From the NCBI GenBank assembly GCA_021819085.1, contig JAKASJ010000012.1, positions 1 through 64,000 on the forward strand: a stretch of DNA of 64,000 nucleotides, written 5' to 3'. Shown piece after piece: positions 1-64,000 of this stretch. The notes under the pieces are model-generated. The model saw only the letters and a program-made list of their open reading frames with translations, did no database searches and was not told where the DNA came from. Source of the stretch: Pseudomonadota bacterium. Lineage in GTDB: Bacteria > Pseudomonadota > Gammaproteobacteria > Acidiferrobacterales > UBA6901. The first letter of the stretch is position 1, and each line of letters starts with the position of its first letter. Both the position numbers and the translations under genes were made by a program.

Positions 1-40
1 CCGATCTCACTTCCCCGGACCGCGGTCGAAGCCTCTCGGG

Positions 41-313
41 CGGTTCATCCCCACGCGCGTGGGGAACACCTCGTAGCGAACCATCCATGAGCGGCAAAAG
101 CCGGTTCATCCCCACGCGCGTGGGGAACACATTGGACGGCACCGGCACGGCGGCCAGTGAGGCGGTTCATCCCCACGCGCGTGGGGAACACAACATCAAT
201 CGCCCTATAGGTATTGCATAATTCGGTTCATCCCCACGCGCGTGGGGAACACTTCGACGGCACAGGCACCGCAGCGAGCGAGGCCGGTTCATCCCCACGC
301 GCGTGGGGAACAC
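41..313 (-). CRISPR. Type I-E CRISPR array, five repeats and four spacers
   Basis: Five identical 29-bp repeats lie at 41-69, 102-130, 163-191, 224-252 and 285-313. Each contains the perfect palindrome CCCCACGCGCGTGGGG. The four spacers are all 32 bp. On the minus strand the repeat begins GTGTTCCCC and ends GATGAACCG, the usual I-E orientation, so the array is transcribed leftwards away from cas2 and spacer 253-284 is the newest. The 40 bp left of the first repeat contain no further repeat, so the distal end is inside the window. Spacers 131-162 and 253-284 are related to each other (see findings). Confidence 0.98.
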
Positions 314-415
314 GCTTCCTTCATCCCGCTGATGTACCAGCGGTTTTTAAGCAATCAAGAATCTACCGAGATTGCTAGACCTATAGATCTATAAGGATTT
401 CATACTGCCAGATTG
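314..415 (-). promoter_or_regulatory. CRISPR leader
   Basis: This AT-richer stretch separates the array from the cas2 stop codon, where a type I-E leader and array promoter are expected. It holds an IHF-like site AATCAAGAATCTA at 353-365 (one mismatch to WATCARNNNNTTR) and a 12-bp palindrome TATAGATCTATA at 382-393. A small hairpin CCGCTG/CAGCGG followed by five T lies at 326-348 in plus orientation. In known I-E systems IHF bends the leader for Cas1-Cas2 integration; its use here is inferred. Confidence 0.7.
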
Positions 416-1616
<1,201 letters not shown>

Positions 1617-1718
1617 GCGGCACAATTCCTTGCACATCGGCAGCGGTCGCACCCGCAAACTGTTTTCTCCAGTTCATCGGAACCTCCGTCGAAGCCTAAG
1701 TGAGGGCAAGCTGGATCA

Positions 1719-2342
1719 TTAAAACCTGCGAACCAGCAGCAGGCCGCAGCCGAAACCCTTGGCGGGGCCGACGCCGCTCTCCAGCAGCGCAGTAAGAGTA
1801 TCCGCGCCAGTTACCCGCAAGAGGCCTTCGTATGTCACGGTAACCAGTTTCCCAGCACGATTCCCCTTTCGAAAGTAAAGGGGCGGGTGGACTTGTATCG
1901 TTGTCGCTTCGACTTCGGCGGCACCCATCAGTTTGCGGATCAACCACTCACGCTGATCTTCTTCTCGAATGAGCGGAACCCGGCATTTGTCAGATTTCTT
2001 ACCGGGTTTCTGCTCGCGTTCGGTATCGGCGATGGTCTTGATCGGATTGGCCGTTACCATAAACGCCAACCGTTGTCCGGCTTGTGGCTGTGGATTGACT
2101 TCACGTGTACCAACCAGCACAAGATCCGGTGCAGCAGTCGGTGGTCGGCGTGATTGGACCAGCAAGCGCGCGATACGTCCAGGCTGACTCTCTTCAACAC
2201 GAAACAGAAAGCCTTGGCGCGGTTCTTCGCCATTTTTCCGCGTTTCCCTCGCCTCACCAGGAAACATGCGCCAGAGCTGCCGGTGAAACCCGTAGGGATT
2301 GCGGACAAAATCCCAAGGTACTTCGACGCGGCTCAGGAACAT
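1719..2342 (-). CDS. cas6e: CRISPR RNA endonuclease Cas6e (Cse3/CasE)
   Basis: The 207-aa protein cleaves the pre-crRNA at the repeat hairpin and stays bound to the 3' handle within Cascade. The catalytic histidine is H20 in NPYGFHRQLWRMF, the same position as in E. coli Cas6e. The C-terminus carries the glycine-rich GVGPAKGFGCGLLLVRRF signature. Its start overlaps the end of cas5e by 10 bp. Confidence 0.96.
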   Translation of the reverse strand: MFLSRVEVPWDFVRNPYGFHRQLWRMFPGEARETRKNGEEPRQGFLFRVEESQPGRIARLLVQSRRPPTAAPDLVLVGTREVNPQPQAGQRLAFMVTANPIKTIADTEREQKPGKKSDKCRVPLIREEDQREWLIRKLMGAAEVEATTIQVHPPLYFRKGNRAGKLVTVTYEGLLRVTGADTLTALLESGVGPAKGFGCGLLLVRRF

Positions 2343-3016
2343 GGCTCCTCCTTATGCACATATACCTGTCGGGTGCCGAACTGCCGATGCCGCCCATGCA
2401 TGGGCACGTCGCGAATTCGCATGGGTTGTTCGGATCCCCACTCGCTTTCGGCATAGATCATACCTCCGGTGGGGAGCGCATTTGTCAATGCGGTTTTTGC
2501 GTCTGTGGCCTCTATGGGGCCGCCGTCCATCAAGGGGCGCGCAATGGGACAAGCGCGCCGACCAAGCACGGGCGTAAAACATGGACGACGCAAGGCTTGG
2601 GCAATAGCTTCAAGGGTAACCGACGCATTGGATTTTTCGCTAATGGCTACAGTAAAAGCCGCATCGAAGAGATATTCCCGCCAGCTCTGGATTGTTTCCC
2701 CTTTCTTAGGGAGACGGTTAGCACGTCGGGCTTCAATAACGGTATGGTAATCCGGTAGTTTCACAGCTGCCTTCGTGACGGACTTCCCAGCTTCTGGCCG
2801 CAGCACACTTCGATCCACCCGCACGGTAAATTCGACGCTTGCCGCCAGTTGTTCCAGCCCCGCGTGGTCGTGCCGGTCTACACCGAGGCAGGCACCCAAT
2901 AGACCCAGCAGGCCGCTACGAGTAGGAAAAAGATTCGAAGGCCGGAAGTCCTCGAAGGTGTGGGTACCCCATGCCTGCATGGGGCCGTCGAGTCTGAGAA
3001 TAAGAAAGCGTGGCAT
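2333..3016 (-). CDS. cas5e: Cascade subunit Cas5e (CasD)
   Basis: The 227-aa product caps the 5' handle of the crRNA in Cascade. It opens with RFLILRLDGPMQAWGTHTF, followed by RPSNLFPTRSGLLGLLGACLG, both characteristic of the family. The gene lies 10 bp after cas7e and overlaps cas6e. Length is normal and no lesion is visible. Confidence 0.96.
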   Translation of the reverse strand: MPRFLILRLDGPMQAWGTHTFEDFRPSNLFPTRSGLLGLLGACLGVDRHDHAGLEQLAASVEFTVRVDRSVLRPEAGKSVTKAAVKLPDYHTVIEARRANRLPKKGETIQSWREYLFDAAFTVAISEKSNASVTLEAIAQALRRPCFTPVLGRRACPIARPLMDGGPIEATDAKTALTNALPTGGMIYAESEWGSEQPMRIRDVPMHGRHRQFGTRQVYVHKEEPCS

Positions 3017-3026
3017 GGCGGGCTCC

Positions 3027-4295
3027 TCAAGCCTGTCCGCCGTTGGCGATCCAGGCTTCCATTTCCGCGATCGACTCCAGAGTTGGCTTCTCGCCCAACT
3101 TCACCCCGTCTTCCACCGCAAAGGCACAGGCCTGCTCACTCAGGCCGTAAGCCCGGTTCATCTGTGCCCAATAATTGGCCAGCACTTCGACGGAGGGTTT
3201 CAGAAAGCCGCCATTCTTGTAATCGCGCTTTACCGGCTGCTCGAAGGCATTGGCAAGCGAAATGGGCTGATCGGCAAAACTGACAATGGCGAAGTCCGCC
3301 AGGTTGTGCGCGGCGAAAGATTGCTGCTTGGCCGAGGGCACCACGGTGGCGAGCAAATGGAACACGTGCCGGGCGATGTCCATCGCACGCTGACGCGACT
3401 CCGCCGTCTCCGCACTTTTCATATCCGGCAGCAGCCCCAGATTGATTTGGAGTTGCTTGAGGTTGAGGCTGGCGTAGCGGTAAAACACGCCGGAGGAAAA
3501 CTGCTGGGTGTCGAGGTGGCCTGCGCCGGTTTCACCCGCATCTTGGGTTAAGTCGTCCACGGCAGTGAACCAGTCCACATCCTGAGGTTCCACGGCGTGG
3601 GTGGTGATGGCATGGGCGATGGCCATCGCACCATCCACTGAAGTCATCAGGCCGGATGTAGCCATTCGGCCTGACAACGCAATATCTACCGCCGAGGCGA
3701 TCGCCTTCCGCACCTGATCGATTTTTTCTTTGACCGCTTTGACGCGCTTTTTGGTGAGCGTGTCGTCAATGAACTCCTGCTCGGACTTCTTCTTCCCCCC
3801 TTTTTGCTTGGCCGCCGCCGCTTTGGCTTTAGCAATTTCATCTTCGGTCAGAGAGACATCGTGGACGATGTTGCACAGCACGCGAATTTCATCAATCGAC
3901 CAAGGAGCTACTGCCAGCTTCGTGCTTTTTCCGACACCACTACCCGCGTTGTCTTCCTGTTCCTCTGCCTCATCCGTTTCGTCATCGGAGGCTTTGGCTC
4001 TGACGAAAAGCTCCATTGTTTTGGCGATCAAGGCAGGCTCAAACTCGTCACGCAACGCCTCGGTGAATATCGGGATAAGCTTCTCAAGCTTACGGGTGCG
4101 GGTGGATGCGGTGCCCAGATGGCTTTCGTAATAGCTGCTCGTGCGCATGGCCCGTTTCAGCGACTGGCTGGAAACTCGCACTCGGTTTACCCCGCCGAAC
4201 ACGGCGGTTTTTTGCATGTTCATATCGTCCCGATTGAGGCAGGACGGGCTGTGGGAGATCAGTACGTGGAAATTGATGAAATTCTTGGTGGTCAT
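3027..4295 (-). CDS. cas7e: Cascade backbone subunit Cas7e (CasC/Cse4)
   Basis: The 422-aa protein forms the six-copy filament that binds the crRNA spacer. Diagnostic motifs are NFINFHVLISHSPSCLNRDD near the N-terminus, RVSSQSLKRAMR, and VDIALSGRMATSG. It is about 60 residues longer than E. coli CasC (363 aa). The extra length lies between about residues 95 and 195 and contains an acidic stretch (DDETDEAEEQED) and a lysine-rich helix (AKAAAAKQKGGKKK). The start overlaps cse2 by 4 bp. Confidence 0.96.
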   Translation of the reverse strand: MTTKNFINFHVLISHSPSCLNRDDMNMQKTAVFGGVNRVRVSSQSLKRAMRTSSYYESHLGTASTRTRKLEKLIPIFTEALRDEFEPALIAKTMELFVRAKASDDETDEAEEQEDNAGSGVGKSTKLAVAPWSIDEIRVLCNIVHDVSLTEDEIAKAKAAAAKQKGGKKKSEQEFIDDTLTKKRVKAVKEKIDQVRKAIASAVDIALSGRMATSGLMTSVDGAMAIAHAITTHAVEPQDVDWFTAVDDLTQDAGETGAGHLDTQQFSSGVFYRYASLNLKQLQINLGLLPDMKSAETAESRQRAMDIARHVFHLLATVVPSAKQQSFAAHNLADFAIVSFADQPISLANAFEQPVKRDYKNGGFLKPSVEVLANYWAQMNRAYGLSEQACAFAVEDGVKLGEKPTLESIAEMEAWIANGGQA

Positions 4296-4750
4296 TTTTT
4301 CTCTCCTTTGGCAGGGGTAAAGCGGGCGATGTAGAAGTCCTCGACGAGCTGACGCTTGGCTCTATCGTTCCAGTACCAGACCATGCGGCCAAACTCTGTC
4401 CAATCTACGGTGGGTTCAATATGCGTCAAGAGCCGTCGCAACTGCACCATATCGAGCGGCGCATGGGCACGCGCTACTTGCAAGACCCGCGCCTCGGCGA
4501 CTTTGGCCTCGGCCAGTTGTGTGCCCAGTGATTTAGCCTTGGCAGCGTGTTTGCAACAAGGCAACAAAAACGCCAGCCGTAAGTGGCGATCATCCGGTTT
4601 TTGCCCAGGAAACAACCGGTACAGCGCAGGGGTCAGTGCAACATCATCCGGCTCGGCCACGCGGCGTAGTTCGGCACGGGCGCCAGTTTGGAATTTTTCG
4701 TCGTCGAAGCGGTTTTTCAGCGCCGCGAAATCCGGAAGTTCGGCTGTCAT
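4292..4750 (-). CDS. casB: Cascade small subunit Cse2 (CasB)
   Basis: The 152-aa product matches the small, helical Cse2 family in size, position and late motifs (LLTHIEPTVDWTEFGRMVWYW near residue 120). Two copies line the belly of Cascade and hold the displaced DNA strand. It overlaps cse1 and cas7e by 4 bp on either side (ATGA-type junctions), which implies coupled translation and balanced stoichiometry. Confidence 0.94.
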   Translation of the reverse strand: MTAELPDFAALKNRFDDEKFQTGARAELRRVAEPDDVALTPALYRLFPGQKPDDRHLRLAFLLPCCKHAAKAKSLGTQLAEAKVAEARVLQVARAHAPLDMVQLRRLLTHIEPTVDWTEFGRMVWYWNDRAKRQLVEDFYIARFTPAKGEKK

Positions 4751-6276
4751 GCTTCCTCCATCAGTTTGGTCAGTTTGGCAAGATCGGTGTTCAGGCGGTG
4801 CCGCGCCCAGGCGATGACCGGGATCAGCTCCGGCTTCATCGCGTAGGGATCAGTCAGTTCCTCGAAAATGGCGCGGCAGTGGATGGCCAGTTGTTTGGTA
4901 AAGCCGGCCTTGGCGGCTTTCCACTCCTTGAAGGTCAGCTCGTTCGAGAAGGTCTCATGAATGAAGCTTTCGGTGCGGGCGTAAAAGAGTTTCTCGGCGG
5001 TTTCGTGGATCGCCGCGCCAATGCCCTTAAGCTTGATCTTTCTTTTCTTATCGTCGTAACCTTGGCTCGCAAGAAAAAGCTTGCCGCGTAGTGCCTTTTT
5101 CGCCTCTTTGCCAAGCTCAACCAGTTGTTTCAGGCGACCTTTGTCGTCGCTCCAACCTTGAGCGAGGCTCATCAGCTCATGGCGGCGTTCCAATACGGAT
5201 GCCTTCTTGGTGCGATATCCGCCAATCAGCAGATGCATACCCCCTTCGTTAAGTTCATTGGCTTGGGTGATGGGGCCTGCGGGAATCGATCCCTCCCTGG
5301 CGTCAGAGTCGTTCATGTTTTTAGGTACGACAAACTCGGACAGCAATGTCCAAGCGGGGGCGATGGTGGTGAAACTGGAAAACTTCTGTTCCAGTGCACC
5401 ATTTTTGAGGCTCATGGTCATAGCACCGTGTGGGTGCGGCCACACGCCTTCTACAGTGAAGTTGAATTTTTCCTTGTGAAAGCCGCTGTACACCGGCACG
5501 GCCTCGCCGCCCAGTACGTCGCAGGGCGCGACCACTTCTGATTTCACCAACTCCACCCGCGCCGGTTGCCAGAACAAGCCACGCACCAAGCCGATTTCGT
5601 CCCAGTGGATGGTTTCTTTCACTGTAATGGGTTGGACCCAAGTCGGCTGATCCTGATCGAACCCTAGTGTTTTGATTTGACGCTCCGCGATACGGGGCCG
5701 TGTCAGCACATTGCGCCAAACGGTATCTCGCAAGGTTTTTCCGGCTACCAGAGTGGTAATCGGCGCGCCACCCCGCAGGCTGCCTTTGAAACCGCCGCCA
5801 AAGCTGGGGCTGTTGGATGCCTGGTTAAACAGGCCAATTGCCGCCAAGGGACCAGAGAGGCGACGCACCTCTCCCACCTCGTTGAAAAAAGCGTGGTTGT
5901 TGCCTTCCGGCAAGCCAATCAAAAGCTTCTGGATAGGGGTGTCCTCGGCAGCTTTCACCCCTCGCGACTGCATGAATGGCTGGGTCGGGTGGTCGAGATC
6001 AAACCAGTCCCGGCAGAGCTCCACGCCGGTGGCGAAATCTTTCGGCGACAAGGGCGTGCCCAGCCTCGCCCGCAAAGCTGGGACGTCTTCCGGCATGAAC
6101 ATGACCTGGGTCATGCACACCAGCAATTGCACGCAAGCTAGCTCCAGATCATCGCGCGGCAGACTGACTTGCCAGTTGCCTGGCTCGCACAGCAACTCCT
6201 GGTAGGTCAACAATCGGAATGCTCCTGCGCCGCCGTCGGCGCGTACGGGAATCCAGGCATCTTCAAGCAGATTCAT
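4747..6276 (-). CDS. casA: Cascade large subunit Cse1 (CasA/Cas8e)
   Basis: The 509-aa product is the PAM-recognising large subunit. It begins MNLLEDAWIPVRADGGAGAF, as Cas8e proteins do, and contains HPTQPFMQSRGV and the FFNEVGEVRRLSGPLAAIGLFNQ region. Length is typical (E. coli 502 aa). Its start overlaps the end of cas3 by 14 bp. Cse1 recruits Cas3 after R-loop formation. Confidence 0.95.
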   Translation of the reverse strand: MNLLEDAWIPVRADGGAGAFRLLTYQELLCEPGNWQVSLPRDDLELACVQLLVCMTQVMFMPEDVPALRARLGTPLSPKDFATGVELCRDWFDLDHPTQPFMQSRGVKAAEDTPIQKLLIGLPEGNNHAFFNEVGEVRRLSGPLAAIGLFNQASNSPSFGGGFKGSLRGGAPITTLVAGKTLRDTVWRNVLTRPRIAERQIKTLGFDQDQPTWVQPITVKETIHWDEIGLVRGLFWQPARVELVKSEVVAPCDVLGGEAVPVYSGFHKEKFNFTVEGVWPHPHGAMTMSLKNGALEQKFSSFTTIAPAWTLLSEFVVPKNMNDSDAREGSIPAGPITQANELNEGGMHLLIGGYRTKKASVLERRHELMSLAQGWSDDKGRLKQLVELGKEAKKALRGKLFLASQGYDDKKRKIKLKGIGAAIHETAEKLFYARTESFIHETFSNELTFKEWKAAKAGFTKQLAIHCRAIFEELTDPYAMKPELIPVIAWARHRLNTDLAKLTKLMEEA

Positions 6277-8881
6277 CGCTCCTCCTTATCAGTCCAAGAT
6301 CTTCCGAATATCGAAATTTCTCCCCCATGCCTACCCAGTTGCCGTCTCCATCAGACGCCATTTCCAGCAGCACGCGTCCGTCTTCGTCGCGGCGGCAACT
6401 GGCAAGCCGCTTATTCCAACTGGCAGGTACCGGGACAGCGTTAAGGTTCAAGGATTCCGCCAGCGCGCTCTCGTCATGACCGCCCATTGCTTGACCATTG
6501 AGCAAACGGCCATCCAACTGGAGAGGAAGAACAGTGATACACATCTCGCTGTCGCGGGTAAGGCCGGTGATCCGGTCATCCTCATCGCGAAAATTGCTGA
6601 CGGTCATGGTGGTGAGTCGCTGCGCGTCTTTCTCTCGGGTGCGTTGCATGACGCTGAATTTGTCGTAGTCAAGCGCAATTATTTCTGGCTCGTTAGCCCA
6701 GTCGTCGCGCTGGTAAACCTGTTCGATCCAATCCCGATATGCCTCGGGAAAAACGATACGCGTAGCTTTGCTCAAGAGTTGCTCTGTGCGCCACAGTACG
6801 CGGGTATTGCCGTAAATTAGCTCGTGCAGACCGTAGTCCTCACCCTGTACCGAGAGCACCGAGCAGCGGGGTGACTCCAAACCAGCAGGGCGATCGTCTC
6901 GCGCATGTCTATGCAACCGCCCCAAACGCTGGAATAGTAAGTCCACCGGGCAAATCTGGGTAAGCATCCAGTCGAAATCCAAATCCAGGCTTTGCTCTAC
7001 TACCTGGGTAGCTACCAGAATGCGCCCGCCATCCCGCGCCGCCTTGCGGCCATAATGCGCGAGCACAATCTGTTCCTTTTGTTGCCGATCTATGAAGCGA
7101 TAACGAGCATGGAATACGTCCACTGGTAGCGCAGTTTTACCACGCAACAGGCGGGTAAGTCGCTGGGCGTCGTCTACCAAGTTCATCACCACCGCGACCA
7201 GCGCACCCGATTCAGCAGCCGAGACGATACGGTCGAGCAGTGCATCATCCGGGAATGCGCCGAGCAATTTTAGGCATTCGGTTTCAACTTCACGTCTGGC
7301 GGGGTGCTGGTCATCGGGCACAGTCAGGCAAGCAGCGACACCCTGTGTGGCGTGCCACAGCGCTGGGTAAGGCGCATCGCCGACACCACTGGATTCCCAC
7401 GCTTCAAGAAGTTTGGAACGCACACCAGCGGGCAGTGTGGCGGAAAGCAGAATCGCACTACCACCAGTAGCCTTCTGGCGGCGCAGCACTTCACTGAGCA
7501 GGCCATGCATGTAGGCATCATAGGCGTGCACTTCATCCACAATGAGTACTGATTTGTTGAGGCCAAAGCCGCGCACGAACTTGTGCCGCACCGGCAGCAC
7601 GGACAGGAGTGTCTGGTCCACGGTGCAGATACCCACCTGGCCGAGAAACACTCGTTTGCGGCTGCTGGCAAGCCAGCCGGCACATTGGACGGCGGCTTCT
7701 TCCTTGCCCTGGGCGGTTCTCCGTTGCCCGGCAGCCACCAGTCGTTCGAATTCAGGATTCAATTTGCTCTTGCCATGGGCGAGCACAATATTCGCCATGC
7801 CGAACACTCGCACCGCAAATGCCTCGGCACGGGTGAGCATGGCATTGGCTGTGGCCTGAGTGGGGAGTGCGAACACGATAGAATCCGCCACACCAGCCGC
7901 GAGCAGTCGCCAGGCGTAAGCGAGTGCAGCTTCGGTTTTTCCGCTTCCGGTGGGGGCTTCAATTAGAGTGAGCCCCGGCGCTTGTGGCAGATCATCCATG
8001 AGAACTTGAACTCCGCGCGGTGATTCCCCTGCCTTCTGATTGAGCAGCTCAGTCACGCCACCATAGTCGCCCACTTGTGCAAGCAGTCCGAAGCGGTGCA
8101 ACCATCCTTCAGACTTAACATTTCCTAACCTTGCCTCGAAGTAAGCAGCATGAGTGGCGTAGGGCTTCAGGTGGCGGTAGCGGAATGCATCGGTGTTGGA
8201 CCCAATCCAGTCACACACGGCACAGAAGCCCGCCAGCCAGGCTTGAGCGCTGGATGAACACGCTGGTAGCAAGTCTTGTAGCTCTAACCCCTCCGGGGCA
8301 AGGAAGAGACTGGCCAGTTCCGATACGAATGTATGTCGAGCCATCCGGTCATGTTCCATTATGTGTTGTTCGGCGTACTCCTCACCATAGTTGTCAGTAC
8401 CAGAGGGAATATCGCCATGATGCCCAGTTACCGCAGCAACCCAAGGCCGCCAACCATCCCGATGACCAGCCATGTTTTCGCCGACCCAACCGCTGATTTC
8501 ACGCATAGCAAAGGCGTAGCCTGCCGATCCGTGATCAAAATTTCGGACGAGACTTTCGTCCACATCGTCCAGGCTCAGTTTTGGCCATGACACCCTTAAC
8601 GCCTCCAGCGCTTTCAGTTGGAACCGGACATCAAACTTGCCGAGGTCGTGCAACGCTAAAAAGAACAACACCCGGGCACGCAGTTGGTTTGCTTGCTGTT
8701 CAGGCCAATCCAACGCAGCAAGGAATATACGACGGATAACTGAACTCGTGTCCCACCAAGCCGCTGCAACGGCCGCTACATCCAGACAGTGATAAACCAG
8801 CGGATGCCACTTCGGTTCACCGGGATAAGCTGGGTCAGCTTTGCCCCAGTAGCGAAGCAAATGTTCGTTGTGGTGGTTCAT
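6263..8881 (-). CDS. cas3: CRISPR nuclease-helicase Cas3
   Basis: The 872-aa protein degrades target DNA after Cascade binding. The N-terminal HD nuclease shows H26, the HD pair H78-D79 (ALHDLGKFD) and HHGD near 154. The SF2 helicase shows Walker A TGSGKT at 311-316, DEVH at 449-452 and SATLP at 480-484. Length fits a full I-E Cas3. It is the first cas gene; a 114-bp gap separates it from the WYL gene and holds candidate operators. Confidence 0.97.
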   Translation of the reverse strand: MNHHNEHLLRYWGKADPAYPGEPKWHPLVYHCLDVAAVAAAWWDTSSVIRRIFLAALDWPEQQANQLRARVLFFLALHDLGKFDVRFQLKALEALRVSWPKLSLDDVDESLVRNFDHGSAGYAFAMREISGWVGENMAGHRDGWRPWVAAVTGHHGDIPSGTDNYGEEYAEQHIMEHDRMARHTFVSELASLFLAPEGLELQDLLPACSSSAQAWLAGFCAVCDWIGSNTDAFRYRHLKPYATHAAYFEARLGNVKSEGWLHRFGLLAQVGDYGGVTELLNQKAGESPRGVQVLMDDLPQAPGLTLIEAPTGSGKTEAALAYAWRLLAAGVADSIVFALPTQATANAMLTRAEAFAVRVFGMANIVLAHGKSKLNPEFERLVAAGQRRTAQGKEEAAVQCAGWLASSRKRVFLGQVGICTVDQTLLSVLPVRHKFVRGFGLNKSVLIVDEVHAYDAYMHGLLSEVLRRQKATGGSAILLSATLPAGVRSKLLEAWESSGVGDAPYPALWHATQGVAACLTVPDDQHPARREVETECLKLLGAFPDDALLDRIVSAAESGALVAVVMNLVDDAQRLTRLLRGKTALPVDVFHARYRFIDRQQKEQIVLAHYGRKAARDGGRILVATQVVEQSLDLDFDWMLTQICPVDLLFQRLGRLHRHARDDRPAGLESPRCSVLSVQGEDYGLHELIYGNTRVLWRTEQLLSKATRIVFPEAYRDWIEQVYQRDDWANEPEIIALDYDKFSVMQRTREKDAQRLTTMTVSNFRDEDDRITGLTRDSEMCITVLPLQLDGRLLNGQAMGGHDESALAESLNLNAVPVPASWNKRLASCRRDEDGRVLLEMASDGDGNWVGMGEKFRYSEDLGLIRRSDESA

Positions 8882-8950
8882 CGGGTTTCTTTCTGCCGGT
8901 CTCTTCGACGTGCTAGATGTTTTTATGGACAGCTGATCTGTACTTTTCTC

Positions 8951-8990
8951 CTACACTGTACACTGTGTATTGTCTCATCCGATGAGACCG
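8951..8990 (-). promoter_or_regulatory. Candidate operator/attenuator before cas3
   Basis: Between the WYL gene and cas3 there is a tandem heptamer ACACTGT-ACACTGT at 8953-8966 and a perfect inverted repeat GTCTCAT-CCG-ATGAGAC at 8972-8988. The inverted repeat lies directly downstream of the WYL stop codon and could be a weak terminator, an operator, or both. No T-run follows it on the minus strand. Function is inferred from position only. Confidence 0.4.
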
Positions 8991-8995
8991 CCCAG

Positions 8996-9967
8996 TCATT
9001 GCCGATACCTTGAAGCCGCGCGAAGAAGCTGTTCCAAGACTTTCTTGCGCAAGGACTTCGGCCGCAGGACCTCAACGTCGGGCCCATGTTTCAGGATGTC
9101 GAGGACGAGTTCCCGGTCATCGGAATAGGGGATTTCGAGGAGGTAGTGGCCGTCCTCGAAGTGGCCTCTCTGCTGCGGGTGCCAAAGTTCTTCGGCCACC
9201 CAACGGGCGCGCTCGGGCGAGAAGCTCAGGACGGCCTTGCGCCTCGGGTAGCCAGAGAAGATACCGTAACTTTCGGTGAAGTAGCGATTCAGGCGTTCCT
9301 CGGAAATGTCCCTGGCATGTTCATCGAGCAGGTGCGGCTCGCGGATACGTTCGACGGCGAAGGTGCGCAACGCCCGTTTGCCGTGGTCCCATGCGTCGAG
9401 ATACCAGTTATCCCGGTAATGCGCCAGCCGCTGCGGCGAAACTGTCCGTTCGGTGATGTTGCCTCGGGCGCGGCCGTGGTAGTGGAAGCTCATTCGCCTG
9501 CGGGCCAGCAGCGCGTGCGCTACCAATTGAAAGCACGCCGGTTCAGTGTGACGCACGGCTTGGGCGAGAATACGGATGCGGCGGGCGATTTCCTGGAGTG
9601 TCTGATCTTTGCTTTCGAGCAGCGATTGGATGCGTTCTTTGAGCGGTTCGATATGCGGGGAGAGCAAGCCGGGTTCTAAGCTTTCGAGGAAGTGATGAAA
9701 GGTAAGGAGGGCGTGGGCTTCGCGGCTGCTGAACCATAGCCCCGGTAGCTCGTGGCGCAGTGCGCCGGGCGCAGGATCGTTGAGACGATAACCGCACCGG
9801 AGCTGATCGTAGACAATGGGTGTGTCCATCCGGTCGCGCAGGTATTCGAGGTCGCGGTGCAAGGTAGCACGCGATATCTCCAGATCCCGCAGCAGGGTCG
9901 CAGTCGGAACCGCCCCTGCGCCGCGTAGCAGATTCATGATTTTGTAGAATCGCTCGGAACGGTCCAT
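8996..9967 (-). CDS. WYL-domain transcriptional regulator
   Basis: The 323-aa protein has an N-terminal helix-turn-helix (about residues 5-60; LLRDLEISRATLHRDLEYLR), a central WYL-type domain (FHYHGRARGNITERTVSPQRL, NWYLDAWDH, about 155-235) and a WCX-like C-terminus (about 250-315). WYL proteins bind nucleic-acid-like ligands and often control CRISPR-cas and other defence genes. It lies directly upstream of cas3 in the same direction, so it is a candidate local regulator, possibly partly co-transcribed with the cas genes. Confidence 0.88.
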   Translation of the reverse strand: MDRSERFYKIMNLLRGAGAVPTATLLRDLEISRATLHRDLEYLRDRMDTPIVYDQLRCGYRLNDPAPGALRHELPGLWFSSREAHALLTFHHFLESLEPGLLSPHIEPLKERIQSLLESKDQTLQEIARRIRILAQAVRHTEPACFQLVAHALLARRRMSFHYHGRARGNITERTVSPQRLAHYRDNWYLDAWDHGKRALRTFAVERIREPHLLDEHARDISEERLNRYFTESYGIFSGYPRRKAVLSFSPERARWVAEELWHPQQRGHFEDGHYLLEIPYSDDRELVLDILKHGPDVEVLRPKSLRKKVLEQLLRAASRYRQ

Positions 9968-10019
9968 TCCCCCCCCTACCTATTCCCTCGGCGCGCGCAC
10001 TATCGATTCCGTTGGGAAC

Positions 10020-10047
10020 CCTAAGAATTGTTATCAATACCTTTAGG
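10020..10047. repeat. Inverted repeat upstream of the WYL gene
   Basis: CCTAA at 10020-10024 and TTAGG at 10043-10047 flank the AT-rich core GAATTGTTATCAATAC. The element sits in the 75-bp gap before the WYL gene and touches the stop codon of the NYN gene. It could be an operator for WYL autoregulation; the arms are short, so this is weak evidence. Confidence 0.3.
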
Positions 10048-10672
10048 ATTTCTTGGGACGATAATCCCTAGGGTCGGCGCACGAGTCATACAGCGTGCGG
10101 TCGATAGGAAACCAGTCGGTCTTGTCGATGCCGCGTCGGTTGCGTACTGTCGGGCTGACGGGATAACTGCTGACCACCTTGATCCAGCGGTTCTGCTCAT
10201 GGGCAATGACACGGATCTCCGCCGCCGCTTCGGACAAATCCTGATCCTGGCTGAATACCAGCGCAACGTCATATTCGGTGCGGTGCGCCCCGCGGATAAT
10301 GTCCAGGGCGATCCGCACGTCGATGCCTTTCTCCTCACCGACCAGGAACGTGTGCACGTTTCCATTAGGCAGCACGACACGCTGATTCCGGTAACGCAAG
10401 GCTCGCGAAAACACCACGATGCCCGCGCGGCGCATGGCGAGCAGCTTGTTCGACCAGAACCCATGCCAGAAAGGGTGATCCTGCAGGTCCGGCACACCCG
10501 TATAGAAACGCGTTTGCTGAAGCTGCCAACCCCGGGCGGTACACACCGCTTGAGCGAGCTTGCCTACGTCGTAATTGGGATAGGTGTAACCGAAGGCTTC
10601 GCGGGCGGAATGAAAGAGATTTTGTCCGTCGACAAACGCAACCGCGCGGATCTTCTGTGGCTCAAGAGGCAT
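10043..10672 (-). CDS. NYN-domain (PIN-like) nuclease-family protein
   Basis: The 209-aa product starts MPLEPQKIRAVAFVDGQNLF. The acidic residues expected of NYN/PIN-like metal-dependent RNases are visible: D15 in FVDGQN, the aspartates in KGIDVRIALDII near 120, and SQDQDLSEAA near 145. A TTG at 10693 would extend it by 7 aa, but the ATG at 10672 is preferred. It lies 75 bp upstream of the WYL gene in the same direction. Substrate is unknown; its position at the head of the cas cluster suggests, but does not prove, a defence or RNA-turnover role. Confidence 0.8.
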   Translation of the reverse strand: MPLEPQKIRAVAFVDGQNLFHSAREAFGYTYPNYDVGKLAQAVCTARGWQLQQTRFYTGVPDLQDHPFWHGFWSNKLLAMRRAGIVVFSRALRYRNQRVVLPNGNVHTFLVGEEKGIDVRIALDIIRGAHRTEYDVALVFSQDQDLSEAAAEIRVIAHEQNRWIKVVSSYPVSPTVRNRRGIDKTDWFPIDRTLYDSCADPRDYRPKKS

Positions 10673-10691
10673 GGCATGCCCCGGAAACGAC

Positions 10692-10725
10692 AAGCCCCGT
10701 ACGGCAATACTGCCCTACGGGGCTT
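10692..10725. terminator. Strong stem-loop at the NYN 5' end
   Basis: A perfect 10-bp stem AAGCCCCGTA/TACGGGGCTT at 10692-10701 and 10716-10725 encloses a second small stem GGCA/TGCC. On the plus strand it is followed by TCTTTG, a weak U-tract, so it may terminate plus-strand transcripts. On the minus strand it sits about 20 nt before the NYN start codon, where it could affect translation. Which role applies cannot be told from sequence. Confidence 0.5.
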
Positions 10726-11441
10726 CTTTGTGCGGATAACCCCACCCGGGCCACCAAGGCAAGTCGGGCGGGGGGCAAATACATTGTAATTATCGGCATT
10801 TTTGGCAAAAGTTCAAGGTGTTTTATTTATCCGCAGAAACGCCCATCGGTGGTCTCCCTATTCCCCTTAATTCCCACCGTCCGTGCCCTGAATCATATAC
10901 ACAAATGCCGCTACCGAGCTGTATGGTAACACGCTTATAGGGCTATAGGCGGCGGGACGGGCTTCGGGCTTCGCCCCACCGCCCGCCCCGAACCGGGATG
11001 CCGAACGAACAGCAACAACAGTGAAAGCACACGCGCCCGTCCTACGGGACGGGGAGACGGTGCGCGTCCTGGTGCGCATCAGACGCCGCACGCTTCAATC
11101 CGTCTTGCGTTCCTGTCTGGATCTTGGCCCAGGACCCGCCCCCGCCGGGGAGCGGCGGGTGTCTTCACATCGGTGCGCGGTCAGGGGTCTCGATGCGGCA
11201 CGGGTTCGGACAAACCTGTGCCCATGAGCCGCCCCGCACCGTCGGCACCGCGCCAAAATGCCGTGAATGAAGAACGGGCGCGGATGCCCTCAAACCAAGC
11301 CGAACCGAAAGCGGGGCCGAAGGCAGCGGAACCGGACGTGTGTTACGTGGGACACACGGCGGGACCAGTACAGTGGCGCCCTCGAGGTCGGAACGTCACG
11401 AGGAACGCCCCCGATTGCTCCGCAGGAACACAACGCACCGC
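10726..11441. other. Gene-poor accessory DNA
   Basis: No reading frame here has a convincing ribosome binding site or recognisable product. The left part is AT-richer than its surroundings (10790-10930); the right part is very GC-rich with short inverted repeats such as the hairpin around 11435-11450. It looks like decayed or replication-related mobile DNA. Confidence 0.5.
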
Positions 11442-11502
11442 AGGGTGCGATTGTGTGTGCAGCCTACCGCTCGCGGTAGGCGTCTCGCCAGATTCGTCAG
11501 AT

Positions 11503-11713
11503 GGAAAACCCGTGAACGTCCGTACCCCCGACATACCTTCTGCGGAAAACCCGTGAAGCAACGTACCCCGGATGTGTATTCGCCATCCCTTCGGCGTACC
11601 GCGAAAAATGAAAACCCGCGAACGCGCGTACTTTGGACGTACTGCGGTACGTCGCTTCACGAAAACGCGTGAACGAGTAGGCTGGTTGATGAAACGGCGT
11701 GAATTTCCGTACC
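11503..11713 (+). repeat. Five iteron-like direct repeats
   Basis: Five related 24-nt elements begin at 11503, 11544, 11609, 11660 and 11690. The shared core is GAAAACCCGTGAACG, usually followed by CGTACC. Start-to-start spacings are 41, 65, 51 and 30 bp, close to whole helical turns (about 4, 6, 5 and 3). A small inverted repeat ACGTAC-TGCG-GTACGT (11637-11652) lies between copies three and four. The last copy overlaps the likely promoter of the gene at 11753. They could be plasmid-type iterons or operators for that gene. Confidence 0.7.
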
Positions 11714-11752
11714 GCCCTATATATGAGGACACAAGAATCTGGAGGTAGAGAC

Positions 11753-12082
11753 ATGGGACTTGAGAAGCTGCAGCGGGAGTATCCGCCTGGGGCGCGCGGC
11801 ATAGGCGCCCGGGTGCTTAGGGAATACCGGGCCATCACCGACGCACGAACCCACGGTTGGACCTGGGCGGAGATTGCGCAGGCGATGGGGCTGGAAACGA
11901 AGGCCGCACCCCGGGCGCTGGCGAACGCCTACGCCCGGGTGACCCGGAAGATCGAGGCCAAGCAGCTGGTGCCCCCTGCATCGCAGGCGCACGGCAGGCC
12001 ATCACCCATCCGGACCGCACCTGAAAAAGCCGCACCCCCGGAAGCCGGACAACCGGCCCAGGGCGGATTCAAAACACTTTGA
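11753..12082 (+). CDS. Small HTH-like, putative DNA-binding protein
   Basis: The 109-aa product has a good Shine-Dalgarno (GGAGG, 7-8 nt before ATG) and a TATATA box near 11717. Residues 20-65 (REYRAITDARTHGWTWAEIA, then QAMGLETKAAPRALANAYAR) resemble a helix-turn-helix. The C-terminal third is proline/alanine-rich and probably disordered. I do not recognise the family; small proteins of this build are found in plasmid maintenance and mobilisation regions. The iteron-like repeats immediately upstream suggest it may bind them. Confidence 0.6.
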   Translation: MGLEKLQREYPPGARGIGARVLREYRAITDARTHGWTWAEIAQAMGLETKAAPRALANAYARVTRKIEAKQLVPPASQAHGRPSPIRTAPEKAAPPEAGQPAQGGFKTL

Positions 12083-12331
12083 CCCGCCGTGCGACGACGG
12101 TCAGGCGCGCAGAGCGTCCGCTCCACCCCCTCGGGCACGATTAAGCCTCCGAAGTCCGCGTCTGAGCGCCTTCGTCCGCGTTGATCTCTGGCTGAGCGTG
12201 AATGGGCTTTCGTTGTCACCGAGTTGTCACTGATCAGAGGGACGGATGGGGACTTATGCGGGTCGGACGGTGACAGAAGCGGACATTGGCGCTCACCCGG
12301 TCGGGTGAGACTGCACACACAATCGCACCCT

Positions 12332-12804
12332 ACCGGGTTGGATTGTGCGCTGGCCCTACCGAGGCAGGCGCGCCTCTACCTCACGCCGGTTTTGACGTTG
12401 CGGTAAATGGTTCGGCTGGCACCCCCGCTGACCTCCGCTCGCGCCGACGAGCGGGCCTCCCCGACTCAGTCTGCCTGGCCACACGCCTCGCCGAGTGATC
12501 CGACCAGCGCCCGCTTTCTTTCCTGCCGTAGTAGCAGCGGCCGTTGAGTGGAAGAGAACCCGTTCGCGCGCTGGCGCTGAAACGTCGGTAACAGCAGCAG
12601 CAAAGCGTCCCTGTTGTGTCTCCATTTCAGCCGCCTGTCTCGGAGCGCTCAGCTCCGGGGCAATATAACCGAATCAACTCGGCAGAATCAGTCAAGAATA
12701 TTCCTGCCGCTGCGGGCCAGAGAGCGCGCAGCAGCGAGGCGACGCACGTTGACGAGATGCGGAATTTGTCGTGAGATGGTGCTTTGGCCAACGTAGAGTC
12801 CGCA
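12332..12804. other. Intergenic accessory DNA
   Basis: No supportable gene was seen in this stretch. It contains short inverted repeats next to the right arm of the 21-bp inverted repeat and otherwise no motif I can name. Confidence 0.4.
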
Positions 12805-13473
12805 ATGGCGATGAGCAATGGACACGAAATTGCCCGATATTATGCTATGCGTGCGCGCGAGTACGAGCGTGTTTATGAAAAGCCTGAAAGGCAGAACGAT
12901 CTTGCACGACTGAAAGAAATCGTCGGCCCTTTACTTGCATCTCATGTTGTATTGGAAGTCGCGTGTGGGACCGGGTTCTGGACTCAAGTAATCTCAGAGA
13001 AAGCAACGTTCGTTACCGCACTGGACGTTAGCGATGAGGTCCTGGACATTGCCAGACAAAAACCCATTACAGAGGGAAAGGTTGAGTTCAAGAAGGCGGA
13101 TGCCTTTCGCCTTTCGCAGATCACCGGCCAATACACGGCGGCTTTCGCTGCTTTTTGGTGGTCACATATTCCAAAGGAATCGGTTACGTCCTTCCTGCAA
13201 TCGCTGCATCATCCGCTGACGTCTGGCAGTTTAGTGGCGTTCGTTGACAACAGATATATCCCCGGCAATAGCACACCTATCACGGACTGCGATAAATTCG
13301 GAAACACTTACCAGACCAGGAGACTATCGGATGGGACGGAGCACCGGATTATCAAGAACTATCCGAGTAAAACGGAGTTACAGCTCAACCTTGGAGCACA
13401 GGCGGAGAGTTTCCAATTCCAGGAATTGCAATATTATTGGTATGCAACCTATCGCGTGAAAAAAGAGGCGTAA
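12805..13473 (+). CDS. Class I SAM-dependent methyltransferase
   Basis: The 222-aa product has SAM-binding motif I in VVLEVACGTGFWT (about residues 50-62), an acidic motif II (VTALDVSDEVLDIARQK) and FKKADAF later. Substrate cannot be predicted; the build is that of small-molecule methyltransferases. The gene is clearly lower in GC than its neighbours and stands alone, so recent transfer is likely. Starts at 12784, 12805 or 12811 are all possible; none has a strong ribosome binding site. Confidence 0.75.
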   Translation: MAMSNGHEIARYYAMRAREYERVYEKPERQNDLARLKEIVGPLLASHVVLEVACGTGFWTQVISEKATFVTALDVSDEVLDIARQKPITEGKVEFKKADAFRLSQITGQYTAAFAAFWWSHIPKESVTSFLQSLHHPLTSGSLVAFVDNRYIPGNSTPITDCDKFGNTYQTRRLSDGTEHRIIKNYPSKTELQLNLGAQAESFQFQELQYYWYATYRVKKEA

Positions 13474-13725
13474 CACGGCGCTCGACCGCCGGTCTTATCG
13501 GCGATGGCCCAGGCCGACTTTGCGCGGTTTCGCGCCGCCTTTGCCGCGCACTCGGAACAGAGCTCCCTTCGACTCATAGGTCCCGCTTCCTCACCAGCGA
13601 CACGAAATCGGCCAACGTGGCTAGGCCAAGATATGCCGTGATGATTACCCAGAAGATGAAATGAAACCAAAATTCAAACGGCTGGCTTCTTTCAGAGGCA
13701 TTCCCGTCTCACGACGAAATCACCT

Positions 13726-13775
13726 GGTCAATTTTATCCCGGCACAGGTGGTCAATTTAAACCCGGCGCCAACAG
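13726..13775. mobile_element. IS21-like insertion-sequence end (remnant)
   Basis: Two tandem copies of a 20-mer starting TGGTCAATTT lie at 13726-13745 and 13750-13769, 24 bp apart, followed by CCAACA. Duplicated GGTCAATTT-type blocks of this kind occur at the ends of IS21-family elements. No transposase is present, so this is only a terminal remnant. The family assignment is from memory and moderate. Confidence 0.45.
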
Positions 13776-13846
13776 TCGGGATTCTTCCCGATGATTTCCG
13801 CGACCCGGGGTAACGTCAGAACGTGTTGCGATGGATGCTGCGTCAT
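13757..13846 (-). pseudogene. Truncated HTH-type ORF fragment
   Basis: The 29-codon frame MTQHPSQHVLTLPRVAEIIG... resembles the start of small helix-turn-helix/excisionase-like proteins encoded beside mobile elements. It ends abruptly inside the IS21-like end, so it is probably truncated by that insertion. Too short for a firm call. Confidence 0.3.
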
Positions 13847-14367
13847 AGGCCCATCCCTGCGAGGTGTGGTGGGTATGACCGAGAGGGCACGCGCCACCCC
13901 GACTTCGCTCAAAGCGTTGGTCGGAATGGGCGCTATGCGCCGTTGCGCTCGACGTGTGTCGAGAGAGATCGTCGGCAGTGCCGCGTCTTGGGGCTTGGGT
14001 TCCGCCCTTCCGGCAGGCTCATCCTGCGGTGGACCCGCTTCCCCCGTCGCCGTGTTGCGTACCCGTGGCGGTGTGAGTCGCTCACGCACGGGTGCTGGTG
14101 ACGGTATCGCGACAACGCATAAAGTTTAGCAGGTTTCGGTCGTTGCCTAAGCGACACGACTTTGACTGGTGGCACACGCAGGCTCATTGCCGGTTACGCC
14201 GTAACCGCGTATCCGGGTGTTTGGGTCGCGAATTCCATGCGACAATCCTGCGACACTGAGCTTGCGAAAAGGCGCGACGGGACGCGAGGTCACACGCGGT
14301 AAGTGATTGATTCTCGGAAAAAACGGTTGCGCGGTGTTGCGCCGCGTCGGGGCTTGAGCCCCCTCTC

Positions 14368-14409
14368 ACGGCGAAAACAGGGGTTCGAGTCCCCTAGGGA
14401 GCGCCATTA
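14368..14409. repeat. tRNA-3'-end-like repeat, copy 1 (candidate attachment site)
   Basis: The segment contains a T-arm-like sequence (AGGGG-TTCGAGT-CCCCT) followed by an acceptor-like AGGGAGC, G and CCA. No matching 5' half is present, so it is not an intact tRNA gene. A second copy lies 1,166 bp downstream at 15534-15575, identical at 36 of 42 positions, all six differences being transitions. Confidence 0.6.
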
Positions 14410-14474
14410 AAATCAATCAGTTATAGAATTTTCTGGCCGCCTGACCCCGACTTTGCGACCACCCTGCGATTCCC

Positions 14475-14849
14475 GTGAAAAAAGAGGGGGTTGCATGGCG
14501 GCGTTCGTTAAGGCGTCCTGGACCGCACGGCAAGCCTGCCGGGCAGGCATTGATCCGCCGGCGCGGCTACCGGCAGCAGACCCGGACATTCGATAGTCAA
14601 TCCGAAGCGCAGTCCTCGGCACGGGACATCGAGCACGAGAGGAACCGGGGCGCTTTCATCGGCCGTTCGCAATCGGACTCCACTACCCTGCCGGACCTGT
14701 TGGAGCAGCACGAAAAGGAGGTCACGCCGGGCAAACGCGGCTCCATGAAAGAGGTCTCGCACATTGGTGTATTGAAGGGACAGTCACTCGCGCAGATGCT
14801 CCGCCCGGCGATCACCGGAGCATCAGGACAGGACCGGCCCAGGTTTTGA
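14475..14849 (+). pseudogene. Tyrosine integrase, N-terminal fragment
   Basis: The 124-aa frame contains GYRQQTRTFDSQSEAQSSAR, then DIEHERNRGAFIGRSQSDST and TLPDLLEQHEKEVTP, the usual N-terminal arm-binding region of phage/island integrases. It stops at about residue 124, before the catalytic domain (no R-H-R-Y motifs follow). It sits just after a tRNA-like repeat, where island integrases are normally found. Clearly a remnant. Confidence 0.7.
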
Positions 14850-15122
14850 TCACGGCACGCCAATACTCGGATACCACGATGCCCTCCTTAAGGAGCGCGA
14901 TTCCTGCTCCAGAGAATCCCGCTTGTCGTAAAAAAATCCCCTGGGAAGATACCTGGAGTCGGGGGCTACAAGGATGGCCAGTCCCGCAACGATCATGCAG
15001 AGCAAACCGGCGAGAAAAGAGAAGTCGCTTTTTCATCTTTGCGGCGCCGCCCTAGCGGCACCAATCCGGAACCAGGGTAAGGGCTAATTTACTCACCTAA
15101 TCGGGGCCACCCATGGGGTGAC

Positions 15123-15405
15123 TCAAGTTGCCTTCGCACGTTGGGTCTGTATCACCACTTTTCTGCCGGCACGCGCGGGCATGTTCACGAACATATCGAT
15201 CGTGAACAATGTGATCTTTCCGCGCACGAGATCGCTGATGCGCGGCTGCGACACACCAAGAAGCTTGGCGGCCGTGCCTGGGTCAGGGCTTTGCGCAGGA
15301 TGTATCCCGGATCTCGATCATGAGATCGGCGCGGATCCGCAGATTCTCGGCAGTTTCCTTGCCGAAGCCAAGATCGGCGAACACGTTATCGGAAGAGCGG
15401 GTCAT
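15123..15405 (-). pseudogene. XRE-family antitoxin (HigA-like), frameshifted
   Basis: The 5' part starts at ATG 15405 and reads MTRSSDNVFADLGFGKETAE, as in XRE antitoxins, then hits a stop near 15300. The 3' part continues in another frame with AAKLLGVSQPRISDLVRGKI and MFVNMPARAGRKVVIQTQRA. At least one frameshift destroys the turn between the two. The start overlaps the stop of an upstream toxin fragment (ATGA). Confidence 0.75.
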
Positions 15406-15518
15406 CTTCCTAGGAACCTATGACGCGATGCAATCAACCGTTTGAATCGGGCTTTCGCGATCTCCATGCCGGCCTTGGACGTCTGCGGCGTCTTCTCCAC
15501 GAAGCGCCAGGCTAGCAA
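15402..15518 (-). pseudogene. HigB/RelE-like (Gp49-type) toxin, C-terminal fragment
   Basis: Only the last 38 codons are left: LLAWRFVEKTPQTSKAGMEI, then AKARFKRLI, the typical end of phage-Gp49-like toxins. The stop codon overlaps the antitoxin start (ATGA), the normal toxin-antitoxin order. The rest of the toxin is missing; the break lies next to the second tRNA-like repeat at 15534. Confidence 0.65.
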
Positions 15519-15533
15519 AGGTTGAACAGACTG

Positions 15534-15575
15534 ACGGTGAAAACAGAAGTTCGAGCCCCCTGGGGAGCGTCATTA
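15534..15575. repeat. tRNA-3'-end-like repeat, copy 2 (candidate attachment site)
   Basis: This is the second copy of the repeat at 14368-14409. With it, it brackets the integrase fragment and the broken toxin-antitoxin pair, as expected for the ends of a small decayed integrative element. Neither copy includes a full tRNA. Confidence 0.55.
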
Positions 15576-15605
15576 CCCCAACAGGTTACATGCCTCCCCG
15601 TGATT

Positions 15606-16823
15606 TCAGTGCTCCCGGTCACGGTGATCCTGCGGCCGGTCCCCTGCCGGCGCTTGCGTGCCGGCCGCTACGATGCACGCCTTGCCTCTCGCCTTGGCCT
15701 GATACATGCGCCAGTCGGCCAAGGCCAGCAATGCCCGCCAATCCGCGGAAAGAGGGATACCGTCACGCAGAAGCTCCGCAATCCCGGCGCTGAAGGTCAG
15801 GACCGTTCCGTCCCCGCGCGGGCACAGCTGACACTTGCCGTCCTTGCATAACCGGCCGAGCTGCCGCTGCGCTTCGTTGATATCGGTATGGGGCAGCACC
15901 TGGAGGAACTCCTCACCTCCCCAGCGAATCAGAATGTCGCTTGTGCGCATGTTCGCGCGCAGCAGCCGGGCCGTCGTGCGCAGCGCGGCGTCGCCTGCAT
16001 TATGGCCGTCAACGTCGTTGAGCCGCTTGAAGTCATCGAGGTCCAAAAACACCAGCGACAGCGGATAGCCGTAACGGCGCGCCAAGTCGAACTGCTGAAC
16101 GAGGAATTCTTCCCCGCTACGCCGGTTATACACTCCCGTGAGAGGGTCGAAGGCCGAACCCTGAAACAGCTCGTACATGAGCTGTAGCTGGCTCATGGAT
16201 GCCACGGCGCTGATCAAAACGACCAGCAGCAGTAACCACAGCACCATTGCTCCGTCCAGCCCGGGAAGCGTGCCCAGCGGAAACGCTGCGACTGCGATCA
16301 GTGGTAGCGCAAGGCTGACAATCTCGACCAGCGTGAGCGGGAAGATGCTCAGACCCACCACGAGCGCGAACGGAAGAAACATGTAGCCGATCGCGACGGC
16401 CGTTCCCACCGACGTGAGTTGTGCCCCTTGCAAGACGTGCACAGAATAGAGATAGAACGCCGACGGAATCAGATACAGCAGAACCATCGTCCGATAGGAG
16501 TTGCCGAGACTTGGCCGGCAGCGGCAAGAGAATACCAGGCCTGCGAAGGCGGCGCTCGCGATCAACCGTGCGAACACGATCGGTACATAAATCGCGCGCG
16601 GGAAAACCATCACGTCCACGACGATCCACAGTAGCGTCAGGACCGCAAACAATGCTGCCACCGCGCGCGCACGTGAAATCACGAAACGGGCCCGATACAT
16701 CCTGAACAGCGGCGAATGCGATGCCGTGCTCAGCACCTGTCCGACCAGATCCGGAACGGTCGGACGAAGTTCCCTGAAAAATCGTGCCGTCCGTTTCCTG
16801 AACCTTTCCGGATCGGGCGCCAC
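15606..16823 (-). CDS. Membrane-bound diguanylate cyclase (GGDEF)
   Basis: The 405-aa protein makes cyclic di-GMP. About six hydrophobic helices occupy residues 50-220, followed by a GGDEF domain (DPLTGVYNRRSGEEF, FLDLDDFKRLND). The active loop is GGEEF at about 302-306, and an inhibitory I-site RTSD lies exactly five residues before it, so the enzyme is probably active and product-inhibited. The GTG start at 16823 overlaps the stop of the upstream XRE-PAS gene (TAGTG), implying translational coupling. Longer starts inside the upstream gene are less likely. Confidence 0.9.
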   Translation of the reverse strand: MAPDPERFRKRTARFFRELRPTVPDLVGQVLSTASHSPLFRMYRARFVISRARAVAALFAVLTLLWIVVDVMVFPRAIYVPIVFARLIASAAFAGLVFSCRCRPSLGNSYRTMVLLYLIPSAFYLYSVHVLQGAQLTSVGTAVAIGYMFLPFALVVGLSIFPLTLVEIVSLALPLIAVAAFPLGTLPGLDGAMVLWLLLLVVLISAVASMSQLQLMYELFQGSAFDPLTGVYNRRSGEEFLVQQFDLARRYGYPLSLVFLDLDDFKRLNDVDGHNAGDAALRTTARLLRANMRTSDILIRWGGEEFLQVLPHTDINEAQRQLGRLCKDGKCQLCPRGDGTVLTFSAGIAELLRDGIPLSADWRALLALADWRMYQAKARGKACIVAAGTQAPAGDRPQDHRDREH

Positions 16824-17446
16824 TAGCTCTCCGGCTTCATGTCCTGAAAAGCCCGCGACCTGCTCCTGCCAGCAGCGTGACTGACAGCGATCTCCGAGAA
16901 GATCCAAAGGTATCGAGCAGGCGTCATGCCCCGGTGCGGCGTGACTGCGATGATTTCCAGCACCGCCGAATAGGTCTCGCCATTCCGGCGCTGGCCCCGG
17001 ATCTCGCCGGACCAGAGTCCGGAGCGTTCAATCGCTCCGTGCATCGCTGCAAAAAAGGCTTCGTCGTACTTCCCGGACTGGAGAGACGTCGGCGTCTTTC
17101 CGATCACCTCCTGGCTTCCGCAGCCAGTCATATCGGTATAGGCGGAATTGACCTGGAGGATCCGGAACCCGGCATCAGTGACAATCACCCCTTCGCGCAG
17201 GCGTTCTATCATCAGATCCGGATCCCTGCACTGGAATGCATGCATGCAAAAATCCCTGAGCGAGATCCGCAGAGCACGCGCGATGCGCTCGATCACCTCG
17301 ATCGAGAAATTTTCCCGTCCGTTCTCGATGGCAGAGAGGTACTGATAGGTGATACCGGCCTTGTGGGCGAGCCCATCGAGAGTAAGCCTGCGCTGGCTTC
17401 TGATGACACGAACACAGATGCCAACCAGTCTCTGTGCTTTTTCCAT
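16823..17446 (-). CDS. XRE helix-turn-helix regulator with PAS domain
   Basis: The 207-aa protein has an N-terminal HTH_3 domain (about 8-62; LDGLAHKAGITYQYLSAIEN) and a PAS domain (about 75-190; LREGVIVTDAGFRILQVNSA, KTPTSLQSGKYDEAFF). The PAS region probably senses a ligand or redox signal. It is coupled to the diguanylate cyclase by a one-base overlap. A perfect palindrome at 17483-17498 just upstream is its likely autoregulatory operator. A start at 17461 is also possible. Confidence 0.88.
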   Translation of the reverse strand: MEKAQRLVGICVRVIRSQRRLTLDGLAHKAGITYQYLSAIENGRENFSIEVIERIARALRISLRDFCMHAFQCRDPDLMIERLREGVIVTDAGFRILQVNSAYTDMTGCGSQEVIGKTPTSLQSGKYDEAFFAAMHGAIERSGLWSGEIRGQRRNGETYSAVLEIIAVTPHRGMTPARYLWIFSEIAVSHAAGRSRSRAFQDMKPES

Positions 17447-17482
17447 TGGTCGACAATGCATGGAGACATTTGACGTAGTTCA

Positions 17483-17498
17483 TTCAACTATAGTTGAA
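17483..17498. promoter_or_regulatory. 16-bp palindromic operator
   Basis: TTCAACTATAGTTGAA is a perfect palindrome lying 36 bp upstream of the XRE-PAS start codon. Its length and two-fold symmetry fit an XRE dimer site, and its centre (CTATAG) could overlap a -10 box. Confidence 0.7.
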
Positions 17499-17499
17499 A

Positions 17500-18340
17500 T
17501 ACACCGTCCGCGTCGAACCCCGGCCTCGTCCGGAGGCACAGGAGGATAAACCTGGCGCCTTGGGTCGGCCGCGCGGGACGATGACCGGCAGGACCGGATA
17601 TTCCTTCAGGGCCCGGCACGGAGCAGGCGCTGCGGCCAAGCTGGATCGATCACGGAAAAGGTTTTGACATGCTCTGCAGGATAGGTTGCTCCGGATAGCA
17701 ACTTCGATTGCTGCCGGCAGTGGCAGTGCGTGCCCGCACAAAGAACTGTCGAATTCCAGATGTTCGAGCATGCGCCTCGTGAAACCGACGCCTTGTCATT
17801 CGTTGACCGCCCGGCCCGTGAATTGCAGTTCGATTCTCATATCGCCTTCGAACCGAACACGTGCGGAATCTTGTCAAACGGAAATCGGCCTCCCCCACCG
17901 AATCCGCAACGCATCAGTTTTCCGAAATGGTTTCCATCAAGAATGGGGGGTTTATGGAGCATCCGGATTTGGAATGAATCCGTGTAGCCAGTCCCTTGAT
18001 TCCCGTTGACGACATCGGCATGGCTTTCCCGTAATTCATATCAAAAAAAGAGAGACGGATTCAAGGCGCATTACACAACGGCCGCAATGCAGCAGTGCAA
18101 TATAGGTGCAGTTTGAGAAATCGAGGTATAGAGTAGTGGTCATGGTGGCATCCACCGCCAACAGAGGCTCCATGGAATGGCTAGACCTCCGGTCGCGGCA
18201 CGACCACTTCGGTGACCTGCGGAAAATTATGACGTACGGTGGCTCGAAGCACATCTTTTAAAGATTAATACGTGACGTCTCTCCGGGCTGCAAAGCGCAG
18301 GGATCATACGCGCAAAGTCAAACTCAAGGAGAAACACGAT
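17500..18340. other. Long intergenic region before ompA
   Basis: No frame here has a plausible product. The last 300 bp are AT-richer and must carry the promoter for the OmpA gene, but I could not fix a -35/-10 pair with confidence. A ribosome binding site AAGGAG lies about 10 nt before ATG 18341. Confidence 0.4.
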
Positions 18341-19336
18341 ATGAAACCGCACCAAACTTCTTTCCTGGTATTCGCTGCGCTTGTCTCGGTTGCCCTGAGT
18401 ACGTCGGTGAAAGCCGACAGCGGAAACTACGACGATCGCTTTTATATCACACCCCAGTACACCTATACCTGGCCGGACAGCAGTGAGGCCACCAAAAACG
18501 GAAGTGGCTGGCAACTCGATCTCGGCAAGCCCGTGAGTCGCCAGTGGAATCTGGAATTCGGTGCGATCGACTATAAGCTTGATTATAAAAACAGCTCGCT
18601 GGGCTCGTTTCACCAGACCGCCTACGGCCTGAATGGCCTGTGGTTCTTCAACGAGCGGCCGAAGCTGTTCTCACCCTTCGTTCTGGTCGGCGCAGGCGCC
18701 AACGATCAGCGTAACAGCATCGGCAGCAGCAAAACCGAGCCTTATGGAACCCTGGGGCTCGGTTTCCTCACCTCCCCGTGGGCGTGGGGTGGCGCGATCC
18801 GCGTCGGCGTCCAGGATCTGCACACATTCGGAAACGGAAACTATAACGACGTTATTGCGAGCATCGGGCTGCAGATCCCGCTCGGCGCTGCGCCCGCGCC
18901 GGAATCTGAACCCGAACCTGCGCCGGCGCCTGCACCCGAAGAACCCGCCGCAGCACCGGTGCCACCTCCGCCTCCGCCGGCCCCGGCAAGCCCCCGGATC
19001 ATCCAGCTTCCAGGCGTGCAATTCGTCACCAATTCCGCGCATCTGCTGCCGGTGTCCCGGAGCACCCTGAATCGGGCCGTACACATCCTCAAGGCCAATC
19101 CTGACATCGACGCCGAGGTAGCCGGGTATACGGACAGCACAGGCAAAGCCTCCTATAACCTCAGACTGTCGCAGCGCCGGGCAGAGGCGGTGAAACAATA
19201 CCTGGTACGTCACGGCATCGATGCCGCGCGTCTATCTGCCAAGGGATACGGCGAGGCCGACCCCATCGCATCCAACCGGACTGCGGCCGGGCGTGCGCAG
19301 AACCGTCGTGTGGAACTTCGCATCACCCGTCCGTAA
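18341..19336 (+). CDS. OmpA-family outer membrane protein
   Basis: The 331-aa protein has a signal peptide (about 1-26, ending SVKA), an eight-strand-like beta-barrel (about 30-185), a Pro/Ala/Glu-rich linker (about 188-230) and a C-terminal OmpA domain (about 235-331) with VAGYTDSTGKASYNLRLSQR and NRRVELRI, the peptidoglycan-binding signature. It likely anchors the outer membrane to the wall. The start at 18341 has a good Shine-Dalgarno. A GC-rich hairpin follows the stop. Confidence 0.92.
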   Translation: MKPHQTSFLVFAALVSVALSTSVKADSGNYDDRFYITPQYTYTWPDSSEATKNGSGWQLDLGKPVSRQWNLEFGAIDYKLDYKNSSLGSFHQTAYGLNGLWFFNERPKLFSPFVLVGAGANDQRNSIGSSKTEPYGTLGLGFLTSPWAWGGAIRVGVQDLHTFGNGNYNDVIASIGLQIPLGAAPAPESEPEPAPAPAPEEPAAAPVPPPPPPAPASPRIIQLPGVQFVTNSAHLLPVSRSTLNRAVHILKANPDIDAEVAGYTDSTGKASYNLRLSQRRAEAVKQYLVRHGIDAARLSAKGYGEADPIASNRTAAGRAQNRRVELRITRP

Positions 19337-19349
19337 GGACACGGCATGA

Positions 19350-19378
19350 CGGCCGGACCGGCGAAGCCTGTCCGGCCG
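19350..19378 (+). terminator. Stem-loop after ompA
   Basis: CGGCCGGAC and GTCCGGCCG form a perfect 9-bp stem with an 11-nt loop 13 bp after the OmpA stop. No U-tract follows, so it is a weak terminator or mRNA-stabilising hairpin. Confidence 0.5.
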
Positions 19379-19922
19379 AACGAAATGTAGGGCAGCGATG
19401 GCGCCAGGGTCCGGGCGGCCGACAACCGGTCGGGCGAGATCGGCTCTGCCGCGAATCAATTTCGACAGCCGCTCCGTTGCGGACCGGGGCTCCGTCGCTG
19501 CGCTACACACCCGTCACATCCAGTTGGGTGCGGACCACACGGCCTCCCGCCCCGGGACGCATTGGCGCCTGAAAAAGATTCCAGCTCTCGGGGTGCGTTC
19601 GCGAAAAGTGACCCCGGATGTGCCAGTGCGGATCCCAGATGGATCGAGAAGGGCATGCGCCATACGGTCAATTACCGGGCCGCGAAATTCCACGGGTTCT
19701 CGTGAACGGAGCGGCACCAGTTTCTGATGACACACATGCACCGGTGCCAGCCGGTATCCGTCGCACCAGAGGGTCCGGGGCGCAGTGCGGCTGGCGGACA
19801 GAATCCTCTCTGGCCGGCCGGCACCGGTAAACGCAGCGGCAGGTCCTGTTCCAGATCGCCACCTTGATATCGGCCGTGGCGGCCCGCATATCGTGAGCCC
19901 GAAACCATCTGGATTCTTGATC
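19379..19922. other. Intergenic region, no gene seen
   Basis: This GC-rich stretch between ompA and the thioredoxin gene holds frames in several directions, but none with a ribosome binding site or known product. Confidence 0.4.
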
Positions 19923-20786
19923 ATGACCAACTCACCCTATGTCGCGGATGTCACGCAGTCCGACTTCGATACGCTGGTCCTGAACCGCTCGCACACCACT
20001 CCGGTGCTGGTCGATTTCTGGGCGTCCTGGTGCGCGCCCTGCAAGATGCTCATGCCGGTTCTGGCACGCCTCGCCGATCAGTACCAGGGAAGGTTCTATC
20101 TCGCCAAGGTCAATACCGACGTCGAGCGGGAACTTGCCACACGATACGGCATACGCAGTCTTCCAACGGTCAAGCTGTTCAAGGACGGGGCGGTGGTCGA
20201 CGAATTCATGGGCGTGCAGCCGGAACCGGTCATCCGCGAAATCATCGACCGCCACGCGCCGCGTCCGTCGGACACCCTCCTGCACGAGGCCAGGCAGGCG
20301 CTCGAAAGCAATCAGACGCGCCAGGCGGCTGATATTCTGAAGCGCGCGCTCGACATGGATCCCGAAAACGACCACGTCAAGATGGAGCTGGCCGGCCTGC
20401 TGCTGGCCGAGGGCCGCGTGGAAGACGGCGAACGCATGCTCGACAGCCTGTCGCGCGCCGCGAAGTCAGCGCCGGAGGCGGCCGCAATGCTCGCGCGACT
20501 GGAAATCGCGCACATCGCCGCCGGCAGCCCCGCGCCAGACGAACTTGCGCGGATCATTGCCGCGAAACCCGAGGCCAGCGAGGCACGCTACCAGCTGAGC
20601 GCGCACAAGGTGCTGCAGGGCGATTACGAATCGGCCCTCGCGCTGCTGCTGGAAATCGTCCGGCATGATCGTCGGTTCCGCGATGACGCCGCGCGCAAGA
20701 CGATGCTGACGATCTTCACATTGCTTGGTGGCAAAGGGGATCTGGTCAAGCGCTACCGAAACCAGCTGTCGATGGCGCTGAATTAG
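19923..20786 (+). CDS. cnoX: CnoX-like thioredoxin/TPR chaperone
   Basis: The 287-aa product has an N-terminal thioredoxin fold with active site WCAPC (C37, C40) and the cis-Pro region SLPTVKLFKDG, then TPR-type helices from about 115 to the end. Length and build match CnoX/YbbN (E. coli 284 aa), a holdase that transfers substrates to GroEL. E. coli CnoX lacks the full CXXC; here both cysteines are present, as in many other bacteria, so redox activity is expected. The ATG at 19923 is chosen because homology begins there. Confidence 0.88.
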   Translation: MTNSPYVADVTQSDFDTLVLNRSHTTPVLVDFWASWCAPCKMLMPVLARLADQYQGRFYLAKVNTDVERELATRYGIRSLPTVKLFKDGAVVDEFMGVQPEPVIREIIDRHAPRPSDTLLHEARQALESNQTRQAADILKRALDMDPENDHVKMELAGLLLAEGRVEDGERMLDSLSRAAKSAPEAAAMLARLEIAHIAAGSPAPDELARIIAAKPEASEARYQLSAHKVLQGDYESALALLLEIVRHDRRFRDDAARKTMLTIFTLLGGKGDLVKRYRNQLSMALN

Positions 20787-21068
20787 CCACGGCCGCCTCT
20801 GCCACCGCTATCGGCCGGAAACCGCTCCCGAATCAACCGCATTGCCGCCTCCCGGCAGCCCCGGGTCTTTATCCACACCGCCACCCCTCGCCCAACGGGA
20901 CGGTTTTGAACCGTTGAAGTCGGTGTGCTAGCGTAAGCTTCGCGGCCCGCCGGGCGGAACGCAGGGACCGTCCGCACGGGTTCTGCATCCTGCACGGTGA
21001 CCCGTCGCCTTGTTCCCCGCAGGCATCGCGCCGGTTGCCCCGCCATATCCGGTTAACAAGGAGCTCCG

Positions 21069-21461
21069 ATGATGACCAGAACTCCCCGTTTCCTTGCGCT
21101 GGCGGCGGTCGCAGTGCTGGCCGCGGGCGCGCCTGCTGTCAGTCTGGCGGCTGCGCCGCGGGTGATCGACGTGAAAATCGGGAGCTACTACATCAAACCC
21201 GACAAGATCTCGGTCACGGTCAACCGTCCCGTAACCCTGGTGATCAAAAACCAGGCCTGGCTGATTCCCCACGATCTGGTGGTGAAGGCACCGTCCGCAG
21301 GCGTGAATTTCAAGGTCAACCTACACGGCGGCCAGAATGGAAGCGTGACGTTCACGCCTACCCGGACCGGAAGCTACAAGATGTACTGCGACAAGAAGCC
21401 TTGGTTCGGCAAGAGCCACGAAGCCCGTGGCATGCACGGGGTGCTGAAGGTCGTTCCGTAA
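21069..21461 (+). CDS. Periplasmic cupredoxin-domain protein
   Basis: The 130-aa protein has a signal peptide (about 1-28, cleaved after SLA or LAA) and a cupredoxin fold. Probable type-1 copper ligands are H68 (IPHDL), C107 (MYCDKK), H117 (KSHE) and M122 (RGM). It may be a small electron carrier or a copper-binding protein. AAGGAG lies 6 nt before the ATG. The DUF2784 gene follows after 48 bp and may be co-transcribed. Confidence 0.8.
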   Translation: MMTRTPRFLALAAVAVLAAGAPAVSLAAAPRVIDVKIGSYYIKPDKISVTVNRPVTLVIKNQAWLIPHDLVVKAPSAGVNFKVNLHGGQNGSVTFTPTRTGSYKMYCDKKPWFGKSHEARGMHGVLKVVP

Positions 21462-21509
21462 GCGGCACGACCCGACCCGCTCCCTCACCCGGCGGCAGGG
21501 ATTCCGGAA

Positions 21510-21860
21510 ATGTTTTATCAGACCCTTGCCGATATCGTGGTGGTCGTGCATCTCGGGTGGATTCTGTTTCTCATCTTCGGTGCGATTCCCGGCCGCCGCT
21601 GGCGGTGGGTGCGGTGGCTGCACCTCGGCGCGCTGGCCTTTTCCGTCGCACTGCAGAGCTGCTCGTGGATCTGCCCGTTAACCTACCTCGAAGTCTGGCT
21701 GCGCTCCCTGGCAGGCAATGTCGAAGCCTACCATAGCGGCTTCATCACCCATTATGCCGAACGGCTCGTCTATGCCCGGCTTCCCCGCCGTGCGGAACTC
21801 GGAGCCACGATCATCATCGTGGTCGCCAGCCTGTGGGCGTATTTCGCGCCACGGCGATGA
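21510..21860 (+). CDS. DUF2784 membrane protein
   Basis: The 116-aa protein has three to four membrane helices and matches the DUF2784 pattern: YQTLADIVVVVHLGWILFL at the N-terminus, a CSWICPLTYLEVWLR segment in the middle and a basic C-terminus. Function of the family is unknown. It probably forms an operon with the cupredoxin gene. Confidence 0.75.
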   Translation: MFYQTLADIVVVVHLGWILFLIFGAIPGRRWRWVRWLHLGALAFSVALQSCSWICPLTYLEVWLRSLAGNVEAYHSGFITHYAERLVYARLPRRAELGATIIIVVASLWAYFAPRR

Positions 21861-22013
21861 GCCGGAATCGGCGTCGATGCGCGACGGTCGCCGGACCGGC
21901 AATCGGCATAAAGTGCAACGTCGGGTTTAATTTCAGGGAATTCGATCCGGGCTACCGGCTGAGGCACTGATCCGGCGCTGCGACAGGCCGGAGACGGAGC
22001 GTGGAACCGACGC

Positions 22014-22328
22014 TCAGCGCCGGCTGCGCCGCTGCTCTGCGCCTTCGTTCTGGCGGTCATCCTCCCGGACCACGCTGTATTCTCCTTCGAGCGGCTCATC
22101 GCGAAGCCCGTGCGCACCGACCACAGCGGAGCGCAGCTTGCGGCGCAACCACCAGGTCCGCGCACCGAAGCCGAGTGTCGCCAGCAGGAACAGGGCGATG
22201 ACCGCCGTGAAAAAGAATACCGAAAACAGGGCGACGCCTGCCACGATTGGAACCAGCGCCAGATAACGCAGCCACGACTGCGGTTGCCGCTGACCTAGTT
22301 TGCCGAAACTGCCGTCTTCCTGGTTCAT
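22014..22328 (-). CDS. Small membrane protein of unknown function
   Basis: The 104-aa product has two closely spaced hydrophobic helices (about 20-62; YLALVPIVAGVALFSVFFF, then a second) and a charged C-terminus ending in EQRRSRR. No family is recognised. The ATG at 22328 is used because upstream residues look non-coding. Confidence 0.6.
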   Translation of the reverse strand: MNQEDGSFGKLGQRQPQSWLRYLALVPIVAGVALFSVFFFTAVIALFLLATLGFGARTWWLRRKLRSAVVGAHGLRDEPLEGEYSVVREDDRQNEGAEQRRSRR

Positions 22329-22401
22329 GATCCTACGTCTGGCCGCTGCGAGCTGCGCACCCGAGTGGACGCCGCCGGCAGATAAATTGAAACAGCCCGC
22401 A

Positions 22402-22815
22402 TCACACGCGGGGACCGCGCCGCCCCGGCTTGGAGGCAGCGACATACCTTACCATTTCATGGCAGGGCAAATTTTCCAGAGCTCCGTAACGCAGCTTCGC
22501 TGCGCGTACCCATGAATGAATGCTGTCGGATCCGGCAGGATGCTCCTCACGCAGCAGTGCCTGCAGTGCGGCAAGGCCGCCGAAGACAATTTTCATTTCC
22601 TTGCCGAAAGGCAGCTCGCGCGCCGTATCCGTGACCTTGAGCGCGAAGCGCGACGCCTCGCGCAGCAACAGCAGCAGTGTCACGCAGTCATGCCGGGCGT
22701 CCGCAGACTGGCACGCCACCCCGGTCCGCTCGCCCACATAATGATGCACAGCCTTCTCGCACAGGAATTGGGTACTGAGAATCGCTTTTTCAAACGGACA
22801 GCGGTTGCTCTCCAT
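22402..22815 (-). CDS. Conserved hypothetical, cysteine-rich N-terminus
   Basis: The 137-aa product begins MESNRCPFEKAILSTQFLCE and has four cysteines at about 6, 19, 35 and 44, spaced as if to bind a metal or cluster. I recall similar short proteins in sulfur-oxidising gammaproteobacteria but know of no assigned function. The last ~20 residues are basic and may run past the conserved part. Confidence 0.6.
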   Translation of the reverse strand: MESNRCPFEKAILSTQFLCEKAVHHYVGERTGVACQSADARHDCVTLLLLLREASRFALKVTDTARELPFGKEMKIVFGGLAALQALLREEHPAGSDSIHSWVRAAKLRYGALENLPCHEMVRYVAASKPGRRGPRV

Positions 22816-22903
22816 CGTTGATGCCTTCCTGCATGGTATATGCGCCCGCTACCCGCGGTTTCCAAGTGTCCCGGCACATCTGCCTGGACGGCACGCCGGG
22901 CTG

Positions 22904-23575
22904 CTAGCCTGCGAGGCGCGCTGCCAGCCAGCGGCTGATATCCTTGATTTCACTCGGGCAGATGGAGTGTTCCATCGGATATTCGTGCCATTCGATGCTT
23001 GCGCCGCCTCCCACCAGCAGGTTATGCGCTGCCTGCGCCGTGGCGAAGGGGATGATGCCATCGTAGGTGCCATGCGCCATGAAGATCGGAGTCAGCCGGT
23101 TGGCCGGTTCAGCCTGACCCATCAGGCTGCCGGCAAGCGGTATGGGGGAGGACAGGGCCATGATCCCGCCGAGGCGTTTCGGAAAACGCAACCCCGTAAA
23201 AAGCGCTATCGCGCCTCCCTGGGAAAACCCGCCGAGCACCACGCGCTCCGCCGGGATGCCGCGCGCCACCTCCGCTTCGATCAGATTCCGCACGATCGCC
23301 TCCGATTCGCGGATATGGGTCAGCTTCTGGTTGAATCCGGTATCGGTCAATTCGATGTCATACCATGCGCGCATCACCTGTCCGGCGTTGATGGTCACCG
23401 GGCGGTATGGCGCATGCGGAAATACGAAACGTACGGCCAGGGCGCGTGGCAGTCCGAGCTCCGGGACGAGGGTGGCGAGGTCGCGCCCGTCCGCGCCGAG
23501 CCCGTGCAGCCAGATCACGCTCGCATCCGGCCGCGGCGCGGTCTGCAGTTCTATCGGGGATTCCTCTTGCTCCAC
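22904..23575 (-). CDS. Phospholipase/carboxylesterase family hydrolase
   Basis: The 223-aa alpha/beta hydrolase shows the oxyanion segment VIWLHGLGADG, nucleophile elbow GFSQGG (Ser near 118), the aspartate in HGTYDGIIP and the histidine in PMEHSI. This is the complete catalytic triad of the Abhydrolase_2 family, which hydrolyses short acyl esters. It lies 36 bp upstream of queD on the same strand. Confidence 0.9.
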   Translation of the reverse strand: MEQEESPIELQTAPRPDASVIWLHGLGADGRDLATLVPELGLPRALAVRFVFPHAPYRPVTINAGQVMRAWYDIELTDTGFNQKLTHIRESEAIVRNLIEAEVARGIPAERVVLGGFSQGGAIALFTGLRFPKRLGGIMALSSPIPLAGSLMGQAEPANRLTPIFMAHGTYDGIIPFATAQAAHNLLVGGGASIEWHEYPMEHSICPSEIKDISRWLAARLAG

Positions 23576-23611
23576 GTTCGCTCCACGCTCATTTCACAGC
23601 TGCACCGGACG

Positions 23612-23968
23612 TCATTCGCCCGTGTAGACACAGCCGGCAGTACAGGTTTCGCGCACAATCAGCTTCGACAGCTGCGGCAGCTGCGGCTGCAGCGTCCGCC
23701 AGATCCAGCGTGCCAGATGCTCGCTGGTCGGATTCTCCAGCCCCGGGATCTCGTTCAGGTAATGATGGTCCAGCTGCTCGTAGACCGGAGTGAATGCGCG
23801 GCTGATATCGGCAAAATCCATCACCCAGCCCTCGCGCTCGGCAAGTGATCCGGAAACGTGTATCTCCACGCGGAAGGAATGGCCGTGAAGGCGACGGCAC
23901 TTGTGGTTCTCAGGCAGGTTGGGTAACCGGTGCGCCGCCTCGATTGTGAAGACCTTGAAAATTTCCAC
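23612..23968 (-). CDS. queD: 6-carboxytetrahydropterin synthase QueD
   Basis: The 118-aa enzyme makes 6-carboxy-tetrahydropterin in queuosine synthesis. Zinc-binding histidines are visible in EAAHRLP and LHGHSF, with catalytic C24 ([10 protein letters not shown]), the LDHHYLNE motif and the ending [11 protein letters not shown]. The GTG at 23968 gives a start at the usual position ([16 protein letters not shown]) and has GGAG 7 nt upstream. The open frame extends far upstream but only non-coding sequence lies there. Confidence 0.92.
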
Positions 23969-24187
23969 CGACTGCTCCGAAATTATGCCGCTCGCCGGGC
24001 GGCACACGCCAACAGCCGTGCCACCGACCCTACAAGGATTGCACAGAAAATGCCGGGGATCAAAATCCGGACGGGCGAACCCCTTTGCGTCGAGACGTTC
24101 GGCTACCTGCGGGCAGCGCATCCACGCTAGAATCATTAGTTCAGCGGCCCGTCTTCCGTGGGCTCGCCACCGCACCGGACGAGGGAA

Positions 24188-25003
24188 ATGAGCGAGACTT
24201 CCGTACCCCTGATCATCGAGCCTGCAGACCTTGAGAAGCGGCTTGCCTCGGACACGATCTTCGTGATTGATCTGTGCAAACCCGAAATCTATGTCCGCGC
24301 CCATATTCCGGGCGCCGTACACCTGGACTATGCGCAGATTGTCGCTACCCGTCCGCCAGTCATGGGGCTCATACCGGAAGCGGCACAGCTGTCGGCGCTG
24401 TTCTCCGGCATCGGACTGAATTCCGGCCATCATGTGGTGGCCTACGACGATGAAGGCGGAGGCCGCGCCGCGCGACTGCTGTGGACGCTGGAGGTCATCG
24501 GGCACCAGCGATACTCGCTGCTTAACGGGGGAATTCAGGCCTGGAGCGCCGAGCACCGGCCGCTGACGCAGGAAATCCGGCCGCGCGCAAAGTCCGACTA
24601 CCCCGTGCGCGGCGCCGCAACCGCCTTCGTCACCAAGGACTATATTAAGGACCACCTGGGGACAGCCGGTATCGTGCTGCTCGACGCCCGGACGCCCGAG
24701 GAGTATCGGGGAGAAAAGCGCCTGGCCGCGCGCGCCGGACATATACCCGGAGCCATCAATTTCGACTGGGTGAACGCCATCGACCAGAAAAACAGCCTTC
24801 GCCTGAAGCCAGCGGCGGAGCTGCGTCGCATGCTGGGCGCGCTTGGCGTCACCGAAGACAAGGAGGTTATCGCCTACTGCCAGACCCACCATCGCTCGGC
24901 GCACACCTTTATCGTGCTCAAAAGCCTCGGCTTCACCCGGATCGCCGGTTATCCGGGATCCTGGTCCGAATGGGGGAACAGCCCGGATACGCCCGTCGAG
25001 TAG
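24188..25003 (+). CDS. Two-domain rhodanese-type sulfurtransferase
   Basis: The 271-aa protein has two rhodanese domains. The first (about 10-130) has YDDEGGG where the catalytic cysteine would be, so it is inactive. The second (about 150-271) carries C231 in the loop CQTHHR. The CQTHHR loop differs from the CRxGxR of classical thiosulfate sulfurtransferases, so the donor is uncertain. It is divergent from queD. In a sulfur oxidiser it may handle thiosulfate or persulfide sulfur. Confidence 0.88.
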
Positions 25004-25148
25004 GCCGGATCCGCGAAAAAAAAGGGGCGCAATCCATCCCTGGATTGGCTGGCATGCCCAGACACGGCTGCGGCATGCCACGCGGACGCTGAATCCTCGC
25101 GTCCGTGCACCCCACCTGGTTTACGCGCCCGGCACGGCCGGCACGCTG

Positions 25149-25358
25149 CTAGAGACCTTCCGGAAACTCGCTGGTGTACTGCTGACCCGCCCATCCGGCG
25201 TCCTTCGACGGAACGGTCTGCTCGCGCATCACGTAGATGTCGCCGACATAGACCATGGCTGCCACCTCACGCATTTCCGGGTGCGTGCTTTCGGCCTGAC
25301 GGATCAATCCGTTTACCCGCTCGGCCAGCGAAGAACTCGGTTTCAGAATGCGGTTCAT
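25149..25358 (-). CDS. Small hypothetical protein
   Basis: The 69-aa product starts MNRILKPSSSLAERVNGLIR and has a strong ribosome binding site (GGAGG 6 nt before the ATG). No family is recognised. It ends QQYTSEFPEGL and has no membrane segment or cysteine. Confidence 0.55.
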   Translation of the reverse strand: MNRILKPSSSLAERVNGLIRQAESTHPEMREVAAMVYVGDIYVMREQTVPSKDAGWAGQQYTSEFPEGL

Positions 25359-25593
25359 CGGAACCTCCCCGGAGGCCCATGGTCCCCATTCAGGCCTTTG
25401 ATAAATTAATCAGCAAGGACCATGCCAGAGGCTTGGGAACTGACGTGCTCCGGACCTTCGGCGGGCAACGGGTTAACGTCGGGCGCGCCCGATACCCGGC
25501 TGTTCGTGCGTTCGCCGGCACCGGCGCCGTCGGAAGGATCCGGCAGGCTCCCCGGATCGGTCCGGCCGGGATTGCAACGCTCCGGGATGGTTT

Positions 25594-25607
25594 TTGATCC
25601 AGATCAT
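25594..25607 (+). promoter_or_regulatory. FNR/ANR-type box
   Basis: TTGATCCAGATCAT matches the FNR consensus TTGAT-N4-ATCAA in nine of ten positions. A weak -10-like CACTAG lies at about 25632-25637, which would put the start site near 25643 and the box centre at about -41.5, the class II activator position. Confidence 0.6.
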
Positions 25608-25680
25608 GCCGGCGCTCTGCGCGACACGGCACACTAGAAAAACAATTCGTACTCTCTGACGTCTCAGAAAGGCGGGCGAT

Positions 25681-26121
25681 ATGAACAGAACCTGGGTTTT
25701 GCTGGCGCACCGCTCGGGCGCGCGGCTGTACGAGCAGGATCGACCTGGTGGTGAGCTACGTCGTTTGGAGGAAATCCCGCATCCCGAGGGACGGCTGAAG
25801 AACGGGCAGATCACAAGCGATAAAGGCGGGCGTTTGTTCGACAGCTTTCACAGCCGCCATACGGTGGGCAAATCGCCCGACCCGAAGGAGCAGATCGCGA
25901 TCGCATTCGCGCAGCATCTTGCCGAAGTACTGGAGCAAGGACGCGTTACCAACCGCTTCGAGCATCTGGTGCTGGCTGCCGATCCGCATTTCCTTGGGCA
26001 TCTGCGCGCGGCACTCGACGCACACACTGCAAAGCTGGTCACCGGATCCCTGGACAAGGATCTGTATGAGGTTGCGGAGCGCGACCTGCCTGGTCATCTG
26101 GGGGGGCTGCTGAAGTTGTAG
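25681..26121 (+). CDS. Host-attachment / baeRF-family protein
   Basis: The 146-aa protein opens NRTWVLLAHRSGARLYEQDR and contains VLAADPHFLGHLRAALD near 100, both typical of the Host_attach (PF10116) family related to archaeal release-factor domains. It may act on ribosomes or RNA under stress. Family members often sit under anaerobic control, in line with the FNR-type box upstream. Confidence 0.82.
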   Translation: MNRTWVLLAHRSGARLYEQDRPGGELRRLEEIPHPEGRLKNGQITSDKGGRLFDSFHSRHTVGKSPDPKEQIAIAFAQHLAEVLEQGRVTNRFEHLVLAADPHFLGHLRAALDAHTAKLVTGSLDKDLYEVAERDLPGHLGGLLKL

Positions 26122-26214
26122 TGCGCAGCCGCTGCGGCAACGCGGTCGGCGCTGCTGGCCGGCAAAAACACGCGCAGAAGTGGTCCCGTGTGCGCCTCGG
26201 CCCAGAGGTCGGCG

Positions 26215-27378
26215 CTACCCGGAATCAACACCCAGGTGACTGCCGATTCTTCTTACGCCCTCGCGCAGGTTCTCGATCGTATTGGCGTATGAAAAGCGCA
26301 CATGCTGCTGCGGCCGGAATTCGCCGAAGTCCAGGCCTGGCGTGATGGCGACTCCGGCCTGTTCCAGCAGATCGAAGGCGAAGCCCTTCGAGTCTCGCGT
26401 GAAGCGGCTACAGTCGGCGTAGAGGTAGAATGCTCCCTGCGGCGTCGCGTGGATCGCAAAGCCGAGGCGGCGCAGGGCCGGCAGCAGGTAATCGCGGCGC
26501 TGCCGGAAGATTTCGCGCCGCCGTACGAGCTCGCAGTCCACTTCAGTCCCGAACGCGGCGAGCGCCGCATGCTGCCCGGGTGTGCTGGCCGCAAGAAAAA
26601 GGTTCTGCGCCAGCCGCTCCAACTGCGGCACATAATCATGCGGCGCTACCAGCCAGCCGACGCGCCAGCCGGTCATGCCGTAGTACTTCGAGAAGCTGTT
26701 TATCACGAATACCTCGTCCGAGTGCGCCAGGGCGCTTACAGCCTCCCCGTCATAGGTCAGGCCGAGATAGATTTCGTCGATGATCGGTCTGCCTCCCAGG
26801 CGCAGCGTCGTGTCGACTATTTCCGCCATCGCGGCCGTCGGCACGACGGTACCCGTGGGATTCGAAGGGGAGGCCAGCAGCACTGCGCGTGTGCGCCCTG
26901 ACCAGTGGCGCCGCACGAGCTCTGCCGTGAGCTGGTAGCCCGTCGATTCGTCCACCGGCACCAGTCGCGCTTCACCGCCGAACAACCGCACGAGGTGGCG
27001 GTTGCACGGATAACCCGGATCCGCCATGAGCACTTCATCGCCGGCTTCGATCAGCACCCCGAAAACCAGCTGGAGCGCCCCCGATGCCCCGGGTGTCACC
27101 ACGATCCGTCCGGAATCGGGACGCGCCCCGTCCGGATAGCTCGCTGCGATGCGCACGCGCAGCTGCGGCAGACCAAGTGCCGGAGTGTAATGCGTGTGCC
27201 CTGCTTCGAGCGCGAGAATGCCGGCACGGACGATCCCGGGCGCGGTCGGGAAATCGGGCTCGCCGATCTCCATATGTATGATGGATCTGCCCTGGGCCTC
27301 GAGCTCGCGCGCACGCCCCATCACCTGCATCACGTGGAAAGGCGCGATCCCGGCCATGCGCGCGGCAAGCGGTTTCAC
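26215..27378 (-). CDS. PLP-dependent aminotransferase, class I/II
   Basis: The 387-aa fold-type I enzyme shows PPL-fold motifs: GEPDFPTAPGIV near 45, PSNPTGTVVP near 165, and the PLP lysine in NSFSKYYGMTGWRVGW near 230. The substrate is likely an amino acid or keto acid but cannot be set. The GTG at 27378 (VKPLAARMAGIAPFHVM) fits the family start and has GGAG about 12 nt upstream; the open frame upstream is non-coding. Confidence 0.88.
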   Translation of the reverse strand: MKPLAARMAGIAPFHVMQVMGRARELEAQGRSIIHMEIGEPDFPTAPGIVRAGILALEAGHTHYTPALGLPQLRVRIAASYPDGARPDSGRIVVTPGASGALQLVFGVLIEAGDEVLMADPGYPCNRHLVRLFGGEARLVPVDESTGYQLTAELVRRHWSGRTRAVLLASPSNPTGTVVPTAAMAEIVDTTLRLGGRPIIDEIYLGLTYDGEAVSALAHSDEVFVINSFSKYYGMTGWRVGWLVAPHDYVPQLERLAQNLFLAASTPGQHAALAAFGTEVDCELVRRREIFRQRRDYLLPALRRLGFAIHATPQGAFYLYADCSRFTRDSKGFAFDLLEQAGVAITPGLDFGEFRPQQHVRFSYANTIENLREGVRRIGSHLGVDSG

Positions 27379-27533
27379 GAGCTCACAGACTCCATGCGAC
27401 GGCCGGTGGCGGCTGCGATCTGCCGCAGCTGCCCGGGTTCCGCGGCCGCAACCGCGGCTCGGTGGAGACGTCACGACGGCAGACCCGTTCCGGTTCCGCC
27501 GGGGGAGCCGGGACGGGATGCCAGGTACCGGCG

Positions 27534-28298
27534 TCAGTGCGACAAGAGGCTGCGGGCGACATCGACGTTGAACAGGGGCAACCTGCCCGAGATACGGCCG
27601 GGATGGATGGTGGTGCACGGTTGATCCGGCTCACCCAGGCTGTCCAGCACCAGGACAGCGCCGTCGAAATCGTGGTCACGCGTATAGTCGCTGACCGTAA
27701 CCACGGTGGCTAACCCGGCCGCGCAGGACGATCGCAGGCCGTTTCCGGAATCCTCGAACGCCAGGCACTCGTGCGCAGACACGCCCATGCGCTGCATGGC
27801 GTAGAAGTATATGTCCGGTGCCGGCTTCTTGTGCGCCACCACGTCGCCGGCGGCGATCACCTCGAACCAGCCGGGCGACTGGGGGCCCAGCGAATGCTCG
27901 AGCAAAGCGGTCACGTTGTCCGGCGTGGTGGTCGTCGCGATTGCCAGCCTCAGCCCGCTGCGGCGCGCTTCGGTCAGAAGCCGCCGCACGCCTGGACGCA
28001 GCGGAATGACCCCGCGCGCCAGCATATCCGTGTAAATCCGGGTCTTGGCGGCGTGCAGGCGGGCCACGAATCCGGCTGGATTGTCCACCACCGATTGATC
28101 GGGTCGCACGTGTTCCAGATAGTAGCGGATGCGCTCTTTTCCCCCGCTCACCGCCAGGAGACGCCGATACAGGTCGCTGTCCCAGTTCCAGTCCAGGCCA
28201 GCCTCGGCAAAAGCCTGGTTGAACGCCACCCGATGGCCGTCGCGTTCGGTGTCCGCCAATGTCCCATCGACATCGAATATAAGGGTTGTCAACACCAT
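27534..28298 (-). CDS. HAD-superfamily phosphatase, CbbY-like
   Basis: The 254-aa protein has HAD motif I DVDGTLADTE (D9, D11), motif II in AIATTTTPDNV, and motif III/IV in HKKPAPDIY and AFEDSGNG. It matches CbbY proteins, which clear phosphorylated inhibitors such as xylulose bisphosphate in Calvin-cycle bacteria. That would suit an autotroph, but no Rubisco is in the window. It lies 155 bp upstream of the aminotransferase. Confidence 0.88.
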   Translation of the reverse strand: MVLTTLIFDVDGTLADTERDGHRVAFNQAFAEAGLDWNWDSDLYRRLLAVSGGKERIRYYLEHVRPDQSVVDNPAGFVARLHAAKTRIYTDMLARGVIPLRPGVRRLLTEARRSGLRLAIATTTTPDNVTALLEHSLGPQSPGWFEVIAAGDVVAHKKPAPDIYFYAMQRMGVSAHECLAFEDSGNGLRSSCAAGLATVVTVSDYTRDHDFDGAVLVLDSLGEPDQPCTTIHPGRISGRLPLFNVDVARSLLSH

Positions 28299-28386
28299 GC
28301 CTTTGCCTCGGTAGCTGAAAACATGGGGCCTATTTTATCCTATTTTCCCACGGCTTCTTCGTGGCGCACTTTTTGCAGCGCAATCC

Positions 28387-28416
28387 TTGCGCCCCACCCC
28401 CTTTTTCTGGTATAGA
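28387..28416 (+). promoter_or_regulatory. Candidate dksA promoter
   Basis: TTGCGC (28387-28392) and TATAGA (28411-28416) are 18 bp apart, a reasonable sigma-70 promoter 48 bp before the dksA start codon. Confidence 0.5.
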
Positions 28417-28463
28417 TGCGCGCTTGATTTTTGGCTACTCGACCGATTTTGGCAGGAGCAACG

Positions 28464-28910
28464 ATGTCGGTACACAAAAAAAAGGAGCTTTCTTCCGTCG
28501 TCCTGATCCACGGGATCAAACCCTATGTGGAGAAAAAGGGCGAGAAATACATGAACAAGAAGCAGGTTGAGCACTTCCGCGCCATCCTCAATGCCTGGAA
28601 GGAGGAACTGCTGGAAGAAGTTTCGCGCACCGTGCACAGCATGCAGGACGAGACGGCGAACCATCCGGACCCGAACGATCGCGCCAGCCAGGAAACGGAC
28701 ATGTCGCTGGAGTTGCGCAATCGCGACCGCGAGCGCAAGCTCATCAAGAAGATCGAGGAAGCACTGGGCAAAATCGACACCGGCGACTACGGATACTGCG
28801 AGACCTGCGGCGTCGAAATCGGAGTGCAGCGTCTCGAGGCACGCCCGACCGCTGCTCTGTGCATCGACTGCAAGACGCTGGACGAGATCCGCGAAAAACA
28901 GATGGGTTGA
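28464..28910 (+). CDS. dksA: RNA polymerase-binding factor DksA
   Basis: The 148-aa protein modulates stringent-response transcription with ppGpp. It has a coiled-coil (about 30-105) with the acidic tip region TANHPDPNDRASQETD and a C-terminal four-cysteine zinc finger (CETCGVEIG, CIDCKTLDE). AGGAG precedes ATG 28464. Pyrimidine gene pyrC follows after 75 bp. Confidence 0.95.
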   Translation: MSVHKKKELSSVVLIHGIKPYVEKKGEKYMNKKQVEHFRAILNAWKEELLEEVSRTVHSMQDETANHPDPNDRASQETDMSLELRNRDRERKLIKKIEEALGKIDTGDYGYCETCGVEIGVQRLEARPTAALCIDCKTLDEIREKQMG

Positions 28911-28985
28911 GGCACCCGCGCGCATCCGGCCACCGGGTAAAAACAGGGGACGGGCCGTCTCCTTTTTTGTAGCTGGAGACTCCGC

Positions 28986-30293
28986 TTGTACGACCTCGTC
29001 ATCCGAAACGCCGTCATCGCCCAGCCCGACGGCAGCACCATCGCCGCCGACCTCGCCTGCGCCGGGGGTCGCATCGCGCGCCTCGCTGCAACGCTCGATG
29101 TGACGGGCAAGGAAAGCATAGATGCCGCCGGCCGTCTGCTCCTGCCCGGGGTCATCGATCCGCAGGTCCATTTCCGCGAGCCCGGCAACGAACACAAGGA
29201 AGACCTCGGGAGCGGCTCGCGCGCCGCGGCGCGCGGCGGCGTAACGAGCTTCCTGGAAATGCCCAATACCGACCCCCCCACCACGAGTCAGCAGGCGCTG
29301 GACGACAAGCTCGCGCGTGCCGCAAGCAAGTGCGTGGTGAACTACGGCTTCTTCATCGGTGCAACACCGCAGAACCTCGAGGAAATCAACCGCGCCGCAC
29401 CGGTTTGCGGCATCAAGATTTTCATGGGCGCGAGCACCGGCAGCCTGCTGGTCAGCGAGCCGCACGACCTGGAGCGAATCTTTGCGAACGGGACGCGCCT
29501 GATCGCGGTGCACGCGGAAAACGAGGCGCGCGTCCGGGAACGCAAGGCACAGTTTGCCGGACGGACCGACGTGGCCGCCCATTCCGAAATCCGCGACAAC
29601 GAGAGCGCACTGCAGGCCACGGAACTGGCCCTGGCACTGTCCAAGAAATACCGCCGCCGCCTGCACATCCTGCATCTGTCCACGCATGAAGAGGTGGACC
29701 TGCTGCGGCGCGACAAGCCGTCATGGGTCACGGCCGAGGTGATTCCCAATCACCTGCTTCTCAATGTCGACGACTACGGGCGCCAGGGCACCCTGGTACA
29801 GATGAATCCGCCGATACGCACGGCCCGGGACAATGCCGCATTGTGGGCCGGATTGCACGATGGCATCATCGATTTCATCGCCACCGACCATGCGCCCCAT
29901 ACCCTGCAGGAAAAACGCCGCCCCTATCCGCAGTCGCCTTCCGGCATGCCCGGGGTGGAAACCTCGCTCCCGCTCATGCTTACGGAAATGGCTGCGGGGC
30001 ACTGTACCCTGGCCGAGATCCAGCGCTGGATGTGCTATGGCCCGGCGCAGGCCTACGGAATTCCGAACAAGGGCAAGATCCTCGAGGATTGGGATGCGGA
30101 TCTCACCCTGGTCGACCTGGCGCACGCCAGGGCGGTTCGCAACGAGGAACTGTTTACGCGCGTCGGCTGGTCACCCTATGCAGGCCGCGAGCTGGTCGGC
30201 TGGCCCGATTACACGGTGGTAGCCGGCCGCGTGGTGTTCGATCACGGCCGCATTCGCGACGACGCGCGCGGCCAGCCGCTGCGGTTCAACTAG
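28986..30293 (+). CDS. pyrC: Dihydroorotase, class I
   Basis: The 435-aa enzyme closes carbamoyl-aspartate to dihydroorotate. Metal-binding HxR is in DPQVHFREPG, the carbamylated lysine region is IKIFMGAST near 140, and DHAPHTLQEKRRPY lies near 300. The start is TTG at 28986 with GGAG about 8 nt upstream. Length suits class I enzymes (AllB/hydantoinase-like). Alternative allantoinase function is less likely given the motif after DHAPH. Confidence 0.9.
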   Translation: MYDLVIRNAVIAQPDGSTIAADLACAGGRIARLAATLDVTGKESIDAAGRLLLPGVIDPQVHFREPGNEHKEDLGSGSRAAARGGVTSFLEMPNTDPPTTSQQALDDKLARAASKCVVNYGFFIGATPQNLEEINRAAPVCGIKIFMGASTGSLLVSEPHDLERIFANGTRLIAVHAENEARVRERKAQFAGRTDVAAHSEIRDNESALQATELALALSKKYRRRLHILHLSTHEEVDLLRRDKPSWVTAEVIPNHLLLNVDDYGRQGTLVQMNPPIRTARDNAALWAGLHDGIIDFIATDHAPHTLQEKRRPYPQSPSGMPGVETSLPLMLTEMAAGHCTLAEIQRWMCYGPAQAYGIPNKGKILEDWDADLTLVDLAHARAVRNEELFTRVGWSPYAGRELVGWPDYTVVAGRVVFDHGRIRDDARGQPLRFN

Positions 30294-30460
30294 TTCCCGG
30301 CCGGCGCCCGCATGGATCGCACTGCCCTGCAGCGCCATGTCTGCCCGGATCCGCGCGAGACCGGACAGGACATCCGCTGCCCTTGCACAGCCGGCATACG
30401 CCATGCGTTCGCAAATTCGCCGGGAATTCCGCCTGACGTCTCCTTCGGGAAACTCTCTTC

Positions 30461-31081
30461 ATGATCGCAAAAATCATCGCACTGCTGGCGACATTCGTCA
30501 TCAGCACCATATCCCAGCTCGGCTACGGCGGAATCGTGTTCCTCATGGCCCTGGAAAGCGCCTGCATCCCGCTGCCCTCGGAAATCACCATGCCATTTGC
30601 CGGCTATCTGGTGAGCACCGGCACCATGAAACTGTGGACCGTCGCCTTCGCTGGTGCGATCGGCTGCCAGATCGGCTCGCTCGCCGCGTACTACCTTGGC
30701 GCCCTGGGAGGCCGTCCCATGGTGGAGCGATACGGGCGATACGTCCTGTTTTCGCACCATGACCTTGATCTCGCCGACCGCTGGTTCCAGAAGCATGGCG
30801 ACATCACCATCTTCATAGCGAGGCTGCTGCCGGTGATCCGCACCTTCATTGCCCTGCCCGCCGGGATCAGCCGCATGGAGATATGGCGATTCAACATCTA
30901 TACATTCGTCGGCTCCTTCATCTGGTGCCTGGGGCTCGCCTGGATCGGGATGAAACTCGGCAATCACTGGGATACGCTCGGCCCCTATTTCCACCGCTCC
31001 GAAGTGATCATCGCTGCCATCCTGTTCGCTGCGGCACTGTGGTACGTCTATCGTCACCTGAAGAACCTGCGGCGGAGCTGA
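30461..31081 (+). CDS. DedA-family membrane protein
   Basis: The 206-aa membrane protein shows the DedA/VTT pattern: ESACIPLPSEITMPFAGYL near 35, GRYGRYVLF, and FIARLLPVIRTFIALPAGIS near 130, the conserved re-entrant loop. DedA proteins take part in lipid-carrier recycling and membrane homeostasis. A second membrane part is at about 180-198. Confidence 0.93.
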   Translation: MIAKIIALLATFVISTISQLGYGGIVFLMALESACIPLPSEITMPFAGYLVSTGTMKLWTVAFAGAIGCQIGSLAAYYLGALGGRPMVERYGRYVLFSHHDLDLADRWFQKHGDITIFIARLLPVIRTFIALPAGISRMEIWRFNIYTFVGSFIWCLGLAWIGMKLGNHWDTLGPYFHRSEVIIAAILFAAALWYVYRHLKNLRRS

Positions 31082-31109
31082 TCGGGAAGCCTCGCGCCGC
31101 GAGGCGCCA

Positions 31110-32024
31110 TCATCCGCGCGGATGATGGCGCATGTGCAGAGTCTTCAGCCGCTCGCGCGCGACCTCGGTGTAGATCTGGGTGGTGGAAAGATCCGCATGG
31201 CCAAGCAGCATCTGCACCACGCGCAGATCCGCTCCATGGTTGATCAGGTGGGTTGCAAAGGCGTGGCGCAGCGTGTGCGGCGAGAGCGCCGCACCGATAC
31301 CGGCGGCACGCGCGTAGCGCTTTATGTTGTACCAGAACGCTTGCCGCGTCATTGCCGCGCCGCGCGCGGTGGGGAAAAGTGCGTCGGTGTCGTGCCCGCG
31401 CACGAGCGGGCTGCGCCCGTCGCCGAGAAATCCATCCAGCCACGCAACCGCCTCTTCGCCGAGCGGAACGAGACGCTCCTTGTTGCCCTTGCCGATGACC
31501 CGTACGACGCCTGCATCAAGATCCACCTGGGAAAGCGTCAGTCCCACCAGCTCGGACACACGCAGCCCCGTGGCGTAGAGCGTCTCGAGCATCGCGCGAT
31601 CACGCAGCCCCAGGGCTGTGGCCGTGTCCGGCGATGCCAGGAGTCTGCCCACCTGCTCCTCGGTGATCGACCTGGGCAGCGGACGCCCGAGCTTCGGCGT
31701 CTCGATCAGGGCCGTGGGGTCTTCCTGCACCTCGCCTTCGCGCAGAAGATAGCGGTACAGACGCCGGATGCTGGAGAGCAGCCGCGCCGTTGTGCGCGGC
31801 TTCGCGCCGGCGTTCAGGCAGTACCCCAGGTATGCCTGCAGGTCCGCGCGTACCGCGGCACCGAGTACCAGATCACGGCTGCGAAGCCAGCGCGCGTAGG
31901 CCAGCAGATCGCTGCGATAGGCACCGAGCGTGTTCTTGCTCAGCCCGCACTCCGTCCACAGCGAGTCCAGGAACCGCTCGATCACCGTGGTGTCGCGGAG
32001 GACTGCGGAGTCGAAGCCGTTCAT
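31110..32024 (-). CDS. xerD: Site-specific tyrosine recombinase XerD
   Basis: The 304-aa recombinase resolves chromosome dimers at dif with XerC. The catalytic set is visible: R in TGLRVSEL, K in GKGNKERLVPL, H-x-x-R in LSPHTLRHAF, H in LLGHADLSTTQIY, and the final Y. Size and order match the housekeeping XerD, not an island integrase. ATG 32024 gives MNGFDSAVLRDTTVIERFLD. Confidence 0.93.
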   Translation of the reverse strand: MNGFDSAVLRDTTVIERFLDSLWTECGLSKNTLGAYRSDLLAYARWLRSRDLVLGAAVRADLQAYLGYCLNAGAKPRTTARLLSSIRRLYRYLLREGEVQEDPTALIETPKLGRPLPRSITEEQVGRLLASPDTATALGLRDRAMLETLYATGLRVSELVGLTLSQVDLDAGVVRVIGKGNKERLVPLGEEAVAWLDGFLGDGRSPLVRGHDTDALFPTARGAAMTRQAFWYNIKRYARAAGIGAALSPHTLRHAFATHLINHGADLRVVQMLLGHADLSTTQIYTEVARERLKTLHMRHHPRG

Positions 32025-32130
32025 GAGGGAGCGGCCAGCACGACGCGAGGAACCCTGCACAGTACCGGAGCGGGATGACAATCGATTGCTGCCGGCAAAA
32101 CGGCGGCGGTCACCCCGTACAGCGCCGGCC

Positions 32131-33915
32131 TCAGCGCGCGGAAGTCTGCGGTTTGAGCAACCATAGCTGCTGCAGCCTGCGTTCAATTGCGGCACGCCGG
32201 TCCGGATTGCGCGTGGACCGCAGCAAGCGCTGGTAGACGCCACGCGCATCCGCGATCAACCCCGCCTTTGCCAGGGCATAGGCCGCATTGTAGCGTGCCG
32301 TCTGGCCCCACATGTCGCCGGTCGCGGCGTTCCCGTCATAGGTCGCAGAGCGAAGATAAAGCTCTGCCGCCCGCGTGTATTTCCCGCGCGCCTTCTCGGA
32401 ATCAGCCATCCAGAACAGAATCTGGCGCCGGATCTCCCGATTCTTCACCAGCGGGAACAGGGATTTCAAAAGAACCCCGGACGCCCGGTTCACGCCCGCC
32501 GTCTGCAATTCGAAAATCACCTGCAGATAGTGCCGCACGAAAAGATCATCAAGCGCCGCCTTCTTGCCAAGCACACCGCCCAGCAACGCGAGACCGGCCT
32601 GGAAATTCCCCGCATAGATAAGCACCCGCGCGCGCCGCAGTGCCCATTCATCGGCATTTTCCCCGGGCGGCGGGTCCTTCAGGGTCTGCATCACCCGGCC
32701 GGCAAAGGCGATATCGCCATCGGCGATGGCGTGGTCGACCAGACGGTAGCGGATGGGATCGGGAATGCGGTCAAGGGACTTGAAGCGCGACGAACGGGTA
32801 AACAGGGCGCGCACCAGCCGGTCATCATGATCCGCATAGAGGGAATCGGCAAGCCTCTCGCACGCCAGTACCTGCGTCTTCGGACTGCCAGCGTGAAACG
32901 CGAGAAAGGCATACAGAGCGCGCGCATAGGGCACGTAATCACGCCCGTACACTTCGGCCTTGGCGAACCATGCGGCATCGTCTCCGACAAGCAGCCGCGA
33001 CCGGTTGCCGATGCTGTTCGCCACCCTGTCGTAGGCGTTCCACAGGTCGTCAGGGCCAACGCGAAACAGCGGATCGCCGGCGCCGGTATCGCGCGGAAAA
33101 TCCAGGGCGTGCTCCAATGCCGAAAGACGCTGCGGTGCGTTGCCGGCACGCTCCGCGGCGTACGCCGCCAGGATCCATGCCTGACGCTGGAGCCGTGGCC
33201 TGTGCGCGGTTTCACGGACGAGATCCAGTGCGCGCTCCAGGACCCTCGCCGGCTCATAGTTGCCGCTGCGCAGTCCGGCCAGCAGCAACAGCAGGCGCCC
33301 TTCGTAAGTCCGCACACCGGCCAGTACCGACATGGCGGAACGGTTCCGGTCCAGCCTCAGCAGGATTGTTCCGCGCAACGCGCTCCAGCTGTCGCTGCCG
33401 ACATCGAAATCCTGTTCGTAGCGCACAACCGCCGTCTGTGCATCGACAAGATCATTGTCCACGAGGTAGGAGCGGATGACCATGCGGCGCCAGCGGGCGA
33501 GCGCCTCCGGCGTCCCCCGCTCCTGCCATAGCAGGCGTCTCAGGAACAGCCGCGCGCCCGCTCCGTCGTGGGCGGAAAGCTGTGCCTGCGCCGCCCGGGT
33601 GAGCGCCCATTGCTTGAAATCATCCGGAATACCGGCGGGCAAACTGCAGGCGCGCTGCGACAACGCGCTCCAGTCGCGACGCGCGGCGTACGCCGCGTAG
33701 CGCTCCTTTTCCCATGCCATCCACTGGGCGGCGTGCTGCGGCGAGGGCTGATCGCGGTCTATCAGGCGCACCGCCAGCCCCGCCGCCCCGCCTCTCACGA
33801 GCGCCGCCACACGCTGTAGCGCTCCATCCGATGCTGCCGATGCTGCCGGCGCGAACCACGCCAGCGCGATCAGCGACCACGACAGCATCCTGCGCGCAGC
33901 GGTGCGTGCCTTCAC
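32131..33915 (-). CDS. Periplasmic alpha-solenoid (TPR-like) protein
   Basis: About 594 aa. After a basic start there is a clear signal peptide (MLSWSLIALAWFAPAASA), followed by long helical repeats to the end (for example AYALAKAGLIADARGVYQRL). It recalls the superhelical part of soluble lytic transglycosylases, but no transglycosylase catalytic domain follows, so the role is probably as a scaffold. A GTG at 33915 or an ATG at 33888 may be the start; the ATG sits right at the signal peptide. Confidence 0.65.
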   Translation of the reverse strand: MKARTAARRMLSWSLIALAWFAPAASAASDGALQRVAALVRGGAAGLAVRLIDRDQPSPQHAAQWMAWEKERYAAYAARRDWSALSQRACSLPAGIPDDFKQWALTRAAQAQLSAHDGAGARLFLRRLLWQERGTPEALARWRRMVIRSYLVDNDLVDAQTAVVRYEQDFDVGSDSWSALRGTILLRLDRNRSAMSVLAGVRTYEGRLLLLLAGLRSGNYEPARVLERALDLVRETAHRPRLQRQAWILAAYAAERAGNAPQRLSALEHALDFPRDTGAGDPLFRVGPDDLWNAYDRVANSIGNRSRLLVGDDAAWFAKAEVYGRDYVPYARALYAFLAFHAGSPKTQVLACERLADSLYADHDDRLVRALFTRSSRFKSLDRIPDPIRYRLVDHAIADGDIAFAGRVMQTLKDPPPGENADEWALRRARVLIYAGNFQAGLALLGGVLGKKAALDDLFVRHYLQVIFELQTAGVNRASGVLLKSLFPLVKNREIRRQILFWMADSEKARGKYTRAAELYLRSATYDGNAATGDMWGQTARYNAAYALAKAGLIADARGVYQRLLRSTRNPDRRAAIERRLQQLWLLKPQTSAR

Positions 33916-33950
33916 CGGAGCACGATAACCGGCAGCGGAATGCTGCCCCG

Positions 33951-33987
33951 AAAAAAAACGGGTGCCAGGCCGTGGACCTGACACCCG
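33951..33987 (-). terminator. Rho-independent terminator of the rpsP-rplS operon
   Basis: On the minus strand the stem GGGTGTCAGG / CCTGGCACCC (one mismatch, 7-nt loop) is followed by CG and eight T. It lies about 45 bp after the rplS stop codon. Confidence 0.9.
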
Positions 33988-34030
33988 ATCAGCCGATGAC
34001 CCGACATGCATAGCCGGGTGTACCTCGAGA

Positions 34031-34375
34031 TCAGACTTTTTCGGCAATACGTGCGGCCTTGCCGGTCAGATCGCGCAGGTAATAGAGCTTGGCGCGGCGC
34101 ACATCGCCCCTGCGCTTAACCTCGACCTTGGCCACTGCCGGGCTGTATAGCGGGAACACCCGCTCGACGCCTTCGCCGTAGGACATCTTGCGCACGGTGA
34201 ACGACGAGTTCGTACCGCGGTTGCGGCGGCCGATCACCACGCCCTCGAATGCCTGGAGACGCTCACGCTCGCCCTCGACCACTTTTACATGTACCACCAC
34301 GGTGTCTCCCGGCACGAAATCCGGAAACTCGCGGTTGCGCTGCTGCGCTTCCAACTCGTCTATGATCTTGCTCAT
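34031..34375 (-). CDS. rplS: 50S ribosomal protein L19
   Basis: The 114-aa protein begins [20 protein letters not shown] and has [20 protein letters not shown] and a C-terminal KAARIAEKV, all L19 signatures. It is the last gene of the usual rpsP-rimM-trmD-rplS operon and is followed by a strong terminator. Confidence 0.98.
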
Positions 34376-34403
34376 GGTATCGCTCCCGATTTACTTCGCT
34401 TTG

Positions 34404-35150
34404 TTAACCCGTGTCTCCGCTGTGCTCCCGCCGGAATTCCTCCAGCAGTCGCCGCTGTTCATCATCCAACCGCAGCTGCTCCAGCAAATCCGGGCGTCTT
34501 AGCCAGGTCTGCCCCAGGGCCCGCTTGAGGCGCCAGCGCCGGATCCGCTCGTGGTCGCCCGACAGAAGCACTTCCGGCACCGCGCGCCCGGCAAAAACCT
34601 CGGGTCGCGTATAGTGCTCACATTCGAGGAGCCCCGCCGCGAACGAGTCCTGCTGCGCCGACTGCTCATGCCCGAGGACGCCCGGCAGATGGCGGGCGAC
34701 CGCGTCGATCAGCACCATCGCGGCGAGCTCGCCGCCCGAAAGCACGTAATCTCCTATCGACCACTCCTCGTCGACTTCCGTATCCAGCACACGCTGGTCC
34801 ACGCCTTCGTACCTGCCCGCCACCAGGATCAGCCTGTCGCGCGCGGCAAGCTCGAGCACGCCTGCCTGGTCCAGACGCCGTCCCTTGGGCGAGAGATATA
34901 CGACGCCGGCACCGGGGTTCCCGGCCCGGGCCGCGGTGATCGCCGCAGCAAGCGGCTCCGGCCGCATGACCATGCCCGGCCCTCCGCCATAGGGACGATC
35001 GTCCACCGAGCGATGACGGTCCGTCGTGTAGTCGCGCGGGTTCCACACCGTCACGTCCAGCAGGCCGTTCTCGATCGCCCGGCCCGTCACTCCATACGCG
35101 GTGAGTGCCTCGAACATCGGCGGGAAGATGCTGATGACATCGATCTTCAT
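34404..35150 (-). CDS. trmD: tRNA (guanine37-N1)-methyltransferase TrmD
   Basis: The 248-aa SPOUT enzyme methylates G37 of tRNAs reading CNN codons. The knot motifs [15 protein letters not shown] and [13 protein letters not shown] are visible, and it starts [23 protein letters not shown] 35150 is chosen; upstream in-frame starts give non-conserved sequence. Confidence 0.97.
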
Positions 35151-35175
35151 GCCGCCCCGCCCGCATCCGCCGCCG

Positions 35176-35703
35176 TCAGAAATCCGCATCCCAGTCGACG
35201 TGCATCGTGCCGGCGGCAAGGTCGACCTTCCGTATGACACCGCGCACGAAGGGAATCAGTCGTTCACGCTCCCCGATCACGACCATCACGTCGTTCGCCC
35301 CGGTCTCGAACAGACCGCTCACCTTGCCGAGCTCGACCCCCTGGACGTTGACGACTTTCATGCCCTCGAGCTGCGTCCAGTAATAGGCGCCGCCCTCCAG
35401 CGCCGGCAGCTGCGACTTGCGCACGGCGATATCCGCTCCGACCAGGGGCGCGGCCGCACTGCGTTCCGTAATTCCCTCCAGCCGCGCTACCAGGCCTGCG
35501 CCGTGAACACGGCCCTCAGCCAGGCTGAACTCCTGCCACTGGTCTGCCCGCCGCACCAGCCAACGATCATAGTCAAGAATGCCTGCACGATCGCGTGTGT
35601 GCGACCTGACCTTCACCCAGCCGCGCACACCGTATACCCCGATCACGCGGCCCATGACGACCAGCCCGCTGTCCGCAGTTTCAGGCGGCACCCGGTCGGC
35701 CAC
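35176..35703 (-). CDS. rimM: Ribosome maturation factor RimM
   Basis: The 175-aa factor helps 30S head assembly around S19. It shows [20 protein letters not shown] near the start and the PRC-barrel region [20 protein letters not shown] with IPFVRGVI. It lies between rpsP and trmD as usual. Confidence 0.96.
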
Positions 35704-35711
35704 GAAACCCT

Positions 35712-35960
35712 TCAGGAAGAGGTCTTGCTCTGCTCCACCAGGCTGGCAACACGATCGGACGCCTTCGCTCCCTTGCTCAGCCAGTACTGGTAGCGCTCCA
35801 TGTTGACACGCAGACGCTCCTCGTTCGGCGTCGCCAGCGGGTTGTAAAACCCGATCTGCTCGATGTTGTCGCCGTTCGGTGCACGCCGGCGGTCTGCCAC
35901 GATGATGGAGTAAAAAGGGCGTTTGTTGGCGCCACGACGCGCCAGGCGGATTGTAACCAT
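35712..35960 (-). CDS. rpsP: 30S ribosomal protein S16
   Basis: The 82-aa protein begins [20 protein letters not shown] and ends with the lysine-rich [18 protein letters not shown]. First gene of the operon. ATG 35960 is the family start. Confidence 0.98.
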
Positions 35961-36243
35961 TCGGTACCGTTCCTCTTGTAGGGTTCGAACTACACCGGCC
36001 GCTGCCAAGGAATCAGGCGCTGGCCCCGCGAAAAATGGCGAATTCTATCCCGTCAGCCTCCCAAAGGAAAGGTGTGTCTGCACCCCCCGGGCGGGCACAC
36101 CCTGCGCGGCCGGGCAAAGAAGCCCCGCCGGCATCGGCAGAAACCGCGGCCCCCGGCCGCTGCCGGTCCGGAACCGACGAGGCCGGGGTGCGCCCGGCAA
36201 TACCGCGGGGCTGGATCTGTGACGGAAACCGCCGACCCCGGCG

Positions 36244-36272
36244 TTGACACGGCTACCGAGTGGTGCGCTAAT
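36244..36272 (+). promoter_or_regulatory. Sigma-70 promoter of the chalcone-isomerase-like gene
   Basis: TTGACA (36244-36249) and GCTAAT (36267-36272) are exactly 17 bp apart, 85 bp before the start codon. Confidence 0.65.
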
Positions 36273-36357
36273 CCGGCACGGTGGGGGATTGCCCCCGCAC
36301 GAAGGCCCTGCGCGCTCCCGGTCAGGGCCCTGGCTAGACATAGAGGAAAGCCTAAAG

Positions 36358-36936
36358 ATGCACCACAAGGCACGGACGTTCGGACTCATGATGACCCTGC
36401 TGCTGGCGCTCGCCCCCGCGACGGCGCCGGCCGCTAATCTGGCCGGCGTACACCTGAGCGATACCCTGACCGTGGGCAATACCCCGCTCAGGCTGAACGG
36501 GATCGGATTGCGCACCAAGTATTTCTTCAAGATCTACGTCGGCGGCCTCTATCTGATCCGGCCGAGCACCAACCCGGCAGCAATCATCGATGCGAACGCG
36601 CCCAAGGCACTGGTTATGCAGTTCGTGCGTGATATCGGTCGATCCAAATTGGTGGAGGCTTACCGCGAAGCCTTCGCAAAAAACGCACCGGCACTGATGG
36701 CTGCGCAGAAATCGGCCGTAGACCGGTTCCTGGCATTCCTTCCGAACGTGAAGGACGGTGAACGGCTGGTATTCACCTATGAACCGGGCAAGGGTTCTAC
36801 GTTTCTCGCCGGTCACTCCAAGACGCTCGCGATCCCCGGCAAGGCATTCGCCGACCTTTATCTTCTGGTCTTCATAGGTCCAAAACCGCCTACCTCCCGG
36901 CTCAAAATGGAACTGCTCGGGACGGACCGATCCTAG
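36358..36936 (+). CDS. Periplasmic chalcone-isomerase-like protein
   Basis: The 192-aa product has a signal peptide (about 1-26) and a CHI-like domain (LNGIGLRTKYFFKIYVGGLY near 50; KALVMQFVRDIGRSKLVEAY). Bacterial members of this family are not flavonoid enzymes and probably bind a fatty-acid-like ligand. Its TAG stop lies within the 4-bp target duplication of the IS that follows, so the coding sequence is intact but its 3' untranslated region was cut off. Confidence 0.85.
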   Translation: MHHKARTFGLMMTLLLALAPATAPAANLAGVHLSDTLTVGNTPLRLNGIGLRTKYFFKIYVGGLYLIRPSTNPAAIIDANAPKALVMQFVRDIGRSKLVEAYREAFAKNAPALMAAQKSAVDRFLAFLPNVKDGERLVFTYEPGKGSTFLAGHSKTLAIPGKAFADLYLLVFIGPKPPTSRLKMELLGTDRS

Positions 36937-38502
36937 CAGCCTGTCGGACTTACGTCCCTTGAGCTGGTAAAATCCATCCACTCATTTTGCGGATGATGCC
37001 CATGGCTCGTTTCCTTCCGATAGACCGCGACAGCGTCTACCTCTTTCCGCCCTCCGTGCAAGACTGGCTGCCCGAGACCCACCTGGCGCGCTACATCGCC
37101 AACGTCATTGAAAGCCTCGACCTCTGCGCCATCGAACGCGCGTACGCCGGACGCGGCAGTGATGCCTACCACCCCGCCAGCCTGATGAGCCTGCTCATCT
37201 ACGGCTACGCCACCGGCGTCTTTTCCAGCCGCCGCATAGAGCTGGCCACCCACGACTCCATTGCCTTCCGCTACCTCGCCTGCAACCGTCATCCCGACCA
37301 CGACACGCTCGCCAGCTTCCGCCGTCGCTTCGGCGGTGAGTTCCAGACGCTCTTCGTGCAAGTCCTGCAGATCGCCCAGGCCAACCGGCTCAGTCAATTC
37401 GGCAGCATCAGCCTCGACGGCACCAAACTCCACGCCAACGCCAGCCGTCACAGCGCGCTCTCTTACGAACACGCGGGCAGAATCGAGACCCGGCTCAGGC
37501 AGGAAGTCCAGGAACTCCTGGCCCTGGCCGAATCCGCCGACCAGAGCGAATTACCCGAAGGGCTTTGCGTTCCCGCCGAGATCGCCCGCCGGGAAGACCA
37601 GCTCACCGCCATTGCAGCGGCCAAGGCCAAGATCGAAGCCCGTGCCAGGGAACGCTACGTGCGCGAGAAAGCCGAGTTCGATGCCAAACTGAAAGCGCGC
37701 GAAGAGAAAGCGGCGAAAACCGGCAGGAAACCTGGCGGCAAGCCGCCCGTGCCGCCGAGTGAAGCGCCGCGTGCGGAAGATCAAGCCAACCTCACCGACG
37801 ACGAGTCGCGCATCATGAAAGTGGCGGGTGGCGGTTTCGACCAGTGCTACAACGCCCAGGCGATCGTTGATACCGAAACCATGCTGGTGATGGTAACCGC
37901 CGTGGCCCAGGCGGCCAACGACAAACAACAGGTCGCGCCGATGCTCGACAAACTCAAGGTCTTGCCCGAAGGACTGAATGCCCCGGCCAGCCTCCTGGCC
38001 GATACCGGCTACTTCAGCGCGGACAACGTCGACACCTGCCACCAGGCAAAGGTCGAGCCGCTGATTGCAACGGGTCGTGAAGGCCATCACCATCACTGGC
38101 AGGAACGTTTCACCGAGCCGGCGGCGCTGGCGGCGAGTGCCAGCGCGGTCGATACGATGAAACATGCCCTCAAGACGCAGGCGGGCAGGAAGCACTACGC
38201 GCTGCGCAAGCAGACGGTGGAGCCGGTGTTCGGCATCATCAAGTCGGTGATGAAGTTCAGGCAGTTCATGCTGCGGGGTTTGGTCAACGTCAGCAACGAA
38301 TGGACGCTGGTGTGCCTCACGTGGAATTTGAAACGGCTGGCCGCATTGCATCCACAATCCGTCCAGCGAGCGTAAAGTCAGGCGAAAAAACGTGGAATGC
38401 GCCGAAATTCCAGATTGAGGAGCGAAAAGTGATTAAGAAGTGTGCAAATTTGAATCGGGATGGTCGATTCGCGCGGAGCACGGCTTCAAGTCCGACAGGC
38501 TG
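36937..38502 (+). mobile_element. IS1182-type insertion sequence
   Basis: The 1,566-bp element has terminal inverted repeats beginning CAGCCTGTCGGACTT at both ends and is flanked by a CTAG direct repeat (36933-36936 and 38503-38506). It carries one complete transposase gene. Intact ends and gene suggest a recent, possibly active insertion. Confidence 0.9.
37002..38375 (+). CDS. IS1182-family transposase
   Basis: The 457-aa protein has the DUF772 N-terminus (FLPIDRDSVYLFPPSVQDWL; HPASLMSLLIYGYATGVFSS) and a DDE catalytic region (SLDGTKLHANASRHS; DTGYFSADN; KQTVEPVFGIIKSVMKFRQF). A lysine/glutamate-rich coiled segment lies at about 195-245. No frameshift or stop is seen. Confidence 0.92.
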   Translation: MARFLPIDRDSVYLFPPSVQDWLPETHLARYIANVIESLDLCAIERAYAGRGSDAYHPASLMSLLIYGYATGVFSSRRIELATHDSIAFRYLACNRHPDHDTLASFRRRFGGEFQTLFVQVLQIAQANRLSQFGSISLDGTKLHANASRHSALSYEHAGRIETRLRQEVQELLALAESADQSELPEGLCVPAEIARREDQLTAIAAAKAKIEARARERYVREKAEFDAKLKAREEKAAKTGRKPGGKPPVPPSEAPRAEDQANLTDDESRIMKVAGGGFDQCYNAQAIVDTETMLVMVTAVAQAANDKQQVAPMLDKLKVLPEGLNAPASLLADTGYFSADNVDTCHQAKVEPLIATGREGHHHHWQERFTEPAALAASASAVDTMKHALKTQAGRKHYALRKQTVEPVFGIIKSVMKFRQFMLRGLVNVSNEWTLVCLTWNLKRLAALHPQSVQRA

Positions 38503-38682
38503 CTAGGCTGCATGCATCGCATGCCGCAGATTGGTAGCAGCCCGCGATGCGGATCGCTCTACGGGAACACACATACGGATCGAACAGGCGCTGGGTGGCA
38601 TGTGCCGGCGGAGCCGTCTTGGGGCCAACGCCCGATTTGGCTACCATAACGGCATCGCAACTTCGGATGATCACCTGAACCC

Positions 38683-39747
38683 ATGTCTGGTCTCGACTCC
38701 GGAATCGCCGACGCGGTGGTGGCGGCGCTGCTGTTCGGAACCAGCGTGCCGCTGGCAAAGCTGCTGGCCGGGGAAATCAGCCCGGTACTGCTGGCCGGCC
38801 TGCTCTATCTCGGCTCGGGAACGGCGCTGCTCGGCTTTCGCGCACTGCGCCGGCTGCTGTTCAACCGGGAGATCCGTCGCGAGGCCGGCATCACCCTTGC
38901 CGATCTGCCGACGCTGGCAGCGGCAATCACATCCGGCGGGATCATTGCGCCGGTGCTGTTCGTGATCGGACTGCGCTCGGCGAGCGGCGCCTCTGCATCG
39001 CTGCTGCTGAACTTCGAGAACGTGTTTACCGCACTTCTCGCATGGTTTGTGTTCAAGGAAAACTTCGATCGGCGCATCGCCCTCGGAATGGTTGCGATCG
39101 TGGTCGCCGGCGCATTGCTGGCCTGGCCTGCCTCCGACGCGAGGGGTGGCGGATCCTGGGGCATGCTCGCAGTCGTCGCGGCATGTCTGGCATGGGCGGT
39201 CGACAACAACCTGACACGCAAGATTTCAGCGCGCGACCCGGTGCAGATAGCGGCGGCCAAGGGACTGGTCGCGGGCACCGTCAACATCGGCATCGGTCTG
39301 TTCTTCAGCGGAACGCATCTGCATCCCGGCGGGATCGCTGGCGCCCTCGCCGTCGGAGCTGCCGGTTACGGGCTCAGTCTCATGCTGTATGTGCTTGCGC
39401 TGCGCCGGATCGGTGCGGCCCGCACTGGCGCATACTTCGCACTCGCACCCTTCGTCGGGGCTGCTGCGGCCATTGCGGTTCTGGGAGAATATCCGGGATC
39501 ACTGTTCTGGCCCGCGGCCAGCCTCATGGCGTTCGGGGTCTGGCTGCACCTGCACGAAAACCATGAGCATTTCCACCGGCATGACGCCACCACGCACGAC
39601 CATGGCCACAGGCACGACGAACACCATCAGCACACGCATGATTTTCCATGGGACGGGCGCGAACCGCACGCACACCCGCACTTTCATCCGCCGCTGTCGC
39701 ACAGCCATCAGCACTACCCGGATCTTCATCACCGGCACCGGCACTGA
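38683..39747 (+). CDS. DMT/EamA permease with histidine-rich tail
   Basis: The 354-aa protein has about ten membrane helices in two EamA repeats (about 5-140 and 150-285). It ends with ~65 residues containing over 20 histidines (for example HENHEHFHRHDATTHDHGH). Such tails bind Zn, Ni or Co and suggest a metal-related substrate or regulation, unlike the amino-acid efflux role of most EamA proteins. It follows the IS by about 180 bp. Confidence 0.82.
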   Translation: MSGLDSGIADAVVAALLFGTSVPLAKLLAGEISPVLLAGLLYLGSGTALLGFRALRRLLFNREIRREAGITLADLPTLAAAITSGGIIAPVLFVIGLRSASGASASLLLNFENVFTALLAWFVFKENFDRRIALGMVAIVVAGALLAWPASDARGGGSWGMLAVVAACLAWAVDNNLTRKISARDPVQIAAAKGLVAGTVNIGIGLFFSGTHLHPGGIAGALAVGAAGYGLSLMLYVLALRRIGAARTGAYFALAPFVGAAAAIAVLGEYPGSLFWPAASLMAFGVWLHLHENHEHFHRHDATTHDHGHRHDEHHQHTHDFPWDGREPHAHPHFHPPLSHSHQHYPDLHHRHRH

Positions 39748-40323
39748 CCGCAACGGCAGTCCGATCTCCTGGCCATGCCCTTCCCCCGCCGTGGGCGGCT
39801 GACACAGCGTTGTGACGCGCAGTGGCCGCGTGCCTCGCGGAGGTCACTGGCTCGCGGCGCGAAGCCGCATTGCAGAAACCAGCCCGCAATGTGCACGGCG
39901 TGGTGGTCGCTGGCGTCGGTCGGCCGCACCGGCCCGGTTCCACGAGCGGGACTCGAGATTCGCGATCAGGCGGTCACACAACGTCACCGGATTGCTTCTC
40001 GCCCGCGTACGGACCGGGCGAGGGTGCAGGATTCATTGAGCTATCGGACCGGCGATTTCCACGGGATTCAGAAGCGCCGGAGCAATCCGCTTGTGCGACA
40101 GCGGCCCCGATCGTCGCTACGCGGCATAACAGTTGAAAAACTATCAAGCACTCGTGCCCTGTTATACTGGCAACGACCTGATTTAACTAGCTATTCTTAG
40201 TACCGTTGATGAGCCTATATGGCCTGGGTTTACCCGGAAACCATGGCAAAACCATGGCAGAGAAGCCGGCGTTAATCCGCTATGGGCGCGTATCTCCGAA
40301 GAGCCCATCCCGGCTGTTTCCCC
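39748..40323. other. Intergenic region, no gene seen
   Basis: Frames here lack ribosome binding sites and known products. The right part is AT-richer (40130-40220). Confidence 0.4.
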
Positions 40324-40515
40324 AAGGAGAAGCTGCGCCTGTGGCTGGAACAGGAACTCACCAGCTGGTTCGAAGGCCGCCTGCTGCCAGTCTCGGCGCC
40401 AGTCGCGGATCGGTGGGGTCGGCTGCTGGCTGGAGCGAATAGGCCGGTACCCGCTATCGACAGCCTGCCAGCCGCGACCGCGATGCACCATGAACTCAGG
40501 CTTGTCACCTTGCGC
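40324..40515 (+). pseudogene. VapC PIN-domain toxin, C-terminal fragment
   Basis: The frame reads KLRLWLEQELTSWFEGRLLP, then VADRWGRLLAGANRPVPAID and SLPAATAMHHELRLVT, the C-terminal half of VapC/FitB toxins including the conserved aspartate of PAIDS. The N-terminal half with the first acidic residues is missing, and the end runs into a tRNA fragment. No antitoxin was seen. Confidence 0.65.
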
Positions 40516-40516
40516 A

Positions 40517-40567
40517 GGCTCCCCGACCTGGGCTCGAACCAGGGACCTGCGGATCAACAGCCCGCAG
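40517..40567 (-). tRNA. tRNA-Asn 3' fragment (anticodon GUU), truncated
   Basis: On the minus strand the anticodon arm GCGGG-CTGTTGA-TCCGC (anticodon GTT), the T arm CCTGG-TTCGAGC-CCAGG and the acceptor TCGGGGA-G-CC are intact. The D arm and 5' acceptor strand are not present upstream, so it cannot fold into a tRNA. It is probably an old integration scar. Confidence 0.6.
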
Positions 40568-40611
40568 GTCGACAATTCGACCGGATCCGCGCTGACCAGG
40601 GGCGGCAGAAT

Positions 40612-41034
40612 CTAGGGCAGCACGCCACTGCGGCGGTCCACGCCATCCCGGTTCTGCTTCAGCTGAATCCAGAATTCGGCACCGCTCAAGGCAAGCAGAA
40701 CGAACGTGACGAGCCACAGCAGCACATAGCCATGCACGGGGATTGGCAGCCCGCCATGCACAAGCCATGCAGTCAGCACGCCGCCGGTACAGATCTTGAT
40801 GCAGATCGCACCTCCGGAGCCGAGGCCGGGAATGCCGAAAATCCGCCGAAAGCGCTCGGCAAGAAGGGCCAGTCCCACCCCGGTGAGCACAGCGCCCAGG
40901 ACACTCGCGTAGAATGCCGTCCCCGGCGGTGCGATGCCGAGCGCGCCGATCAGGATGCGCGGGAAGAACATCAGCCCAATGCCGAAAATCATATGAACCG
41001 CCGCGTCAAAACTGAGTAGCATCGATGGCTTCAT
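40612..41034 (-). CDS. Small integral membrane protein
   Basis: The 140-aa protein has four membrane helices (about 8-28, 40-60, 72-92, 100-122). No family is recognised with confidence; the layout recalls small DoxX-like or DUF4345-like proteins. ATG 41034 (MKPSMLLSFDAAVHMIFGIG) is chosen; the frame runs further upstream without sense. Confidence 0.6.
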   Translation of the reverse strand: MKPSMLLSFDAAVHMIFGIGLMFFPRILIGALGIAPPGTAFYASVLGAVLTGVGLALLAERFRRIFGIPGLGSGGAICIKICTGGVLTAWLVHGGLPIPVHGYVLLWLVTFVLLALSGAEFWIQLKQNRDGVDRRSGVLP

Positions 41035-41580
41035 GGCTGTTCCGTCTGTCGGCGACTCCGCGTGCTGAAAGGGGCCGGTCTGCCGTTGTCTCGTTGACGT
41101 ACGTCTTTCCCAATATAGCGCCCCAGCCGGAAAAAGGTACATAAACCGGAGGAACCGGCGGCCCGGATCCGGTGAGCCGGGCCGGAACCGGTCATTTCGC
41201 GGACATCGGCAGCACCGGCTTCGAAGTCCCGACAGCGGGGGCGGACGCGGGAACCCCGCTTTGCTACGTGCTCTCGCCTGCCGCAGCACAGCCTCCTGCC
41301 CCCCGGGATCGCGACCGGCGGGTCGCCCTCTGCCATAATCAGAAGTATGTTGCATTCCCCCACGGTTTCCAGGAACTTCCCTGAAATTGATACACTTAAA
41401 AATCCTGCAGCGCCCATCGCGCCATCTTCAATTTCCATGATTCAAGGGTATAGTAGCGGCACCCGGCATGGATGTAATTGCGATTCCTTATCAGGACGGT
41501 CATCGCCGCGGCTTGGGAGATTCCCGTTCGGGTGGACCGTGTCCGAACCCGGACGTCCCCTGGGATAAAGAGAAGAAGAC
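41035..41580. other. Intergenic region between divergent genes
   Basis: No gene was seen. It must hold promoters for the membrane protein (minus) and the S41 protease (plus). TATAGT at about 41449 could be a -10 for the latter, without a clear -35. Confidence 0.35.
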
Positions 41581-42849
41581 ATGACTCCACGGCATTACTC
41601 ATATCGGCTGCGACTGGCTGTCGTGCTGTTCCTCACGTTCGTGGTCGGAATCGTGACCGGCGTTGCGGTCGACCGCCAGTCCGTGTCCGACATCGTCAGG
41701 GCGTGCTCAGTCCCCACCAAGGCGGTTCCGGACTTCCGGCTGATGGCCGAAGCGTGGAATACCATACAGCAGCACTACGTCGATCGCGCCGCGGTCATAC
41801 CGCGCCACATTGCCTATGGGGCCATCTCCGGCATGGTCAACTCCCTGGGCGATACCGGCCACAGCACATTCCTCACGCCAAGCATGGTGCGCGAGGAACG
41901 CGAATCCCTGCGGGGCCAGTTTGCGGGGATCGGCATCGAAGTGCAGATGAAGAAGCGGCAACTTCTGATCGTTGCTCCGATTGACGGCTCGCCTGCGCAA
42001 AGAGCGGGTCTTGAGGCCGGCGACATCATCCTCGAGGTGAATGGCCGAAGCATCGCCGGACAACCGATCAACAAGGTGGTCGGGGAAATCAAGGGACCAC
42101 CGGGAACACGCGTGTCGCTTACAATCCGCGATCCGAAAACCAAAAAGGTGCGCGAGTTTCACCTGGTGCGGGCGCATATCCGGCTGAGCAGCGTAACCTG
42201 GCATATGTTGCCCGGAACACGCATTGCACACGTGCGCATCGCGCTGTTCAGCAAGGGAACGGCGAAAGCGCTCGCCAAGGCGCTGGAAGCGGCGCAGGCG
42301 CAGGGCGCCAAGGCGGTCATACTCGACCTGCGAAACGATCCCGGCGGCCTGTTTGACGAGGCGATCGATACGGCAAGTCTGTTCCTCGAGCACGGTAATG
42401 TACTGCTCGAAAGAAACGTCCGCGGCCAGGTGCGCAATGTGCCGGTTCGGCACGGGACACCTAAATTCATGCTGCCGATGGAGGTGCTGGTCAACTCCGG
42501 AACGGCCAGCGCGGCGGAGATCGTTGCCGGCGCGCTGCGGGATGCCGGCCGGGCCAGGCTCATCGGGCAAACCACCTTCGGCACCGGAACGGTGCTGGAA
42601 TCCTATCCGCTTTCCGACGGCTCGGCGCTCGTGCTGGCGGTACAGGAATGGCTCACCCCGCACGGCCGCAGCTTCTGGCATCACGGCATCACGCCAAGCC
42701 AGGTCGTGGCGCTTCCGGCCGGTGTCAGTCCGTTGCAGCCGGATGCCGAACACGGAATGACCGCGCAGCAGCTGCAGCACAGCAGGGATACGCAGCTGCT
42801 GCGCGCGGTCAAACTATTGAGCGCGCACCAGCCCTCATTGCGCACCTGA
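41581..42849 (+). CDS. S41-family C-terminal processing peptidase
   Basis: The 422-aa protein has an N-terminal membrane anchor (about 8-30), a PDZ domain (about 100-185; GIGIEVQMKKRQLLIVAPID) and a protease domain (about 200-370). The nucleophilic serine region is GTASAAEIVAGAL. The catalytic lysine of CtpA (TFGKG) is replaced by threonine (TFGTG), so the Ser/Lys dyad is not standard. It probably cleaves envelope proteins or is a variant subfamily. A 74-bp gap separates it from the MFS gene. Confidence 0.88.
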   Translation: MTPRHYSYRLRLAVVLFLTFVVGIVTGVAVDRQSVSDIVRACSVPTKAVPDFRLMAEAWNTIQQHYVDRAAVIPRHIAYGAISGMVNSLGDTGHSTFLTPSMVREERESLRGQFAGIGIEVQMKKRQLLIVAPIDGSPAQRAGLEAGDIILEVNGRSIAGQPINKVVGEIKGPPGTRVSLTIRDPKTKKVREFHLVRAHIRLSSVTWHMLPGTRIAHVRIALFSKGTAKALAKALEAAQAQGAKAVILDLRNDPGGLFDEAIDTASLFLEHGNVLLERNVRGQVRNVPVRHGTPKFMLPMEVLVNSGTASAAEIVAGALRDAGRARLIGQTTFGTGTVLESYPLSDGSALVLAVQEWLTPHGRSFWHHGITPSQVVALPAGVSPLQPDAEHGMTAQQLQHSRDTQLLRAVKLLSAHQPSLRT

Positions 42850-42923
42850 TGCCGGATGCCGGCAGGCGCCTGGCGCGGCGCACGCCGGCACCTTCGCCTC
42901 GGCGGTTGTGGGGAAAAAACTAG

Positions 42924-44547
42924 GATGCCCACCTCGGTCTCTCAGGGCAGGGATAATTCGCTGTTCGCGCCTTTGCGCGAGCCGCTCTATCGCGCGCTGT
43001 GGATCGCAACGATCGCGTCGAACATCGGCACCTGGATGCAGGACGTCGGTGCAGCCTGGCTCATGACCTCGATCGCCCCTTCGCCGGCCACCATAGCGCT
43101 GGTGCGCACTGCAAGCAGCCTGCCGATTTTTCTGCTGGCGCTCCCGGCCGGCGCCCTGGCGGACGTCCTTGATCGCAGGCGGCTGTTGCTTGCCACCCAG
43201 TTCTGGATGCTCGCCGCGGCGGCGACCTTGGGCGCCCTTACGATAGCCGGACTGACAACGCCCGGCATTCTTCTGGCAATGACCTTTGCGCTCGGTCTGG
43301 GCAGTGCGCTCAACGCCCCCGCGTGGCAGGCGATCATCCCGGAGATCGTGCCGCAATCCGAAGTGACCAACGCGGTCTCGCTCAACAGCGCCGGCATGAA
43401 TCTGGCACGTGCCGTCGGGCCGGCGATCGGTGGCCTGCTCATCGCGGTTGCGGGCCCGGGCGTCACCTTTCTGTTCAATGCCATGTCTTTCGGGGGGGTC
43501 ATCGTCGTCCTGTACCGCTGGCGGCGTGCGCCGGAGACGAGTGTACTGCCGGCAGAAAGAGTGATGGGGGCAATTCGCGCCGGGCTGCGCTATGTGCGGC
43601 ATACTCCGCCGGTGCGCATTGTGCTCGGCCGTTTTGCCGCCTTCATTCTTTTCGGCAGCGCACTGTGGAGCCTGCTTCCGGCCATTGCGCGTTTCGAGTT
43701 CGGTCGCGGTCCGGGCGGCTACGGAATCATGCTGGCAGCATTTGGGATGGGCGCGGTCTCGACTGCGACGCTGCTGCCGCGGTTGCGGCAGCGGGTAAAC
43801 ATCGACGTGCTCCTCGCCATAGCTACCCTGGTGTTCGCCGCCGGGCTCGTGGCGCTCGCATGGGTACGGCTGTATGCGGTGGCTGATCTTGCGGTCTTCG
43901 CCTGCGGCGCAGCCTGGATTTCCCTGATCTCCACCTTCAACTCCAGAATCCAGGCGGTGGCGCCCTCCTGGGTGCGTGGACGAGCGCTCGCCGTCTCGAT
44001 TCTCGTATTCTTCGGAGGAATGTCGATCGGCAGCGCATTCTGGGGCTACGTCGCATCACTGTGGAGCATACCGGCAGCGCTAACCGCCGCGGCCGCCTGC
44101 ACCTGCCTCGGACTTCTGGCAACGCGGAATCTGCGTCTTCACGGTATGGAAAAGATCGATCTCACTCCGTCCTTTCACTGGCCCATGCCACAACCGGTCA
44201 ACGAGCCGCAACCGGAACATGGTCCGGTTGTCGTGACCGTGGAATACCGGGTCGATCCGGCCCGGAAGACCGAGTTTCTGGGCGCGATGCAGCCGGTACG
44301 GCGCATACGCATGCGCGACGGTGCCATCAGCTGGGCCGTGCTGAGCGATGTCGCCGACCCAGCCCGCTATACCGAAGTGTTCGTCGTCGAGTCGTGGCTG
44401 GAGCATTTGCGCCAGCATGCGCGGGTAACCAGATCCGACCGGCATATCCTCGACCATGCGCGTTCGTTCCACATCGGTTCCCCGCCGCCAGTCGTCACGC
44501 ACTTTCTGGTCGAGCCGCCAACAGGCGCAAAAGACAGCGCACACTGA
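42924..44547 (+). CDS. MFS exporter with C-terminal ABM-like domain
   Basis: The 540-aa protein has twelve predicted membrane helices (about 15-405; ASNIGTWMQDVGAAWLMTSI, then ALADVLDRRRLL as the MFS loop) of the EntS-like MFS_3 type, and a ~100-residue cytosolic C-terminus resembling an antibiotic-biosynthesis-monooxygenase fold (VVVTVEYRVDPARKTEFLGA). Substrate unknown. ATG 42924 begins MPTSVSQGRDNSLFAPLREP. Confidence 0.85.
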
Positions 44548-44568
44548 ATGAAGCGGGCCAGCCCGCGG

Positions 44569-44808
44569 TCAGTGCCGCTTGCGGATGTAATAATAAAGCA
44601 CGCCCGTGCGCTCCTCCTGGGCGAGGAGTTCATTGCCGGTGCGCCGGCACCACAGCGGTATGTCCATGCGCGAACCGATGTCGGTAGCGACCAGTTCAAC
44701 GATTTCGCCCGCCTTCATCCGGCGCGCGGCACGCGTCACTTCCAATATGGGCGTGGGACAGCACGTCCCGCTTGTGTCCACGGTAAAATCCGCCTTGATT
44801 TCGCTCAT
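44569..44808 (-). CDS. TusA-family sulfur carrier
   Basis: The 79-aa protein has the CPxP motif in [20 protein letters not shown], where the cysteine carries persulfide sulfur. It may serve tRNA thiolation or sulfur oxidation; in sulfur oxidisers TusA often works with rhodanese and DsrE. It lies downstream of a small glycine-rich protein gene, separated by a tandem repeat tract. Confidence 0.88.
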
Positions 44809-44915
44809 CGCGGTAACCCTCCCGGTTCGCGTCGGTACGGAACCGCACAAACATGACCAGCATGGATGGCAATGCGGACCCGATCCCGCGGCAGAGGTCA
44901 GGGCAGGCGGGGCGG

Positions 44916-45003
44916 CCGCATGGACCGCATGGACCGCATGGACCGCATGGACCGCATGGACCGCATGGACCGCATGGACCGCATGGACCGCATGGACCGC
45001 ATG
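44916..45003. repeat. 9-bp tandem repeat (VNTR)
   Basis: Nine perfect copies of CCGCATGGA run from 44916 to 44996, then a partial copy to 45003. The tract lies between the glycine-rich gene and tusA, both on the minus strand, in a non-coding gap. All frames through it stay open because the unit is 9 bp, which produces spurious repeat proteins. Confidence 0.97.
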
Positions 45004-45047
45004 CGCCAGCCCGGAACGTCGGCACGCGACAACCTGCCACGCCGGAC

Positions 45048-45209
45048 TTAGCCGAGATAACCCCTGATGAATCGACGCACCGCGATTGCACCGATTGCGG
45101 CCCCGATGCTGCCGACCACAAAGCCCGTAACCAGTCCCTCAAAGTTGCCCAGCCAGCCGCCCAGCCAGCCGCCGGCAAGTGCTCCGGAAAATTCCAGGAA
45201 TCGATGCAT
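45048..45209 (-). CDS. Small glycine-zipper membrane protein
   Basis: The 53-aa product reads [53 protein letters not shown]. Repeated Gly-x3-Gly steps and two hydrophobic stretches suggest a small membrane or pore-like protein. Function is unknown. Confidence 0.6.
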
Positions 45210-45250
45210 TGGTCAAGAAAAATCCCCGTTCGCTATCGATAAGTTATAGC

Positions 45251-45976
45251 CTAAGATTGCGAACACGCGGATTCCCAGGCATGCGGCTCCAGCAGTGCGT
45301 TTACGCCTGCGGCCGGGCGTATTGCACCGATCGGCAGGTTCGCCCCGGCGCGCCAGGCAGTGAGCGCCGCACGCTTCGCCTCGCCGGTGACGAGGACCAT
45401 GACCTCGCGCGCCTCACTCAGACGCCGGGCACTCAGGGATACCCGCTCGGACGGTGGCTTGGGCGCCCGCACCACGGCCAAGACCGCCGGCGCCCCGGGG
45501 TGTGCGCCCCACTCGGCGCCCGGGAACAGACTTGCCGTGTGGCCATCCTCCCCCAGTCCGAGCAGCACCAGATCGAAGACGTCGATGCCCGAAAGCGTTG
45601 CAGCGTAAGTCTGCGCCGCCGCAGTCACGCCCTGTTCGCACCTGATCGCGTAAATCTGGGACGCCGGTATGGGAACATGACTTAACCAGGCAGCAGACGC
45701 CATGGTGCTGTTTCGATCGGGATGATCACCGGGCAGGCAGCGCTCGTCGCCAAAGTAGACATGCCACGCGTTCCAGTGCGCATCGATCGCAGTCAGCCGC
45801 GTGTAAAGCGGACGCGGGGTGCCGCCTCCGGCAAGCACAATCCGAAACACTCCGCGCTCGGACGTGGCTTCCCCCGCAATGCGCTCGATGGCACACGCTG
45901 CACGCTCGTACAGGGCTTGCGCATCCGGATAGAGATGCCAACGCACGATCTGCCGCTGCGCGGCCGCAGAATTCAT
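45251..45976 (-). CDS. pgl: 6-phosphogluconolactonase
   Basis: The 241-aa enzyme of the oxidative pentose-phosphate pathway shows VLAGGGTPRPLYTRL near 45, YFGDERCLPGDHPDRNST near 75 and LLGLGEDGHTASLFPG near 140. No zwf or gnd is next to it here. Confidence 0.93.
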   Translation of the reverse strand: MNSAAAQRQIVRWHLYPDAQALYERAACAIERIAGEATSERGVFRIVLAGGGTPRPLYTRLTAIDAHWNAWHVYFGDERCLPGDHPDRNSTMASAAWLSHVPIPASQIYAIRCEQGVTAAAQTYAATLSGIDVFDLVLLGLGEDGHTASLFPGAEWGAHPGAPAVLAVVRAPKPPSERVSLSARRLSEAREVMVLVTGEAKRAALTAWRAGANLPIGAIRPAAGVNALLEPHAWESACSQS

Positions 45977-47201
45977 ATCTTAGTACCCGATTCCAGAGCC
46001 TGTTGCACCACGTGCGACCGCCGCCACCGAACAGCCGCCGAAGCGGATGCAGAACGATCGTCCGGATCTTCCGGTGCCGGCACGCTCCGGCGCGCCAGGC
46101 AGCGGACCGAACGGGATCACGATACAAATTGCGATTCCATGGTTTTATGTAACGTACTGCCGCAACCGCCCGTACCGGATGAGGTGGTGCTGGCTTCTGC
46201 GAAGCCCGGACTGCCGAGATCAAGGCCCGCTCACGGTGCGGCGCTCGAACACATGCGCAGGATAGCAAGAAGCCACTGGCTGATCTATCCGAAGCCGGAA
46301 TCCGGATCGGAAAACCGGTGTTGCGGCAGTGCGCGCTCCGCCGATGGCGGCTTTGCCGCCAACCGCCGAGGCCGTGCACGCGCATCATTTGGCGTCCTCG
46401 CCCACAGCATGTCCGCCGAATCCCGCGCGCATCGCGCGCTGCCGTTGCGAACCATCTTCACGAAGTGCCCGGCGCCGGAGGGACCGCAGTGCCACCCGCC
46501 GGATTGCGGCGCGGGTGCAAGCAGCGTCCGGAAGCGCACGGTCGCAGTGGCAGCGCCGGTCTCGCTACCCACCCTCCGGGCATGGCCGTTTTCCAGACCC
46601 CGGATACCACCTGGAGACGCTGGCGCCGACACACCGGATGCCATGCCGGGCAAGCGCCGCGGCCCGGCGCAGGGGATCCTTGTCGTCGCTGTTGCCGCCG
46701 CTGTCGACAATATCGCGGGGCGATAAGAACGTTGCCATCTGGTCAAGCGTCCGCCGGGTCGAGTCATCCGCAGGAACCCTTAAGCCACACATGGCGCGGC
46801 CGCAAGTGGACCAACCGTTCCCGGGGATCGGCGGCCTCCACGAAAGAATGCGCCAACCCTGCGTCGGACCCGGGTCGATCCCTGCGCTCTCCCCGCTCCG
46901 GGTCCTCCCGATGGTCCGGACGGTCTGTCGCCTTAAACGCGTTCCGCCACCCCGGGTCTGCCGAACTGCGTCGAACATTCTTTCCCCCTCACACATCCTC
47001 CGCCCATCCGCTCACCGTGGCCGATCGCGGCATGCTCCACAGCGAACGCCGTGTCGCGCTCCCCCGTCCCTGCGACGGCGGGCATCACTTGCGCAGCAAA
47101 CCGGGTCATCTCCACCTCTATTGGTGGAATACCCCACTCAGAAATGCGCCCCGGGCCGCCGGAAATCAAATAACTGACTGTTTAATATAGCTTTCATGGA
47201 T
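45977..47201. other. Long gene-free region before the sigma-54 promoter
   Basis: Several long frames cross this GC-rich stretch, but none has a ribosome binding site, a recognisable product or sensible composition. The last 50 bp turn AT-rich and include an IHF-like site AATCAAATAACTG (47164-47176). Confidence 0.45.
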
Positions 47202-47217
47202 TGGCACAGCGATTGCT
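47202..47217 (+). promoter_or_regulatory. Sigma-54 (-24/-12) promoter
   Basis: TTGGCACAGCGATTGCTGA carries TGGCAC, then five bases and TTGCT, with GG (47203-47204) and GC (47215-47216) at the required 12-bp distance. The match to the -24/-12 consensus is close to complete. The predicted start site is near 47228. The first clear gene downstream is the histidine kinase at 47702, leaving about 475 nt of leader. Confidence 0.8.
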
Positions 47218-47701
47218 GACTCCCGGTCATGGATCACAGATCCCGTATTCCCGGTCGCATCAAAAGGCTGGCCCGGCGGACCGCGTGATGTCTGCCCACT
47301 CCGAACTGCTGCGCCCCCGATCCGGGCAGTGCCGTTCGTCTGTGGCGTTGTCCGGCTGCGCACCGCCGGATTGCCACCCCGGGGAACTGCCGGGCCCGGC
47401 AAGTATCTATCAGACATGAACTTTCTATCACTTGCATCCCGCGCTCAGCGGCCCGCAACACCAAATCGGTGGCAACCCGCCGGCCGGAACTGCCCGCGCC
47501 TGTCGATACCCCGGCGAGGCAATCGCCAGACTGTTCCGCCTTTTGCGGATCGGCGCGCTGCCTCGATGCGCTTCCCGGACAGACCTCGCCGTGTGACCGG
47601 GATGTCCGGTCCCGCACGGCGGCTGCATCCTGTGACACATACCAAGTCGGGGTAACGCCATGTCCGCATGCGAATCAGCTGTTCGACCGGAGGCTACAGA
47701 C
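47218..47701 (+). other. Transcribed leader or small RNA candidate
   Basis: The sequence after the sigma-54 promoter is non-coding by eye. It has several hairpins, including the perfect palindrome TGCCGGGCCCGGCA at 47388-47401. It could be a long 5' untranslated region of the kinase mRNA or a separate small RNA. No U-tract terminator was found. Confidence 0.35.
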
Positions 47702-49165
47702 ATGCCTATACCCGAATCGCGGCGCATGCGTACGCTTTTTGTCCGATCCGTTTGGCTGCCCGCGATCGTGTCCGCAGTACTGCTGCTGATCGCACTTGGC
47801 CTTCTTCTGAGCATGTCCTGGCGCAGTCTCGAGCGTCTCGAGCCGGTGCAACAGCACCGGGCACTCGTCAGCCGGATCGAAAACGCCGGGCTTAACCTTG
47901 AACAGGTCCTCGTAAAAAGCATCGGCAACAAACAGCCGGTTAGCGAACAGACCCTCAGGCAGTTGCGCAGCCAGTTCGCGGCGGTCGGCACCCTGGACAA
48001 CTATCTGGCGCCCAAGACACCGGCACGCATGAGGCGGATCGAGACTCTGCTGTCGGACCGCCGGGGCTCGCCGCGGGCCAAGGCGATCGAGGCGCTCGGT
48101 CTCATGCGCAATGTCCTGCTCGACGAGGTCCATGCCCACAACCGGCTCGTCGCGCGGGTGTACCGGAATACAGAAATGGAATTCCACGTGGTTCTCATGG
48201 TCATCATCGCGTTTCCCCTGCTTGCCATCCTCACGCTGTTCTTCCTGCGCCATCGCATCCTGCTTCCGCTCAACAACCTGCGTTCGCTGATGACGATGCT
48301 GTCCCAGCAGAACTACAGCGCCGCGCCCGTCAGCAATGTCGATCCCATGCTCCGACCGCTGTTTGAGAACTACAACGAGCTCGTCGGCCGCCTTGCCCGC
48401 CTCGAGGAGGCACGCAATGCGCGTCAGGAGTCTCTGGAAAAGGACGTGCGGGCTGCAACCCAGGCGCTGCTGGAACAGCAGCGCAATCTCGCCAGTGCCG
48501 AGCGCCTCGCCGCCGTCGGCGAGATCGCCGCCGGTCTGGCGCACGAGCTGCGCAATCCGCTTGCTGCCATCCAGATGACGCTTACCAATCTGCGCAAGGA
48601 GATGGCCAACACCGACCAGGTCGCGCGCATCGATCTGGTCATTGCCGAACTCAAGCGTCTTGCGCGCCTGTTGAACGATGTGCTGAGCGACGCGCATCAG
48701 GCGCCGGAGCCGATGAAGGTCGTGTCGCTAGCCAGGGTCGTCGATGAACTGCTGGCCCTGGCACGCTACCAGCTGCCCGAGCATGTGCGCACGGAGTGCA
48801 ATATCGTGCCGAGCCTTTCCTGCCGCCTTCCGGAGGACCGGCTGCGGCAGGCATTGCTGAATCTGATTCTGAATGCGGCTCAGGCGCTCGACAGCAAACC
48901 CGGAACGGTTGCGATCGATGCCCGGCAGGAGGATCACCGTCTTCGTCTCGAGATCCGGGATGACGGTCCGGGCTTCCCGCGCGACCTGCTGGACACCGGT
49001 ATAAGGCCCTTCGTCACCGGCCGCGAGCATGGAACCGGCCTGGGGCTGGCAACAGTCAGAAGGTTCGTCACCGATATCGGCGGCGAGCTGCACATTTGCA
49101 ATCAGGCACCTCACGGCGCCTGCGTCATCATGGATCTACCCTGCGGAGAGCTTCACAATGGCTGA
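47702..49165 (+). CDS. Membrane sensor histidine kinase
   Basis: The 487-aa kinase has two membrane helices (about 14-36 and 160-182) around a periplasmic helical sensor, then a HAMP-like linker, H-box HELRNPLAAIQ near 290, N-box NLILNAAQAL, G1 DDGPGFP and G2 GTGLGLATVRRF. GGAGG lies 8-9 nt before ATG 47702. It is followed by its response regulator with an 8-bp overlap. The signal is unknown. Confidence 0.92.
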   Translation: MPIPESRRMRTLFVRSVWLPAIVSAVLLLIALGLLLSMSWRSLERLEPVQQHRALVSRIENAGLNLEQVLVKSIGNKQPVSEQTLRQLRSQFAAVGTLDNYLAPKTPARMRRIETLLSDRRGSPRAKAIEALGLMRNVLLDEVHAHNRLVARVYRNTEMEFHVVLMVIIAFPLLAILTLFFLRHRILLPLNNLRSLMTMLSQQNYSAAPVSNVDPMLRPLFENYNELVGRLARLEEARNARQESLEKDVRAATQALLEQQRNLASAERLAAVGEIAAGLAHELRNPLAAIQMTLTNLRKEMANTDQVARIDLVIAELKRLARLLNDVLSDAHQAPEPMKVVSLARVVDELLALARYQLPEHVRTECNIVPSLSCRLPEDRLRQALLNLILNAAQALDSKPGTVAIDARQEDHRLRLEIRDDGPGFPRDLLDTGIRPFVTGREHGTGLGLATVRRFVTDIGGELHICNQAPHGACVIMDLPCGELHNG

Positions 49166-50564
49166 CACTTTACTGGTAATCGAAGACGAAATCCTTCTTG
49201 GAGCCGAACTCGCACGCCATTACCGGCGAGAAGGCTGGGAGGTTGTGGTTGCGACCACCCTCGCGCATGCCGAGCGCGCGATTGTGGACCAGCGTATCGA
49301 CCCTCTGGTCGTGCTGTCTGACATGAGCCTGCCGGATGGCAATGCGCTGGATCTTCTCGAGAAGATCCACAGCCAGCGTGGGGGCGCGGAGTGGATTCTC
49401 CTCACTGCTTACGGAAGCGTACCGGATTCCGTGCGCGCCCTGCGTCTGGGTGCGTTCGATTTTGTCGAGAAACCCTGTGACCAGGATCGGCTCGACATGA
49501 TCGTGGCGGGCGCCGCGCGCAGCGGTCGTGCCCAGCGCCGTCTGCAGGACGAGGCTGCAGCGCAGTCACGCAAATATCCGGTTTCGTCGTTTCTCGGGCA
49601 CAGCAATTCCGCCAGCGAAGTGCGCAACATGCTCACCAAGCTCAGCCATGTTCCGTTCAGCACACTGGTCGTCAGCGGCGAGACCGGAACCGGAAAAGGT
49701 CTGGCGGCGCGCATTCTCCACCACAGCGGTGCACGCCGCGAGGGCCCCCTCGTCGAGCTCAATTGCGCCGCTCTGCCGCGCGAACTTCTCGAGTCGGAAC
49801 TGTTCGGACACGAGGCGGGCGCCTTCACCGGTGCGCGCGGGCGGCACCGGGGCCTGCTCGAGCAGGCGCACGGAGGCACGCTTTTCCTGGATGAAATCGG
49901 CGAGATGGACCTGGATCTGCAGGCGAAGCTGCTCAAGGCAATCGAGGACCGGGCCATAAGACGCCTCGGCGGCGACCGGGAAATCAAAGTCGAGGTGCAG
50001 ATCGTGGCCGCCAGCAACCGCGATCTCGAATCGCTGGTGAGCGCCGGCCGGTTCCGGCAGGATCTGTTTCATCGCCTCAGCGTATTCCACCTTCACCTTC
50101 CCGCCCTGCGCGAGCGTCGCGAGGATGTGAATGATCTGGTACCGGCATTTCTCGCCGAGTTCAATACCAAGGCTGGAAAATCAGTGAAGTTTGTCCCGCC
50201 GGCGGTCCTGAGCAAGCTGCACGCCCACGACTGGCCGGGCAACGTACGCGAACTGCGCAACGTCGTCGAGCGCTGCGTGCTGTTCGCCGAAAGCGAAGTC
50301 TTCCCGGAACAATGGCTGCAGCTTCGCAGTGCCGCCGCTCCGGTTGCCGCTGCAGCGGCAAGCCCGACGGCAAACCACAATGATCACCTTCTGCTGCCTA
50401 TGGACGGCAGCATGGCGCTCGAGGACATGGATCGCCATATCATCCAGCGTGCCCTGGAACGTACCAACTTCAACGTCACTGCCGCCGCGCGGTCACTCGG
50501 GGCGACGCGCGAGACCCTGCGCTACCGCATCCAGAAGTACAACCTCGCGCGGCCCGGCAACTGA
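49158..50564 (+). CDS. Sigma-54-dependent response regulator (NtrC family)
   Basis: The 468-aa activator has a receiver domain with phospho-accepting aspartate in VLSDMSLPDGN near 55, an AAA+ domain with Walker A GETGTGKG near 175, the sigma-54-contact loop GAFTGA, Walker B GGTLFLDEIGEMD, and a C-terminal Fis-type HTH (FNVTAAARSLGATRETLRYR). Domain order matches AtoC and the TspR regulator of Acidithiobacillus sulfur oxidation. The specific role is not shown here. Confidence 0.93.
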   Translation: MADTLLVIEDEILLGAELARHYRREGWEVVVATTLAHAERAIVDQRIDPLVVLSDMSLPDGNALDLLEKIHSQRGGAEWILLTAYGSVPDSVRALRLGAFDFVEKPCDQDRLDMIVAGAARSGRAQRRLQDEAAAQSRKYPVSSFLGHSNSASEVRNMLTKLSHVPFSTLVVSGETGTGKGLAARILHHSGARREGPLVELNCAALPRELLESELFGHEAGAFTGARGRHRGLLEQAHGGTLFLDEIGEMDLDLQAKLLKAIEDRAIRRLGGDREIKVEVQIVAASNRDLESLVSAGRFRQDLFHRLSVFHLHLPALRERREDVNDLVPAFLAEFNTKAGKSVKFVPPAVLSKLHAHDWPGNVRELRNVVERCVLFAESEVFPEQWLQLRSAAAPVAAAAASPTANHNDHLLLPMDGSMALEDMDRHIIQRALERTNFNVTAAARSLGATRETLRYRIQKYNLARPGN

Positions 50565-51219
50565 CATCACGGCGGCCGACCGCGGCCGCCGGCCTGCCCA
50601 CAGGCTCGGCGCCACGGCCGACTCTTGCCGCGCGGCGTGGAACAGCCGTGCGACCGGCTTCGGAACAGACGCCGGTGCCCGGGGAAGCGTGCAGTCCTCA
50701 CCCTCTGCCGATCGCGCATCGACGCATAAACAGGAACCGCCTTCGGCACAGTAGCCGGATGCGGCTGCCGTAACGCGATCGAGCCGGCACGGCGGGCCCG
50801 GCGTGCAAGCCTCACCGGCAATTCATGGATTCCGCCCGGGTCGTGACCGGCAGGCGCATCGGCGTGGATGGCTCCGATCCCGGGAAGCAGTAGTATATAG
50901 AGTCGCGCCGTTACCCGGCCTGCACACAGCCGGTCGGCGCGAGTGCGGCGCGGAGCGCAACCCTTCGCGTCGGCAATCGCCGGCCGGGCAGCGGGGCTCG
51001 CTCCGGCACGGCTGGTGGAAACCGGCCATCATCGGAATGGCAGGCGACCTCCGCCGAGCCCGCCGCGGTAAAAGCCGGCATTCCGGCGGCCATGCAGCAC
51101 GGTTGTGCCCTGCCAGGTATCGCCGCGATAAGACACGGCGGTACACTCTTGCTGCAACCGCAGGAGCGCGGGACCCGGGATCTCCGATAGCAACGACAGC
51201 GCTGGGAGATGGAGGCAAC
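50565..51219. other. Intergenic region, no gene seen
   Basis: No terminator with U-tract or gene is visible. The region must include the promoter of the FAD oxidoreductase; a GGAGG site lies before its ATG. Confidence 0.4.
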
Positions 51220-52395
51220 ATGGATAACCGGTGCAAATACCTGATCGTCGGCGGCGGGATGACCGCGGATGCCGCGGCACGCGCCATACGGGAACTCGAC
51301 AAGGACGGAAAGCTCATCATGCTGAGCAGTGAACCCCATCCGCCTTACGACCGCCCGCCACTGAGCAAGAAGCTGTGGGCTGGCAAGCCGCTGGATTCCA
51401 TCTGGCGCAATACCGCCGAGCTTGGCATCGAACTGCGTCTTAATACGCGGGCGGTAGTGAGCGACGGAAAACGCCTAAGCGACGGCCATGGAAATGTGTA
51501 TACATGCGACAGACTGCTGCTTGCGACCGGCGGCACACCGCGGCACCTGCCGTTCGCCGACCCTGACGTGATCTACTTCCGGACGATGGAGGACTACCTG
51601 CGCGTAAGGGCACTCGCTGCCGACCACGCGAGCTTCATCGTCATCGGCGGCGGTTTCATCGGATCGGAGATCGCTGCGGCGCTGGCGATGTACGGCTCCA
51701 AGGTCACCATGATCTTTCCCGAGCGCGGGCTGGGAGCGCGCATCTTTCCCGCCGGCCTGTCCGGATTTCTCAATTCCCAGTACCGCGACCGAGGCGTGGA
51801 CCTGCTGCCGGAGGAGAACGTCAGTGCGGTCGTCAGGACCGGCGCGAAGACCGCGGTCACGACCCGCAGCGGCAAGACCCTGAACGCCGACGCCGTCATC
51901 GCCGGGATCGGAATCGAACCCGAGGTCAGCCTGGCAAAGGCTCTGGGACTCGTGGTTGACAACGGCATCATCGTCGATAAGTACCTGCGCACGACCCGTG
52001 AGGACATCTACGCCGCCGGCGATGTCGCCAACTTCTACAGCTCTGCGCTCGGACATCGCCGGCGTGTCGAGCACGAAGACAACGCCAACTCCATGGGCAC
52101 CGTTGCCGGGCGCAACATGGCCGGGGAATCGGAAGTCTACGACCACCTGCCCTATTTCTATTCCGACCTGTTTGACTTTGGCTATGAGGCAGTCGGAGAA
52201 TTTGCATCGGATTACGATATCATTGAGGACTGGACTGAGCCATTCCGGAAAGGCGTGGTCTATTACCTAAGATCGGGCAGGGTGCGCGGCGTGCTGCTGT
52301 GGAACACCTGGGGCCAGATTGACGCAGCGCGTGGGCTGATTTCGGCACCCGGCCAGGTCGACGCCGAATCCCTCAGGGGCCGCATCTCCGGCTGA
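51220..52395 (+). CDS. NAD(P)/FAD-dependent oxidoreductase
   Basis: The 391-aa flavoprotein has an FAD-binding start (YLIVGGGMTADAAARAIREL), DRPPLSKKLW, a second dinucleotide fold (FIVIGGGFIGSEIAAAL near 145) and the FAD aspartate in TREDIYAAGDVANF. It resembles rubredoxin/ferredoxin reductases of the AIF type. The electron acceptor is not evident. GGAGG lies 6 nt before ATG 51220. Confidence 0.88.
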   Translation: MDNRCKYLIVGGGMTADAAARAIRELDKDGKLIMLSSEPHPPYDRPPLSKKLWAGKPLDSIWRNTAELGIELRLNTRAVVSDGKRLSDGHGNVYTCDRLLLATGGTPRHLPFADPDVIYFRTMEDYLRVRALAADHASFIVIGGGFIGSEIAAALAMYGSKVTMIFPERGLGARIFPAGLSGFLNSQYRDRGVDLLPEENVSAVVRTGAKTAVTTRSGKTLNADAVIAGIGIEPEVSLAKALGLVVDNGIIVDKYLRTTREDIYAAGDVANFYSSALGHRRRVEHEDNANSMGTVAGRNMAGESEVYDHLPYFYSDLFDFGYEAVGEFASDYDIIEDWTEPFRKGVVYYLRSGRVRGVLLWNTWGQIDAARGLISAPGQVDAESLRGRISG

Positions 52396-52612
52396 TATTG
52401 AGCGTCAGCAGACGGCCGTCTGCCGCCCGTATGCTCCCGCTGCGGAACGGAGGCACGTTGGCAGAGCAACTATGGGTCTATCGCGGCCGGGACGCCGGCA
52501 GCAGTCGGTGCATCACCGGATGCAGCGTGCACCCGGTGACGGCCGCAGAAGCGCCTCGCCGCTGCCCCGGCCGGGTTCCGGCGGGCAGGCTCGTGGCCCG
52601 GGATGACCTGTC

Positions 52613-53224
52613 TTGAACCGGGCTGCGCTTGACCCGCCGGCAACCGCGTTTACCATCGGACATTCCGCACGGCCGCTCGCGGAGTTTCTCATGCTGCTGC
52701 GCGCCAACGGGGTCAGCTGTGTGGTGGACGTGCGCTCATTCCCGTACTCGCGCCATAATCCGCAATTCAACGGTGAGCGGCTGGCCGACGTGCTGGGCGA
52801 CGGCGGCATCCGCTATATGCATCTGACCGGCCTCGGCGGCCGCCGGCGGCCCCTGCCCGGATCACCCAATGGCGGCTGGCGAAACGCGTCGTTCCGGGGA
52901 TACGCGGACTACATGCTGACGCCGGAATTTGACGCGGCGCTGCGAACGGTGACCGAACTGGCCACCGGCGAGCGGACCGCATTGATGTGCGCGGAAGCGG
53001 TTCCATGGCGTTGCCATCGATCGCTTATCGCCGATGCCCTGGTTGTCGGCGGTCTGGCGGTCGCCCACATTCTCGGCCCCGGCCAGCTGCGGCTGCATGT
53101 GCTGACCCCGTTCGCCCGTGTCAGCGCCGGACGCCTGAGCTATCCCCCCGAAGATGATCCGCAATCGCCGGCTGCCGATGCAGTGACCGGGGGCGCGCAA
53201 CGGAATGGCGGAGGAGATCCATGA
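52613..53224 (+). CDS. DUF488-family protein, long form
   Basis: The 203-aa protein shows the DUF488 signature FTIGHSARPLAEFLMLLRAN near 15, VVDVRSFPYSRHNPQFN, and a conserved CAEAVPWRCHRSLIAD near 125. The start is TTG 52613. It ends on an ATGA overlap with the next DUF488 gene. Function of the family is unknown, with links to nucleic-acid metabolism. Confidence 0.82.
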   Translation: MNRAALDPPATAFTIGHSARPLAEFLMLLRANGVSCVVDVRSFPYSRHNPQFNGERLADVLGDGGIRYMHLTGLGGRRRPLPGSPNGGWRNASFRGYADYMLTPEFDAALRTVTELATGERTALMCAEAVPWRCHRSLIADALVVGGLAVAHILGPGQLRLHVLTPFARVSAGRLSYPPEDDPQSPAADAVTGGAQRNGGGDP

Positions 53225-53631
53225 TCGAGATCAGGCGTGTCTACGATGATCCATCCGGGCGCAGGAAGGAGGTTCGCTTCCTGATCGAACGTCTGTGGCC
53301 GCGCGGCATAAAGAAAGAATCCCTGGACCTGAGCGGCGGCTGGCTCAAAGAGGCTGCCCCGAGCACGGCCCTGCGTCGCTGGTTTGGCCATGATCCGGGC
53401 AGGTGGACGGAATTTCGAAGGCGCTATCGCGCAGAGCTGGATGCACACCCGCCCGCATGGCAGCCAATCCTCGAAGCAGCACGCACGCATCACGTCACGC
53501 TCTGCTACAGCGCGCGCGACATTCACCACAACAGCGCGCTGGTGCTTAAGGAATACCTGGAAGCGAAACTCGCACACGCAGCCCGGTCGGCCGGGAAGGT
53601 GGATCCTAACCACCAGATACGGGCTAAATAA
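53221..53631 (+). CDS. DUF488-family protein, YeaO-like short form
   Basis: The 136-aa protein has RVYDDPSGRRKEVRFLIERL, WPRGIKKE and LCYSARDIHHNSALVLKEYL, typical of YeaO proteins. It overlaps the longer DUF488 gene by 4 bp, so the two are translated together. Confidence 0.85.
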   Translation: MIEIRRVYDDPSGRRKEVRFLIERLWPRGIKKESLDLSGGWLKEAAPSTALRRWFGHDPGRWTEFRRRYRAELDAHPPAWQPILEAARTHHVTLCYSARDIHHNSALVLKEYLEAKLAHAARSAGKVDPNHQIRAK

Positions 53632-53685
53632 CCCGGCCGTACGCGCATCGCCGGCACGGACCGTTGATTTATCAGAAAATTCTTA

Positions 53686-53701
53686 TGGCATGAAGCTTGC
53701 T
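53686..53701 (+). promoter_or_regulatory. Sigma-54 (-24/-12) promoter candidate
   Basis: ATGGCATGAAGCTTGCTTT has TGGCA and TTGCT with GG (53687-53688) and GC (53699-53700) exactly 12 bp apart. The predicted start is near 53712. It faces a small ORF at 53788 and, further on, the cytochrome cluster at 54304. Confidence 0.7.
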
Positions 53702-53787
53702 TTAGTCGCGCTCTGACGGACATACTGAAAAAGCCGCGGGCCATCACGGGCAGCGCTGCGGACTGTCCTGCGAAACGGAGCAATGCC

Positions 53788-53976
53788 ATGAACGCCGGGG
53801 TTTCAAGCCCGACCGACTTTCGGCAGCACGGATTTCCGGTCGCCGACACCGCGGTCGTCGGCAACATCATCGGCGCCCTGGCAATCGATCGATGGGCCGA
53901 ATCGGCGAATCGCTGCGCTGCTACGCAGTCGGCGGGATTTTCAATTGGTCTGGATATGGACAAGGCCGGGTCGTGA
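53788..53976 (+). CDS. Small hypothetical protein behind a sigma-54 promoter
   Basis: The 62-codon frame begins MNAGVSSPTDFRQHGFPVAD and has GGAG 7 nt before its ATG. No family is recognised. The promoter match 90 bp upstream and the ribosome binding site are the only support; composition is not decisive. Confidence 0.4.
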   Translation: MNAGVSSPTDFRQHGFPVADTAVVGNIIGALAIDRWAESANRCAATQSAGFSIGLDMDKAGS

Positions 53977-54303
53977 CGGCTGCTTGTCGTAACGTGGCCG
54001 TCACAGCCCGTTTGTGTTCTGCCCCGTGCGGTGGCACCGGCGTCCGCCCCGCCCGCGTGGGCTTTGCACACCCGGGGGCGGGTTCTTCCCGGAATGCGCA
54101 ACCGCGCGCATCTGCCGCAATGGCACTGCCTTGCGCGTCCGGATTGCCGGTTGCGGCGGGAACCTGCAGGCAGCCGGGCGCGATTCCGTCAACCGGATCC
54201 GCGGAACAGGGGCGGCTTCCTTCGGGAACCGGACTTTGTCCGGACAGGAACCCTGCAGCGAAGAGTATCGGAATCATAGAAAACGAAAGCGTGAGGAGTG
54301 GTA

Positions 54304-54924
54304 ATGACAAGCAATCTGTGGCTGAGGCAAATCGGTGTCGTAGCGGGTGCGGTCCTTCTTCTGACCGGAGCTGCACATGCAGCCAAGAAACCTCCATCGA
54401 TCGTTGCGACATGCGCCGCCTGTCACGGCGTCAACGGTGTTTCCGTGGCCTCCACTTTTCCCGACCTGGCTGGCCAATGGTCCCCCTACCTTACTGCGCA
54501 GATCCGGGCTTTCAAAGATCATACGCGTGCCGACCCACTTGCCAAATCCATCATGTGGGGAATGGCGGCCACGATACCCGACAATGAAATTTCCGAGGTG
54601 TCACGCTACTTCGCCAGCCAGAAGGGGCCAGCGCCGGGCACAGAGCCGGCAGCGCTGGTTGCGGCGGGACGAAAAATATTCATGGGCGGAATTACAAGCA
54701 CCAACACACCTGCGTGCATGGCGTGCCATGGTCCGACCGGACGGGGCCTGCCACCGCTCTTTCCCCGGCTTGCCGGCCAGCACGCCGCGTATGTGGCGAC
54801 CCAGCTCGGCTATTTCAAGCAGGGGCTGCGCACTAACGGATCGAGCAGCATCATGCAGACGATCGCCGCAAAGCTGACAACCAAAGAGATCAAAGAGGTC
54901 GCGGCATTCACCCGCACGCTCTAA
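54304..54924 (+). CDS. cycA: Diheme cytochrome c4
   Basis: The 206-aa periplasmic protein has a signal peptide (about 1-25) and two heme motifs, CAACH and CMACH, each in a c4-type domain with a later methionine ligand. Length and double-domain build match CycA of Acidithiobacillus. It would carry electrons between the bc1 complex and a terminal oxidase or iron/sulfur oxidation chain. It opens the cluster cycA-sdrA-petABC-hip. Confidence 0.92.
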   Translation: MTSNLWLRQIGVVAGAVLLLTGAAHAAKKPPSIVATCAACHGVNGVSVASTFPDLAGQWSPYLTAQIRAFKDHTRADPLAKSIMWGMAATIPDNEISEVSRYFASQKGPAPGTEPAALVAAGRKIFMGGITSTNTPACMACHGPTGRGLPPLFPRLAGQHAAYVATQLGYFKQGLRTNGSSSIMQTIAAKLTTKEIKEVAAFTRTL

Positions 54925-54935
54925 GGAAACAGCCA

Positions 54936-55712
54936 TTGGCTTCCTACTCGCCATCACCGGAGCTGTTGAAGGGACGGACTGTTCTGGTCACCGGGGCCGG
55001 CGACGGTCTTGGGCGCATGGCGGCGTTGGCCTACAGCGCACATGGTGCCGAAGTGATCCTGGTCGGACGCACCGTTGCCAAGCTTGAGGCGGTATACGAC
55101 GAAATCCTCAAACAGGGCGGCCGTGAGCCGGCAATTTATCCCATGGATCTTGCGGGCGCCTCTGCAAAGGATTATCGCGATCTGGCGGAAAATATCGGCC
55201 GGCAGATCGGACATCTGGAAGGCATTCTGCACAACGCCGCCGAACTTGAATTGCTGACCCCGCTTGAATTTCATCCGTTCGCCGCATGGGAAACTGCGTT
55301 ACGGGTCAATCTGACGGCGCCATTTCTGATGACACAGGCCTGCCTTGGACTCCTTAAGCAGGCCGCCGATAGCGCGGTGGTTTTTACCAGCGACGAGTGC
55401 GCGCAGCGCCCGAAGGGATATTGGGGCGGTTATGCGGTGAGCAAGGCCGGCGTCGAAAACCTCGGCTTTATGCTGGCCCAGGAATTAAGCAACACCGCGA
55501 TCCGGGTGCATGTTCTGGATCCCGGTTCTTGCCGCACCGCAATGCGGTTGCGGACGCATCCCGGGGCGCCACTTGCCGGATATCCGTGTCCGGAGACATT
55601 GATACCCATGTATCTCTATCTCATGGGTCCGGACGGCCGCCCGCAGAATGGTGTGTGGAAGGCACAGGAATGGATCCGCCGGAGTTCCGACGCGCGCTGC
55701 AGGACCGTCTGA
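54936..55712 (+). CDS. sdrA: Short-chain dehydrogenase (SdrA-like)
   Basis: The 258-aa Rossmann protein shows cofactor loop TGAGDGLG, NAA near 105 and the catalytic YAVSK. It is like YciK. A short-chain dehydrogenase of unknown role is a known member of pet operons in iron/sulfur-oxidising acidophiles, and the gene has the same place here, 11 bp after cycA. The start is TTG 54936 with AAGGA upstream. Confidence 0.87.
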   Translation: MASYSPSPELLKGRTVLVTGAGDGLGRMAALAYSAHGAEVILVGRTVAKLEAVYDEILKQGGREPAIYPMDLAGASAKDYRDLAENIGRQIGHLEGILHNAAELELLTPLEFHPFAAWETALRVNLTAPFLMTQACLGLLKQAADSAVVFTSDECAQRPKGYWGGYAVSKAGVENLGFMLAQELSNTAIRVHVLDPGSCRTAMRLRTHPGAPLAGYPCPETLIPMYLYLMGPDGRPQNGVWKAQEWIRRSSDARCRTV

Positions 55713-55820
55713 ATGGTCCGGGGCAAATGGCGACCGGGCGGGATACATCGGGGTGTGAGGAAAGCAGAGACTCGGGCCGGAATGGGCGTTCGAGACAATC
55801 GTTGAGGTTGAGGTGAAGGC

Positions 55821-56441
55821 ATGGCAAAGACAGTTGGGGATATGACCAGCAAACCCGACCTGGGCCGGCGCCGGTTCCTGACGGCCGCGACATCCGTGGT
55901 AGGGGTGGCGGTCATCGGGGCAGCGGTGGTGCCCATGGTCGAGTCCCTGGAACCGACGGCTGCAGAAACCGCGTCGGCATCGACAACGGTAAACCTCGCC
56001 CCGATAGAGCCGGGCATGCAGTTGACTGTTCCATGGCAGAAAAAGCCGGTGATCATTGTCAACCGAACGCCTGAATTGCTGGCGACCCTCGCAGAAGTGG
56101 CGACACAGGGCCGGCTCAAAGATCCGGATTGCGCCGTGCCCCAGCAGCCGCCTTACTGCAAGAACGTGTACCGGTCGCGGAAACCGCAATGGCTGGTCAT
56201 GGTCCGGATCTGCACACACCTGTGCTGCATACCCCATTATCGCCCCGAGAAGGCGAGCGTTACTCCATGGTGGCTAGGGGGATTCCATTGCCCCTGCCAT
56301 GGGTCGATGTATGACGTCTCGGGCCGTGTCCTCAAGGGTTCGCCGGCACCCCACAACATGGCGATACCGGAATATGACTTCGACAAGGACGGCACATCCA
56401 TAACGATCACTGATATGTACCCCAAAGCGCATGTCTGCTGA
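55821..56441 (+). CDS. petA: Rieske iron-sulfur subunit of cytochrome bc1
   Basis: The 206-aa protein has a twin-arginine-like signal-anchor (LGRRRFLTAATSVVGVAVIG) and the [2Fe-2S] motifs CTHLCC and CPCHGS. In the first motif the usual glycine (CTHLGC) is cysteine. It takes electrons from quinol at the Qo site and passes them to cytochrome c1. Confidence 0.95.
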   Translation: MAKTVGDMTSKPDLGRRRFLTAATSVVGVAVIGAAVVPMVESLEPTAAETASASTTVNLAPIEPGMQLTVPWQKKPVIIVNRTPELLATLAEVATQGRLKDPDCAVPQQPPYCKNVYRSRKPQWLVMVRICTHLCCIPHYRPEKASVTPWWLGGFHCPCHGSMYDVSGRVLKGSPAPHNMAIPEYDFDKDGTSITITDMYPKAHVC

Positions 56442-56474
56442 GAGAAGATTGCGCACAATGGACGGGAGAGTGGC

Positions 56475-57683
56475 ATGAGCACGTTTGGTGACTGGATCAA
56501 TAAGCGGTTCCCGGCACGGGAACTGATGCGGGAACATATGACTGAATACTATGCTCCCAAGAACTTCAACATCCTGTACTACGCCGGTTCATTGCTTCTG
56601 CTCATGATTTTTCTGCAGCTGCTATCCGGATTCCTGCTGATGTCGCACTACGTGGCAACGAGCCAGGATGCCTTCAACTCGGTACAAGGCATCATGTACG
56701 ACACAAAGTGGGGCTGGCTCATCCGGTACATGCATGTGGACGGCGTTTCACTTATCTTCATCCTGCTTTATGCGCACATCCTGCGCGGCCTTCTCTATGG
56801 CTCGTACCGGGAACCGCGTGAACTGCTGTGGATTATCGGATACGTGATCTACATCATGATGATGGGCGAGGCATTCTTCGGCTATGTCCTCCCTTTTGGC
56901 AATCTTTCCTACTGGGCAGGACAGGTGATCACGTCGATCGTGCATGCAATTCCGTTCATCGGACCGCAGCTTGCGACGCTCGCACGTGGCGGGCCTGGCA
57001 TCGGTACCGCGACTCTGCAGCGGTTCCTGGCGCTACACGTGGTGTTGTGGTTCCTCATTATTGCTGCCCTCATTGTCATGCACGTCATGGCGCTCCACCA
57101 GGTGGGCTCAAACAACCCCGATGGCATCGATATCAAGAAACACAAAGGCCCCAACGGCGTTCCGCTCGATGGCATTCCATTCCATCCGTATTACACCGTA
57201 AAGGATCTTTTCGGCGTCGGGGTATGGTTGACCATCTTTGCCGCCATCATCCTCTACGCCCCGACCATGCATGGCATATTTCTGGAGAAAAACACGTTTT
57301 TCCGCGCCAACCCGATGGTCAGCCTGCCGGACGTCACCCCACCCTGGTATCTCGCGCCCTATTACGCGATGTTGCGTGCGATCCCAAATAAATACCTCGG
57401 TATCGGGGTCATGGGTCTCGCGATCATATTGCCATTTTTCCTGCCCTGGCTGGACCGAAATCCCGTTCGTTCGAGCCGATACCGGCCGTGGTACCGCGCG
57501 ATGATCATCATCATGGGTATTACCTTCCTGGTTCTTGCATGGGTCGGAGAGCAGCCACCCCTGCCTAAATACTTTCTGATCGAGCGACTGGGTGCGGCCA
57601 TTTATATAGGCTTCTATCTTCTCTTGCCGATCATAAGTTCGATTGAACCAACCAGGGCTGTGCCGGAAAGAGTGACAAAATAA
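56475..57683 (+). CDS. petB: Cytochrome b of the bc1 complex
   Basis: The 402-aa protein has eight or so membrane helices with four heme-ligand histidines: RYMH and LYAH (13 residues between) and ALH and VMH (14 residues between). HQVGSNNPDG follows. The Qo motif PEWY is PPWY here. The stop overlaps the petC start (TAATG), which couples translation. Confidence 0.96.
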   Translation: MSTFGDWINKRFPARELMREHMTEYYAPKNFNILYYAGSLLLLMIFLQLLSGFLLMSHYVATSQDAFNSVQGIMYDTKWGWLIRYMHVDGVSLIFILLYAHILRGLLYGSYREPRELLWIIGYVIYIMMMGEAFFGYVLPFGNLSYWAGQVITSIVHAIPFIGPQLATLARGGPGIGTATLQRFLALHVVLWFLIIAALIVMHVMALHQVGSNNPDGIDIKKHKGPNGVPLDGIPFHPYYTVKDLFGVGVWLTIFAAIILYAPTMHGIFLEKNTFFRANPMVSLPDVTPPWYLAPYYAMLRAIPNKYLGIGVMGLAIILPFFLPWLDRNPVRSSRYRPWYRAMIIIMGITFLVLAWVGEQPPLPKYFLIERLGAAIYIGFYLLLPIISSIEPTRAVPERVTK

Positions 57684-58375
57684 TGCGAAAAGTATGGATA
57701 GGCCTTTTGGCGGCGATATTGTTCGCGGGTAACGTCGGCCTGGCGCATGCGCAAACGCTCGCTGCGCCAAAATACGTTTTCAATAAGGCCACTGTGATGA
57801 AAGGCGCCCTTTTATTCGCGGATCATTGCAGTGCCTGTCATTCAATTCACTCATTGCGATATGAGCGGCTTGAGACCGATCTCGGCATGCCAAAGGCGCA
57901 GATCATAAAGTCCATTATGCTGTCCTCCAGTGCCAACTTTCTGAAGGGCATGCGCCCGACCATGACCCGGACGGACGCCAAGACATGGTTCGGCATCGCG
58001 CCACCCGACCTCAGCCATATCGTGCGCGCCCAGGGCCAGCGCTGGATCTACACCTATCTGACGTCCTTTTACCAGGATCCCAAACGACCGTCCGGATGGA
58101 ATAACAGACTGGTACCGGAGGTTGCCATGCCGAACGTGCTGGCGCCATGGGGCGGCATCTACAGCAAGGATGGCAAGGTACTCCACAAAGGGCGGCTGAG
58201 CCCGGGTGCCTATCGCAGAGAGGTCGCAGATATCGTTGCCTTTCTGCGGTATGCGAGTGACCCCTCCTACTTCAAACGCCATGAACTGGCCCCCTATGTC
58301 CTGGGCGTGCTGATTCTCCTGTCTCTGCTCGCCTACCTGCTGAAAAGGAACTACTGGCGCGATGTGCATGACTAA
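57683..58375 (+). CDS. petC: Cytochrome c1 of the bc1 complex
   Basis: The 230-aa protein has a signal peptide (about 1-23), a single heme motif CSACH followed by SIHSLRYERL, and a C-terminal membrane anchor (VLGVLILLSLLAYLLK) ending in RNYWRDVHD. It receives electrons from the Rieske subunit. Confidence 0.95.
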   Translation: MRKVWIGLLAAILFAGNVGLAHAQTLAAPKYVFNKATVMKGALLFADHCSACHSIHSLRYERLETDLGMPKAQIIKSIMLSSSANFLKGMRPTMTRTDAKTWFGIAPPDLSHIVRAQGQRWIYTYLTSFYQDPKRPSGWNNRLVPEVAMPNVLAPWGGIYSKDGKVLHKGRLSPGAYRREVADIVAFLRYASDPSYFKRHELAPYVLGVLILLSLLAYLLKRNYWRDVHD

Positions 58376-58678
58376 TGGCGAATTGCACAGGGCTCGTCTG
58401 AGCGGAAGCGCGAAGGCTGGAGGGACGTTCCAGTGTGCAGCACACGGACCGTACGGGTGATAGGAACCCGTAGTCGGATTGCGGCTTCTAGAACCATGGA
58501 CCGGGACGCAATCGGGGTTTATTCTAATGACTCCTCGCTGGAGGACCGGGAGACCGCATCGCGATGCGGTGAGACGGAGACACATTCCCCCGGCAGCCGC
58601 GCGTGGTCTCCCTAGGCGGCCGGGTCCGCGCCGCGCGGCAGTTCAATGCATTCGCAACACTTAACGGAGGTAATGGAA
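58376..58678. other. Gap between petC and hip
   Basis: About 300 bp without a gene. It may hold a separate promoter for hip; I saw no clear consensus. An excellent ribosome binding site (CGGAGG) precedes hip. Confidence 0.4.
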
Positions 58679-58969
58679 ATGACAGATGGCTTCAACAAAA
58701 AGGTTTCCCGCCGTTCACTGCTGAAAAGCGCTGCGGTGCTTGCAGGCGTAGCGGCCGTGCCCGGGCTGATGGCAACGAAGCAGGCTCTGGCCAGCAAGGC
58801 CCCGAAGGCCGCCATGCAGTATCGCGACCATCCAAACGGCAACAAGGACTGCAGCATCTGCATGCAGTTCATTCCGGGCAAGTCCCCAAAGGCCAACGGC
58901 ACCTGCAAGGTCGTAGCCGGTTCGATCAGCCCGCACGGCTACTGCATTGCCTGGGCACCCAAGGCCTGA
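58679..58969 (+). CDS. hip: High-potential iron-sulfur protein (HiPIP)
   Basis: The 96-aa precursor has a twin-arginine signal (KKVSRRSLLKSAAVLAGVAA) and four cluster cysteines in the mature part: CSICMQF, GTCKV and GYCIAW. HiPIPs are small periplasmic carriers that take electrons from cytochrome bc1; Iro of Acidithiobacillus is of this kind. ATG 58679, 8 nt after GGAGG, is preferred over ATG 58673. Confidence 0.93.
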   Translation: MTDGFNKKVSRRSLLKSAAVLAGVAAVPGLMATKQALASKAPKAAMQYRDHPNGNKDCSICMQFIPGKSPKANGTCKVVAGSISPHGYCIAWAPKA

Positions 58970-59020
58970 TCTTTGCCTTGCCCGCACTCCGGGCAGGTCC
59001 GGAAGAGGGGAACAGGAACA

Positions 59021-59060
59021 GGGGCGAGTCCGGCGCGGCCTCGCCCCTTCTTTTTTGTTT
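59021..59060 (+). terminator. Rho-independent terminator after hip
   Basis: GGGGCGAG (59021-59028) and CTCGCCCC (59040-59047) form an 8-bp stem with an 11-nt loop, followed by TTCTTTTTTGTTT. It closes the cytochrome cluster. Confidence 0.95.
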
Positions 59061-59106
59061 CCCCAGAGGACACCTATCCATGGAAACACGGGACAGATAA
59101 TTCGTC

Positions 59107-59490
59107 ATGCCACCTTCCTGTCCTTTCTGCAACCTGTCCGCTGACCGAATCATCCTGTCCGACCAATTCGCGTTCACCATCCAGGATGGATTTCCCGTTT
59201 CACCCGGTCACACGCTGATCATTCCTCGACGTCACATCGGTTCGTTCTTCGAACTGCAATCCGAAGAACGGCGGTCGTTACTGTCCCTTCTGGATGAGGC
59301 TAAACGTTTCCTGGACAAGGAATTCAGCCCGGACGCATACAACATAGGGATCAATGATGGCGCCGCAGCCGGACAAACCCTGTCGCATCTGCACATCCAC
59401 CTGATACCGCGATACCACGGTGACTGCAAGGATCCGCGTGGCGGAGTGAGGTGGATTTTCCCTGACAAGGCAAACTACTGGTCGAAATGA
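59107..59490 (+). CDS. HIT-family nucleotide hydrolase
   Basis: The 127-aa protein has the zinc-type N-terminus CPFC, SPGHTLIIPRRH near 45 and the catalytic HxHxH in SHLHIHLIPRYHGD. Related enzymes hydrolyse nucleoside phosphoramidates or dinucleoside polyphosphates. Confidence 0.9.
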   Translation: MPPSCPFCNLSADRIILSDQFAFTIQDGFPVSPGHTLIIPRRHIGSFFELQSEERRSLLSLLDEAKRFLDKEFSPDAYNIGINDGAAAGQTLSHLHIHLIPRYHGDCKDPRGGVRWIFPDKANYWSK

Positions 59491-59602
59491 ACTCCGGCAG
59501 GAAGTGCGACAAGACCGAAGCATGTCTTTGGGGTCCGGTGGCGAACCAGCGGCACCTCAGCCATCGTCCCGGTAGACACGCGACCCGGTGCGGTCACTGC
59601 CG

Positions 59603-60196
59603 CTAGCGCTGATAGGTTCCAACCAACTCCTGCTGGGCCAGCACATGCCCATGCATCGCCTTCTCCAGTGCAGCCTTCGTCGGCTTCGCCAGATCCGGCA
59701 GGACCGTATCGAGGGCGTACAGCTTCTCGAAGTAGCGATGCCTCCCGATCGGCGGGCAGGGGCCGCCATAGCCGGTACGGTGCCAGTCGTTCACTCCCTC
59801 GCGCGTTCCAGCAGGCAGATCGGCCGCTCCGGCGCCTTCGGGCAGGCCGCTCGTGTCGGGCGGGATGTTGTAAAGCACCCAATGCACCCACGTCATCTTC
59901 GGATGCGCCGGGTCGGGGGCATCGGGGTCGTCCATGACAAGCGCAAGGCTCTTCGTCCCCGGTGGAATTCCACTCCAATTCAATGGCGGCGAAACGTCCT
60001 CCCCGTCACAGGTATACCTGGCAGGAATCTCGCCATGCGCCTTGAACGCCGGCGAAGTGATCGTGAATTTCATGATGTGGCCCCCTCGAGGCATGGCCGG
60101 CTTTTCCATGTTTCGCCCCCATGCCGCCCCGCCGAGCAGGATCGCTATCGCGAAAGAGGTCGCGACGCGGGACAGAAATCGGTTGATGGCATGCAT
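59603..60196 (-). CDS. YbhB/YbcL-type PEBP protein
   Basis: The 197-aa protein has a signal peptide (about 1-27) and the PEBP fold: ARYTCDGEDVSPPLNWSGIP near 62, DPDAPDP, WVHWVLYNIPPDTSGLPEG and PCPPIGRHRYFEKLYALD. The bacterial family binds anionic ligands; function is unknown. Confidence 0.9.
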   Translation of the reverse strand: MHAINRFLSRVATSFAIAILLGGAAWGRNMEKPAMPRGGHIMKFTITSPAFKAHGEIPARYTCDGEDVSPPLNWSGIPPGTKSLALVMDDPDAPDPAHPKMTWVHWVLYNIPPDTSGLPEGAGAADLPAGTREGVNDWHRTGYGGPCPPIGRHRYFEKLYALDTVLPDLAKPTKAALEKAMHGHVLAQQELVGTYQR

Positions 60197-60274
60197 AGCA
60201 GTCGGTCCGGACAGCCCGGTTCAAATCATACCCCCACGTGCAGATGCCGCGTCAACCTCGCGGCACTGTCCCGA

Positions 60275-61171
60275 TCAGTGGCTCGGCGTTCCGGGACCGG
60301 CCGCCGGAGCAGAGGGCGCGGCACCGCTGCCTGGCGGTTCGCTGTCGTCCGGCGATTCGTCGCCGGGGAACTTCGGTTGCGGCGGGTTTCCGTTGTAAAT
60401 CAGATTGAGGCGCTGCTGAAAATATGCCTCACGCACGAACGAATACATATTGGGCCCCGCCGCCTGCTCCAGCACACTGCTGGTACCCAGCAGGTTGGCC
60501 CGCGTGTTCACAGCGTCCAGCACCCGCAGGCTCCAGCGCGCCGTGCCGCTGTTCAGGTAGTTGACCGGATAGGTGTAATAGTCGGCGATCAGCCCGAAGC
60601 TGTCCCGCAGATCGCTCGGTCCGAGGATAGGCCACACGATGTAGGGGCCCGGCGGCGCTCCCCACACGCCAAGCGTCATGCCGAAGTCGGCCTCGTGCGG
60701 CCGCAGGCCGAGCCGCCTGGCCGGGTCGAACAGACCGACCACCCCGACCGTCGTATTGACGACGAAACGCCCCGTGTCCGACGCCGTCCGCTCGAGCTTT
60801 CCCTGCAGCAGGTCGTTCACGATCACCGTGGGCTCGAGCAGGTTATTGAAAAAGCGCGTGACGCTGTTTCGCACCGGCTGCGGCAGGACATAGCTGTATC
60901 CTTGCGCGGCCGGCTTGAGCACGAACCTGTCGAACTGATCGTTGAACTTGAAAATTGCACGGTTATAGGACTCCAAAGGATCGTATGCCGATCCATCTGC
61001 GGAATCCGACGACTGGCCGTGGCCAACGGTTGCACATCCCCCGAGGATCAACGGCAAGGCAAGCGCCATGCACGGCAGCAGCCTGCGCCACGCACGGGAA
61101 CGGTCGGGCCCGCAAGCTGCGCGCGGGCAGCGCCTGGGGCCCGGCTGCGCGGGAATTTTATCTTTCGTCAT
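60275..61171 (-). CDS. mlaA: MlaA (VacJ) outer-membrane lipoprotein
   Basis: About 298 aa. A lipobox LILGGC follows a hydrophobic segment, then the MlaA domain with YDPLESYNRAIFKFNDQFDR, FFNNLLEPTVIVNDLLQGK and TTVGVVGLFDPA. MlaA removes misplaced phospholipids from the outer leaflet. The tail is Pro/Ser-rich. A start at 61201 is possible. Confidence 0.92.
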   Translation of the reverse strand: MTKDKIPAQPGPRRCPRAACGPDRSRAWRRLLPCMALALPLILGGCATVGHGQSSDSADGSAYDPLESYNRAIFKFNDQFDRFVLKPAAQGYSYVLPQPVRNSVTRFFNNLLEPTVIVNDLLQGKLERTASDTGRFVVNTTVGVVGLFDPARRLGLRPHEADFGMTLGVWGAPPGPYIVWPILGPSDLRDSFGLIADYYTYPVNYLNSGTARWSLRVLDAVNTRANLLGTSSVLEQAAGPNMYSFVREAYFQQRLNLIYNGNPPQPKFPGDESPDDSEPPGSGAAPSAPAAGPGTPSH

Positions 61172-61413
61172 CGGCCTCTTCTCGGAGGTTTTCTCTGGCA
61201 TATCCTTTCGAGCCCGCAGCGCAGTCTGCATGAGGTACGACGCGCGGGGTCACGCCTCATTCCGCAGACCGGTCCGAAAGCGCCGAGCTGGACTCTACCA
61301 GACAGGCCGCGCCAATGCAGCAGGGCGGGATTCGCCCGACACGCCTTCCGGCTCACGGCTGCGGGGTCAAAACCGTGCTGCCGGCAGCACATCCAATGTG
61401 GCAATATGAGATC

Positions 61414-62067
61414 ATGACAGCTGTCTCTATTCGTGGTCTGGTGCTGGCGGGCGGGCGCTCGCGCCGCTTCGGCAGTGTGGACAAGGCCTTTATCGAGCTT
61501 CGCGGCAAACCCTTGTGGCAGCGCGCGCTGTCACAGCTTGCACCGCAGGTGGATGCCATCGCGGTCAGCAGCAACGATCAGACCGGACGCTTCACATCGT
61601 GCCTGCAGGATTTTTCCGGATCCGTCCGCTATCGGACGGGCGGCACGGAACCGGCGACCGTTGCCGTATTCCCTGACCTCATCGCCGGATCGCTCGGACC
61701 GCTCGCGGGTATCCATGCCGGACTCAGCGCGTGGCCGGAGTGCTATGTTGCAACCGTCGCGGTGGATCTGCCGTTCCTTCCGCCAAACCTGGTCGAGCGC
61801 CTCGGCGCCGGTCTGGACCGCGGGCGTTGCGCCTACCCAAGCGATGGGATGCGGCACGCGCTGGCTTTGCTCTGGGCACCCGGAAGCGCCGCCGACCTTG
61901 CGGCATTCCTCGAGCGCGGGGGCCGAAGCGTGCGCGACTGGCTGGCCGAACACGGCGATCAGGTGCGGTTTACTGGGCCCGGCGATGCCGATCTGTTTTT
62001 CAATATCAACACGCCCGCCGACCTGGTGGTCGCCGAACGCCGTCTGCAGGACCGTGAGCGCTGCTGA
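61414..62067 (+). CDS. mobA: Molybdenum cofactor guanylyltransferase MobA
   Basis: The 217-aa enzyme adds GMP to molybdopterin. It shows the nucleotide-binding LAGGRSRRFGSVDKAF near 12, GPLAGIHAGL near 95 and VAVDLPFLPPNLV near 110. Length is typical. It stands alone here. Confidence 0.92.
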   Translation: MTAVSIRGLVLAGGRSRRFGSVDKAFIELRGKPLWQRALSQLAPQVDAIAVSSNDQTGRFTSCLQDFSGSVRYRTGGTEPATVAVFPDLIAGSLGPLAGIHAGLSAWPECYVATVAVDLPFLPPNLVERLGAGLDRGRCAYPSDGMRHALALLWAPGSAADLAAFLERGGRSVRDWLAEHGDQVRFTGPGDADLFFNINTPADLVVAERRLQDRERC

Positions 62068-62114
62068 GCCGATCGGTCACGCGCCAGACCCTTCACCGCG
62101 CGCCTGGCAGGCAG

Positions 62115-62684
62115 TCAGACAAGCGCCCTGCCAGCCTTGCGCACGTCCTCCAGCCAGGCCTCGCGCCGTTCCTTGCTTGCGGACCGCATCGGCCCGATCT
62201 CGGTGATTCGCACCGGACTGACGCCACAGAATTTGAGGATCGCTCTTTTCATTGTCTTGTGGGCCGGCTCGCCGAACACCCAGCGGTACAGGAACGGCGC
62301 GGTGTTCATCGTGACGATGAGGCGCGCGCTTCGGCCTTTAAGCAGCTTGTCCCAGAACCGCGAGTTGGCGGGGAAATCCACCGCGAAGCCGGGCACAAAG
62401 GTACGTTCTATGAACCCCTTGAGCAGCGCGGGTATGGTGCCCCACATGATCGGATAGACAAAAACGAGATGCTCTGCCCACCGGATCGCATCGCGCGCCT
62501 GGACGATATCGGCTTCGACCGGTCCGGCAACGGCGCGCACCGGGTCGAACTTCATCTCGGCCAGCACGAGCTGCCGAACCTCGGCCCGGGATTCCCCGGC
62601 GCCCTGTGCGTAGGCATCGGCAAGGGCACTGCAGTAACTCGCCGGGGCCGGATGACCAAGTATCACGAGTATCTTCCGCGTCAT
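62115..62684 (-). CDS. NAD(P)H-dependent flavin quinone reductase
   Basis: The 189-aa protein has the flavodoxin-like fold of NQO1/KefF: ILVILGHPAPASYCSALADA near 5, FVYPIMWGTIPALLKGFIER near 80. It reduces quinones with two electrons. It may be a detoxifying enzyme. Confidence 0.88.
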   Translation of the reverse strand: MTRKILVILGHPAPASYCSALADAYAQGAGESRAEVRQLVLAEMKFDPVRAVAGPVEADIVQARDAIRWAEHLVFVYPIMWGTIPALLKGFIERTFVPGFAVDFPANSRFWDKLLKGRSARLIVTMNTAPFLYRWVFGEPAHKTMKRAILKFCGVSPVRITEIGPMRSASKERREAWLEDVRKAGRALV

Positions 62685-63153
62685 CGAACACCTCAGGGCA
62701 AATCGCCGGGTCGACCCCGGCGCGCAATTGTACACACTTCAGGCGGTGGAACGACATGATCGCCTGCGCTGCACGGGAGGCGAATCCGGGGCGAATGTGC
62801 GGACACCGGCATCAGGCGGCGGTGCCGCCCGGAATATCCGCCCTGCCGGACCACGGCGCGCGATCGTTCGATCGCCGGACACCCATCGATCCGGCCCGGT
62901 ACCATTGCGGCGGACATTCCTTTCCGATTTCCGGCAGGCGCGCAAAAGCACGATGCATACCGGCTGCCCACCCGCGAACACGCCGCAGGCGTCCCGCTCC
63001 GCTTCATACCGGGCAGCCGACTCCCCGGTGGGTTTCCGAAGTCTGGACCCCTGGCGCCGGAACACGGCGGGTGTGCGGACGGGAAATTCAATCTCTGGAG
63101 GCAAACCGAAATTTCACCGTACCCCTGCGCGGCCGATTACGGCGTGCTGGCGT
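62685..63153. other. Intergenic region, no gene seen
   Basis: Frames in both directions lack ribosome binding sites and known products. Confidence 0.4.
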
Positions 63154-63627
63154 TCAGGTCGTATCCGGTACGCGGCAGCAACGCAGATCGCGGTTCATGC
63201 GCACCGCCGTTTCGATCCCGTTGTAGTAACGCGGCAGGCACACCAGTTCGCGATAACCCAGCTTCCGATAAAAACTGCGGGCGGCCAGGTTTGCGGCACG
63301 CACCTCCAGGCTCACGACAAACGTGCCCGCAACGCGCGCCGATGCCTCCAGCCATTCCACCAGACGGCGCCCGATTCCGCAGCGCCTGTGTTCCGGCGCG
63401 ACGACCAGAAGACTGAGGTGTGCACTGGATTCGGCGAAGTGCATGATCGCGGCGCCGGCAATGCCTGCCGCGAGTCGTGCCGTCACGACAACGCTTTCAG
63501 GATCACGTATACGACCGGTCACGCGCGCTTCGTTCCAGGACCATCCCGGCAGACCCCTTTCCACGAACTGCCGCGACATCACCGCGATGCGGCGTGCGTC
63601 GGCCGGTTTTGCAAGCACCATGTCCAT
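63154..63627 (-). CDS. rimI: GNAT-family acetyltransferase, RimI-like
   Basis: The 157-aa protein has the acetyl-CoA loop VAPEHRRCGIGRRLVEWLEA near 75 and the C-terminal LEVRAANLAARSFYRKLGYR, YYNG signature of RimI, which acetylates ribosomal protein S18. Other GNAT substrates cannot be excluded. Confidence 0.8.
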   Translation of the reverse strand: MDMVLAKPADARRIAVMSRQFVERGLPGWSWNEARVTGRIRDPESVVVTARLAAGIAGAAIMHFAESSAHLSLLVVAPEHRRCGIGRRLVEWLEASARVAGTFVVSLEVRAANLAARSFYRKLGYRELVCLPRYYNGIETAVRMNRDLRCCRVPDTT

Positions 63628-63848
63628 GACAAAGACATCTTAACCGATCACCCATGCGGCGCAACACCAGATCGGCGGAGGTCCGCAAACCGGTTCCTGT
63701 CACCCAGCCGCTGGGCAACCTGCATCTTCCGGAAGCAGCGCACTGCGATACAGAGCAGGAACCCGGCACTGCTGCGACCCGGGCCCGGAGGGGCGATTCT
63801 GCCGACCGGCCGGCACGCGTGGGTGGCGAACTCGAACACCGCCCCGCT

Positions 63849-64000
63849 TCAGCGCTTCCTGCCGCGCAGCCCCGTGCGGCGAGGGGCAGCCGCGGTGGGC
63901 CGTTGCGGCTTGGCGAACTTTTTGCCGGCGCCTTTGCCTGCACTATGTACGGCACGGCGCCCGGACCGCTGCTCCGGGGCCGCGGGAACATAGCCGACGC
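63849..64000 (-). CDS. C-terminus of an unidentified basic protein (partial)
   Basis: A frame open to the window edge ends at 63849 and reads ...SAGKGAGKKFAKPQRPTAAA, PRRTGLRGRKR. Such Lys/Arg/Ala-rich tails are seen on DEAD-box helicases and pseudouridine synthases, but 49 residues are too few for a call. Other frames in this place are also open. Confidence 0.4.
   Translation of the reverse strand, partial: VGYVPAAPEQRSGRRAVHSAGKGAGKKFAKPQRPTAAAPRRTGLRGRKR

Follow-up and report, generated by a model that had tools for sequence, protein, structure and literature searches.

Two overlapping genes in the DNA analysed here, a stretch of 64,000 nucleotides from a Pseudomonadota bacterium (the window), resemble in their sequences an R-M controller operon in which a diguanylate cyclase stands in the endonuclease's place and the regulator carries a PAS sensor. 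The likeness is drawn because the site in front of the pair has the plan of a C-box, recurs upstream of related HTH domains and belongs to a family of loci in which the bases TATAGTT go with a glutamine in the recognition helix. The palindrome TTCAACTATAGTTGAA is very probably, on sequence grounds, the operator of the regulator, and we find it reasonably likely that the two genes make one operon with an autoregulator as its first product.

The gene pair and its junction

On the minus strand, the gene of an XRE-PAS protein is followed by that of a diguanylate cyclase with transmembrane segments and a GGDEF domain, with a one-base overlap in the sequence TAGTG. The features discussed below are these:

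15606..16823, minus strand: diguanylate cyclase, with hydrophobic (transmembrane) N-terminal segments, a C-terminal GGDEF domain and a GTG start
16821..16825, minus strand: TAGTG junction, TAG (16825-16823) and GTG (16823-16821) having one G in common
16823..17461, minus strand: XRE-PAS regulator, longest reading from ATG 17461, likely start ATG 17446
16829..16832, minus strand: GGAG, Shine-Dalgarno-like by eye, 5' of the cyclase GTG and within the XRE-PAS gene
16886..17224, minus strand: PAS domain, residues about 80-192 (Pfam PAS 2.6e-9)
17249..17404, minus strand: HTH, restriction-controller-like (Pfam HTH_3, residues 20-71, 9.5e-12; HTH tree; PADLOC)
17483..17498, no strand: palindrome TTCAACTATAGTTGAA, perfect over 16 bp, predicted operator with the C-box plan AAC-TATA-GTT
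17487..17516, minus strand: possible sigma70-type promoter (TCGACG, 18 nt, TATAGT), its -10 inside the palindrome

The sequence, the translations and the Pfam matches (HTH_3, PAS and GGDEF) bear out the genes and coordinates of the original prediction; its description of the genes as fused was wrong, as they are two separate reading frames that overlap. That they form a two-gene unit is supported by the TAGTG overlap, which is kept in three of the five genomes of the genus set, namely the window's own (G000), G003 and a remnant in G002; the GGAG before the cyclase GTG is also present in G003 and G002. Because the first start reads GTG in G003, and because the first frame of G002 runs for three codons and ends short of the second ATG, the conserved start of the XRE-PAS gene is probably that second ATG (17446). 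The protein is 207-212 amino acids long, PAS domain included.

By its sequence, the product of the second gene probably makes c-di-GMP. Its GGDEF domain (Pfam 1.4e-34) has a GGEEF sequence, which we take to be the active-site motif, and the protein carries several hydrophobic segments (hydropathy) and an RTSD (RxxD) sequence, presumably the inhibitory-site motif; GGEEF and RxxD are present in 7/7 rows of the genus group. A paralogous cyclase found in G000:C32, G003:C39 and G033:C146 (L052, L053 and L058; G033 belongs to another family) is almost identical in the three genomes according to the tree, by recent transfer or contamination.

The palindrome, the promoter and chance

The palindrome lies at -52 from ATG 17446, over a -10-like TATAGT, and is perfect over its 16 bp, as had been claimed. 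Finding one somewhere in the window is not notable, since perfect 16-bp palindromes occur there at 16 places, five of which are one CRISPR-like repeat (shuffle mean 1.8), but a perfect palindrome within 120 bp upstream of ATG 17461 has a P of 0.0026. The sigma70-like promoter taken alone is not significant, because the scan found one where shuffles of 14800-18400 gave 1.3 as expected. The repeat just mentioned belongs to the end of a CRISPR-like array at 49-308 of the window (five repeats, period 61, with the palindrome CCCCACGCGCGTGGGG inside), after which comes a type I-E-like cas set at about 696-9967. There Pfam recognises Cas1 (696-1658), CRISPR_assoc of the Cas6e kind (1719-2342) and Cas3 (6263-8881), the frames between the cas genes have by eye the look of Cascade subunits, and 8996-9967 resembles a WYL regulator.

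The original prediction had suggested a search for further sites. In the window's own genome none besides TTCAACTATAGTTGAA was found within three mismatches (the control, the pattern read backwards, gave two), so the regulon would probably be the XRE-PAS/cyclase operon alone. In G003, a full site with two mismatches is present. When a 12-mer half was sought with one mismatch in the five genus genomes, the operators were found together with one extra place each in G000 and G002, against 0 to 8 per genome and strand for the reversed-pattern controls. One place in the window's genome, G000:C47:6246-6257 (L159), reads CCTATAGTTGAA, 12 bases identical to those in the sites of two more distant genomes described below (G196 and G824); it precedes by about 170 bp a frame that we take, from its look, to be BrnT-like, and the count is at chance level.

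The palindrome might also be merely a symmetric -10 box, with XRE-PAS inactive or active at other places and the cyclase constitutive, a reading that we consider improbable and to which the following sections return. In its favour, exact 14-mers of the site occur in other genomes at about the chance rate (4 of the 368 others among 369 class genomes, against 3 control hits). A scan of viral contigs gave 35 exact stretches, and none of these 35, nor of the four genome sites, adjoins an HTH of the family, so these exact sites are read as chance; weak HTH matches (E 0.14) are found in L096 and L098, about 2 kb from the exact site. The P of 0.0026 given above for a palindrome at this position speaks against a fortuitously symmetric -10 box.

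Recurrence of the site with related HTH domains

The role of the palindrome as operator, proposed in the original prediction, gains support at the sequence level from the recurrence of the site in front of the nearest HTH relatives found, where the surrounding genes are different. Beyond the genus, the closest HTH in the 369 class genomes is that of G196 (44% over 72 residues, E 5.3e-19), where it opens a 299-aa protein adjoined by a divergent DNA methyltransferase (PADLOC MTase_II 4.3e-81). The C-terminal part of this protein gives a weak PADLOC match to REase_II (0.0053, residues 104-170) and no Pfam nuclease; by eye it has a PD...ExK-like stretch, presumably a nuclease motif, and a Klebsiella plasmid carries a distant relative of this part (23.5%), which likewise adjoins a methyltransferase. 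In 147 genomes of the order of G196 there are two orthologous loci (G824 and G860, with the fusion layout read from the similarity of the translations), plus two more distant HTHs. The three loci (L073, L145 and L146 in G196, G824 and G860) look like controller-endonuclease fusions, made of an HTH and a PD-(D/E)xK-like domain with a divergent methyltransferase, and an identical 21-bp stretch, CTATAGTTGAAAGACTGTCAA, is common to the regions upstream of all three.

The site stands at -51/-52 from the start codon in G196, G824 and G860, with 15, 14 and 14 of the 16 bases, a match reached by 0/1000 shuffles for each of the three loci, which are orthologues and hence not independent. At least 14/16 anywhere in 200 positions has, by composition, a P of about 1e-5 to 2e-4, and the two more distant HTH loci reach only 8/16. 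In a first table of 25 loci, more than 10/16 was found in genus members and G196 only. The HTHs of the genus and of G196, G824 and G860 (five in all) form one clade (99/96). A plain -10 TATAGT accounts for part of the shared bases, as a merely symmetric -10 box would have it, but the bases beyond it also match, at the same distance from the start: given TATAGT, at least 8/10 of the other bases has a P of 5.7e-4 per place and at least 9/10 a P of 4.3e-5. Since the likeness runs slightly beyond the palindrome, the promoter and the HTH may have travelled together. The promoter of G002, where the HTH is lost, gives a poorer alignment to the restriction loci, its score being reached by 24-100 of 2000 shuffles against 1-7 for the promoters of G000 and G003. 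No HTH relative was found among 206 pattern stretches of viral contigs, and the HTH-nuclease protein gave no match in phage records. HTH-only matches such as those in G031, G070, G017, G029, G023 and G052 stand outside this site test.

The relation between a recognition residue and the bases of the site

According to the accessible text of PMC3758141, the site of C.Esp1396I consists of GAC and GTC around a TATA spacer (GAC-TATA-GTC). That of the window, AAC-TATA-GTT, has the same C-box plan, being symmetric with a TATA centre and located in the regulator's own promoter. As far as PMC4041747 could be consulted, C.Esp1396I contacts the bases through Arg35, Thr36 and Arg46, and its Thr36 to Ala mutant has no measurable binding left. 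In the window protein these positions are Tyr, Gln and Glu, with 0/3 of those contacts kept, and recognition must therefore differ in detail from that of C.Esp1396I.

Thr36 of C.Esp1396I aligns to position 35 of our HTH alignment, which is Gln40 of the window protein. TATAGT or its complement is present within 160 bp upstream in 13 of 27 HTH loci, which come from several searches for relatives plus the genus and were all found by likeness to the window HTH. TATAGTT stands upstream in 8/8 of the loci with Gln35, which make up about three groups and are not independent, and in 0/19 of the others, where TATAGTG or TATAGTC is found in 5/19 and neither in 14/19, other Ser35 and Thr35 loci included. 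The Ser35 locus L142 has TCACTATAGTGA upstream; the Thr35 locus L128, adjoining endonuclease-like and cytosine-methylase-like frames (read from the translations), has GGGACTATAGTCCC; L003, a 28th locus added later, has Ser35 and no TATAGT. The bases after the TATAGT core were thus seen to follow position 35, as GTT for Gln, GTGA for Ser and GTCC for one Thr. The table of 27 left out L141 (whose frame is the same as that of L125), the G002 remnant L046, which figures in the first table of 25, and the PAS matches L075-L083, and it counts L131 and L132 each despite their identical HTHs. We regard the position-35 rule for the bases after TATAGT, as read from these sequences, as a lead and not a law. 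Such tracking of the recognition-helix residue by the flanking bases in the wider family is a further argument against a merely symmetric -10 box.

Comparison within the genus

The cyclase is present in 5/5 genomes of the genus (identity to that of the window: 92% in G003, 74% in G002, 70% in G001 and 67% in G004), and a complete XRE-PAS gene, among the matches listed, in two of the five (G000 and G003, 84% identical). The conservation of the pair, one of the checks proposed at the outset, thus holds in part, with the pair intact in 2/5 genomes among those matches and the palindrome kept there at 16/16 and 15/16; G002 has 14/16. When G000 and G003 are compared, conservation is no higher in the palindrome (15/16) than in the surrounding promoter block (40/43), which a merely symmetric -10 box would explain, and the recognition helix of G003 differs by Tyr41 to His and Ser43 to Phe.

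Only 39 codons of the XRE-PAS gene are left in G002, still in frame, with the start of the HTH running directly into the final five residues; part of the HTH and the whole PAS domain are gone, and TAGTG and TATAGT are retained. That this DNA resembles the promoter and the start of the HTH in G000 is certain, with a score of 513 against 161 for the best of 300 shuffles. TATAGT is kept in G003 and G002 and occurs in G004 within a similar stretch, CAGCTATAGTAGAAT; its persistence in G002, with most of the HTH lost, and in G004, with no XRE recognised, again fits a plain -10 box. No XRE was recognised in G001, in G004 or with two additional G001-like cyclase copies in G003. A short frame that precedes the G001-like cyclases and a portion of the G004 spacer were considered as decayed XRE genes, and alignment against shuffles did not support this (shuffles reaching the DNA score: 163/300 for G001, 166 for G003b, 195 for G003c and 23 for G004; at the protein level, 68-166 of 2000 for G001 and G003b). 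An old loss of the XRE upstream of the G001-like and G004 cyclases is possible.

The cyclase tree puts G000 and G003 together (99/99) and does not settle how G002, G004 and the G001 group branch, so the XRE-PAS gene may have been gained inside the genus or lost several times. Since four close relatives have one whole copy, one remnant and two none, the regulator seems, from this comparison, to be a recent or dispensable addition. It is also under weaker constraint, because its dN/dS is 0.53 against 0.25 for the cyclase, which by these comparisons is retained in more genomes and is under the stronger constraint. The XRE-PAS/cyclase circuit is, as read from the genus, a lineage-specific and weakly constrained arrangement.

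The retention in G002 of a 39-codon frame with TAGTG and promoter, after the whole PAS and some of the HTH had been lost, and the dN/dS of 0.53 could also mean that the upstream gene is mainly a translated leader which feeds ribosomes to the cyclase start, HTH regulation being vestigial. We hold this to be rather improbable, given that all 212 codons are open in G000 and G003, that HTH and PAS are recognised in the window protein and that the G001-like and G004 cyclases manage with no recognisable XRE. A test of translational coupling for the similar C/R overlap of PvuII was moreover negative, as far as the available part of PMC2997769 tells, so that the overlap here need not mean coupling.

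Several neighbouring features also vary. A thioredoxin-like gene (read from the translations) lies opposite the cyclase in G001, G002 and G004, and an OmpA-family gene (window 18272-19336) separates the regulator from the thioredoxin gene in G000 and G003 and is absent there in G001, G002 and G004. The two extra cyclase copies of G003, on contigs C54 and C29 (L049 and L050), are near-identical to that of G001, and that bin is possibly mixed.

The XRE-PAS protein and its putative ligand

The HTH is of the XRE type and related in sequence to C proteins (C.BclI 7.5e-5, C.Esp1396I 7.7e-5, C.AhdI 7.7e-4); in PADLOC, HTH_VI comes first (1.8e-13) and Control_protein after it (7.7e-10). This kinship is not exclusive, because the HTHs of SinR and DdrO score better against that of the window than C proteins do. 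AlphaFold, run on two sequences, gave a confident HTH and a poor PAS (mean pLDDT 60.8). None of the 91 plasmid records that match the regulator does so over 80% of its length. An XRE-PAS match over residues 14-192 was found in G007 inside a 964-aa frame, and a candidate full relative in G039 (residues 3-192) was discarded, its translation having a second PAS-like part and no visible HTH.

In sequence, the PAS domain most resembles those that precede GGDEF/EAL domains (NCBIfam DibA, 4.8e-26 over residues 60-193). Its best matches of solved structure are NifL (2gj3) and 3ewk, listed as 'Sensor protein', which we take to be an MmoS-type, flavin-binding sensor. PAS-GGDEF(-EAL) proteins such as DibA and flavin sensors of the NifL/MmoS type thus hold the closest PAS sequences; unlike in the DibA type, PAS and GGDEF here belong to two different proteins, and the one with the PAS also has a DNA-binding domain. 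The PAS1 domain of NifL binds FAD, and eight contact residues are given in the accessible part of PMC8063818. Of these eight, one is identical in XRE-PAS (Thr41); Leu90 is Ile, and Asn102, Trp87, Tyr83, Arg80, Glu70 and Ala45 are replaced in both XRE-PAS orthologues. FAD is accordingly unsupported as the ligand, as judged by those eight contacts, and other ligands are possible.

Relation to known operons and proposed mechanism

The pair has in common with the controller operons of type II R-M systems (C.Esp1396I, C.AhdI and C.PvuII) an XRE HTH, a symmetric, TATA-centred site in its own promoter and an effector gene downstream that overlaps the regulator gene. It is unlike them in that the effector is a diguanylate cyclase and not an endonuclease, that the regulator has a PAS domain, that one site is seen here against OL and OR, and that the half-site is GTT against GTC. 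C proteins are, as we take it, small and HTH-only, and the window protein, at 207-212 amino acids with PAS, is neither. In the window's genome, two matches to N6/N4 methylases are both on other contigs, and no restriction or DNA-methylase gene was noticed by eye in 10000-24000 of the window (some of whose frames were family-searched). With no adjoining restriction genes, a size beyond the HTH alone and the C.Esp1396I contacts replaced, the pair would be a variant of controller-type autoregulated operons and not a member of the C-protein family.

The accessible text of PMC2997769 describes controller operons whose regulator and effector genes abut or overlap within about 20 nt. Controller-endonuclease fusions exist as well, according to the part of PMC3850674 available, and like the window protein those of the CR.NsoJS138I type have a controller-type HTH at the N-terminus of a longer protein and a site upstream; in the window, by contrast, the partner domain is a PAS and the enzyme is a separate gene. 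The loci of G196, G824 and G860 look like further fusions of the CR.NsoJS138I kind. Another restriction-system repressor, RptR, binds palindromes over its own -10 and stands upstream of non-restriction genes in some genomes (PMC12255303, from the portion accessible); as far as seen there, it does not belong to the family treated here. The claim that no system of this form had been described stands to the extent that no pair of XRE or controller, PAS and diguanylate cyclase was found in the literature (titles and abstract openings, with most subscription journals outside); its plan, on the other hand, closely follows that of R-M controller-protein operons.

In the mechanism that we propose, an XRE HTH dimer would bind the palindrome covering the -10 and set the transcription of both genes, presumably with repression as the main effect. 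The PAS domain would shift dimerisation or DNA affinity on meeting a small molecule or a redox change, and the overlapping stop and start, together with the GGAG, may hold the cyclase in proportion to the regulator. Released repression would give more membrane cyclase and more c-di-GMP, a rise that the inhibitory-site motif would cap. The route from PAS signal through operator release to c-di-GMP, put forward in the original prediction, is plausible, and the whole account, with an autoregulated operon, an HTH on the -10 palindrome, PAS gating and cyclase output, seems to us fairly likely to be right.

Repression is favoured because a single site covers the -10 and because G002 keeps promoter and cyclase with an incomplete HTH, which is hardly compatible with dependence on an activator. 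A site on the -10 usually hinders the polymerase, and no second full site was seen in the 100 bp upstream. That XRE-PAS instead activates its own operon, by positive feedback like that of C proteins on C/R promoters, seems unlikely to us on these grounds; the -35-like TCGACG is nevertheless poor (4/6), as expected of an activated promoter, and C proteins activate as well as repress, one of the controller-endonuclease fusions doing both (in the accessible part of PMC3850674).

Beyond the repressed operon favoured here, we put forward tentatively, and with more doubt than confidence, the joint proposal that an R-M controller cassette was co-opted for PAS-gated control of c-di-GMP and that the position-36-type residue (Gln, Ser or Thr) predicts the bases after TATAGT. 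If true, a switch of defence systems would have been reused for ordinary signalling, and c-di-GMP synthesis would be placed in a new way under one-component control. The genus would then offer a natural series (switch intact, diverged, deleted and not recognised) for the effect of losing it, and the relation between residue and bases would make predictable the operators of many uncharacterised controller-like XRE proteins.

Follow-up and report, generated by a model that had tools for sequence, protein, structure and literature searches.

The closest described systems are two-component operons associated with sigma-54 promoters. In enterobacteria, the kinase and NtrC-type regulator encoded by zraSR (hydHG) are expressed from a sigma-54 promoter that is controlled by their own ZraR (PMC4987338). 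In the glmY-qseEGF (glrK/glrR) region of E. coli, the sigma-54 promoter ahead of the kinase genes is used for a small RNA; the qseEGF operon has a separate promoter and is not autoregulated despite the sigma-54 promoter upstream of it (PMC6075780). TspS/TspR of Acidithiobacillus is a further sigma-54-dependent pair of kinase and regulator, and its enhancer is likewise a dyad (PMC6335251).

The locus reported here lies in a stretch of 64,000 nucleotides that was analysed as a whole (the window). Like zraSR, it places a kinase/NtrC-type regulator pair behind a predicted sigma-54 promoter, for which autoregulation is proposed; unlike zraSR, it has no divergent zraP-like chaperone gene, and its kinase and regulator score under the ZraS and ZraR cut-offs. 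With glmY-qseEGF it shares a sigma-54 promoter and an IHF site before a kinase operon, together with a second promoter-like element, but neither GlmY nor another conserved RNA was found in Rfam searches or in the relatives' alignments, TGT-N12-ACA enhancers were not identified, and the regulator scores under the GlrR cut-off. The likeness to TspS/TspR is one of layout, namely a kinase/regulator pair plus a candidate dyad, and the TspR enhancer (TGTCCCAAATGGGACA) differs from the dyad found here. A literature search found no paper on this promoter or on the RpoN regulon in the genus. The proposed mechanism is itself a textbook, familiar arrangement; what the analysis provides, for a genus that has been little studied, is a conserved and well-supported sigma-54 control region of an uncharacterised two-component system, a corrected kinase start, and a second conserved promoter-like element. 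The features of the locus, in window coordinates, are as follows.

46441-46783, minus strand: remnant of a gnd-type 6-phosphogluconate dehydrogenase gene, with a frameshift near 46612
47111-47128, no strand assigned: candidate enhancer, the dyad TCCACC-N6-GGTGGA with its centre near -108
47164-47176, plus strand: IHF-like match AATCAAATAACTG, one mismatch in the window, not conserved
47171-47183, minus strand: IHF-like site, reverse complement of WATCARNNNNTTR with one mismatch, at constant spacing in four genomes
47202-47217, plus strand: sigma-54 -24/-12 promoter TGGCACAGCGATTGCT, exact consensus, kept in G003, G002 and G004
47228-47659, plus strand: predicted untranslated leader of 432 nt, non-coding and not notably structured
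47383-47410, plus strand: promoter-like element GGAACTG-N16-TCTAT of putative ECF/sigma-E type, with fixed boxes and a variable spacer
47660-49165, plus strand: membrane sensor histidine kinase of 501 aa (Pfam HisKA and HATPase_c) with a helical periplasmic region
49158-50564, plus strand: NtrC-family response regulator (Pfam matches above cut-off), its gene sharing 8 nt with the kinase gene

The sequence at 47202-47217, TGGCAC-N5-TTGCT, agrees with the consensus TGGCAC-N5-TTGCW at the correct spacing with no mismatches and is oriented toward the kinase-regulator pair, the predicted +1 falling at about 47228 when counted from the -12 C at 47216. No other exact match occurs in the window, where 0.08 would be expected under a first-order Markov model; when up to two mismatches were allowed, the window scan returned 34 matches against 34.5 expected, which is chance level. 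The genome encodes RpoN, as judged by a TIGR02395 profile match of 491 bits (cut-off 277).

Conservation was assessed in four other genomes of the genus (G001 to G004), whose kinase orthologues are 97, 85, 82 and 79% identical to that of the window; in two other genera of the family, no kinase match at the level of these congeneric orthologues was found. The promoter region was readable in G002, G003 and G004, and G001 was left out at this point because an N-gap in its contig covers the promoter position. Lack of conservation of the -24/-12 elements in relatives had been named beforehand as a result that would refute the promoter; when this was checked, the exact TGGCAC-N5-TTGCT was present in the same orientation before the same gene pair in all three readable relatives (four of four genomes with that of the window), the versions in the relatives being TGGCACAGCGATTGCT, TGGCACGGCGATTGCT and TGGCACGCCAATTGCT. 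The original prediction of a very good -24/-12 promoter is thus borne out by an exact, conserved match that is the sole one of its kind in the window. Comparison of the intergenic DNA with two more divergent species, by BLAST and ungapped three-way scans, aligned only short islands: one holds the promoter and the A+T-rich sequence just upstream of it, another is the element at 47383-47410, and a third, near 46930, lies towards gnd.

An IHF-like site upstream of the promoter had also been predicted, and such a site does exist at a fixed spacing, but it is the minus-strand site at 47171-47183 (TAACTGACTGTTT on that strand) and not the overlapping plus-strand match at 47164-47176, which is probably the one that was meant. 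In each of the four genomes the minus-strand site sits exactly 31 nt upstream of the -24 box; it is free of mismatches in L034 and has a single one in each of the others. The plus-strand match carries two mismatches in L031 and is absent from L032 and L034. The gene for IHF-alpha (ihfA) is present in the genome. On the far side of the IHF-like site from the promoter, the dyad at 47111-47128 is a candidate enhancer judged from its sequence and position, its centre falling within the range of 80-150 bp upstream that is typical of enhancers (PMC4987338). The perfect dyad is unique in the genome, but a perfect 6+6 dyad arises by chance in 27% of shuffles. It is imperfect in L032 and L034, the match in L034 being displaced by 10 bp. 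A degenerate version of the dyad combined with the promoter occurs once in each of three genomes, always at this locus, the pattern having been built from these same loci; further copies of the combination elsewhere in the genus genomes searched were not found.

The kinase gene had been taken to begin at 47702, and this start requires correction: translation begins at the ATG at 47660, which adds 14 in-frame codons. Both this ATG and the N-terminal M-S-A are invariant in all five orthologues, a G-rich sequence preceding the ATG is common to the five, and the 42 nt from 47660 to 47701 differ from G003 by a single substitution. The structure model of the kinase reaches a mean pLDDT of 66, a modest quality. 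The regulator comprises a receiver domain, a sigma-54 AAA+ domain and a Fis-type HTH according to Pfam, and its translation contains GAFTGA; its best NCBIfam match, AtoC/NtrC, is below cut-off.

Between the promoter and the kinase, the original prediction had placed about 475 nt of structured non-coding sequence, which might hide an unnoticed small RNA. The non-coding part of this description holds; the predicted leader is shorter, and its folding energy is ordinary (z-score -1.3). Leader substitutions divide among the three codon positions as 24/16/13, as against 53 of 69 in one position in the kinase. A small protein hidden in the leader was considered and rejected, given substitutions without a codon pattern and no short open reading frame common to the species. 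The promoter end and the kinase ATG are 442 nt apart in both the window and G003, 702 nt apart in G002 and 351 nt apart in G004, and the predicted leader length thus varies about twofold between species. No terminator-like site was found between promoter and kinase in three species, and no Rfam family matched the leader at the gathering threshold; a weak antisense match to sul1, well under the threshold (19.3 against 36.2 bits), was ignored. The leader parts flanking 47383-47410 showed no alignment beyond chance, bar a marginal match of 13 nt (CCGGTCAnGGATC) that the window and L034 share close to the leader's 5' end, which 15 of 200 shuffles equalled. With no conserved RNA segment, terminator, Rfam family or unusual folding, and with a variable promoter-to-ATG distance, neither a small RNA nor a structured leader is supported.

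A further conserved stretch, inside the leader at 47383-47410, reads GGAACTG-CCGGGCCCGGCAAGTA-TCTAT. In three divergent species, 18 of its 28 columns are identical, against a null maximum of 14 in 60 shuffles, and both boxes are the same in all three, 16 nt apart, around a spacer that varies. A GGAACT box and fixed boxes flanking a variable spacer are the look of an ECF/sigma-E-type promoter, in which a GGAACT -35 box and a TC-type -10 box are expected some 16-17 nt apart. The element is probably a second promoter of this kind. Its distance from the sigma-54 promoter is 165, 165, 302 and 179 nt in the four genomes. The genome encodes RpoE and several other sigma-70-family genes; the region upstream of rpoE itself did not yield an autoregulatory sigma-E motif like that at 47383-47410. 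Such a second promoter may bypass the long leader, and it may even be the main promoter for the kinase. Two other genomic sites with the related form GGAACTG-N16-TCTGA, in L074 and L075 (both at position 1501, oriented), lie before genes with signal-peptide-like starts and are possible ECF/sigma-E targets, the resemblance being only suggestive.

Taken together, these elements point, with moderate confidence, to a kinase-regulator operon that is positively autoregulated through sigma-54, supplemented by a second promoter. RNA polymerase with RpoN would use the promoter at 47202-47217, and the transcript would cover first the untranslated leader of 432 nt and then the kinase and regulator genes, which overlap (47660-50564). 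Bound at 47171-47183, IHF would bend the DNA, allowing an enhancer-binding protein bound upstream, with 47111-47128 as its candidate site, to reach the polymerase. The activator would most likely be the operon's own NtrC-type regulator once phosphorylated, hence positive autoregulation, and the element at 47383-47410 would probably provide sigma-54-independent expression. The elements with their conservation, orientation and spacing are observed, as are the genes for RpoN, IHF-alpha and RpoE; we infer the transcription start at 47228, the cognate regulator as activator and the user of the second element. This autoregulated reading is favoured because the conserved promoter faces the pair, an IHF site stands at fixed spacing, rpoN and ihfA are present, the regulator carries a sigma-54 AAA+ domain with GAFTGA, no terminator was found ahead of the kinase, and zraSR, whose sigma-54 promoter is under ZraR control, provides a precedent (PMC4987338). 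The earlier suggestion of an auto-activated system with a long leader is thus supported as regards promoter, orientation, IHF site and conservation, its autoregulatory step being inferential.

That the sigma-54 match is a chance resemblance devoid of promoter function is very improbable. Twelve exact matches are seen across the 3.42 Mb genome where about 4.5 are expected under the first-order Markov model, and some of the genomic matches are therefore accidental; the one at this locus, however, has been kept with its fixed-spacing IHF site in four genomes in which most of the adjacent non-coding DNA has diverged. A more serious contender, though still unlikely, is that the promoter does drive the operon but answers to another enhancer-binding protein, the pair being a downstream relay that is not autoregulated. 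The activator could be another such protein, as the genome holds further sensor kinases and has exact sigma-54 sites elsewhere, but the enhancer-promoter combination was found nowhere else in the genus, which fits a dedicated local regulator; such pairs, moreover, commonly autoregulate, as in zraSR (PMC4987338).

The glmY-qseEGF precedent lends some weight to an arrangement in which the sigma-54 promoter serves a small RNA (47228 to about 47380) and the kinase operon relies on its own promoter at 47383-47410, the E. coli layout likewise combining a sigma-54 promoter and IHF with a kinase operon that is transcribed from a promoter apart (PMC6075780). The marginal 13-nt match described above could be counted in its favour; yet the stretch from the promoter to 47383 shows no alignment beyond chance with L032, its length differs among the genomes, and the terminator, Rfam and folding results for the leader all speak against it, so that we regard it as improbable. 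We rate slightly lower again its particular form in which a glmY-qseE-like layout arose independently, the small RNA evolving fast and bearing no relation to GlmY, and an ECF sigma promoter of its own driving the kinase operon. Autoregulation from the sigma-54 promoter is accordingly the preferred reading over these alternatives.

The intergenic region had been described as gene-free, a description that fails for its upstream part, where a decayed gnd-type gene that is intact in relatives was located by tblastn with the relatives' proteins (themselves gnd_rel matches above cut-off). In G002 and G004 the whole gene is open, the window and G003 carry degraded copies, and in G001 the assembly gap masks part of it; another gnd-type gene is present elsewhere in the window's genome. 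Since the promoter has been kept although the divergent gnd gene has decayed, it serves the kinase-regulator pair and not gnd. Towards gnd, the intergenic region holds a block at about 46931-46958 with a AACGCGTT core that is conserved in three species; it may be a promoter for gnd or a site where a regulator binds at a distance. Elsewhere, a further exact sigma-54 site at L045:304-319 (TGGCACGGCGATTGCT, the same letters as the L032 version) lies a short distance upstream of an open frame with a signal-peptide-like start. Finally, a perfect 9-nt tandem repeat, with 9.8 copies of CCGCATGGA, occupies 44916-45003 between a TusA-like gene and the 6-phosphogluconolactonase gene and leaves frames open on both strands.
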